Source of the DNA: Rubrivivax sp.
Lineage (GTDB): Bacteria; Pseudomonadota; Gammaproteobacteria; Burkholderiales; Burkholderiaceae_C
Direction of reading: 5' to 3'
DNA length: 40,816 nt
Assembly (NCBI GenBank): GCA_021297985.1
Contig: JAJTGU010000032.1
Location: 1-40,816 of the forward strand
Position 1 is the stretch's first letter. Each line of letters opens with the position of its first letter. The translations under genes were made by a program, and so were the position numbers. Under the pieces are notes generated by a model that saw nothing but the letters and a program-made list of their open reading frames with translations, did not search any database and was not told where the DNA came from. Of this stretch, positions 1-40,816 are shown piece after piece.

Positions 1-128
1 AGACGGTCCGAATGGGCGCCGCAGCCACGATCTCACTGCCCACGATCTCACTGCCGCAGACGTCCCGTCTTGGCTGGCTGCGGTCTGGTCGTCGGGCTTT
101 GGGGGGCGTTTGAATTTCCTATGCGCCC

Positions 129-2261
129 ATGCCCATGTCCACCCTGCAACGCCGCTCCGCACTGGCTCTGGCCGCCGCGATCGGGCTCGGCTCGTTCACG
201 GCCGCCCAGGCCCACGGCCCGCGCCACGCAGCGGCGCTGGATTCGGGTTCGCTGCACGAGGAACTCGAGCGCGAGAAGTCCCAGGACAACATCTGGAAGG
301 CGTTTTTCCCGGACCTCGTCACTGCGCGCAAGGCCGCGATCAGCTTCCACAACAACCTGCTCGAAAGCGACTACGAGCGCGGCTTCCTGGTGATGGAGCT
401 GGACGCCGACGAGATGGACCGCCTGCGCCGTTTCGGCTTCCGCTTCGAGCGTGCGGCCGAGTTCATCGAGCAGCGCAACCAGCGGCTGACGGTGTTGCAG
501 ATCGAGGCCGCGCGGCGTGCCCTGGGCGCGCCCGAGCCGCTGTCGATTCCGGGCTACTCGTGTTACGAGACGGTCGAGGAGACCTTCGCTGCCGGCGACG
601 GCCTGATCGCCGCCAAGCCCACGCTCGCGCGCTGGGTCGACGCTGGCGACTCCTGGCTCAAGACGCAGGGCGCCGGTGGCTACGACATCCGCGTGCTGAA
701 GCTCGGCAACGCCGCGACCGACGTGGCCGGCGTCGCCAAGCCCAAGCTGTTCATCAACAGCGCGATCCACGCCCGCGAATACACGACCGCACCGCTGGTG
801 CTCGAGTTCGCACGCTGGCTGGTCAATGGCCACGGCACGATTGCCGACGCGACCTGGATCCTGGACCACCACGAGGTCCACCTGATGCTGCACGCCAACC
901 CCGACGGCCGCAAGCGTGCCGAAGGCGGGCTGTCCTGGCGCAAGAACGTCAACAACAACTTCTGCACCAACAGCAACAACCGCGGCGTCGACCTGAATCG
1001 CAACTTCAGCTTCGGCTGGAACGGCACCGGCGGCGTGGGCTCCAGCGGCAACGCCTGCGACCTGACCTTCCGCGGCCCCAGCGCCGGCAGCGAGCCCGAG
1101 ATCCAGGCCCTCCAGAGCTATGTGCGCAGCCTGTGGCCGGACCGCCGCGGCCCCGGCCGGCAGGACGCCGCACCGGCCGACACCAGCGGCATCCACCTGG
1201 ACATCCACAGCTACAGCCAGCTCGTGCTCTGGCCCTGGGGCGAGGACGAAACCGTGGCGCCCAATGGCCTGGCGCTGCAGACGCTGGGCCGGCGCTTCGC
1301 GTTCTTCAACAACTACACGCCGACGCAGAGCGTGGGCCTGTACCCGACCGACGGTACGAGCGACAACGTCAGCTACGGTGAGCTCGGCGTCGCGGCCTTC
1401 ACCTTCGAGCTCGGGACCTCGTTCTTCCAGAGCTGCACGGCCTACAACAACACCATCAAGCCGCAGAACCTGAACGCGCTGATCTACGCCGCCAAGGTGG
1501 TGCGCACGCCCTACATCACGCCCGGCGGACCCGAAGTGACGGGCCTCGCGCTGAGCAACAACGCCGCCAGCGCCGGGGTGTTCGCCGGCATCCCGGTGAA
1601 CCTGACCGGATCGGCCACCGACGCCCGCTTCAACAACAGCAACGGCAGCGAGCCCGTGCAGGCCATCGTCGCGGCGCAGTATTCGATCGACGTGCCGCCC
1701 TGGGACCCGGCGGCCCGCACGCGCACGATCCAGGCTGCCGACGGCAGCTACAACAGCAGCACCGAGGCGCTGGCCGCGAGCATCAAGACCAACGGCCTGG
1801 CCACCGGCACCCACATTGTCTACGTGCGCGCGCAGGACGCCTCCGGCACCTGGGGACCGGTGACCGCGTCGTTCCTGCGCATCAACGCCACGGTGCCCAA
1901 TGCCGGCAACGAGGTCGAGCCCAACGACACCCTGGCCACGGCCCAGGCGACGGGCGCGATCCCGCTGCAGGTGAGCGGCAGCGCCGGTGTCAACGGCGAC
2001 CAGGACCACTACCGCATCGCGGTGCCGGCGGGCACCACCGTGACCATCACCCTGAGTTCGGTGGCCGGCAGCGACAACAACCTCGTGTTGCTCGACACCC
2101 AGGGCAACGTGCTCGCCAGCAGCAGCCGAGGCATGGGCCAGACCGACGCGATCAAGCGGCGCAACGACAGCCCGTTCGGCCTGAACTGGATCGTGCGTGT
2201 TCAGCACGCCTCCGGCGGCACCGGCGCCAACGGGGCGTACACGCTGAACGTGGGCTACTGA
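129..2261 (+). CDS. Secreted M14-family zinc carboxypeptidase with C-terminal pre-peptidase (PPC-like) domain
   Basis: 710-aa ORF with signal-like N-terminus, HxxE zinc motif in INSAIHAREYTTAPLVLEF, HEVHLMLHANPDGR, and C-terminal NEVEPNDTLATAQ...GDQDHYRIAVPAGTTVTITL typical of PPC domains. Confidence 0.92.
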   Translation: MPMSTLQRRSALALAAAIGLGSFTAAQAHGPRHAAALDSGSLHEELEREKSQDNIWKAFFPDLVTARKAAISFHNNLLESDYERGFLVMELDADEMDRLRRFGFRFERAAEFIEQRNQRLTVLQIEAARRALGAPEPLSIPGYSCYETVEETFAAGDGLIAAKPTLARWVDAGDSWLKTQGAGGYDIRVLKLGNAATDVAGVAKPKLFINSAIHAREYTTAPLVLEFARWLVNGHGTIADATWILDHHEVHLMLHANPDGRKRAEGGLSWRKNVNNNFCTNSNNRGVDLNRNFSFGWNGTGGVGSSGNACDLTFRGPSAGSEPEIQALQSYVRSLWPDRRGPGRQDAAPADTSGIHLDIHSYSQLVLWPWGEDETVAPNGLALQTLGRRFAFFNNYTPTQSVGLYPTDGTSDNVSYGELGVAAFTFELGTSFFQSCTAYNNTIKPQNLNALIYAAKVVRTPYITPGGPEVTGLALSNNAASAGVFAGIPVNLTGSATDARFNNSNGSEPVQAIVAAQYSIDVPPWDPAARTRTIQAADGSYNSSTEALAASIKTNGLATGTHIVYVRAQDASGTWGPVTASFLRINATVPNAGNEVEPNDTLATAQATGAIPLQVSGSAGVNGDQDHYRIAVPAGTTVTITLSSVAGSDNNLVLLDTQGNVLASSSRGMGQTDAIKRRNDSPFGLNWIVRVQHASGGTGANGAYTLNVGY

Positions 2262-2358
2262 TCGCGGCCGCGGGCGTGACCCGTCGTTCCCCTCGCGGAC
2301 CGACGACGACGGGGCACGATCCGCATAGGCTGGTGGCCTTGCGCAACCGGAGTCCGCC

Positions 2359-3003
2359 ATGCCTGTCCAGCTTTCGATCGCCGCACTGCAACAGCTCGCG
2401 CCGAATGCGCGCTCGAGCTACCGCGAGGCCGCCGCCACCGCCCAGCCGGTGCTCGACCGCCACGGGGTGACGAAGAACAAGCTTCGGCTCGCCCACTTCC
2501 TGGCCCAGGTGCTGCACGAAAGCGGTGGCCTGACGCTGCAGGTCGAGAACATGAACTACAGCGCCGCACGGCTGCCCAAGGTCTGGCCGACACGCTTCCT
2601 GCCGCGGGGTCCGCTGGACCCCAACGCATTCGCCAACAACCCCGAAAAGCTTGCCAACCAGGTCTATGGCGGGCGCATGGGCAACACGAGCCCGGGCGAC
2701 GGCTTCCGCTACCGCGGACGCGGCCTGATGCAGCTGACCGGCCGCGAAAGCTACCGCGAAGCCACCGGGATCGTGCGCGGCTTCGACCCTGCGGCGCCGG
2801 ACTTCGAGGCCGAGCCCGATCTTGTGTTCAGTGCCGCCTGGGCCTTGCCCATCGCCGCCGCGGAGTGGGAGTCCAAGGGCTGCAACCCACTGGCCGACGC
2901 CGACCAGCTCGAGGCCGTGACGCGGCGCATCAACGGCGGCACCATCGGCCTGGCCGAACGGCGCGAATGGCTGCTCCGGGTGCGCGCATTGCTCAAGGTC
3001 TGA
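2359..3003 (+). CDS. Glycoside hydrolase family 19 (chitinase/endolysin-like) protein
   Basis: 214 aa; LAHFLAQVLHESGGLTLQVENMNYSAARL...FRYRGRGLMQLTGRESYREATG typical of GH19/phage-like lysozymes. Confidence 0.85.
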   Translation: MPVQLSIAALQQLAPNARSSYREAAATAQPVLDRHGVTKNKLRLAHFLAQVLHESGGLTLQVENMNYSAARLPKVWPTRFLPRGPLDPNAFANNPEKLANQVYGGRMGNTSPGDGFRYRGRGLMQLTGRESYREATGIVRGFDPAAPDFEAEPDLVFSAAWALPIAAAEWESKGCNPLADADQLEAVTRRINGGTIGLAERREWLLRVRALLKV

Positions 3004-3061
3004 CCGACGCTCCCGGCGCGGGCGTCGGGACGGGCGTCGGGACGATGACCGCACCCTTGGA

Positions 3062-3098
3062 TTGACAGGTGTATTAGTGAACACGTACAGTAGTTCAC
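3062..3098 (+). promoter_or_regulatory. Sigma70-like promoter (TTGACA at 3062-3067, TACAGT at 3086-3091) with inverted repeat GTGAAC-N10-GTTCAC (3077-3082/3093-3098) straddling the -10
   Basis: Direct reading; 18-bp spacing; perfect 6-bp arms immediately before the GTG start at 3099. Confidence 0.6.
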
Positions 3099-3506
3099 GT
3101 GGACACCCCGATCCAGTTCGTCGTTGCTCCGGGCTCGCCTGAGCCCATCTACCGCCAGCTCGTCGAGCAGCTGCGCCGCCGCGTCGCGGCCGGGCAGTGG
3201 GTTGCGGGCCAGGAGCTGCCCTCGGTTCGCGAGCTGGCGCTGGCGCTGGCCGTGAACCCGATGACCGTGTCCAAGGCCTACGGCCTGCTGGAGGCTGAAG
3301 GCCTGCTGCAGCGCCGGCGCGGGTTGTCGATGGTCATCGCGCCCGGGCACCGCAAGCCACTGGCGACGCGCGAACGGATGGACCAGCTGCGTCCGACGCT
3401 GGTGCGCGCCGCGGCCGAAGCGCGCCAGCTCGGCATCCCCCCGGAGCAGGTGCTGCAACTGCTGCAGCGCCTGCTCGAACGCCCCGAAACCGGAGACCCG
3501 ACGTGA
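3099..3506 (+). CDS. GntR-family transcriptional regulator, YtrA-like subfamily
   Basis: 135 aa; EPIYRQLVEQLRRRVAAGQWVAGQELPSVRELALALAVNPMTVSKAYGLLEAEGLLQRRRG; short C-terminus; adjacent to ABC genes. Confidence 0.92.
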   Translation: MDTPIQFVVAPGSPEPIYRQLVEQLRRRVAAGQWVAGQELPSVRELALALAVNPMTVSKAYGLLEAEGLLQRRRGLSMVIAPGHRKPLATRERMDQLRPTLVRAAAEARQLGIPPEQVLQLLQRLLERPETGDPT

Positions 3507-4459
3507 ACCTGAGCCTCCCCTGGTGGCGCACGCCCCGGCGTGCTGCCGACCGCACCCTGTCGCTGCACGCGCAAACAGCAGCCGCAGCCGAAGAGCCTGC
3601 CGACGACATGGCTGCGGCGCCAACGGTCCGGGTCCACGGCCTCTCGCTGGCCTACGGTCGCACACCGGTCCTGCAGAACCTGGACTGGCGACTGCAGCCC
3701 GGCCAGGTCGTGGGCCTGCTGGGCCGCAATGGCGCCGGCAAGACCAGCCTGCTCGAGTGTCTTCTCGGGCTGCGCGACGCCCAGGCCGGCGAGGTGCAGC
3801 TGTTCGGGCAGTCGTCCATGACGCTGGACGACAGCGCGCGCGCACGGATCGGCTACGTACCGCAGCAGTCGGATCTCTTCGAAGACCTCACCGCGTCGCA
3901 GCTGCTGGCCTACTTCCGCAGCTTCTACCCGCGCTGGAACACCGGCAAGGTCGACTCCCTGCTGTCTCGCTGGGAGGTTCCGACCGGCACGCCCATCGGC
4001 CGCCTCAGCGGCGGCCAGCAGCAGCGGCTGTCGATCATCCGCGCGCTCGCCCACGACCCGGACCTGCTGGTGCTGGACGAGCCCGTCGCGAGCCTGGACC
4101 CGCTGGTGCGACGCGACTTCCTGCGCGAGCTCGTCGGTCAGGTCCTCGACCGCGGCACCACGGTCGTCTTCAGCACCCACATCCTCAGCGATCTGGAGCG
4201 TGTGGCGTTCAACGTGGCGTTCCTCCAGACCGGCCGCATCGCCCTGCAGGCGCCGCTGGATGCGCTGCTCGAAGAAGTGGTGCTGGCCACCGGGAGCGAG
4301 TCGGCACTGGCCGCCTTTGCCGCGGCCAGTGCATCGGCGCAGGTGCTGTCTCGCCAGGCCGGGCACTGGCTGCTGCGCGGTGCCGACCGCAGCGCCGCAC
4401 CAGCCGGAGTCCTGGTGCAACCGGCGGGCCTCGAAGACCTGTTCGAGGCCCTGACGTGA
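3503..4459 (+). CDS. ABC transporter ATP-binding protein
   Basis: Walker A GRNGAGKTSL, signature LSGGQQQRLSI, Walker B LLVLDEP; GTG start overlaps the preceding TGA (GTGA). Confidence 0.95.
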   Translation: MNLSLPWWRTPRRAADRTLSLHAQTAAAAEEPADDMAAAPTVRVHGLSLAYGRTPVLQNLDWRLQPGQVVGLLGRNGAGKTSLLECLLGLRDAQAGEVQLFGQSSMTLDDSARARIGYVPQQSDLFEDLTASQLLAYFRSFYPRWNTGKVDSLLSRWEVPTGTPIGRLSGGQQQRLSIIRALAHDPDLLVLDEPVASLDPLVRRDFLRELVGQVLDRGTTVVFSTHILSDLERVAFNVAFLQTGRIALQAPLDALLEEVVLATGSESALAAFAAASASAQVLSRQAGHWLLRGADRSAAPAGVLVQPAGLEDLFEALT

Positions 4460-5856
4460 ACACCACCGCCCACCGCGCCATCGTGCGGCTGTCCTGGCAG
4501 GCCCACACGCAGCCCGGGGCCTGGCGGTACGCACTGGGATTCGTGGTGCTGCTGATGGCACCGGCCACCGGTGTCGCGCTGGCCATGGGCCAAGGAACAG
4601 GCGCGGCGCTGGCCGCCAACGGCCTGCTGGTGCTCGCCGCGCTGGCCTGGTTGGCCTGCGACGGCCTCTGGACCCAGAACACGCCGACGCTGGCCCGGCT
4701 CCTGCCCGGGCAGGTCCGGGCGATGCAGGAGCTCTTGGTGCTGCTGGTGTTCGTGTTGGCGGCGCTGGCAGCGCTGCTGCTGCACGCCTGGCTGGGCCTG
4801 GGCTGGCGCGGCTTCTGGGCGGCGATGCTGGTGCTGCTGATGGTCGTCGCCGTGCAACGCGAGCCCTGGTTGTGGATCCTGGCCTGGCTGGGCTTCAGCG
4901 GGGTCTGGGCCTTGGGGCCGGTGCGGGGCTTGATCGACGGCCTCGCGGCTGCACCCGTGCCGTTGCAGCTTGCGGCCGCACTCGGCTGCGCGCTGCTGCT
5001 GGCCGCCAGCATCGGCCGCGGCGGGCGCTGGCACCACGCGTCGCAGGCGCGGCGTCTGCGCGGGCAAGCGGGCTGGCAGGCCATGAAGGAGGGCCGACCG
5101 ATGCCGGTGGCCATGATGCCCGAGTGGCAGCTTCGCTTGAAGGGCCTTTTCGTCTGGCCGCAGCAATGGTGGCGTCGCGGGCTGCTGTCGCAGCCGCCCG
5201 CGAGCCACCCGCTGGCGCGGCTGGAACTGGGGATGGGCATCGGTGGGCTCTGGGCGATCCAGCTGTGGGTGCTGGCGCTGATCGCCTTGGCATTGGGCAC
5301 AGCCGTGGCCGTGCTTTCGGTCGTCAGGCCCTCGATCGACGGGTCCTTGGTCATCCACCACGCCCGCTTCGGCCTGAGCATCGGCGCCTTCAGCATGCTC
5401 GCCGGCAGTTTGCATACGCAACTGTCGATGCTGTGGTCGCGTCGTCGCGACCAGGCCTTGCTCGTGTTGATGCCGGGCCTGCCGCAGGGTGCCGAACTCA
5501 GCGCTGGGCTGGAACAACGCTGGCGCCGTCAGTACCTCTTGCAGTGGGCCTTGCTGACGCTCGCGGTCCTGGGCCTGGCGGCCTTCGGCGAGCCACGCAC
5601 CCTGTCCTTCGTGGCAGCATCCGCGGCCTGCGTCCTGCCTCTGGTGTGGTGGGTGCAGCATGCGCAACGGCGGCTGCGCGACCGCGTCGGCCTGCAAGCC
5701 TGGATGCTGGTGGCACCGTTGTCTTCGCTGCCGGCCGCGCTGGCCGCGAGCTACGAGGTGCCGGCCGGGCTCAGCCTGGCGGCAGGGGCAGCGGTCTATG
5801 CCCTGTGCGCGTGGCGGCACAAACCGCCGCCGGTGCTGCTGCCCTTCGGACGTTGA
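4456..5856 (+). CDS. ABC transporter permease/membrane subunit
   Basis: In-frame GTG at 4456 overlapping the ATPase stop; long hydrophobic segments. The ORF-track start at 3523 is too far upstream. Confidence 0.8.
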   Translation: MNTTAHRAIVRLSWQAHTQPGAWRYALGFVVLLMAPATGVALAMGQGTGAALAANGLLVLAALAWLACDGLWTQNTPTLARLLPGQVRAMQELLVLLVFVLAALAALLLHAWLGLGWRGFWAAMLVLLMVVAVQREPWLWILAWLGFSGVWALGPVRGLIDGLAAAPVPLQLAAALGCALLLAASIGRGGRWHHASQARRLRGQAGWQAMKEGRPMPVAMMPEWQLRLKGLFVWPQQWWRRGLLSQPPASHPLARLELGMGIGGLWAIQLWVLALIALALGTAVAVLSVVRPSIDGSLVIHHARFGLSIGAFSMLAGSLHTQLSMLWSRRRDQALLVLMPGLPQGAELSAGLEQRWRRQYLLQWALLTLAVLGLAAFGEPRTLSFVAASAACVLPLVWWVQHAQRRLRDRVGLQAWMLVAPLSSLPAALAASYEVPAGLSLAAGAAVYALCAWRHKPPPVLLPFGR

Positions 5857-5918
5857 CACCGGCCACGGCGGTGCCACCATCGCCGGCTCGTCGAACTCCA
5901 GCAAGAAGAGGCCCGACC

Positions 5919-7877
5919 ATGGCCACGACCACGAGCCGCAAGACTCCCCGACGCCGCGTGGCCCGCAAGCCGGCCGCGACCGCCGCGGCTGCGCATTGGA
6001 AGCGCGTCGCCCGCCCGGACCCACCCGACGCGCGCGACCGGCCATTCCGGCCCAACGTCGCGGTCACGCCGGCGCAGGTGCTCTTCCCCAAGCACATGCT
6101 GCCTGTCAAGCATCAAGGGCAGACCTTCGCGTGCACCGGCTTTGGCCTGTCGCTGGTCGTCGAGCACCTGTTGCGCGCCAGCGGACGCGAGCGGGCGCCG
6201 GCCATATCGCCTTACATGCTGTACTCGATGGCACGGCGCTACGACGAATTCCCGGGCTCGGTCGAGGATGCCGGCTCGAGCCTGCGCGGAGCGCTGAAGG
6301 GCTGGTACAAACACGGCGCCTGCGCGCTGGGCCTGTTCCCCGAACTGGCCATGCCACCGGCGAGCGACAGGATCGAGGACGACTGGTGGTATGACGCCGT
6401 CCGGCGGCCGCTGGGCGCCTACTACCGCGTCGATCCGCGCAGCATCGTCGACATGCACAGCGCGCTCAACGAGGTGGGCGTGCTCTACGCGAGCTGCGGC
6501 TGCCACTCGGGCTGGGACGAGGGCGTCGACCTCGGCCGGCCGAAGCCCCGAAGCTACCGCGAGGTCTGGACGATCCCGGTGCAGGGCGGCAGCGCTGCGC
6601 ACGACGGCCACGCCTTCGCCATCGTCGGCTACAACGAACAGGGCTTTCTGATCCAGAACTCCTGGGGCGATTCGTGGGGTTCCGGCGGCTTTGGCCTGCT
6701 CAGCTACGGCGACTGGCTGGCCAACGCGATGGACTGCTGGGTCGCCCAGCTCGGTGTCGTCACCACCGATCACCTGGCGATTTCCAGAAGCCTGACGCTG
6801 CGGACCGAGCGCAAGAGCGGCCGCGTGCTGCTCGCCGCCAACGAGGAGCTGCGCAGCCGCGAACTGGCGCCCTTCATCGTCAACATGGGCAACAACGGCC
6901 AGCTCAGCAACAGCGGCGACTTCCGGACCACCGCTGACGATGTGCGCGCCCTCGTCGAGGTGCACCTGAAGAAGGCCCGCGAGCTCTGGAAGCCGGCCGA
7001 CGGCATCATCGACGTCTGCCTCTACGCCCACGGCGGACTGGTCGACGAGAAGGCCGCCGCCGAGACCGCAGCGAGCTGGATCCCGATGCTCTACGACGCA
7101 AAGATCTTCCCGATCTTCCTGATGTGGGAAACGGACTTCCTGAGCACGCTGGCCGGCCGCATCGAAGACGCCCTGCTCGGCATCCCGCGCACCACGGGCG
7201 CCAGCAGTGGCCTGGCGCGCTGGTGGAACCGCCGCCTGGAGCAGGCACTGGCCCGCCCGGGCACCAGCCTGTGGGGCGAGATGAAGCAGAACGCCGATGC
7301 CATCAGCGCCTACCGGGACGGTCGGCCGGTCGAGCAGCAACCCGGTGCGCTGCAGGTCTGGCATCACTTCAGGCACAACGGCGAGGACCGGCGTGTGCGG
7401 CTGCACTTCGTCGGCCATTCGGCCGGCAGCATCGTCGCCGCCTTCGCCATCGACCGCCTGGTGCGGCTCGAAGGCCTGCAGTTCGAGTCGCTGAGCCTGC
7501 TGGCGCCGGCGGTGCGTGTCGACACCTTCGAGCGCCTGCTGCTCCCGCACCTGGAGAGCCGCGCGGTCCGCCGCATGCAGCAGTTCCACCTGAGCGAGCG
7601 GGCCGAAGAGGACGATCCGACCTGCGGCCCCTACCGCCGGTCGCTGCTGCACCTGGTCAGCGAGTCCTTCGAAGGCGGCGCGACAGCGCCCATCCTCGGC
7701 ATGCAGAAGTGGTTCGACCCGCTGGCCGCCCGCGCCAAGCTGCCCAACACCACGGTCCACGTCGCCCCTGGCGCGACCAGCGGCAGCTCGACCCACGGCG
7801 GCTTCGACAACGACCCTCGCACACGGGCCGAGGTGCTGAAATTCGTGCGCGGGGGCACACCGCTGGCGTCGAGCTGA
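5919..7877 (+). CDS. Papain-like (C1) cysteine peptidase fused to alpha/beta-hydrolase domain
   Basis: KHQGQTFACTGFGLS (Q..C), GHAFAIVGYNEQGFLIQNSWGDSWG (H, N); C-terminal half with FVGHSAGSIVAAFAI nucleophile elbow and STHGGFDND terminal His. Confidence 0.8.
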   Translation: MATTTSRKTPRRRVARKPAATAAAAHWKRVARPDPPDARDRPFRPNVAVTPAQVLFPKHMLPVKHQGQTFACTGFGLSLVVEHLLRASGRERAPAISPYMLYSMARRYDEFPGSVEDAGSSLRGALKGWYKHGACALGLFPELAMPPASDRIEDDWWYDAVRRPLGAYYRVDPRSIVDMHSALNEVGVLYASCGCHSGWDEGVDLGRPKPRSYREVWTIPVQGGSAAHDGHAFAIVGYNEQGFLIQNSWGDSWGSGGFGLLSYGDWLANAMDCWVAQLGVVTTDHLAISRSLTLRTERKSGRVLLAANEELRSRELAPFIVNMGNNGQLSNSGDFRTTADDVRALVEVHLKKARELWKPADGIIDVCLYAHGGLVDEKAAAETAASWIPMLYDAKIFPIFLMWETDFLSTLAGRIEDALLGIPRTTGASSGLARWWNRRLEQALARPGTSLWGEMKQNADAISAYRDGRPVEQQPGALQVWHHFRHNGEDRRVRLHFVGHSAGSIVAAFAIDRLVRLEGLQFESLSLLAPAVRVDTFERLLLPHLESRAVRRMQQFHLSERAEEDDPTCGPYRRSLLHLVSESFEGGATAPILGMQKWFDPLAARAKLPNTTVHVAPGATSGSSTHGGFDNDPRTRAEVLKFVRGGTPLASS

Positions 7878-8017
7878 CGGGATCCGGTGCTCGGCTCGAC
7901 GCTGCGGGCAGCCTGCCGCTCTGAAAAATCACAGCTTGGCTATCCAATCGACTGGACAGCCGCTAGCATCGCGACTCACTGTACGAACATACAGATCCAG
8001 AAGCGAACTCCTGCCCA

Positions 8018-9211
8018 ATGACGACCCCCTTGCGATTTGCCGGCCTCTTTGCAGGCATTGGCGGCTTCGAGCTCGGACTCGCAGGCGCCGGTCATTCCAC
8101 CGAGCTGTTCTGCGATGTGCTGCCGACCGCGCGCGCAGTCCTGCAAGCCCGGTTTCCCGGTGTGGCCTACCACGACGACATCCAGACCTTGAAGTCGCTG
8201 CCTCGCGACGTTGACGCGCTGTGTGCCGGATTCCCTTGCCAGGACTTGAGTCAGGCTGGCCGGACGGCCGGCCTGGACGGTGAGCGCTCCGGCCTCATCG
8301 GCGAGGTGTTTCGGTTGCTGTCGCGCCGCAAGGTACCCACAGTGGTGCTCGAAAACGTGCCGTTCATGTTGCAGCTCTCTGGCGGCAATGCGATGCGGGC
8401 CATCATCGAAGAGTTTGAGCGGCGCGGCTATCGCTGGGCCTATCGGGTCGTAGACAGCTTCGGATTTGGCCTGCCGCAGCGGCGCGAGCGTGTCTACCTG
8501 GTCGCCTCGCTCGAAATCGATCCGGCGTCGGTTCTACTGACCGACAACCGCCCACTGCAACGCCCCAAGACCGAACTCGGTCGGCTGGCCCACGGCTTCT
8601 ATTGGACCGAGGGCCTGGGTGGATTGGGCTGGGCCGTCGACGCCGTGCCAACGCTGAAGAACGGCAGCACGATCGGTATTCCGTCGCCGCCGGCCATCCT
8701 GATGCCCGATGGCCGCCTGATCAAGCCTGGCCTTGAAGACGTCGAGCGTCTGCAAGGGTTCGAACCCGGCTGGACGACACCGGCCGAAACCGTGGCCCGA
8801 CCGGCCAGCCGCTGGGGCCTGCTCGGCAGCGCTGTCTCGGTGCCGGTGGCGCGTTGGCTTGGCCAGAGGCTTTCGCATCCTGGGGTCTACGACGTGTCGC
8901 ACGATCAGGGTTTCCCGCTCAGCGGCAAAGCACCACGAGCGGCGCGATTCGACGGTCGCCAGCGCCATGCCGTCGATATCGGCGCCGATCCTCTCGGCCT
9001 GCGGCCGCCTCCATTGGCGGACTTCCTGGTTGATCGCGAAGGGCAGACGCCGCTGTCGCTTAAGGCGACGGCCGGTTTCCTCTCTCGGACCCGGCGAGCG
9101 AAGCTCCGGTTCGAACCTGGATTCATCGCCGCCGTGGAGGCCCATGCCGAACGGATGGCACGCGCCGCCGAGCCAGCGAACCAGCTGTGCCTTGAACTGG
9201 CAGCCGCCTGA
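8018..9211 (+). CDS. DNA (cytosine-5-)-methyltransferase
   Basis: Motif I FAGLFAGIGGFELGL, motif IV GFPCQDLSQAGRTAGLDGERSGL, ENVPFM, PQRRERVYLVAS, C-terminal ERLQGFEPGWT. Confidence 0.95.
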   Translation: MTTPLRFAGLFAGIGGFELGLAGAGHSTELFCDVLPTARAVLQARFPGVAYHDDIQTLKSLPRDVDALCAGFPCQDLSQAGRTAGLDGERSGLIGEVFRLLSRRKVPTVVLENVPFMLQLSGGNAMRAIIEEFERRGYRWAYRVVDSFGFGLPQRRERVYLVASLEIDPASVLLTDNRPLQRPKTELGRLAHGFYWTEGLGGLGWAVDAVPTLKNGSTIGIPSPPAILMPDGRLIKPGLEDVERLQGFEPGWTTPAETVARPASRWGLLGSAVSVPVARWLGQRLSHPGVYDVSHDQGFPLSGKAPRAARFDGRQRHAVDIGADPLGLRPPPLADFLVDREGQTPLSLKATAGFLSRTRRAKLRFEPGFIAAVEAHAERMARAAEPANQLCLELAAA

Positions 9212-9223
9212 CGCCAGCGGCGA

Positions 9224-10057
9224 TCAGCGAAACCGGCTGCGGAACTCCGAACACAGCGAACGCAACATGCGTTCGTAGTGGACATGATTGTCGGAGCCGG
9301 GTGCTGGATCCGCCTCGCACAAGACCACCGGCGAGCCGTCGTTGCGGCACTCGAGCACCGTGACGCCGACCACGTCGTAGCCAATTCCAGCGGCTGTCCG
9401 TTCGAGCGGAATCGCCCGTGTGAGCATCGCCACAACACGCTGCGCATCCGTGGGCTGATCGTGGTTGTTGCGGGCAGCCTTGGCCCCCGGACTCACGAAG
9501 TCCGGCGCCGCATTGACCAACGAGTACGACACCGTGATGCAACGCGGTGTGGCCTGCCTCGCGAGATAGCCGGTGGCCAGGATTTCGGCATGCAGGCGCG
9601 GCATGGACTTCGAATGCTCCGTCATGCACGCTTTGGCTTCGAGTGCGATCGCCACTTCGGACACGTCGTCGCGGCGATCTTCATACACCACCGGCAACGC
9701 GGCCAAGGTCCGGCGCTGGGCCGCGTCCAACACCACGCCCAATTCGTCGGCAAGGTCGGTGAAAGTCCGACGAGCCGCCTCGTCACGGTCTGGGGGCACC
9801 AAGGTGACCACCAGATCGAGCGTCTTGTTGATCGGCCCGACCATGACGTGGTTGAGCCGAAAGCCCAATCCGCCCACGTCGGCCTTGGCTCGCGCCGCAT
9901 CGCATTGCGACAGCAAGTCAAACAACAGCGTCCAGCATGCAAGCTTGGAATGGTTGTCGCTGCGCGAGTGGTATTGCCAAGCCCGCGTGCTCGCACCCCG
10001 GGTTGTCGGGCGGCTCATGGTCTGGACCAGAATCAGCGGGCCGAGCGGTTGAGGCAT
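9224..10057 (-). CDS. Putative type II restriction endonuclease (PD-(D/E)xK-like), convergent with the MTase
   Basis: 277 aa; YEDRRDDVSEVAIALEAKACMTEHSKSMPRLHAEI fits a D...ExK nuclease core; converges with the C5-MTase with a 12-bp gap. Confidence 0.6.
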   Translation of the reverse strand: MPQPLGPLILVQTMSRPTTRGASTRAWQYHSRSDNHSKLACWTLLFDLLSQCDAARAKADVGGLGFRLNHVMVGPINKTLDLVVTLVPPDRDEAARRTFTDLADELGVVLDAAQRRTLAALPVVYEDRRDDVSEVAIALEAKACMTEHSKSMPRLHAEILATGYLARQATPRCITVSYSLVNAAPDFVSPGAKAARNNHDQPTDAQRVVAMLTRAIPLERTAAGIGYDVVGVTVLECRNDGSPVVLCEADPAPGSDNHVHYERMLRSLCSEFRSRFR

Positions 10058-10238
10058 TCGGTTCTATCGGGGCTGCGCCGGCGCAGACTGTAGCCCCAAC
10101 CAAATGCCCGGCCGATCTGGCACGGACGTGGCGAACCCCCGGCTCTTTCGGCGGCTGGCGCTCGCAAGCGACCTCTCTTCGGGTCATTTCTGCACACTGA
10201 GCCAAACTCACACCCCCAGAGCCGAGAACGAGACCGCC

Positions 10239-11876
10239 ATGCCCAGAGCGCTGCACAAGAAGACCGTCGAAGCCCCCGTCGAGGCCTCCAGCGAGGGCAC
10301 GGGCGCACGCGGCGACAACAAGGCCGGCCGCGAGACGCGGCTGAACCCCCTGGACGCCGCCTGGCTGCTGACCGAGTCGCGGGCGACGGCCAACCACGTC
10401 GGAGGGCTGCTGACCTTTGCCTTGCCGCCGGATGCGCCGCCGGACTTCCTGCGGCGGCTGATGCACGAGTTCCGCCGCCACCGCCACTTTGCGCCACCCT
10501 GGAACCGGCGGCTCAAGTACCCGTCGTTCACGCTCAACCCGGTGCCGGTGTGGGTGGAGGACGACGACATCGACCTCGAGTACCACATGCGCCACGCGGC
10601 GCTGCCCTTCCCGGGGGGCGAGCGGGAGCTCGGCGAGCTGATCGGCCGCCTGCACAGCACGCCGCTGGACCTGGCGCGCCCGCCCTGGGAGTGCACGCTG
10701 ATCGAGGGCCTGGAAGGCGGCCGGTTCGCGATGTACACCAAGATGCACCACTCGCTGATCGACGGCATCAGCGGCGTCAAGCTGCTGCAGCGGGCGATGT
10801 CGACCGAGCGCGACAAGAGCGAGGCCACGGCCCCGTTCTGGGAGAGCGCTGCCGAAGGCCGGCGCAGCGACTCCGATGGCGTACCGCGCAAGCGCGCCAG
10901 CGGCGCCACGCCGACCATCGCCAGCGCGCTCGATGTCGCAGCCGAGGCGCTGCGGGGCCAGATGCGATCGGTGCCGCAACTGGCCGCCGCCTTTGCCAAG
11001 ATCGTCGGCCGCATCGGCCAGCCCGGCGAAGGCCTGCAGGTGCCGTTCGATTCACCACGCTCGGTGCTCAACGGCCGCGTCCGCGACAAGCGCCGCTTCG
11101 CGACCGCGCAGTTCGAACTGGCACGGCTGCGCACGCTCGCCAGCGCCGCCGGCGGCACGATCAACGACGTCGTGCTGTCGCTGTGCGGCGGCGCGCTGCG
11201 GCGCTTCCTGATCGACCGCGAGGCGCTGCCGGACCAGACCCTGACCGCCGGCATCCCGGTGTCGGTGCGCCCCAAGGACGACGAGGGCACGGGCAACGCG
11301 ATCAGCTTCATCGTGTCGACGCTGGGCACCGATCTGGACGACCCGGTGCAACGGCTGCGTGCGATCCAGGCCTCGGTGCAGCACGCCAAGGCCCATGTCC
11401 AAGGCCTGCCGCGCGCGGCGATGCTCCAGTACACGATGCTGCTGATGGCACCGACCATCCTGACGCTGCTGACCGGCATCGGCGGGCGCACGCGGCCGAT
11501 GTTCAACATCACGATCTCCAACGTGCCCGGGCCGCAGGCCCCGCTGTACTGGCGCGGCGCGGAGCTGCTGGCCATCTACCCGGTGTCCATCGTCACCCAT
11601 GGCCAGGCGCTGAACATCACCTGCCACAGCTACAACGGCCGCATGTTTTTCGGCTTCACCGGCTGCCACGCCAGCCTGCCCAGCCTGCAGAAGCTGGCCT
11701 TGCACGCCGAAGCCGCGGTGCAGGAGCTGGAAGCCGCGTTTCTGCCGACGCCCGAAGCGGCAGCGCCAGCCGCCGAAAAGGCCAAACCGCCGCGCAAGCG
11801 GCCGGCGGCGCGCAAGGCTGCCGCCAAGAAGTCCGTTCCCGCGCCAGCCCCGACGCGCAAACGCCGAATCGCCTGA
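10239..11876 (+). CDS. Wax ester synthase/diacylglycerol acyltransferase (WS/DGAT) family protein
   Basis: MHHSLIDGISGVKLL (HHxxxDG), NDVVLSLCGGALRRFL, FNITISNVPGPQAPLYWRGAELLAIYPVS; in-frame ATG at 10239. Confidence 0.93.
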   Translation: MPRALHKKTVEAPVEASSEGTGARGDNKAGRETRLNPLDAAWLLTESRATANHVGGLLTFALPPDAPPDFLRRLMHEFRRHRHFAPPWNRRLKYPSFTLNPVPVWVEDDDIDLEYHMRHAALPFPGGERELGELIGRLHSTPLDLARPPWECTLIEGLEGGRFAMYTKMHHSLIDGISGVKLLQRAMSTERDKSEATAPFWESAAEGRRSDSDGVPRKRASGATPTIASALDVAAEALRGQMRSVPQLAAAFAKIVGRIGQPGEGLQVPFDSPRSVLNGRVRDKRRFATAQFELARLRTLASAAGGTINDVVLSLCGGALRRFLIDREALPDQTLTAGIPVSVRPKDDEGTGNAISFIVSTLGTDLDDPVQRLRAIQASVQHAKAHVQGLPRAAMLQYTMLLMAPTILTLLTGIGGRTRPMFNITISNVPGPQAPLYWRGAELLAIYPVSIVTHGQALNITCHSYNGRMFFGFTGCHASLPSLQKLALHAEAAVQELEAAFLPTPEAAAPAAEKAKPPRKRPAARKAAAKKSVPAPAPTRKRRIA

Positions 11877-11891
11877 GGGCGAGGGCGTCCA

Positions 11892-11908
11892 GGGCGACCG
11901 GGTCGCCT
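11892..11908 (+). terminator. Hairpin following the WS/DGAT gene
   Basis: GGCGACC-G-GGTCGCC (11893-11899/11901-11907) 16 nt after the stop, followed by TCTTGCGTT. Confidence 0.45.
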
Positions 11909-12066
11909 CTTGCGTTGGTGGTCCATCGCGGCGCCACTGCGGCCCAGGCCTGGTGCACACGGGTCTTGACGCGCACCGTGTTGCGGCACCAGCGCTTCGG
12001 CGGTGAAGGCCCGCCGAAGCGCGCATCCATAGCTGACTGACCCTCCAGGGCCACCGTAGTCGGCCC

Positions 12067-12082
12067 TGGCACGGCTCATGCT
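12067..12082 (+). promoter_or_regulatory. Sigma54 (-24/-12) promoter upstream of the GntR/UTRA regulator
   Basis: TGGCACGGCTCATGCT versus consensus TGGCACG-N4-TTGCW; one mismatch, correct GG-to-GC spacing. Confidence 0.65.
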
Positions 12083-12089
12083 AGTCATG

Positions 12090-12107
12090 ACCTGACATAA
12101 CAGGTTG
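12090..12107 (+). promoter_or_regulatory. Candidate GntR operator 1
   Basis: ACCTGACATAACAGGTTG, palindromic arms ACCTG/CAGGT, 15/18 identical to the element at 24364-24381. Confidence 0.65.
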
Positions 12108-12117
12108 AGTCGACTTG

Positions 12118-12888
12118 ATGAATGCCGTCCGGAAAACCGCGCCACCCCGCGCCGTCGAATCGAAGGTCGTGCCGATGTCATCGGTGCCGATGCACGCGCA
12201 GATCCGCGAGATCGTCCGCCGGCGGGTGCTTGACGGCACGTACGCGCCCCACAGTCAGATGCCGTCCGAGAGCCAGATGATGGAGGCCTTCTCGGTCAGC
12301 CGCATCACCGTCAGACAAGCCCTTGGCGACCTGCAGAAGGAGGGCCTGATCTTCAAGGTGGCGGGCAAGGGCAGCTTCGTCGCCAAGCCCAAGGCATTCC
12401 AGAGTCTGTCTCGCCTGCAGGGGTTTGGCGAGGCGATGACGCCCTCGGGCTACGAGACCTTCTCGCAGGTGATCAGCATGCGCAAGGTGTCCGCCAACGA
12501 GGCGGTCGCGCACCGCCTGCGTCTCAAGCCCGGCGCGGCCGTCTTCGAGATCCAGCGCCTGCGGTTCCTGAATCGCGAGCCGATCTCCGTGGACCAGAGC
12601 TACTTCCCGCTCGAGCTTGGCAAGCGACTGGCCACCGAAGACCTGCCGACCCGGGACATCTTCGCGATCCTCGAAAACGACTACGGGTTGCACCTCACGC
12701 ACGCCGACGTCCAGATCGAGGCGATCTCGGCAGACGAGGGCCTGGCCCGCCAACTCCGCATCTCCGAGGCGTCACCGCTGCTGCGCATCGAGCGTCTGAC
12801 CTACGCCGACGAACAGCCGGTCGACTTCGAGTACCTCTATTACCGAGGCGACGCTTTCCAGTACCGCCTGCGCATCGACCGCACCTGA
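12118..12888 (+). CDS. GntR-family regulator, HutC/UTRA subfamily
   Basis: N-terminal wHTH MHAQIREIVRRRVLDGTYAPHSQMPSESQMMEAFSVSRITVRQALGDLQKEGLIFKVAGKGSFV; UTRA-type C-terminus ending FEYLYYRGDAFQYRLRIDRT. Confidence 0.93.
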   Translation: MNAVRKTAPPRAVESKVVPMSSVPMHAQIREIVRRRVLDGTYAPHSQMPSESQMMEAFSVSRITVRQALGDLQKEGLIFKVAGKGSFVAKPKAFQSLSRLQGFGEAMTPSGYETFSQVISMRKVSANEAVAHRLRLKPGAAVFEIQRLRFLNREPISVDQSYFPLELGKRLATEDLPTRDIFAILENDYGLHLTHADVQIEAISADEGLARQLRISEASPLLRIERLTYADEQPVDFEYLYYRGDAFQYRLRIDRT

Positions 12889-12899
12889 AAGCCAAGAAC

Positions 12900-14630
12900 A
12901 TGAACACCATCGAAATGGATTTCGACCTCGTTGTCATCGGCGGAGGCACCGGAGGCCCGATGGCCGCCGTCAAGGCCAAGGAGCGAAACCCGAAGCTGCG
13001 TGTCCTGCTCATCGACAAGGCCAACGTGAAGCGCAGCGGCGCCATCTCGATGGGGATGGACGGCCTGAACAACGCGGTCATTCCGGGCCATGCAACGCCC
13101 GAGCAGTACGTCAAGGAGATCACCGTCGCCAACGACGGCATCGTCGACCAGGAAGCCGTGATGGCCTACGCCACCGGCAGCTTCGACATGATCCAGGAAC
13201 TCGACCGCTGGGGCGTGAAGTTCGAGAAGGACGAGACCGGCGACTACTCGGTGCGCAAGGTCCACCACCTCGGCGCCTACGTCTTGCCGATGCCCGAGGG
13301 GCACCACATGAAGCGCATCCTCTACCGGCAGCTCAAGCGGGCGCGCGTGGAGATCACCAACCGCGTCGTCGTGACCCGGGTGCTGACGGGTGCCAACGGC
13401 GCCGTGGCGGCCGTGATGGGTTTCGACTGCCGCACGGCCGAACTGGTCCTGATCCGGACCAAGGCCGCCGTGATCACCACCGGCGCTGCCGGCCGGCTGG
13501 GCCTGCCGGCCTCGGGCTACCTGATGGGCACCTACGAAAACCCCACCAACTGCGGCGACGGCCACGCGATGGCCTTCCATGCGGGTGCCGACCTGGCCAA
13601 CCTGGAATGCTTCCAGATCAACCCGCTGATCAAGGACTACAACGGCCCGGCCTGCGCCTACGTCACCGGTCCGCTGGGCGGCTACACCGCCAACAACAAG
13701 GGCGAACGCTTCATCGAGTGCGACTACTGGAGCGGCCAGATGATGCAGGAGTTCTACAACGAGCTCCTGAGCGGCAACGGGCCTGTGTTCCTCAAGCTCG
13801 ACCACCTGGCGGAAGAGACCATCCAGGAGATCGAGACCATCCTGCACAGCAATGAAAGGCCGAGCCGCGGCCGCTTCCATGAAGGGCGGGGCACCAATTA
13901 CCGCAAGAGCCTGGTCGAGATGCACATCTCGGAAATCGGCTTCTGCAGCGGCCACAGCGCCTCAGGCATCCACGTCAATGCGCGTGGCGAGACCTCGGTG
14001 AAAGGCCTCTACGCCGCTGGCGACTGCGCCAGCGTGCCGCACAGCTACATGCTCGGCGCCTTCGTCTACGGCAAGCTTTGCGGAGAGAACGCGGCCGACT
14101 ACTGCGGCGGGGTCGACGCGGTGCCCCACGATGCCGCCGCACAAGCGGCGGAAGCCGCGCGCATCGCGGCACCCTTGCAGCGCCAGGGCGGGCTCACGCC
14201 CTACCAGATCGAATACAAGACCCGACGACTCGTCAACGACTACCTGCAACCGCCCAAGGTCACGAGCAAGTTCCACATCGGGCTGCGGCGATTCGCCGAG
14301 ATCCGTGAAGACCTCGAGTCGATGTCCGCAGCCGATCCGCACGAGCTGATGCGCGCGATGGAGGCGCATTCCATCCTCGACTGCGCCGAGATGGCCGCCC
14401 ACGCATCGCTATTCCGCACCGAAAGCCGATGGGGCCTCTACCACCACTATGTGGACCACCCCCAGCGAGACGATGAGAACTGGTTCTGTCACTCGCTGCT
14501 GAGCCGCGACGCGCAGGGCGCGATGTCGCTGCGAAAGAAGGCGGTCGAACCCTACATCGTCGCGGTCGACGAAGAAGAGCGGACCGCCTACCAGCGCCTG
14601 CGCGTGGCCACCAGCGCGCAGGCCGCCTGA
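12900..14630 (+). CDS. FAD-dependent fumarate reductase/APS-reductase-alpha-like flavoprotein
   Basis: Dinucleotide-binding FDLVVIGGGTGGPMAAVKAKE, substrate-side GHSASGIHVNARGETSVKGLYAAGDC; followed by AprB-like ferredoxin. Confidence 0.85.
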   Translation: MNTIEMDFDLVVIGGGTGGPMAAVKAKERNPKLRVLLIDKANVKRSGAISMGMDGLNNAVIPGHATPEQYVKEITVANDGIVDQEAVMAYATGSFDMIQELDRWGVKFEKDETGDYSVRKVHHLGAYVLPMPEGHHMKRILYRQLKRARVEITNRVVVTRVLTGANGAVAAVMGFDCRTAELVLIRTKAAVITTGAAGRLGLPASGYLMGTYENPTNCGDGHAMAFHAGADLANLECFQINPLIKDYNGPACAYVTGPLGGYTANNKGERFIECDYWSGQMMQEFYNELLSGNGPVFLKLDHLAEETIQEIETILHSNERPSRGRFHEGRGTNYRKSLVEMHISEIGFCSGHSASGIHVNARGETSVKGLYAAGDCASVPHSYMLGAFVYGKLCGENAADYCGGVDAVPHDAAAQAAEAARIAAPLQRQGGLTPYQIEYKTRRLVNDYLQPPKVTSKFHIGLRRFAEIREDLESMSAADPHELMRAMEAHSILDCAEMAAHASLFRTESRWGLYHHYVDHPQRDDENWFCHSLLSRDAQGAMSLRKKAVEPYIVAVDEEERTAYQRLRVATSAQAA

Positions 14631-14676
14631 ACCCGAGCGACTGCGACGGCTCACCCAACATCCGCAGGAGAACCCC

Positions 14677-14910
14677 ATGGCCCTGGCCACCACCTTGACC
14701 CAAGTGCCCGTCCGTGTGGACGACGCCAAATGCATCGCCGAAAAGGGCTGCACCGTCTGCGTCGACGTCTGTCCGCTGGACGTGCTGGTCATCAACCACG
14801 TGACGCGCAAGGCCCAGATGAAGTTCGACGAGTGCTGGTACTGCCTGCCCTGCGAGCAGGACTGCCCGACCGGCGCCATCACGGTCGACATTCCCTACCT
14901 GTTGCGCTGA
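14677..14910 (+). CDS. AprB-like 4Fe-4S ferredoxin
   Basis: 77 aa; CIAEKGCTVCVDVCPLDVLVI and CWYCLPCEQDCPTGAI, two cluster motifs. Confidence 0.88.
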   Translation: MALATTLTQVPVRVDDAKCIAEKGCTVCVDVCPLDVLVINHVTRKAQMKFDECWYCLPCEQDCPTGAITVDIPYLLR

Positions 14911-14922
14911 GCGGAGCCTGCC

Positions 14923-15894
14923 TTGAACACCGAAGCCGCGACGCTCCAGCAGCGCCTGACCGACCCCGACGCCACGGTCCGCCGGCTGGCGGTGATGGAA
15001 CTGCCCTACAGCGACGAGGACGACACGGTCTCGCTGCTGCTGCCTTGCCTGGCCGACAGCGACGCGCTGGTGCGCATCGAGGCCATCCGCGGCCTGGAGG
15101 GGTTCGAGGAGCTGCACGTCGTGGAATCGCTGGCACCGATGCTGCTCGACGCCGAACCTGCCGTGCGCAAGGCCGCGGGCGAGGTGCTGTCCGAACTGAA
15201 GGACACCGCCTCGGCCGCACCGCTGCTGCCGCTGCTGACAGGCGGGCCGCCCGAGGTGCGCGCGCTGGCCTTCCACGCGGTGCGCGCGCTGCGTTCGCCG
15301 CTGGCTTTCATGCCGGCAATGGCCGCGTTGCGTGACGCCGACGCCGCTGTGCGACGCGAGGCCGTCGGCGTGCTCGGCTACCTCAAGGATCCGGCCGCGA
15401 TCGGCGACCTGGCCGAAGTGGCCGCCAACGACCCCGACGTGGAGGTGCGCCGAATCGCGGTCGGCGCGCTCGGCTACGCCAGCTCGGTCAGCGTGCTGCC
15501 GGCCTTGACCCGCGCCTTGAACGACCGCGGCTGGATGGTGCGCGACGAAGCGGCCGGGGTCATCGGCAAACTGCGCCTGGCGCTGGCCATCCCCGACCTG
15601 GTGAAGGCGATGCAGGACGACTACTGGCAGGTGCGCGTGAAGGCGGCACGCAGCCTCGGGCTTCTGAAGGCCGAAGCCGGTCTGCCGTCGCTGGTGGACT
15701 CGCTCACGCACACCATCAGCAACCTGCGCAAGGAAGCCGTGATCGCCCTGGGCGAAATCGGCGACACACGCGCCATCGCGCCTCTGGAGGGCGCGCTGGC
15801 CGATGCCGACCCCGACGTGCGCAAGCTGGCGCGGCTGGCGCTCACCTCCATTGGTCTGGCCCAGAAGGCGCAAGGCGCAGGGGCATTGCCATGA
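14923..15894 (+). CDS. HEAT-repeat protein (PBS-lyase-type repeats)
   Basis: 323 aa made of ~30-aa repeats such as DADAAVRREAVGVLGYLKDPAAI / DPDVEVRRIAVGALGYASSVSVL; TTG start. Confidence 0.88.
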   Translation: MNTEAATLQQRLTDPDATVRRLAVMELPYSDEDDTVSLLLPCLADSDALVRIEAIRGLEGFEELHVVESLAPMLLDAEPAVRKAAGEVLSELKDTASAAPLLPLLTGGPPEVRALAFHAVRALRSPLAFMPAMAALRDADAAVRREAVGVLGYLKDPAAIGDLAEVAANDPDVEVRRIAVGALGYASSVSVLPALTRALNDRGWMVRDEAAGVIGKLRLALAIPDLVKAMQDDYWQVRVKAARSLGLLKAEAGLPSLVDSLTHTISNLRKEAVIALGEIGDTRAIAPLEGALADADPDVRKLARLALTSIGLAQKAQGAGALP

Positions 15895-16220
15895 CCTTCG
15901 TCGTCACTGAAGCCTGCATCCGATGCAAGTACACCGACTGCGTGTCGGTGTGCCCGGTGGACTGCTTCCACGAGGGGCCGAACTTCCTGGTCATCGACCC
16001 GGAAGTGTGCATCGACTGCGCCGTTTGTGTGCCCGAGTGCCCCGTCGACGCCATCGTGGCCGACAAGGATCTGACCGCTGCCCAGGCCGGATTTCTCGAA
16101 CTCAATGCCCGCCTGGCCGCGAAGTGGCCCGTGATCGCCCGAACCGGCGAACCACTGCCGGACGCCGAACACTGGGCCAGCGTGCCTTCGAAGCTTGAAC
16201 ACCTGGCCGAGCCGGCCTAG
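15891..16220 (+). CDS. FdxA-like (7Fe-type) ferredoxin
   Basis: CIRCKYTDCVSVCPVDCFHEGPNFLVIDPEVCIDCAVCVPECPVDAI; ATGA overlap with the HEAT gene. Confidence 0.92.
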   Translation: MTFVVTEACIRCKYTDCVSVCPVDCFHEGPNFLVIDPEVCIDCAVCVPECPVDAIVADKDLTAAQAGFLELNARLAAKWPVIARTGEPLPDAEHWASVPSKLEHLAEPA

Positions 16221-16296
16221 ATCGACCCGGACCACCAGGAGCTCGCCATGCCCAGCAAGGCCCACGCGCCGCACACGCGCTGCAGACCACGTCCAG

Positions 16297-16312
16297 TGGC
16301 ACCGGTCTTGCG
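16297..16312 (+). promoter_or_regulatory. Weaker sigma54-like element upstream of the NosL-extended SBP
   Basis: TGGCACCGGTCTTGCG; 10/12 versus TGGCACG-N4-TTGCW; correct -24/-12 spacing. Confidence 0.4.
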
Positions 16313-16369
16313 ATGTCAGGAGACAAGAGGCCTCACCGCCGCCCATTCACCTGATCGGGGAACCCCCAC

Positions 16370-17800
16370 ATGAAGCCACCACTGTTTCGAAGGATCGCCG
16401 CACTGGCGCTGATCTTGGGCACCGGCCTGGCGGCCAATGCCGCCCAGGAAGTGGTCATCGGCATCGGCACCCAGAACACCACCACCAACACCGTCACCGG
16501 CGGCGTGGTGCTCAAGGAACTGAAGCTGCTGGAAAAGCACCTGCCCAGGACCGGGAAGTACAAGGACATCAAGTTCAAGCTCGACTGGCAGAACTTCACC
16601 AGCGGGCCACCCATCACCAACGGCATGATGGCCAAGAAGCTGCACATCGGAATGATGGGCGACTACCCCTTGCTCGTGAACGGCGCCACCGGCCAAAGCC
16701 AGTCGGGCAACGAGACCCACCTGGTCGCCGTCATTGCCTACAACGCATTCGGTTCCGGCAACGGCCTGGTCGTGCACAAGGACTCGCCGTACTTCGAACT
16801 GGCCGACCTGAAAGGCAAGAACGTCTCGGTGCCCTTCGGCTCGGCCGCGCACGGCATGGTGCTGCAGGCCATGCAAAGCCGCGGCTGGCCCGAGAACTTC
16901 TGGAACCTGTCGAGCCAGAGCCCCGAAGTCGGCACCACCAACCTGCAGGAGAAGAAGATCGACGGGCACGCCAACTTCGTGCCCTTTGCCGACCTTTTGC
17001 CCTACCGCGGCTTTGCGCGCAAGATCTTCGACGGCGCCGAGACAAAGGTGCCGACGTTCCACGGCGTGGTCGTGCGCAAGGACTTCGCCACGCAGTACCC
17101 CGAGGTGGTGGTGGCCTACATCAAGGCACTGATGGAGGCCAACGCCTGGGTGCGCGCCAACCCGGCTGCGGCAGCGGCCAAGATCGAGGAGTGGACCAAG
17201 ATCGAGAAGGAGGTGGCCTACCTCTACCTCGGCCCGGGTGGCATCCACACGCTGGATCCGAGCATCAAGCCGCGGTGGCTCGACACCATCAGGACCGGCC
17301 ACGAAGTGCTGACACGGCTCAACCGCGTGAAGTCCCTGGACATCAACGCCTGGGTCGACGAGCGCTTCGTGCGCCAGGCCTTTGCCGAGAGCAAGCTGGA
17401 CTACGAAGCCCAGAAGCAGACCCTCGCCAACTACGACATCACCGGCACCGATGCCGTGTGCAAGCTGCCCATCACCCGACCCAGAGAAGCCGGGGAGGTG
17501 TGGGTCGAAGGCGCCGCGAGCCCCACGGCCCATGCCAGCGCCTTGTGCACCTTGGTTGCCGTGAACCGCGCGACGGCAGCCGGCAAGACGGTCAACGTGG
17601 CGTATGTGTACGACAAGGCCCTGGGCATCAAGGTCTTCGCAGACAAGGCGTTTTTCGCCCTGAATGCCCGTGACCCGAAGAAGCCCGTGGTCACGCCCTT
17701 CCTGCTGAAGAAGGATGCCGAGGCCCATGCGGCCAGCAGCGGCGGCAAGCTGGCCAGCTATTCCGACGTGCTGGCGCTGGCCAAGGATCTGGCGCCCTGA
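16370..17800 (+). CDS. ABC substrate-binding protein (nitrate/sulfonate/SsuA type) with NosL-like C-terminal extension
   Basis: Signal peptide, SBP core DLKGKNVSVPFGSAAHGMVLQAM; extra C-terminus KVFADKAFFALNARDPKKPVVTPFLLKKDAEAHAASSGGKLASYSDVLAL resembling NosL. Confidence 0.8.
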   Translation: MKPPLFRRIAALALILGTGLAANAAQEVVIGIGTQNTTTNTVTGGVVLKELKLLEKHLPRTGKYKDIKFKLDWQNFTSGPPITNGMMAKKLHIGMMGDYPLLVNGATGQSQSGNETHLVAVIAYNAFGSGNGLVVHKDSPYFELADLKGKNVSVPFGSAAHGMVLQAMQSRGWPENFWNLSSQSPEVGTTNLQEKKIDGHANFVPFADLLPYRGFARKIFDGAETKVPTFHGVVVRKDFATQYPEVVVAYIKALMEANAWVRANPAAAAAKIEEWTKIEKEVAYLYLGPGGIHTLDPSIKPRWLDTIRTGHEVLTRLNRVKSLDINAWVDERFVRQAFAESKLDYEAQKQTLANYDITGTDAVCKLPITRPREAGEVWVEGAASPTAHASALCTLVAVNRATAAGKTVNVAYVYDKALGIKVFADKAFFALNARDPKKPVVTPFLLKKDAEAHAASSGGKLASYSDVLALAKDLAP

Positions 17801-17855
17801 ACCGACACCGCTTGCGCGTCCTCGCCTTCAGCCACTTCACCGAAGGGCCACCCCC

Positions 17856-18832
17856 ATGTCCACCGTTCCCTTGCGTGCGCTCGGCGCCGTTGTGGAAGAC
17901 CGCGAGCCGCCACCCGCCACGGCCGCTGCGGCCAACACGGCACCTGCCTTGGTCGTGGTGCCCGGGGCCGCTGCAGGCACTCCGGTACTGAGCGCGCCTG
18001 CACGGAGAGCATCGGAGCCCGGCGCCGCAGCACGACTGGTGGGTGCGATACGCGCGCAGGCCACGGCGCTGCTGCTGGGCGTTTGTTCCCTGGGTGCGCT
18101 GGTGTTGTTCTGGCATCTGGCCACCACCTACCGCTGGGACTTCTATATCCGCTTCACCAACCTGCCCACGCCGCTGGAGGTCGCCACGCAGTTCGGCCTG
18201 GCGATGGACAACCCCAAGTTCCTCACCAACGTGGGCATGAGCCTGCGCCGCATCGCGATCGGCTTTGCTGTTGCGACGCTGCTGGGTGTCGCCCTGGGCC
18301 TGGCCATCGGCCGCTACAAGCTGCTGCGGCAGTTGATGTTTCCGGCCGTCGAGGCGCTGCGTCCCATCCCGGCCATCGCCTGGGTGCCGATCTCCATCAT
18401 GCTGTGGCCCGACAACGAGGTGAGCATCGTCTTCATCACGTTCATCGGCGCCTTCTTCCCGATCCTGCTCAACACCGTGGCCGGTGTACAGGCGGTGGAC
18501 GCGGTGCTGCTGCGGGCCGGCCAGTGCCTGGGCGCCCGCGAGCCACAACTGATGTGGCATGTGGTGCTGCCGGGCGCGGCGCCGCAGGTCTTCACAGGTC
18601 TGGCGGTGGGCATGGGCGTGGCCTGGGTGTCGCTGATTGCCGCCGAGATGATCTCCGGTCAGTTCGGCGTGGGCTACTTCACCTGGGAGGCCTACTCGCT
18701 GATCAGCTATGCCGACATCGTGCTGGGCATGATCACCATCGGCGTGCTGGGCCTGGGCTGCAGCTGGCTCATCCGTGCCGCCAGCCGGCTGGCGCTGCCA
18801 TGGCTCGTCTACAGCAAACCTTCGGGCCGGAT

Positions 18833-18836
<4 letters not shown>
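17856..18836 (+). CDS. ABC transporter permease (SsuC/TauC-like)
   Basis: Hydrophobic helices plus EAA loop CLGAREPQLMWHVVLPGAAPQVFTGLAVGMGVAWVSLIAAEMI; in-frame ATG at 17856. Confidence 0.92.
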
Positions 18837-19741
<905 letters not shown>

Positions 19742-19831
19742 CCACGTCATCCGCCTGCAAGCGCCTGCAAGCGCCTTCAGTTGCGCGCTGCGGTTTCCAA
19801 CCCTGAATCTTCACTGCCGAAAGGTCCTTCC

Positions 19832-20815
19832 ATGCCGTCGATTCGCCGCCACTTGCTTGCCATCGCAATGAGCCTGATCGCGCTCGGCTTCGGCACCAGC
19901 GCGCTCGCGCAGGAGAAGCTGACGCTGGCGCAGAACCGGTCGCCCATCTCGGGTGTTTCCATCGTCGCCAAGCAGAAGAAGTTCTTCGAGAAGCACGGCC
20001 TGGACGTGACGGTGGCCAACTTCACCACCGGCAAACAGTGTCTGGATACGGTGGTCGGTGGGGGCGCGGACATCGCCACCACGGCCGAAGCCCCGACCAC
20101 CGCGGCGGCGATGTCAGGCCAGAAGATCGCCTTCCTGGCACGCACTCAGTACTCCGACTTGAAGACCCTCACAGCGGCCTCTGCCGGCATCAAGACCGCG
20201 CAAGACCTGAAGGGCAAACGCCTGGCCTTCACCGCCGGCACGGGCGGCGAGGTCTACACGATGTCGCTGCTCAAGAAAGCCGGTCTCGGCAAGGACGATG
20301 TGCAGCTCGTCAACCTGCGGCCCCAGGACATGGTCAATGCCATGGCCAGCGGCAGCATCGACGCCTACAACACCTGGGAGCCGCACATCAACAACGGCAA
20401 GAAGGCGCTGGGTGCCAAGGCAGCCGAGATCGACACCCGGGGCGTTTATGCCGAGACCTTCAACATCGTCGTCATGCAGGACCTGCTGGCCAAGCGCAGG
20501 CCCGTGGTCCTGGCCTTCATGCGTGCCTTGATCGAGGCCGAGGAGTGGATGAAGGCGAACCGTGAAGAGTCCATCGCCGTGGTGGCCGAGTTCGTCGGCA
20601 TGCCGCGTGAGGACCTCGCCGCCGTCTACGACAACTTCATCTACGAAGTGGTGCTGGATGACCGCACGCTCAACGTGCTGACGCAGCATGCCGCCTGGCG
20701 CTTGTCCAGCGGCAATGCACCCACCGGTGCCACGATGCCCGACTTCCGCAAGGTGATCGCGGCCGACGTGCTGAAGAGCATCGCCCCGGCGCGGGTGAAG
20801 GTGCCAGGCTTGTGA
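19832..20815 (+). CDS. ABC substrate-binding protein (SsuA/ThiY/NMT1-like)
   Basis: Signal peptide; GLDVTVANFTTGKQCLDTVVGGGADIATTAEAPTT; DLKGKRLAFTAGTGGEVY. Confidence 0.92.
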   Translation: MPSIRRHLLAIAMSLIALGFGTSALAQEKLTLAQNRSPISGVSIVAKQKKFFEKHGLDVTVANFTTGKQCLDTVVGGGADIATTAEAPTTAAAMSGQKIAFLARTQYSDLKTLTAASAGIKTAQDLKGKRLAFTAGTGGEVYTMSLLKKAGLGKDDVQLVNLRPQDMVNAMASGSIDAYNTWEPHINNGKKALGAKAAEIDTRGVYAETFNIVVMQDLLAKRRPVVLAFMRALIEAEEWMKANREESIAVVAEFVGMPREDLAAVYDNFIYEVVLDDRTLNVLTQHAAWRLSSGNAPTGATMPDFRKVIAADVLKSIAPARVKVPGL

Positions 20816-21552
20816 GCCGCGCGGCACGCTGGCTCTCGCTGCCGCTGTTCTTCGGGCTTTGGCAGGGGGTGTCGCTGTCAGGCTGGGTGAACCCGACCTT
20901 GTTTCCGCCGCCCACCGCCGTGCTGCAGGCGCTTTGGCTGTGGTTGACCGACGGGCCATTGCTGCGCGACCTGGGTATGAGCGTGTCGCGCATCGTGGTC
21001 GGCTTTGCTGCCGGCGCGCTGGTGGGTGTTGGCGTGGGCGTGCTCACCGGCTCGACGGCGCTGGCGGCGGCACTGCTCGCGCCCGTGTTCCAGTTGCTGC
21101 GGCCGATCCCACCGATTGCCTTCGTGCCCCTGGTCATCCTGTGGTTCGGCTTGTCCGAATGGGGCAAGTGGTTCCTGGTGTTCTGGGGCGTCTTCTTCAC
21201 CGTGTGGGTGGCCACGCACCTGGGCATCCAGCGGGTCGATCCGATCTGGATGCGGGCGGCGCAGTGCCTGGGCGCGCCACGTCGCGCGCAGATGTTGCAG
21301 GTGATGCTGCCGGCGGCGCTGCCCACCATCCTCGTGGGTCTTCGCACCGCGGTCAGTGTCTCCTTCTACACCCTGGTGGCGGCCGAGCTGGCGGGCACGT
21401 TTTCGGGCGTGGCTTACCGCATCGAGATCGCGCATCAGAACATGCAGACGGCCCAGATGATGGGTGGGCTGCTGGTGTTGGGTGCCTTGTCTTCGCTGGC
21501 CGACAAGGGCTTTGCTGCGCTGTCGCGCCGCTGGGTGTGGTGGCAAGGATGA
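20812..21552 (+). CDS. ABC transporter permease (SsuC-like)
   Basis: EAA loop AQCLGAPRRAQMLQVMLPAALPTILVGLRTAVSVSFYTLVAAEL; GTG start overlapping previous stop. Confidence 0.92.
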   Translation: MSRAARWLSLPLFFGLWQGVSLSGWVNPTLFPPPTAVLQALWLWLTDGPLLRDLGMSVSRIVVGFAAGALVGVGVGVLTGSTALAAALLAPVFQLLRPIPPIAFVPLVILWFGLSEWGKWFLVFWGVFFTVWVATHLGIQRVDPIWMRAAQCLGAPRRAQMLQVMLPAALPTILVGLRTAVSVSFYTLVAAELAGTFSGVAYRIEIAHQNMQTAQMMGGLLVLGALSSLADKGFAALSRRWVWWQG

Positions 21553-22910
21553 GCATCGAAACGGGTTTCCAGGCCGTGCGTGCAGCGCTGGCCCAAGAGC
21601 GTGTGTCGCCAGAGGGTCGGGTGGACGCTGCGCTGCAGCGCATTGCCGCCTGGCCCGACCCGCATGTCTGGCTGCACCTGGCCCCGCGTTCTGCGCTGAT
21701 GGCCCGTGCCGCCGCACTGCGCGCGGGGCCGGACAAACCGCTGCATGGGCTGCTGTTCGGGGTGAAGGACAACATCGACGTGGCCGGGATGCCGACCACC
21801 GCAGCCTGCCCCGACTATGCCTATGCGCCACGGGTCTCGTCACCGGCGGTGCAGCAGTTGGAGGCCGCCGGCGCCCTGTGCCTGGGCAAGCTGAACATGG
21901 ACCAGTTTGCCAACGGCCTGGTCGGCAGGCGTGGGCCCACGCCGTGCCGCAATGCGTTCAGTGCGGACCACATACCGGGGGGCTCCAGTTCCGGCTCGGG
22001 CGTGGCGGTGGCGGCCCACATGGTCGACTTCGCGCTGGGCACCGACACCGGCGGCTCCGGGCGCGTGCCCGCTGCCTTGAACAACGTGGTCGGGCTCAAG
22101 CAATCGGTCGGCCTGGTCAGCAACCGCGGCTCGGTGGCGGTGAACCGCACGCTGGACTGCATCAACCCCTATGCGCTGAGCTGTGGCGACGCGCTGGAAG
22201 TGCTGCAGACCATCCGCGGCTACGACCCGCAGTCCTACTTCTCGCGGCCCGAGGCCGGCGCCTTGGCCCTGGTACACGCGCCCATCCAGCGCTTCCGCTT
22301 TGCGGTGCCCAGGGCATCGCAACTGGAGTTCTTCGGCGACGCACTGGCCGAAGCCCAGTACCACCTGGCCCTGGCCCGCCTGCAGGTCATGGGCGGCGAG
22401 CGTGTGGAGATCGACTTCTCACCGTACCTGGAGGCCGGTCGCCTGCTCTTCTTTGGCCCGTGGATCGCCGAACGATTCCTGGTGGTGCGCGACTTCTTTC
22501 GTCGCAGCCCGGGCAGCTTCCATCCGGTGACGCGGCAGATCTTCGAAACCGCCGACCGCTTCAGCGCCACCGAGGCCTTCGAGGCCTGGCATGCACTGGA
22601 TGCTCTCAAGCGCCAGGTCCGCGCGCAGCAGCAGGGCTTCGACGTGCTGGCCCTGCCCACGGTCGGCACGGTCTTCCGCGTCGATGCAGTGGCCGCCGAA
22701 CCCGTGCAGCTGAACACCCACAACGGCCGCTACACCTATTTCGTGAACCTGCTGGACCTGTGTGCCGTGGCCGTGCCCGCTGGGCTGCGTCCCGACGGCC
22801 TTCCGTTTGGCCTTCAGCTGGTGGCGCCCGCCCTGCACGACGCCATCGTGGTGCAGCTGGCAGCGCAGTTCCAGGCCGCCCACGGGCAGCCCGCCGGCTT
22901 GGTCTTCTGA
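21549..22910 (+). CDS. Amidase-signature hydrolase, allophanate-hydrolase (AtzF amidase-domain)-like
   Basis: GVKDNIDVAG (Lys), IPGGSSSGSGVAVA (cis-Ser), GTDTGGSGRVPAALNNVVGLK (Ser), TLDCINPYAL; ATGA overlap with permease. Confidence 0.88.
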   Translation: MSIETGFQAVRAALAQERVSPEGRVDAALQRIAAWPDPHVWLHLAPRSALMARAAALRAGPDKPLHGLLFGVKDNIDVAGMPTTAACPDYAYAPRVSSPAVQQLEAAGALCLGKLNMDQFANGLVGRRGPTPCRNAFSADHIPGGSSSGSGVAVAAHMVDFALGTDTGGSGRVPAALNNVVGLKQSVGLVSNRGSVAVNRTLDCINPYALSCGDALEVLQTIRGYDPQSYFSRPEAGALALVHAPIQRFRFAVPRASQLEFFGDALAEAQYHLALARLQVMGGERVEIDFSPYLEAGRLLFFGPWIAERFLVVRDFFRRSPGSFHPVTRQIFETADRFSATEAFEAWHALDALKRQVRAQQQGFDVLALPTVGTVFRVDAVAAEPVQLNTHNGRYTYFVNLLDLCAVAVPAGLRPDGLPFGLQLVAPALHDAIVVQLAAQFQAAHGQPAGLVF

Positions 22911-22950
22911 CAGATCCGAACCCCGGTCCCCATCGCAAGGAAGTTGCAGC

Positions 22951-24231
22951 ATGACCCCCGAAATCGAAAACAAGATCATGGCCAGCATCACCGAGGCCGA
23001 CTGGCTGGCCTTGGCGCGCGAGCTGATCCCGGCCGGCCAACCCCGGGCCGAAAACCCGCTGGACCCCGACATGCCCCACGGCCATGAGGAAGGCATTGCC
23101 AACGCCGTGGCCGCTGAGTTGCAGGGCTATGGCCTGCCGGTCGAGCTGGTGGCCAAGCGCCCAGGTCGCCCCAATGTGATTGGCACCTGGGCTGGCACCG
23201 GCGGCGGGCCGGTGGTGATCCTGAACGACCACCTCGACACCTATCCCGCCGGCGACCCCGCCGACTGGACCGAGACCGGGGGCAATCCGTTTCACGCCAC
23301 CCGCAAGGGAGACTTTCTCTTCGCACGCGGCACGTCAGACACGCGTGGCAACCTGGCTTGCACGCTGCTGGCTGTCAAGGCTCTGATCCAGGCCGGCCTG
23401 AAGCCGCGTGGCACGCTGAAGTGCGTGTACACGGTCGACGAAGAAAAGGACGGACCTGACGGTTCGATCTTCCTGCTCGACGAGTGGGGGCTGAAAGGCG
23501 ATGTCGAGATCACCTGCGAGCCCACCGGCTGGACCCAGCCCGATGGCCGGTGGGGCATGGACATCGCCACCTCCAATTCGGGGCACTTTCTCGTCCAGCT
23601 CGAGGTGGTGGGCCAACAAGGTCATCTTTGGCGGCCGGACACGGCCGTAAACCCGATCGACAAGACCATGGGTCTGCTGGCCGCGTTCGGCAGCATGCGC
23701 TTCACCCACCAGCCGCCCGCCACCTATGGCGGCACGCCGCCTCGAGTGACCGCACTGCGCATCCAAGGCGGCGTCGCGCGCGAGATGCAGTTCACTCCCG
23801 GACGCTGCAGCACCGTACTGGGTCTGGTGGGCCTGGTCCCCGGAATGACGGCCGAATCCGTGATCGCCGACCTGCAGGCCGTGATCGCGACAGCCGCAGC
23901 GGCCGACTCCGAACTGCGGGCCACGGTCCGGCCGTACCCCGGCGCGCTGTTCGTGTCGGCCACTGCGGAGCAAGACCCGGCGGCGGAACCCGTCAAGGCG
24001 CTGAGCAAGGCTTACGCGCGGGTGGTGGGGAGCACACCCAGGCTCTACCGCAAGAACGCTTTCAACGACACGATCCGGTTCTCCGAGCGCGGCATCCCTG
24101 CGGTGACCTTTGGCCCGGGTGAAGACGGTTGGCCGCCGAAGAACGAGTACATCCGCATCGAGAAGTCCGTGGCCGCGACACGCATCCTGGCGCTGATGCT
24201 GATCGACCTGCTGGGCTGCGAGCCCACGTAG
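22951..24231 (+). CDS. M20-family (ArgE/DapE/YlmB-like) metallohydrolase
   Basis: VVILNDHLDTYPAG, FARGTSDTRGNLACTLLAVKAL, YTVDEEKDG, CEPTGWTQPDG, QQGHLWRPDTAVNPI, FGPGEDGWPPKNEYI. Confidence 0.88.
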   Translation: MTPEIENKIMASITEADWLALARELIPAGQPRAENPLDPDMPHGHEEGIANAVAAELQGYGLPVELVAKRPGRPNVIGTWAGTGGGPVVILNDHLDTYPAGDPADWTETGGNPFHATRKGDFLFARGTSDTRGNLACTLLAVKALIQAGLKPRGTLKCVYTVDEEKDGPDGSIFLLDEWGLKGDVEITCEPTGWTQPDGRWGMDIATSNSGHFLVQLEVVGQQGHLWRPDTAVNPIDKTMGLLAAFGSMRFTHQPPATYGGTPPRVTALRIQGGVAREMQFTPGRCSTVLGLVGLVPGMTAESVIADLQAVIATAAAADSELRATVRPYPGALFVSATAEQDPAAEPVKALSKAYARVVGSTPRLYRKNAFNDTIRFSERGIPAVTFGPGEDGWPPKNEYIRIEKSVAATRILALMLIDLLGCEPT

Positions 24232-24340
24232 ACCGGCAGGCCGCACTGCGGCAGGGCGCGCGCAACCGCTGCTGGTGCATCCCACCACTGGCGCTGAGCG
24301 TCAGCCACCCATCGCCGACGACTTGACCGGCGCCAGCCGC

Positions 24341-24356
24341 TGGCATGCCACTTGCA
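24341..24356 (+). promoter_or_regulatory. Sigma54 (-24/-12) promoter upstream of the third SBP
   Basis: TGGCATGCCACTTGCA; one mismatch versus TGGCACG-N4-TTGCW. Confidence 0.7.
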
Positions 24357-24361
24357 CTGCC

Positions 24362-24381
24362 CAACCTGTCATGACAAGTTG
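24362..24381 (+). promoter_or_regulatory. Candidate GntR operator 2
   Basis: CAACCTGTCATGACAAGTTG, 20-bp palindrome with a single mismatched pair, same spacing to the -12 GC as operator 1. Confidence 0.7.
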
Positions 24382-24429
24382 CACCAAGACGCGGCGCAAC
24401 ACCCCTTCCACCCAGTCTCGGAGTTCTCG

Positions 24430-25440
24430 ATGAAGCTTCTACTGTTGTCGTTGCTCAGTAGCCTGTTGCTGGCGTTCTCCGGCCACGGCCATGGCCAGAC
24501 GCGGCCGATCCGGATCGGCTTCCAGACAGGCGACATCAATGTCCTGCTGATGTATGCCTCCGGTGCGGGTCTTCTCAGCAAGCAAGGTCTTGAGGTCAAG
24601 ATGACGCCGTTTCCGGCCGGGCCGGCCATGCTGCCAGCGCTGGCGGCGGCGGAGATCGACATCGCATGGATGGGTGAATTCCCTGCGGTGACCGGCTATT
24701 CGAACGCCATGCCCATCGAGATACTGATGATGGAGCGGCTTGACTTCACCAACGTCCGTTTGGTGGCTGCGCCCAACTCCGGCATCACGAACGTACAAGG
24801 GCTCAAGGGCAAGCGGGTGGCGGTGTCGGTGGGCTCGACCAGTCACAACCATCTGTTGCGCGCACTGGCGCAAGCGGGCCTGAAGCAAGAGGATGTGACG
24901 CTGGTCAATCTGACTCCGGCCAACATGCCTCCAGCGTTCGTGGCGGGCCAGGTGGACGCTGCCTTCACGTGGGAGCCCAACATCGGGTTGATGGAAAAGG
25001 CCGGCGGCACGGTGATCGCCACCACGCGCAGCCTCGGCATGATCACCGGTGGCATCTGGGTGGCCCGCCAGGCGTTCACGCGTGAGAACCCGGAAACCGT
25101 GCAGGCCTTCCTGCGCGCATGGCGCGAGGCCCAGCGAGCCTACGCAGCGAACCCGCAACCCGTACGCCAGTTCGAGGCCAAGCGCGTGAATCAGACGCCT
25201 CAGGAGTTCGACGAGCTGATCGCGCGCCAGACGGCAAGTCACCCTTCGTTTGAAGCCCTGCTGACCGCCGACTTCATGGGCCCCCCGGGCCGTGAACTGG
25301 ATTCGCGCCTGATGAAGCACCTGCAAGGCATCGGCAACTTCCTGCTCGGCGAAAAGCGTGTCAATGCCCTGCCCTCTGACTGGACCCGACTGCTCAACAC
25401 GCAGCCGATTCAGACCTTCCTCGCCAACGAGAAGAAATGA
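24430..25440 (+). CDS. ABC substrate-binding protein (SsuA/NMT1-like)
   Basis: Signal peptide; RIGFQTGDINVLLMYASGAGLLSKQGLEVKMTPFPAGPAMLPALAAAEIDIAWMGEFP. Confidence 0.92.
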   Translation: MKLLLLSLLSSLLLAFSGHGHGQTRPIRIGFQTGDINVLLMYASGAGLLSKQGLEVKMTPFPAGPAMLPALAAAEIDIAWMGEFPAVTGYSNAMPIEILMMERLDFTNVRLVAAPNSGITNVQGLKGKRVAVSVGSTSHNHLLRALAQAGLKQEDVTLVNLTPANMPPAFVAGQVDAAFTWEPNIGLMEKAGGTVIATTRSLGMITGGIWVARQAFTRENPETVQAFLRAWREAQRAYAANPQPVRQFEAKRVNQTPQEFDELIARQTASHPSFEALLTADFMGPPGRELDSRLMKHLQGIGNFLLGEKRVNALPSDWTRLLNTQPIQTFLANEKK

Positions 25441-25453
25441 ACGGGGCCCCGTC

Positions 25454-26269
25454 ATGACGACCTGGGGCACCCCACCGGCAGCCGTCGGCGTGGCACACCC
25501 CAAGCCCGAGGTTGTGCGGCTTGAACGCGTCGGGCTCGACTTCGATGGACGCCCGGTGCTCAAGGACCTCTCGTTGTCCATCCGCCGAGACGAAGTGGTG
25601 TCGGTGCTGGGTCCGTCGGGCTGTGGCAAGACGACCTTGCTGAACATCGTGGCGGGCTTTCTGCAGGCCAGCAGCGGAGTCGCCTTGGCGAATGGGCGCG
25701 AGATCAGCGGGCCCGGGCCTGACCGCGGCGTGGTGTTCCAGTCGTACGCACTCTTCGATTGGATGACCGTGCAGGACAACATTGCGTTCTCGCTCAGCTG
25801 CGCGGGCCGGCCGCGTTCCGAACAACTCGAGGTCGCGCAGCAGATGGTGCAGTTGGTCGGCTTGACCGGCTTCGAGAAGGCCTACCCTTACCAGTTGTCG
25901 GGTGGCATGAAACAACGCTGCGGGCTGGCCCGGGTGCTGGCATCGAAGCCCAGCGTGATGCTGATGGACGAGCCCTTTGCCGCCGTCGACGTCCAGACGC
26001 GTGAGACCTTGCAAGAGGAGATCCTGCGCATCCAGGCCGCCACCGGGTGCACGATCGTCTTCATCACCCACAGCATCGAGGAGGCCGTGTTCCTGGGCCA
26101 CCGGATCCTGTTGATGCAGCGCGGCGGCTTCGGCGCCTTCAAGGAATACGCCGTTGAACTGCCCGAACCGCGCTCCAACCCCGAGAACCGGCTGCACGCC
26201 GAGTTCGTGCGCTTGCGCGGCGAGGTCTACCGCGACCTGCGCGCCTCCTATGCGGCGGAGGCGGCGTGA
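25454..26269 (+). CDS. ABC transporter ATP-binding protein (SsuB/TauB-like)
   Basis: GPSGCGKTTLLNIVAGF, LSGGMKQRCGLARVLA, VMLMDEPFAAVD. Confidence 0.95.
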   Translation: MTTWGTPPAAVGVAHPKPEVVRLERVGLDFDGRPVLKDLSLSIRRDEVVSVLGPSGCGKTTLLNIVAGFLQASSGVALANGREISGPGPDRGVVFQSYALFDWMTVQDNIAFSLSCAGRPRSEQLEVAQQMVQLVGLTGFEKAYPYQLSGGMKQRCGLARVLASKPSVMLMDEPFAAVDVQTRETLQEEILRIQAATGCTIVFITHSIEEAVFLGHRILLMQRGGFGAFKEYAVELPEPRSNPENRLHAEFVRLRGEVYRDLRASYAAEAA

Positions 26270-27051
26270 GTCCGGCTCTTCGTGCGCGCGCTCGCTACAT
26301 CGCACTGGCCGTGCTGTCGCCCCTTTGCCTTTTGGGGCTGTGGGTGCTGGCCACCAGCCAGGGCTGGGTGAAGTCGGTGCTCTTGCCGCCCCCGCAGGCG
26401 GTGCTGGCCAGCCTGACCGACATGGTCACGCAGGGCTACTCCGGCATCAGCCTTGCCAAGCATCTGGCCGCGAGCCTGACGCGCGTGGGGATCGCCTTCT
26501 TTGCGGGAGCGCTGCTGGGCGTGACGCTCGGCCTGTTGCGCGGCCGCGTGCCCGCCATCGACGCGTTGTTGCTGGTGCCCGCGGAGATGCTGAGGCCGAT
26601 ACCGCCACTGGGCCTCATCCCGTTGTTCATCCTGTGGTTCGGCATTGGCGAGCTGTCGAAGGTGCTGCTGATCTTTCTCTCGGTGTTCCTGATCATGATG
26701 GTCAACGCGCACGCCGGCGCGCGCAGCTGCCCGGCGGACCTGCTGCGTGCGGCTCAGTCGCTGGGGGCGAGCCGGATGCAGGTGTTCGTCCGGGTCGTGT
26801 TTCCGTCGGCGTTGCCGCAGATCACCACGGGCCTGCGCGTGGCCATGGGCACGGGTTTCTCGATCCTGGTGGCGTCGGAGTTGCTCGGTGGTGACCGAGG
26901 TCTGGGTTTCATCATCCTGGACGCCAGCAACTTCTTCCGCACGACGTATGTGTTTGCCGGCATCGTGGTCATCGGCGCCATCGGCCTGGCGTCCGATCGC
27001 CTGATTGCCTGGGCTGGCAGACGCCTCGTGCATTGGGACGGGCGGCGCTGA
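26266..27051 (+). CDS. ABC transporter permease (SsuC/TauC-like)
   Basis: EAA loop AQSLGASRMQVFVRVVFPSALPQITTGLRVAMGTGFSILVASELLGGDRGLGF; GTG overlapping ATPase stop. Confidence 0.92.
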   Translation: MSPALRARARYIALAVLSPLCLLGLWVLATSQGWVKSVLLPPPQAVLASLTDMVTQGYSGISLAKHLAASLTRVGIAFFAGALLGVTLGLLRGRVPAIDALLLVPAEMLRPIPPLGLIPLFILWFGIGELSKVLLIFLSVFLIMMVNAHAGARSCPADLLRAAQSLGASRMQVFVRVVFPSALPQITTGLRVAMGTGFSILVASELLGGDRGLGFIILDASNFFRTTYVFAGIVVIGAIGLASDRLIAWAGRRLVHWDGRR

Positions 27052-27053
27052 CC

Positions 27054-27344
27054 GTGGTTGTCCCAGTCGAGATCACCGACCACCGCCTGAGCGGCGTGCT
27101 CGAGATCACCTGGTCGGACGGCCAACACAGCCGCCTGCACCACGCCTTGCTGCGTGAACAGTGCCGGTGTGCCGCCTGTGAGCAGCAGCGCCGGCACGGG
27201 TCAGGCATCCCGCGCCCAGACCCGACTCTGAGGCTTGAGAGGGTCGAGCCCGTGGGCGAGCACGGGCTGAACCTCGCATTCAGCGACGGCCACGACCGGG
27301 GGATCTACCCTTGGGCCTACCTGCGCGAGCTCAGCGCACTCTGA
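27054..27344 (+). CDS. DUF971 (gamma-butyrobetaine-hydroxylase N-terminal-like) protein
   Basis: ITDHRLSGVLEITWSDGQHSRLHHALLREQCRCAACEQQ...FSDGHDRGIYPWAYLREL; ORF-track start 27033 overlaps permease, GTG at 27054 preferred. Confidence 0.85.
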   Translation: MVVPVEITDHRLSGVLEITWSDGQHSRLHHALLREQCRCAACEQQRRHGSGIPRPDPTLRLERVEPVGEHGLNLAFSDGHDRGIYPWAYLRELSAL

Positions 27345-27361
27345 CGAAGACCCCAAACACC

Positions 27362-28138
27362 ATGTCCAACACCGGCATCGAACGCGTGCTGAGCGTTCAC
27401 CACTGGAACGAAACCCTCTTCAGCTTCCGCACCACCCGCGACGCGGCGCTGCGCTTCCGCAACGGCCACTTCGTGATGCTGGGCCTGCCGGTCGAAGGCA
27501 AGCCGCTGCTGCGGGCCTACAGCGTGGCCAGCGCCAACCACGCGGAGTTCCTCGAATTCCTGAGCATCAAGGTGCCGGACGGCCCACTCACGTCGCGCCT
27601 GCAGCACCTGAAACCAGGCGACGATCTCATCGTCGGCCGCAAGCCGGTCGGCAGCCTGGTGGTGGACGACCTGCGGCCGGGACGCAATGTGTACCTGCTG
27701 TCCACCGGGACCGGATTGGCGCCCTTCATGAGCATCATCCAGGACCCCGACACCTACGAACGCTTCGAGAAGGTCGTGCTGATCCACGGCGTGCGTCAGG
27801 TCAGCGAACTGGCCTATGCCAACTTCATCGAACACGAGTTGCCCGCGAACGAATTCCTGGGCGAACTGGTGCGCGACAAGCTGGTGTACTACCCCACGGT
27901 CACGCGCGAGCCCTTTCGCCATCAGGGCCGGCTGACCGACGTGATCGAGTCGGGACGCCTCTTCACCGACACGGGACTGCCGCCGCTGGACCCCGAGCTC
28001 GACCGCGCCATGATCTGCGGCAGCGCCGCGATGCTCGCCGACACCAGCCGATTGCTCGACGCACGCGGCTTTCGCATCAGCCCGCGCCAGGGTGAACCGG
28101 GCGACTACGTGATCGAGCGCGCATTCGTCGAGAAGTAA
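27362..28138 (+). CDS. fpr: Ferredoxin-NADP(+) reductase
   Basis: RAYSVASANHAEFLEFLSIKVPDGPLTSRLQHL, LLSTGTGLAPFMSII, terminal GDYVIERAFVEK typical of Fpr. Confidence 0.93.
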   Translation: MSNTGIERVLSVHHWNETLFSFRTTRDAALRFRNGHFVMLGLPVEGKPLLRAYSVASANHAEFLEFLSIKVPDGPLTSRLQHLKPGDDLIVGRKPVGSLVVDDLRPGRNVYLLSTGTGLAPFMSIIQDPDTYERFEKVVLIHGVRQVSELAYANFIEHELPANEFLGELVRDKLVYYPTVTREPFRHQGRLTDVIESGRLFTDTGLPPLDPELDRAMICGSAAMLADTSRLLDARGFRISPRQGEPGDYVIERAFVEK

Positions 28139-28192
28139 CCGCGCCACCATGTCGCCATCAGGGCGGTGCCGACCGCGATGTTCTTCGTCGTT

Positions 28193-28220
28193 GACCTTGG
28201 GCTGCTGCGCGCCCCAGGTC
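28193..28220. terminator. Hairpin between convergent genes (no clear U-tract)
   Basis: GACCTTGGG (28193-28201) / CCCCAGGTC (28212-28220), 8 of 9 pairs. Confidence 0.3.
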
Positions 28221-28241
28221 GGTGTTGCAAGGCTCAGTTCT

Positions 28242-29213
28242 TCAGCGCTCCTGCAGACCGGCGTCGATGACCACCTGCCTGAGCTTGGCAAACTCGCTCA
28301 GCGCGAAGCCGCGGAAGGCGGTGGCATCGCGCCACACCAGCGGGCTGTTGGCGGCCTGGGCGCGGGCCTTGTAGAGCGTGGTCTCGGTGGCGCGGCGGCA
28401 GGCGGTCTCGAGCTTTCCACGCACGTCAGCCGGCAGGCCCTTCGGCGCGACCAGGCCGCCCCACACCGAGCCGCGCACGGGCACCCCCAGCTCACGCGCT
28501 GACGGAACCGATTCGAAGCCCGGCACGCGCTGGTCGGTCAGCGACATCAACGGCCGCAGCTGGTGCTGCACCGCCACGGGCGGCGTCTCGTTGAAGACCT
28601 CAAGCTCGCCGTTCTTCAGCGGCACCACCATGTCGCCGGTGCTCTTGTAGGGCACGTGCAGTGCATCGACACCATGAAAGCGCCACTGCTGCAGACCGCT
28701 GATGTGCAGGAGGGTGCCAATGCCCGAGGATCCATAGTTGAATGCGCCGGGCTTGGCCTTGGCCGCCGCCACCAGTGCAGCGTAGTCCTTGTGGGGCGAA
28801 CTCGCCGCAACCAGGGTGAGCAACGGCACGTCGTAGGTGCCGCAGAGATAGTCGAAGCTCTCCGGCGTGTAGCCGGTGTTGTCGCGCCGCGCTGGCTGGA
28901 TGACCAGCGGCCCGATCGTGGTCATCGAAAGCGTGTAGCCGTCGGCTTTGGCACGTGCAACGTTGCCCATGCCGATCGACCCGCCAGCGCCCGCCGTGTT
29001 CAACACCACCACGCTTCCACCCAGTTGACGTGCAAACTCGTCGGCCAGGATGCGGGCCATGATGTCGGTCGTGCCGCCGGGCCCGAAGGGCACAACCATC
29101 GTCAGCGGCCGCTCGGGGAAAGTGGGTGCCTGGCCGTGGACCCGGGCGGGAAGCGACGCGAGAACAACCGCGAAGACCACGGCAGGCAGTTGCCAAGGGT
29201 GGACAGCCTTCAT
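28242..29213 (-). CDS. Bug/TctC-family tripartite tricarboxylate transporter substrate-binding protein
   Basis: FPERPLTMVVPFGPGGTTDIMARILADEFARQLGGSVVVLNTAGAGGSIGMGNVARAKADGYTL; start chosen at the Met before the signal peptide. Confidence 0.93.
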   Translation of the reverse strand: MKAVHPWQLPAVVFAVVLASLPARVHGQAPTFPERPLTMVVPFGPGGTTDIMARILADEFARQLGGSVVVLNTAGAGGSIGMGNVARAKADGYTLSMTTIGPLVIQPARRDNTGYTPESFDYLCGTYDVPLLTLVAASSPHKDYAALVAAAKAKPGAFNYGSSGIGTLLHISGLQQWRFHGVDALHVPYKSTGDMVVPLKNGELEVFNETPPVAVQHQLRPLMSLTDQRVPGFESVPSARELGVPVRGSVWGGLVAPKGLPADVRGKLETACRRATETTLYKARAQAANSPLVWRDATAFRGFALSEFAKLRQVVIDAGLQER

Positions 29214-29243
29214 GTTGCAGCTCCGTTCGTTCGGCCAAGGGAA

Positions 29244-29260
29244 TGCAGGTGCGACCTGCA
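29244..29260. promoter_or_regulatory. Perfect inverted repeat upstream of the Bug SBP
   Basis: TGCAGGT-GCG-ACCTGCA, 30 bp upstream of the start codon. Confidence 0.45.
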
Positions 29261-29380
29261 GGCACAGGCCCTTGCCCACGGAATTATGAGCACGCGGCCC
29301 CTGAACCGCGTGCCGGACTAACCCCCTCCCTGACTTTCGGTCTGTTGCTCGCGGGCCCGGCCGGCCCGCGATGCACCGGC

Positions 29381-30634
29381 TCAGGGGCGGCTGCGGCGCT
29401 GCGCCGCGCCAGCCATGGCAGCCAGGCCCAGGAGCATCAACGCGTAGGTGGCCGGTTCAGGCACCACGGCGGCCACACCGATGTCCGGGTGGTCGGTGAA
29501 GAAGCCATCCATGCCCAGGGCCAGGAAGGCCTGCACCTGGCCGGTCATGTTGCCCAGGTCGGCCGGGTTGGCGCTGCTGTCGAACTCGTTCGGCAGGAAG
29601 ATGTTCTCGGCGCGGAAGGTCCAGCCATGCACCTCGAGCCCCTTGGCGTGCGCGTCGGACACCAGCGTGGTCGGAGTGCCCAGCCTGCCGCCCACCAGCG
29701 GAATCATCAGATTGGTGTTGGCACCGACGCCCTGGGCGTAGTCGTTGATGAAGTCCAGGCCGCCGGGCGTGGCCAGGTCGGCATAGGTGCGTGGGTCACC
29801 GGCCACCGTGAAGTCGTACGGCCGGCCGCCGCTGCTGAGCAGTTGCACGACTCGGATGTCGGTCAGCGGGGCCATGTACTGCAGGTTGCTGACCTCGAAA
29901 CTCTGGATGTACACCGGCGCGCCCGCCGTATTGCCGTAGTTGGCGTGCAAGGTCTGCAGCAGACGATCTTCCATGCTCTGCAGGTTGTTGGCCTGCGTGT
30001 GGGCGGCAAAGAAGGTCGGGTGCTTGGTCTCGGGGTAGATGCCGATCGGCCGGCCGAGCTCGATGCTCTTGGCCTTGGCCAGGTCGATCACCTCTTGCAG
30101 CGTCGGGATGACGAACTGGTCGTTGTAGGCGTTGTTGGCGGTGCGCAGGTCGCGCAGCCGCTCCTGGGCGCGGATGTCGCTGCGGATCTCCGCGGCCGTG
30201 AAGTCCTCGGCCCACCAGCCGGCGACCCTGACGCCGTCCAGGGTCTTCACGGTCAGTCGGTTGGCGTACTGCGGCAGCTGCCACACGTTGGTGCTGGTGT
30301 CGGTGCGGTTGATCACCGGCGCGCCGTTGACGAGCACGATGTTGCCGGCCGCGTCGAGGTTCACGCGCGCCAGCATCGGCTCGTGACGGGCGAGCAGCTC
30401 GCCGTCCTTGGTCATCACCAGGTCGGGCTCGATGTAGTGGGCGCCCTGCTGGATGGCCAGGGTGTAGGCCTCCAGCGTGTGCTCGGGGCGGTAGCCCGAT
30501 GCGCCGCGGTGGCCGATGACGATGGGCGCGGCGCCGTTGAGCGTGCCGGCCGCCACGGCGGGCAGCGGGGCCAAGGTCGATGCCGTTGCGGCGGCCACGG
30601 CGAGCAAGGTCAGGGTCGGGCTGATGAAGGACAT
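29381..30634 (-). CDS. Secreted glycerophosphodiester phosphodiesterase with PEP-CTERM sorting signal
   Basis: VIGHRGASGYRPEHTLEAYTLAIQQGAHYIEPDLVMTKDG; C-terminus VVPEPATYALMLLGLAAMAGAAQRRSRP. Confidence 0.93.
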   Translation of the reverse strand: MSFISPTLTLLAVAAATASTLAPLPAVAAGTLNGAAPIVIGHRGASGYRPEHTLEAYTLAIQQGAHYIEPDLVMTKDGELLARHEPMLARVNLDAAGNIVLVNGAPVINRTDTSTNVWQLPQYANRLTVKTLDGVRVAGWWAEDFTAAEIRSDIRAQERLRDLRTANNAYNDQFVIPTLQEVIDLAKAKSIELGRPIGIYPETKHPTFFAAHTQANNLQSMEDRLLQTLHANYGNTAGAPVYIQSFEVSNLQYMAPLTDIRVVQLLSSGGRPYDFTVAGDPRTYADLATPGGLDFINDYAQGVGANTNLMIPLVGGRLGTPTTLVSDAHAKGLEVHGWTFRAENIFLPNEFDSSANPADLGNMTGQVQAFLALGMDGFFTDHPDIGVAAVVPEPATYALMLLGLAAMAGAAQRRSRP

Positions 30635-30864
30635 GGGCTACTCCTGGAGGGGTTCTGGATATGGCGACGGTGAACTTCGGAGTCCGCCGTGCCCAGGGCC
30701 CATGTTCTCGGCTGGACATGTCTTGCTCGCGACGGTGCCAGCCTCTCCACAAAGGCCGAACAGTTCATGAAGTGCGCGATTGCTCCGGGCCGATGGGGCC
30801 AAGGCCATGCGGGCCACCGATGGGCAAGCAACACCCGACCCGACCGGCGACGTGCCGGCGACGA

Positions 30865-31545
30865 TCAACGTGTCGCTGAGCGGACGTCGGTCGCGCGCCG
30901 GAACCACCAGACTGTCGGCGCGATCAGCGGCCGGTACAGGCGGCGCAGCAGCCAGCCCGGCGCGCCGCGACCGCGCTCTTCGAGCGCGACACGCGCCCGC
31001 GGGTGGTCCATGAACGCAAAGGCCGACATTCGGTAGCCCTCGTCCGGGCGGCGGAACTCCAGACGCATCAGGTGCTTGACCCACTTGTAGCCATAGTGCG
31101 CCGGTGCCACCAGGCGCAGCGGTGCGCCATGGGCCCGCGACAGCGGCTCGCCATCCAGCGTGTCGGCGATCAGCACGTCGTCGGCCAGCAAATCCTCGAG
31201 CAGCAGCGCGGTGTAGGCGCCATCGGCCCCGCGCAACTGGACCCGGCCGGCCGCCGGATCGGGGCGGGCCTGCGCGAGCAGCACCCGGTCGTGGAAGTCA
31301 CAGAACCTCACCCCACCCCAGCGCAGCCCTCGCCGGCTCCAGCCAGTGACGCAGTGGAAGTCGCATTCCACCTCGCTTCGCGGCAGGCCGGCGAGCGGGT
31401 CGCGCAGGGTCAAGGTCTTGGCGACGCGACCCTGCACTTCGAGCGTTGGCACCGCCACCCGGTCGGGCAACCGGTGCGCAAACTGCGTCGTGCCGAAACG
31501 CGGAAAGTCGAACCGTTCGCGCTGACCCGGCGGCAAGGGCCGCAT
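30865..31545 (-). CDS. Molybdopterin-dependent oxidoreductase, sulfite-oxidase (SUOX/YedY) family
   Basis: ECDFHCVTGWSRRGLRWGGVRF, GEPLSRAHGAPLRLVAPAHYGYKWVKHLMRLEF. Confidence 0.88.
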   Translation of the reverse strand: MRPLPPGQRERFDFPRFGTTQFAHRLPDRVAVPTLEVQGRVAKTLTLRDPLAGLPRSEVECDFHCVTGWSRRGLRWGGVRFCDFHDRVLLAQARPDPAAGRVQLRGADGAYTALLLEDLLADDVLIADTLDGEPLSRAHGAPLRLVAPAHYGYKWVKHLMRLEFRRPDEGYRMSAFAFMDHPRARVALEERGRGAPGWLLRRLYRPLIAPTVWWFRRATDVRSATR

Positions 31546-31548
31546 CGT

Positions 31549-33765
31549 TCAGGCCACGTTCTTGCGCCCGGCGCGCCAGAGCACGAAGGCAAACTCGTCG
31601 GCCCGTTCGTCGTCGATCTGGCTGCGGGTGCTGCCCAGGCCGTGGCCGGCGTCGAAGCTCACGCGCAACAGGATCGGATTCGCCGAGCGATTGGCCTTCT
31701 GCAGCCGCGCCGCCATCTTGCCCCCGTGCCAGGCCTCGACGCGAGGGTCGGTCATGCCCACGGTCAGCAGCACCGCCGGATAGCGCGTGCCGTCCTTGAC
31801 ATGGAACAGCGCATCCATCGCCTTCAGGCCGGTGAAGCCGTCGCGCTCCTTGACGGTGCCGAACTCGTCGATGTTCGGTGGCCCGTTCTGCGAGAACTCC
31901 GCCCGCAGCGTGTTGCTGACCCCGACGTTGCTGATGACGCCGGCAAACAGGTCCGGCCGCTCCGTCAGCGCGCGGCCGACCGTGATGCCGCCCGCGCTGC
32001 CGCCCTGGATCGTGATCGTGCCCTTGCCCGCCCAGCGCTCCTTCACCAGGTGCTCGCAGCAGTCGATCATGTCGCGCCAGGTGTTGGCCTTGTTGAGCTT
32101 CTGGCCGCCCTTCCACCACCGCTTGCCGTACTCGCCGCCGCCACGCACGTGCGCCACGCAGAACAGGCCGCCGCGCTCGAGCAGTGCCAGGTTGCGCGGG
32201 CTGAAGTACGGATTGGTGCTGATCTGGTAGGAGCCGTAGGCGTTGACCAGGGCCGGGTTGCGGCCGTCGCGCTTGAGGCCCTTCTTGGCGACGATGGACA
32301 GTGGCACCTTGGTGCCGTCGCGGACCACGACGAACACACGCACGGCCTCGTAGCCCGACAGGTCCAGTGACGGTGGCGGCACGATGCCGGCGCGCTCGGT
32401 GCGGCCGGTGGCCGGATCGTGGCGGAAGGTCGTGTATGGCAGCAACCAGCTGGTGCCATCGACAAAACACCCGGCGTCGGCCGTGCTGGCATACAGGCCG
32501 CTGATCGAGCCCTCGAAGCCCAGCGCCACCTTCGACAGCTGAGCGTCCCGCGACAGGCGCCGCAGGCTGTGATAGCCCCCGTCAAGGTCCAGCACGTACA
32601 GCCCGTCACGGGCCAGCGCGATGCCCTCGACCACCAGCGGGCCTTCGGGCACCACGGTCACGGCGCTGGCGTAGCTGCCGGTCGCGAGCGGGGTGCGCAG
32701 CACCTTGCCGTTTTCCGCGCCACGGGTGGTCAGCAGGTACAGGTCGGTCGCGTCGAAGGTGATCGCGGTGACCTCGTCGGCGATGGTGCAGACCTGCCGC
32801 CATTGCGCCCGGCCCAGCACCGCGTTGGCCAGCCGGGCAACGAACACCGGGTTCTCGCGACGCACGCCGCCGTAGAGCACGAGCACTGCCCACTCGCCAT
32901 CGCGACTGGTCTGGACCGAAGGGAACTCGGTCTCGCCCAGCGGGATCGCCGCGTCCTTGCCGAACTGCGCCAGCAGAAGGTCGTCCTTGGGGTCGGCGCC
33001 CAGCTTGTGCAGCAGGGCCGGACTGCGTTTGTAGTAGTCGACCGTGCCCAGTTGTTTCAGGTCGTTGACGCGACCATAGAAGAAGCCCGAGCCATCCGGC
33101 AGCCACGACGGACCGGCGTACTGGGTGCCCGCGATGCGCTCGGGAAGCACGCGCATCGTGTCCACCTCCATCACGTGCAGCACCGAGTTTTCGCTCCCGG
33201 CGGCCGACAGGCCGTAGACCACATGCCTGCCGTCCGGCGAGGCCGACCACCAGTCCAGCGAGATGTGCTTGCCACCCTCGCCCTTCATCGTCGTCGGGTC
33301 GATCAGGATCTTCTCGGCGCCGGCCGTACCCTGGCGCACCGCCAGCTTGAAGTTGTCGGCTCCTGCGGGTCGCACCTGGTAGAAGAGCCGGTCCCCGCAC
33401 TTCTGGACGCCGTAGGCCACGGTCATGCCCCCGGACAGTGCGGCGATGCGCTCCTTCAGGGCGTCGCGCCCGGGGATGCCGCCGAGCACGGCGCGGGCAT
33501 GGGCGTCCTGCCCGCGCATGAAGGGCTCCCAGTCCTTGTCCTTGGGGTTCTCCATCCAGCGGTACGGGTCGACCACGGTCTGGCCAAAGAAGGTCTCTTC
33601 GACGGGTTCGATACGCGCCACGGGTGGCTTGGCAACGGCCGCCTTGGCCGCCGGGGTGCCCGAAGCGTGAGACGCCGCGAGTGTGCTGAGGGGCCAACTG
33701 CCGGCAGTTGCGGCCAGTGCCGCGACATGGCCAAGTGACGAACGGCGGGTGAGCTTGGGATTCAT
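31549..33765 (-). CDS. Prolyl oligopeptidase family (S9A) serine peptidase, probable Tat signal
   Basis: TVVDPYRWMENPKDKDW, SPDGRHVVYGLSAAGSEN, ITIQGGSAGGITVGRAL, SFDAGHGLGSTRSQ; N-terminus MNPKLTRRSSLGHVA. Confidence 0.92.
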   Translation of the reverse strand: MNPKLTRRSSLGHVAALAATAGSWPLSTLAASHASGTPAAKAAVAKPPVARIEPVEETFFGQTVVDPYRWMENPKDKDWEPFMRGQDAHARAVLGGIPGRDALKERIAALSGGMTVAYGVQKCGDRLFYQVRPAGADNFKLAVRQGTAGAEKILIDPTTMKGEGGKHISLDWWSASPDGRHVVYGLSAAGSENSVLHVMEVDTMRVLPERIAGTQYAGPSWLPDGSGFFYGRVNDLKQLGTVDYYKRSPALLHKLGADPKDDLLLAQFGKDAAIPLGETEFPSVQTSRDGEWAVLVLYGGVRRENPVFVARLANAVLGRAQWRQVCTIADEVTAITFDATDLYLLTTRGAENGKVLRTPLATGSYASAVTVVPEGPLVVEGIALARDGLYVLDLDGGYHSLRRLSRDAQLSKVALGFEGSISGLYASTADAGCFVDGTSWLLPYTTFRHDPATGRTERAGIVPPPSLDLSGYEAVRVFVVVRDGTKVPLSIVAKKGLKRDGRNPALVNAYGSYQISTNPYFSPRNLALLERGGLFCVAHVRGGGEYGKRWWKGGQKLNKANTWRDMIDCCEHLVKERWAGKGTITIQGGSAGGITVGRALTERPDLFAGVISNVGVSNTLRAEFSQNGPPNIDEFGTVKERDGFTGLKAMDALFHVKDGTRYPAVLLTVGMTDPRVEAWHGGKMAARLQKANRSANPILLRVSFDAGHGLGSTRSQIDDERADEFAFVLWRAGRKNVA

Positions 33766-33948
33766 GGGCGGGTCGGGGGTGAACGGTGGAACCCGTGAGT
33801 TTCGCGCCTGGCTGCCCTGCCGATGTCCAGCGTGCGACAGATGGCAGTTCGGCGACACCGAGCGGCGGGTCGCACGGTTTTTGCAAGCATGCGCAACCGG
33901 CGCCGGCCAAATCGGCACTCAGTCACAACGACCGTTTAGATTCGCCGC

Positions 33949-34566
33949 ATGGAATCGATGTCAGTGCCCGTCTGGCTGCGGCTTCTGCTGCTGTATGGGC
34001 ACCTGCTTTTGTGCGCCTATGCGCTGCACGCGGTCCTGAAGACCGACTGGCGGGTGCTGCGTCATCGCATCGGTCCGCGGTCGTTGATGCATGTGCACCG
34101 GCGCATTGCGCTGGTCCTGGCGGGACTGTGGCTGAGCGGCCTGGCCATCGTGGCGATCGACCTGGGCGGTGACTGGGCGCAGATCGCCGAGCGACCGAAG
34201 CTGCTGGCCAAGCTGCTGTGCGTGCTGGCCTTGACGGCCAATGCCTTCGTGCTGCGGTTCTACGCCCTGCCCCGCATCGCTGCACTCCAGCCGATGCCGC
34301 CGGCGGAGTTGCGGCTCCTTGCGGTCAGCGGTGCCATCAGCACCACGGGCTGGTTGCTCGCGGCCTTCATCGGCCTGGCCCGGCCGATGGCCGAGTGGAG
34401 TGCCGCGCATACGCTGGGGTTGGTCGCCGCTTCCCTGGGCACCGCGGCGCTGATGGCGATTCGCATCGGCCCCTTGCTGTTGAGCCGATATTCGGCGCTG
34501 CAGGCCAGCCCGCCTTCCGGACAGCGGCCCGAAGTCAGCCCGCCGACGCCGCTGGTGCGGCACTGA
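33949..34566 (+). CDS. Integral membrane protein, function unknown
   Basis: 205 aa with several hydrophobic helices (LLLLYGHLLLCAYAL, IALVLAGLWLSGLAIVAI). Confidence 0.65.
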   Translation: MESMSVPVWLRLLLLYGHLLLCAYALHAVLKTDWRVLRHRIGPRSLMHVHRRIALVLAGLWLSGLAIVAIDLGGDWAQIAERPKLLAKLLCVLALTANAFVLRFYALPRIAALQPMPPAELRLLAVSGAISTTGWLLAAFIGLARPMAEWSAAHTLGLVAASLGTAALMAIRIGPLLLSRYSALQASPPSGQRPEVSPPTPLVRH

Positions 34567-34624
34567 GTTCCACTTTTCGCCCCTGTGCCGACCCGCGCCG
34601 ACCCGGCAACCCTGCACCCGCCCG

Positions 34625-35200
34625 ATGCGCCAAGCCGTTGCCCTGGAACACGCCAGCCGACTCGTCAACCACGGCCCGACGGTGCTGGTCAGCACCCTGC
34701 ACCAGGGCCGACGCAACGTGATGGCCGCGGCCTGGTCGATGCCGGTCGAGTTTGTGCCGCCGCGCATCGCGGTGGTGGTGGACAAGCGCACCTTCACCCG
34801 CGAGTTGCTGGTCGCCAGCGGCGGTTTTGCCCTGAGCCTGCCGGTGCCGGCCCTGGCCGCGATGACCCACGCCGTCGGCAGCGAATCCGGCTGGCAGGAC
34901 GGCCGCTACGTCGACAAGTTCGCCCGCCACGGCATTGCGAGCTTCGATGGCCCGGTCCTGGGCCTGCCACTGGTCGAAGGCTGCTGCGCCTGGCTCGAGC
35001 TGCGCCGCATCGCCGAGCCGCGTGCCGAGCAGGCCTACGACACCGTGTTCGGCGAGGTCGTCTCGGCGCAGGCCGACGACCGCGTCTTCGCCAATGGCCG
35101 ATGGTCCATTGGCGAGCACAACGCCGATCTGCACACGCTGCACCACTTCGGCGGCGGGCACTTCGGCGTGCCGAGCCGGGTCGTCAAGGCGATGGGCTGA
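34625..35200 (+). CDS. Flavin reductase-like (FMN-binding split barrel) protein
   Basis: TVLVSTLHQGRRNVMAAAWSMPVEFVPPRIAVVVDKRTFTRELLVASGGFALSLP. Confidence 0.88.
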   Translation: MRQAVALEHASRLVNHGPTVLVSTLHQGRRNVMAAAWSMPVEFVPPRIAVVVDKRTFTRELLVASGGFALSLPVPALAAMTHAVGSESGWQDGRYVDKFARHGIASFDGPVLGLPLVEGCCAWLELRRIAEPRAEQAYDTVFGEVVSAQADDRVFANGRWSIGEHNADLHTLHHFGGGHFGVPSRVVKAMG

Positions 35201-35224
35201 ACGCCGGGCCGCGATACGTCCCGC

Positions 35225-36664
<1,440 letters not shown>

Positions 36665-36673
36665 ACTCCCGCC

Positions 36674-38905
36674 ATGCCCGTTGTTGCGAAAGAGTTCGAC
36701 CTCCTGATCGAAGGCATGAGCTGCGCGTCGTGCGTGGCCCGTGTCGAGCGCGCCGCGTCGGCCACCGCCGGCGTGCAGCGCATCGAGGTGAACCTCGCGA
36801 CCGAGGTCGCCCGGGTCGAGCTGTCGCCCGGCGCCGAGTCAGGCACGACGCTGGCAGCGGTCCTCGCGGCGCTGGACCATGCCGGCTATCCGTCGCACCT
36901 GAAGGTCGAGGACACGGCCCCATCCACAGCCGACCCGGCCGAGGCTCCGATGCCCGGCCCGGCCACGTGGCGTGTGATCCTGGCGCTGGCACTGGCCGCG
37001 CCGCTGGTTCTGCCGATGCTGCTGATGCCGCTGGGCGTCGACGCGATGCTGCCGCCACTGGCGCAACTGCTGCTGGCCGCGCCGGTGCAGTTCTGGCTCG
37101 GCGCACGCTTCTACGTGTCGGGCTACAAGGCGCTGCGCGACCTCAGCGGCAACATGGACCTGCTGGTGGCGCTGGGGACCAGTGCCGCGTTCGGCCTGAG
37201 CCTGTACCTGATGCTGCGCCACGCCGGGCACGGCACGACGCACCTGTACTTCGAGGCCGCCGCGGTGGTCATTGCGCTGGTGCTGCTGGGCAAGTGGCTG
37301 GAAGCCCGCGCCAAGCGCCAGACCACCGAGGCCATCCGTGCGCTGCAGGCCCTGAGGCCCGAGACCGCCCGCGTGCGCCGTGCCGAGGGTCGCGACGAGG
37401 AAATCCCGATCCACCAGGTCCGACTCGGCGACACCGTGGTCGTGCTGCCCGGCGAGCGTCTGCCGGTGGATGGCGAGGTGCTCGAAGGCCGCAGCGAAGC
37501 CGACGAGTCGCTGATCACCGGCGAGAGCCTGCCGCGGGCCAAAGAGCCCGGCAGCCGCGTCACGGGCGGTGCCATCAACGGCTCGGGCCGGCTGCTGGTG
37601 CGCACGACCGCCGTCGGTGCCGAATCGACGCTGGCGCGCATCGTCCGGCTGGTCGAATCGGCGCAGGCCCGCAAGGCGCCGATCCAGCGCCTGGTCGACC
37701 GGGTCAGTGCCGTCTTCGTGCCGGTGGTGATGGCGCTCGCGCTGCTGACGCTGCTGGCCTGGGGCCTGGCCACCGGCGACTGGGAACACGCCATCGTCAA
37801 CGCCGTGTCGGTGCTCGTGATCGCCTGCCCCTGCGCGCTGGGCCTCGCGACCCCGGCCGCGATCATGGCGGGCACCGGGGTGGCGGCACGCCACGGCATC
37901 CTGATCCAGGACGCCGAAGCGCTGGAGCTGGCGCACCGCGTCGGCATCGTCGCGTTCGACAAGACCGGCACGCTGACCGAAGGCCGGCCCTCGATGCGCG
38001 AATGCCGCGCCGTCGACCCGGGTGCCGATGCCCAGGCGCTGCTGCTGGCCCAGGCCGCGGCGCTGCAAGCCGGCAGCGAACACCCCCTGGCCCGCGCGGT
38101 GCGCGACGCGGCCATCGGTCCGTCAGTCTTGCACGCTGACGACGTCAAGGCCGTGCCCGGACGCGGGGTCTCCGGACGCGTGCAGGGCCAGGAGCTGCGC
38201 CTGGGCAGCGCCGGCTGGATGGCCGAGCTGGGGGTGTCGCTTTCGCCATTGCGCGAACGCGCTGACGCCCTGCAGGCAGAAGGCGCCACGGTGTCCTTCC
38301 TGGCCGCGATGACCCCCGTGCCGCGGCTCCTGGGCCTGCTGGCATTCGGGGATGCGATCAAGCCCGCGTCGGCACCGGCCATCGCCGCGCTTCGGGCTGC
38401 CGGCATCGCCACCGTCCTGGTCAGCGGCGACAACCCCGGCAGTGCCCAGGCGGTGGGCCATGCACTGGGCATCGAGCAGATCCACGCCGAGGTGTTGCCC
38501 GAGCACAAGGCCCGCCTGGTCGAGTCGCTCAAGCGTGGCACCGGCGGCAAGCGCCGCGTCGTGGCGATGGTCGGCGACGGCCTGAACGACGCCGCGGCAC
38601 TGGCCGCCGCCGATGTCGGCATCGCGATGTCCACCGGCACCGACGTGGCGATGCATGCCGCCGGCATCGTGCTGATGCGCGGCGACCCGATGGGTGTGCC
38701 CGCCGCGCTGGACATCGCGCGGCGAACGCACCGGAAGATCCGCCAGAACCTGTTCTGGGCCTTTGCCTACAACGCCATCGGCATCCCGCTCGCGGCCATG
38801 GGCTGGCTGAGCCCGATGGTCGCCGGCGCGGCGATGGCCTTCAGCAGCGTCAGCGTCGTCGCCAACGCCCTGACGCTGCGGCGCTGGCGGCCTCCGGCGG
38901 GGTAG
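36674..38905 (+). CDS. copA: Heavy-metal (Cu+) P-type ATPase
   Basis: HMA motif GMSCASC, CPC in [11 protein letters not shown], phosphorylation site [19 protein letters not shown]. Confidence 0.95.
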
Positions 38906-39027
38906 CCGGTCATCCGATCCCAGCGCCGAGCCCGTGCCGCGGATGTGGCCGGCCGCGCTGGCGCTGCGGGGTCCGGCCGTGCGACGACAGCGTCCGCAAC
39001 CTCGCGCCAAAGTGGCAGCATCGCCAC

Positions 39028-40020
39028 GTGAACGACACCCACGAGCCACCCGGACGCGACCAGCCACTGGCGCCCGGACAGCAGGCCGACAAGCCGCTTC
39101 TTGCGCCGTCGACCCGACGTCTGGCGCGCCGGGCGCTGCTGCTGTGGCTAGCCCTGACCGTGCTGCTGGCGGGCTTGCAGCTGCAGACGACCGGCGCGCT
39201 GCCAAGCCCGCTGGACCTGGCGCGGCGCATGGGCGAGTTGCTTCAGGAGAGCTGGCTGTTCCTGGTCGTGCCGCCGCTGGTGATCGCCCCACTGGCGGGC
39301 ATGGCGCCGCTTTTCATTCCGCGGCTGGCCGACTTCGCGGTCGACCGCTGGGCCTTGGGGCGCGAGGTCGGTATCAACATGGGCCTGTTCGCGTTCATGG
39401 GCCTGGGTCTGGCCTGGGCGGGCGTCGGCATCGCCTATGCGCTGGACGGCACCGACCCCTGGGACCACATGCCCGGCGTGACCCCGCCGTACCTCGAGGG
39501 CTTCGTGGCCCGGCATCCGCAGCTGCGGGTCGAGAAGATCAACGGCGTCTACGAAGTCAACCTGACCCACCGCGAGACCGGAGGCTGGCTGCGCCTGGAC
39601 GGCCGGGCGCTGGCGGATGCCGAGGTGCGCCTGGAACGCTGCACCACGACCTGGTCGGCGACGGACTTCGGCGGCCTGCCGCTGCACCCCAAGGCCGAGT
39701 GCCGGCGCGTGCTGACACTGCAGCGCACGGATGAGCCAGTGCGGGTGGTGGTCAGCTTTGGCACCCCGGTCGAGCTGAGCTTTGCCGAACTGCGCCGCTT
39801 CTACGAGGACTGGGCCAAGGCCGCCGGTTTCGAGGCCAGCTTCAGCGGCGGGCCGGCGCGCTGGGACTTCGTCGCCCGGCGCGATGGCCAGCACCGGCAC
39901 CTTCACGTGCCCAACGGACGCTCGCCGGGACCCTCTTTCGTTCTTGAACGCGGGGGTCGGCGTCCACCGACATCGGCGGACCTCGTCGATGCCGAAGCAG
40001 AGGAGGCGCCGGACCGCTGA
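39028..40020 (+). CDS. Hypothetical membrane protein
   Basis: 330-aa ORF, GTG start, N-terminal hydrophobic helices, soluble C-terminal domain; family not recognised. Confidence 0.65.
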   Translation: MNDTHEPPGRDQPLAPGQQADKPLLAPSTRRLARRALLLWLALTVLLAGLQLQTTGALPSPLDLARRMGELLQESWLFLVVPPLVIAPLAGMAPLFIPRLADFAVDRWALGREVGINMGLFAFMGLGLAWAGVGIAYALDGTDPWDHMPGVTPPYLEGFVARHPQLRVEKINGVYEVNLTHRETGGWLRLDGRALADAEVRLERCTTTWSATDFGGLPLHPKAECRRVLTLQRTDEPVRVVVSFGTPVELSFAELRRFYEDWAKAAGFEASFSGGPARWDFVARRDGQHRHLHVPNGRSPGPSFVLERGGRRPPTSADLVDAEAEEAPDR

Positions 40021-40087
40021 CGGCGTTCAGAGTCCAGGTTTCGCCCTCGACAGCGCCCCCTGACAAATGGCGTTCTCAAGCCACCCC

Positions 40088-40117
40088 TTGCCCAAGGCGG
40101 GGTCGGACAACCATAAT
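40088..40117 (+). promoter_or_regulatory. Sigma70-like promoter
   Basis: TTGCCC, 18-bp spacer, CATAAT, 32 bp before ATG 40150. Confidence 0.4.
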
Positions 40118-40149
40118 GCCTACAACGTAATCAATATCAGGAGCCTCCG

Positions 40150-40545
40150 ATGACTGCACCCCGCCACTGGTCCCGCCACCCTGTCCTGTCGGCCATCCTG
40201 GGGGTGTTTGCCGGGATGCTGACGATCGCGCTGATCGAATGGGTCGGCCACAAGGCCATGGGCACGGCCAACGCACCCGAGCCCGCCAAGGCCTCCAGCG
40301 CGATGTTCGGGCTGGTGTTGATCGCGTGGCTCGCGGGCGCGGCGGTCAGTGCCTGGGTCGCCGGGCGCTGGAACGCCAGCGGCCGCCCGACCGCGGGCGT
40401 CTGCGCCGCCTTGGTGCTGTGGGCGGCCACGGGGCTCACGCTGTGGATGGTCCCTCACCCGATATGGGCCGCGGCTGCCGCGCTGCTGCTGATGCCCGCG
40501 GCCGGGTGGCTGGCGGCCACGCGCGCAGCGAAGGCGGGCGCATGA
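40150..40545 (+). CDS. Small hypothetical membrane protein
   Basis: 131 aa, about four hydrophobic segments; ATGA overlap with PadR-type gene. Confidence 0.7.
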   Translation: MTAPRHWSRHPVLSAILGVFAGMLTIALIEWVGHKAMGTANAPEPAKASSAMFGLVLIAWLAGAAVSAWVAGRWNASGRPTAGVCAALVLWAATGLTLWMVPHPIWAAAAALLLMPAAGWLAATRAAKAGA

Positions 40546-40816
40546 GCGCAGCGGCCAGCCTGGGTGAATTCGAACTGCTGGTCCTGCTGACCGTGATGCG
40601 GCAAGGCCAGACCGGCTATGCCGTTTCGGTACGCGCCGAGCTCGAGTCGAGCGCCGGACGCCCGGTCTCGCGCGGTGCCGTCTATGTCACCCTGGACCGC
40701 CTGGAGCACAAGGGCCTTGTCCGGTCCTGGCTGGGTGAACCCACCGCCGAAAGGGGCGGCAAGGCCAAGCGACTGTTCGAGGTCACGCCCGAGGGTCGAA
40801 CCGCGGCGCAGGCCGC
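40542..40816 (+). CDS. PadR-family transcriptional regulator (truncated by window end)
   Basis: MSAAASLGEFELLVLLTVMRQGQTGYAVSVRAELESSAGRPVSRGAVYVTLDRLEHKGLVRSWLGEPTAERGGKAKRLFEVTPEGR. Confidence 0.88.
   Translation, partial: MSAAASLGEFELLVLLTVMRQGQTGYAVSVRAELESSAGRPVSRGAVYVTLDRLEHKGLVRSWLGEPTAERGGKAKRLFEVTPEGRTAAQA

What the first reader, a model, noticed from the sequence alone, without database searches (positions are those of the whole stretch)
12067..24381. Twin composite promoters: sigma54 -24/-12 plus a shared GntR-type palindrome at identical spacing
Seen directly: 12067 TGGCACGGCTCATGCTAGTCATGACCTGACATAACAGGTTG and 24341 TGGCATGCCACTTGCACTGCCCAACCTGTCATGACAAGTTG. Each starts with a sigma54 element one mismatch from TGGCACG-N4-TTGCW. 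Each then has ACCTGWCATRACARGTTG (15/18 identical; the second copy is a 20-bp palindrome with one mismatched pair). The palindrome centre is exactly 17 bp downstream of the centre of the -12 GC in both. The intervening DNA is not conserved, so this is not a simple duplication. The palindrome would overlap +1 of an RpoN transcript. One copy precedes the HutC/UTRA regulator gene and the other precedes the third SBP, implying autoregulation and a regulon in which a GntR protein blocks sigma54 promoters. RpoN control would point to nitrogen scavenging.
Basis: partly seen in the sequence, partly recalled or inferred. Interest (0 to 1): 0.82.

Follow-up and report, generated by a model that had tools for sequence, protein, structure and literature searches.

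The report
Nitrogen-controlled promoters with shared repressor operator
Two promoters in this proteobacterial genome carry, at one fixed spacing, a nitrogen-starvation (sigma54) promoter and a docking site for a local GntR-type repressor, and the same arrangement is conserved in dozens of related bacteria in front of an uncharacterised uptake-and-reduction operon.

Summary
The operator occurs exactly at only two places in the 4.73-Mb genome. The sigma54 element alone is no commoner than its reversed control, so the support comes from conservation. In 43 orthologous GntR promoters (Variovorax, Polaromonas, Azoarcus, Methyloversatilis, Limnobacter, Thiobacillus and others) TGGCA and TGC are invariant; the operator starts 23 nt from the first T in nearly all, 24 or 22 in a few. 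A composite scan of 399 genomes of the order gave 13 genomes, none for the reversed pattern. NtrC-type boxes lie upstream, often paired 31 bp apart (14 exact against 0.33 expected), and the genome has rpoN and ntrC. Best reading: an NtrC-activated sigma54 promoter blocked by its own HutC-subfamily repressor bound over +1. This is the logic known for HutC at hutU, here on another operon. In Burkholderia/Pseudomonas orthologues the operator is kept but the promoter is sigma70-like: one change on the tree. Substrate and inducer are unknown. No experiment was done.

The parts
11942..11956 (+). imperfect NtrC-type box GCCCAGGCCTGGTGC (7 of 8 core bases), centred about -144 from the predicted +1
   Evidence: same position in L068, L077, L078, L080; exact boxes in more distant relatives
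12067..12082 (+). sigma54 -24/-12 element TGGCACGGCTCATGCT (promoter of the GntR-flavoprotein operon)
12090..12107 (+). GntR/HutC-type operator ACCTGACATAACAGGTTG over the predicted +1 (12093)
12118..12888 (+). GntR/UTRA (HutC-subfamily) regulator, 256 aa, predicted repressor and autoregulator
   Evidence: GntR PF00392, UTRA PF07702; orthologues
12900..14630 (+). FAD flavoprotein (NF006131/PRK08275), relative of PAPS/APS reductase alpha subunits
14677..14910 (+). 77-aa 4Fe-4S ferredoxin
14923..15894 (+). HEAT-repeat protein
15891..16220 (+). 109-aa ferredoxin (Fer4 plus DUF3470)
16370..17800 (+). SsuA/TauA-type substrate-binding protein 1
17715..18836 (+). ABC permease 1 (mechanical ORF; true start probably later)
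18083..19741 (+). ABC ATPase 1, ABC_tran at residues 295-433 (mechanical ORF; gene lies in its 3' part)
19781..20815 (+). substrate-binding protein 2
20812..21552 (+). ABC permease 2
20859..22910 (+). amidase-signature hydrolase (mechanical ORF; domain at residues 255-663)
22762..24231 (+). M20-family hydrolase (mechanical ORF; domain from residue 154)
24341..24356 (+). sigma54 -24/-12 element TGGCATGCCACTTGCA (promoter of the SBP3 transport unit)
24362..24381 (+). GntR/HutC-type operator CAACCTGTCATGACAAGTTG, 20-bp palindrome with one mismatched pair, over the predicted +1 (24367)
24430..25440 (+). substrate-binding protein 3 (SsuA family over cut-off), probable start ATG 24430 after GGAG
25358..26269 (+). 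ABC ATPase 3
26266..27051 (+). ABC permease 3
27311..28138 (+). ferredoxin-NAD(P) reductase-like protein (FAD_binding_6 plus NAD_binding_1); last gene of the core operon in relatives

Best explanation
Each site is one promoter under two controls. RNA polymerase with sigma54 (RpoN) sits on the -24/-12 element and is switched on by NtrC-P bound to boxes about 115-160 bp upstream when nitrogen is short. The HutC-subfamily GntR repressor encoded at 12118-12888 binds the palindrome that covers +1 and blocks promoter opening or escape until an unknown inducer, presumably the transported compound or a product of it, releases it. Transcription thus needs nitrogen starvation AND inducer. Promoter 1 drives the repressor itself (autoregulation) and the flavoprotein-ferredoxin-HEAT-ferredoxin-ABC transporter operon; promoter 2 drives the third transporter. 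Shown by sequence: element positions, conservation, spacing, boxes, gene content. Inferred: that this GntR protein binds the operator, that it represses, that NtrC is the activator, that the AND logic holds.
For: TGGCA and TGC invariant and Y37/43, R35/43, W43/43 at consensus positions in 43 orthologous promoters, with the bases between -24 and -12 and the 7-nt spacer variable. Operator offset 23 (24 in Thiobacillus/Sulfuriferula-type loci, 22 in one). Composite in 13/399 genomes of the order, reversed control 0; hits with <=2 mismatches precede GntR+flavoprotein or SBP3, and only the two 3-mismatch hits do not. Exact GCAC-N7-GTGC boxes: 14 in 43 sigma54-type promoters against 0.33 expected from dinucleotide shuffles, 0 in 36 sigma70-type promoters; commonest spacing 31 bp. 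RpoN and NtrC (over TIGR01818 cut-off) in the genome. Operator core TGT-N4-ACA has the same frame as HutC's TGTA-N2-TACA (PMC12977541). The operator stays before GntR even where the promoter class changes.
Against: No binding or expression data. NtrC-type boxes in the window itself are imperfect (7/8 core bases). Window site 1 has ATGC instead of TTGC at -12. The sigma54 element alone is not enriched in this genome. Some relatives (L072, L073) have the operator or a variant but no sigma54 element. Orthologues were drawn by similarity to the GntR protein, and related sequences are not independent.
Confidence: 0.82

Rival explanations
1. Same sigma54 promoter and repressor, but activated by an enhancer-binding protein other than NtrC, so the trigger is not general nitrogen starvation.
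For: The window's own upstream boxes are imperfect, and every sampled genome has at least 10 sigma54-activator domains.
Against: Exact NtrC-type boxes about 40-fold over shuffles and a 31-bp pair spacing in relatives; no exact box in the sigma70-type promoters. The listed sigma54-activator matches of this genome lie on other contigs.
Confidence: 0.1
2. The palindrome is bound by a different regulator than the adjacent GntR protein, or the GntR protein acts as an anti-repressor or activator.
For: Binding was not tested; many GntR paralogues exist in each genome.
Against: The operator precedes orthologues of this gene in both promoter classes, its TGT-N4-ACA frame is that of HutC, and its location over +1 suits repression.
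Confidence: 0.06
3. The -24/-12 likeness is coincidental: the promoters are sigma70 promoters whose operator lies just downstream of a -10, as in Burkholderia.
For: Orthologues in Burkholderia/Pseudomonas carry a -10-like TACACT/TAGACT just before the operator; the sigma54 pattern is not enriched genome-wide.
Against: 43/43 invariant core positions at fixed spacing with variable intervening bases; exact NtrC boxes only in this class.
Confidence: 0.02

Closest known systems
HutC control of the hutU promoter in Pseudomonas (P. fluorescens SBW25, P. aeruginosa PAO1; PMC12977541, PMC8871633)
   Same: HutC-subfamily GntR/UTRA repressor acting on a sigma54 promoter that NtrC activates from two upstream subsites; autoregulation; operator with TGT-N4-ACA frame.
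   Different: Operator ACYTGTCATRACARGT rather than TGTA-N2-TACA; centred at about +5, while HutC's 51-bp footprint is described as overlapping the sigma54 site; no hut genes found in the window; the GntR protein is far below the HutC equivalog cut-off (143 vs 220 bits).
glnAp2-type NtrC promoters (general knowledge)
   Same: Paired NtrC boxes about 30 bp apart, 100-160 bp upstream of a -24/-12 promoter.
   Different: Adds a local repressor operator over +1.
FAD-dependent PAPS/APS reductase (8a8o, 1jnr/2fja) for the main regulated enzyme
   Same: Nearest solved relatives of the flavoprotein (E 4e-55 and 1e-35); those enzymes too use an iron-sulfur partner (own knowledge).
   Different: Residues aligned with AprA Arg265 and Trp234 are Leu243 and a Tyr; regulation and neighbours point to nitrogen rather than sulfate use.

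Membership tests
sigma54 (RpoN) promoter | YTGGCAYR-N-TTGCW with GG and GC 10 bp apart | tested here: met
   Both window sites one mismatch from TGGCACG-N4-TTGCW; 43/43 orthologues keep TGGCA and TGC
sigma54 (RpoN) promoter | rpoN in the genome | tested here: met
   Sigma54_DBD 216 bits on C28
sigma54 (RpoN) promoter | rpoN-dependent transcript with the expected +1 | not testable with these tools
   needs 5'-RACE and an rpoN mutant
NtrC-activated promoter | GCAC-N7-GTGC enhancer boxes 100-160 bp upstream | tested here: inconclusive
   Met for the class of orthologous promoters: 14 exact against 0.33 expected. In the window itself only 7/8 matches
NtrC-activated promoter | ntrC in the genome | tested here: met
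   666.7 bits joined, cut-off 558.6
GntR/UTRA (HutC-subfamily) regulator | GntR HTH plus UTRA domain over curated cut-offs | tested here: met
HutC equivalog (histidine utilization repressor) | score over TIGR02018 cut-off | tested here: not met
   143.4 bits against 220
HutC-type operator | palindrome with TGT-N4-ACA core | tested here: met
   TGTCATRACA in most orthologues and at window site 2; window site 1 has TGACATAACA, one base off in the left half
APS/PAPS reductase alpha subunit | active-site Arg265 and Trp234 of AprA | tested here: not met
   Alignment puts Leu243 and a Tyr there; the role of these residues is from own knowledge

The most novel reading that the evidence does not exclude
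The regulon encodes an undescribed nitrogen-scavenging route: an imported anionic N-containing sulfo compound (for example a sulfamate or amide-linked sulfonate, freed by the amidase and M20 hydrolase) is reduced by the AprA-like flavoprotein, fed by its own reductase and ferredoxins, giving ammonium plus sulfite, which is exported. In support, in Azoarcus/Methyloversatilis-type loci a TauE-family gene next to a PF03601 gene carries a similar composite promoter. The operon also records a single exchange between sigma54 and sigma70 around an operator that stayed at +1.
Probability: 0.2. Interest if true: 0.75.

Novelty: new member of a known kind. Interest (0 to 1): 0.52.

Why it matters
It gives a conserved, testable nitrogen-plus-inducer switch for an operon whose flavoprotein is widespread but functionally unnamed; knowing that it probably responds to NtrC and a local inducer narrows the search for its substrate. 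It also offers a clean case, one branch on the tree, in which a promoter changed sigma class while its repressor site stayed over the transcription start.

Tried and rejected
Genome-wide enrichment of the sigma54 pattern alone: none, so not used as evidence. A third regulon member in this genome: composite at <=3 mismatches gives only the two sites. Histidine utilization (HutC itself): rejected on score. APS/PAPS reductase identity: rejected on active-site residues. Literature searches for sulfamate use, for a TauE/GntR/NtrC sulfonate cluster and for GntR on sigma54/NtrC promoters in Betaproteobacteria listed no description of this operon (titles and abstracts only were looked at for most). 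One acesulfame paper describes an amidase releasing sulfamate and a TauE-like gene, an analogy only. One Pfam call failed on a wrong frame, one region request on length, one paper search on a term.

Full report
What was checked. Site 1: TGGCACGGCTCATGCT at 12067 and ACCTGACATAACAGGTTG at 12090. Site 2: TGGCATGCCACTTGCA at 24341 and ACCTGTCATGACAAGTTG at 24364. The first T of TGGCA and the first A of the operator are 23 nt apart in both, and the -12 GC centre and the operator centre 17 bp apart. With the usual numbering the 16-bp operator core covers about -3 to +13.

Chance. The operator pattern is exact only at these two places in a 4.73-Mb, 340-contig genome; the other places have 2 or 3 mismatches. 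The sigma54 pattern with up to one mismatch has 54 matches against 57 for the reversed control, so by itself it carries no weight. The composite was therefore tested by conservation.

Phylogenetic footprint. GntR orthologues at 88, 86 and 74% identity have both elements at offset 23. A scan of bacterial genomes gave 80 further loci. In 43 GntR promoters, TGGCA and TGC are invariant (the loci were picked with a loose version of this pattern). Positions not used in the selection also follow the sigma54 consensus (Y before TGGCA 37/43, R at position 7 35/43, W after TTGC 43/43), while the bases between the boxes and the 7-nt spacer vary. The offset is 23 in most, 24 in Thiobacillus- and Sulfuriferula-like loci, 22 in one. 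A separate composite scan of 399 genomes of the order, not seeded by the protein, hit 13 genomes, with 0 hits for the reversed pattern. The hits with at most two mismatches all precede GntR orthologues with the flavoprotein gene, except the window's own SBP3 promoter and L167, where the locus ends before the flavoprotein would appear; only the two 3-mismatch hits lie elsewhere.

Activator. NtrC-type boxes (GCAC-N7-GTGC, the core of the published GCACCA-N3-TGGTGC) occur upstream: 14 exact boxes in 43 promoters against 0.33 expected from dinucleotide shuffles, 48 against 7.25 with one mismatch, and no exact box in 36 sigma70-type promoters. An exact box is most often accompanied by another at 31 or 30 bp, as in classical NtrC enhancers. 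In the window the box at 11942-11956 is imperfect, though it sits at the same place in close relatives. The genome encodes RpoN and an NtrC well above the curated cut-off.

Promoter class exchange. In Burkholderia, Paraburkholderia, Caballeronia and Pseudomonas orthologues (57-61% GntR identity) the operator remains (TCTTGTCATAACAAGT or close variants) but no -24/-12 is found at the usual distance. All 36 have a TANNNT hexamer, mostly TACACT or TAGACT, a few bases before the operator, so the operator again covers the expected +1. On a tree of GntR plus flavoprotein the two classes are separated by a single change, on a branch with support 99. With midpoint rooting the sigma54 form is the older; that root is for drawing only. 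This clade also has a rearranged operon. Its lack of the sigma54 form is not for want of the machinery: the genome of L116 has 25 sigma54-activator domains. That these promoters use sigma70 is inferred from sequence.

What is regulated. The conserved core is GntR, an AprA-like flavoprotein, a 77-aa ferredoxin, a HEAT protein, a 109-aa ferredoxin, an SsuA/TauA-type transporter and a ferredoxin-NAD(P) reductase-like protein. In the window a block with SBP2, permease, amidase, M20 hydrolase, SBP3, ATPase and permease is inserted between the first ATPase and the reductase. Relatives G031 and G041 carry that block with its own GntR paralogue (about 50% identical), which was not found in the window's genome. 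Site 2 lies inside this block. In G031 and G041 the SBP3 promoters have weaker composites at offsets 20 and 22. In Azoarcus and Methyloversatilis-type loci a further composite precedes a TauE-family gene next to a PF03601 gene. The nearest solved relatives of the flavoprotein are PAPS and APS reductase alpha subunits, but AprA Arg265 and Trp234 align with Leu and Tyr, so it is not filed as one. The sulfite and N-S idea is a hypothesis.

Mechanism and comparison. The likeliest mechanism is NtrC-driven sigma54 transcription, blocked by the GntR protein over +1 and released by an inducer. This works like HutC at hutU in Pseudomonas, where the HutC footprint overlaps the sigma54 site and NtrC binds two upstream subsites. 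It is not HutC (143 against a 220-bit cut-off). No binding, transcription or growth experiment supports the steps beyond sequence.

Noticed in passing
L113, L116, L118, L120, L122-L156 except L125, L127, L144 (Burkholderia, Paraburkholderia, Caballeronia, Pseudomonas loci): Same operator but a sigma70-like -10 replaces the -24/-12; a single change on the tree, together with operon rearrangement.
   Followed up: yes
L083 8865, L084 8896, L085 8853, L087 and L088 8935, L096 8844: A second composite promoter about 1.1 kb upstream of GntR, before a TauE/SafE-family gene next to a PF03601 gene; offsets 19, 23 or 24.
   Followed up: partly
L074 about 9930-9990 (G041, GntR paralogue promoter): TGGCATGGACCTTGCT followed by ACCTGTCATGACAG at offset 34, i.e. 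23 plus about one helical turn.
   Followed up: no
GntR promoters of the sigma54 class, e.g. window 12084-12105: In many loci TCATRAC occurs just upstream of the operator, making a 10-bp direct repeat (TCATRACCTG TCATRACAGG); absent at site 2.
   Followed up: no
window 19781-24231: SBP2-permease-amidase-M20 genes sit inside the operon; in relatives G031 and G041 such genes come with their own GntR paralogue, not found in this genome.
   Followed up: partly
window 30865-31545 (-): Molybdopterin oxidoreductase domain gene (PF00174, sulfite-oxidase type) near the regulon.
   Followed up: no
window 8018-9211: C-5 cytosine DNA methylase domain gene upstream of the regulon.
   Followed up: no
window 10104-11876: Wax ester synthase/diacylglycerol acyltransferase gene directly upstream of the GntR promoter.
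   Followed up: no
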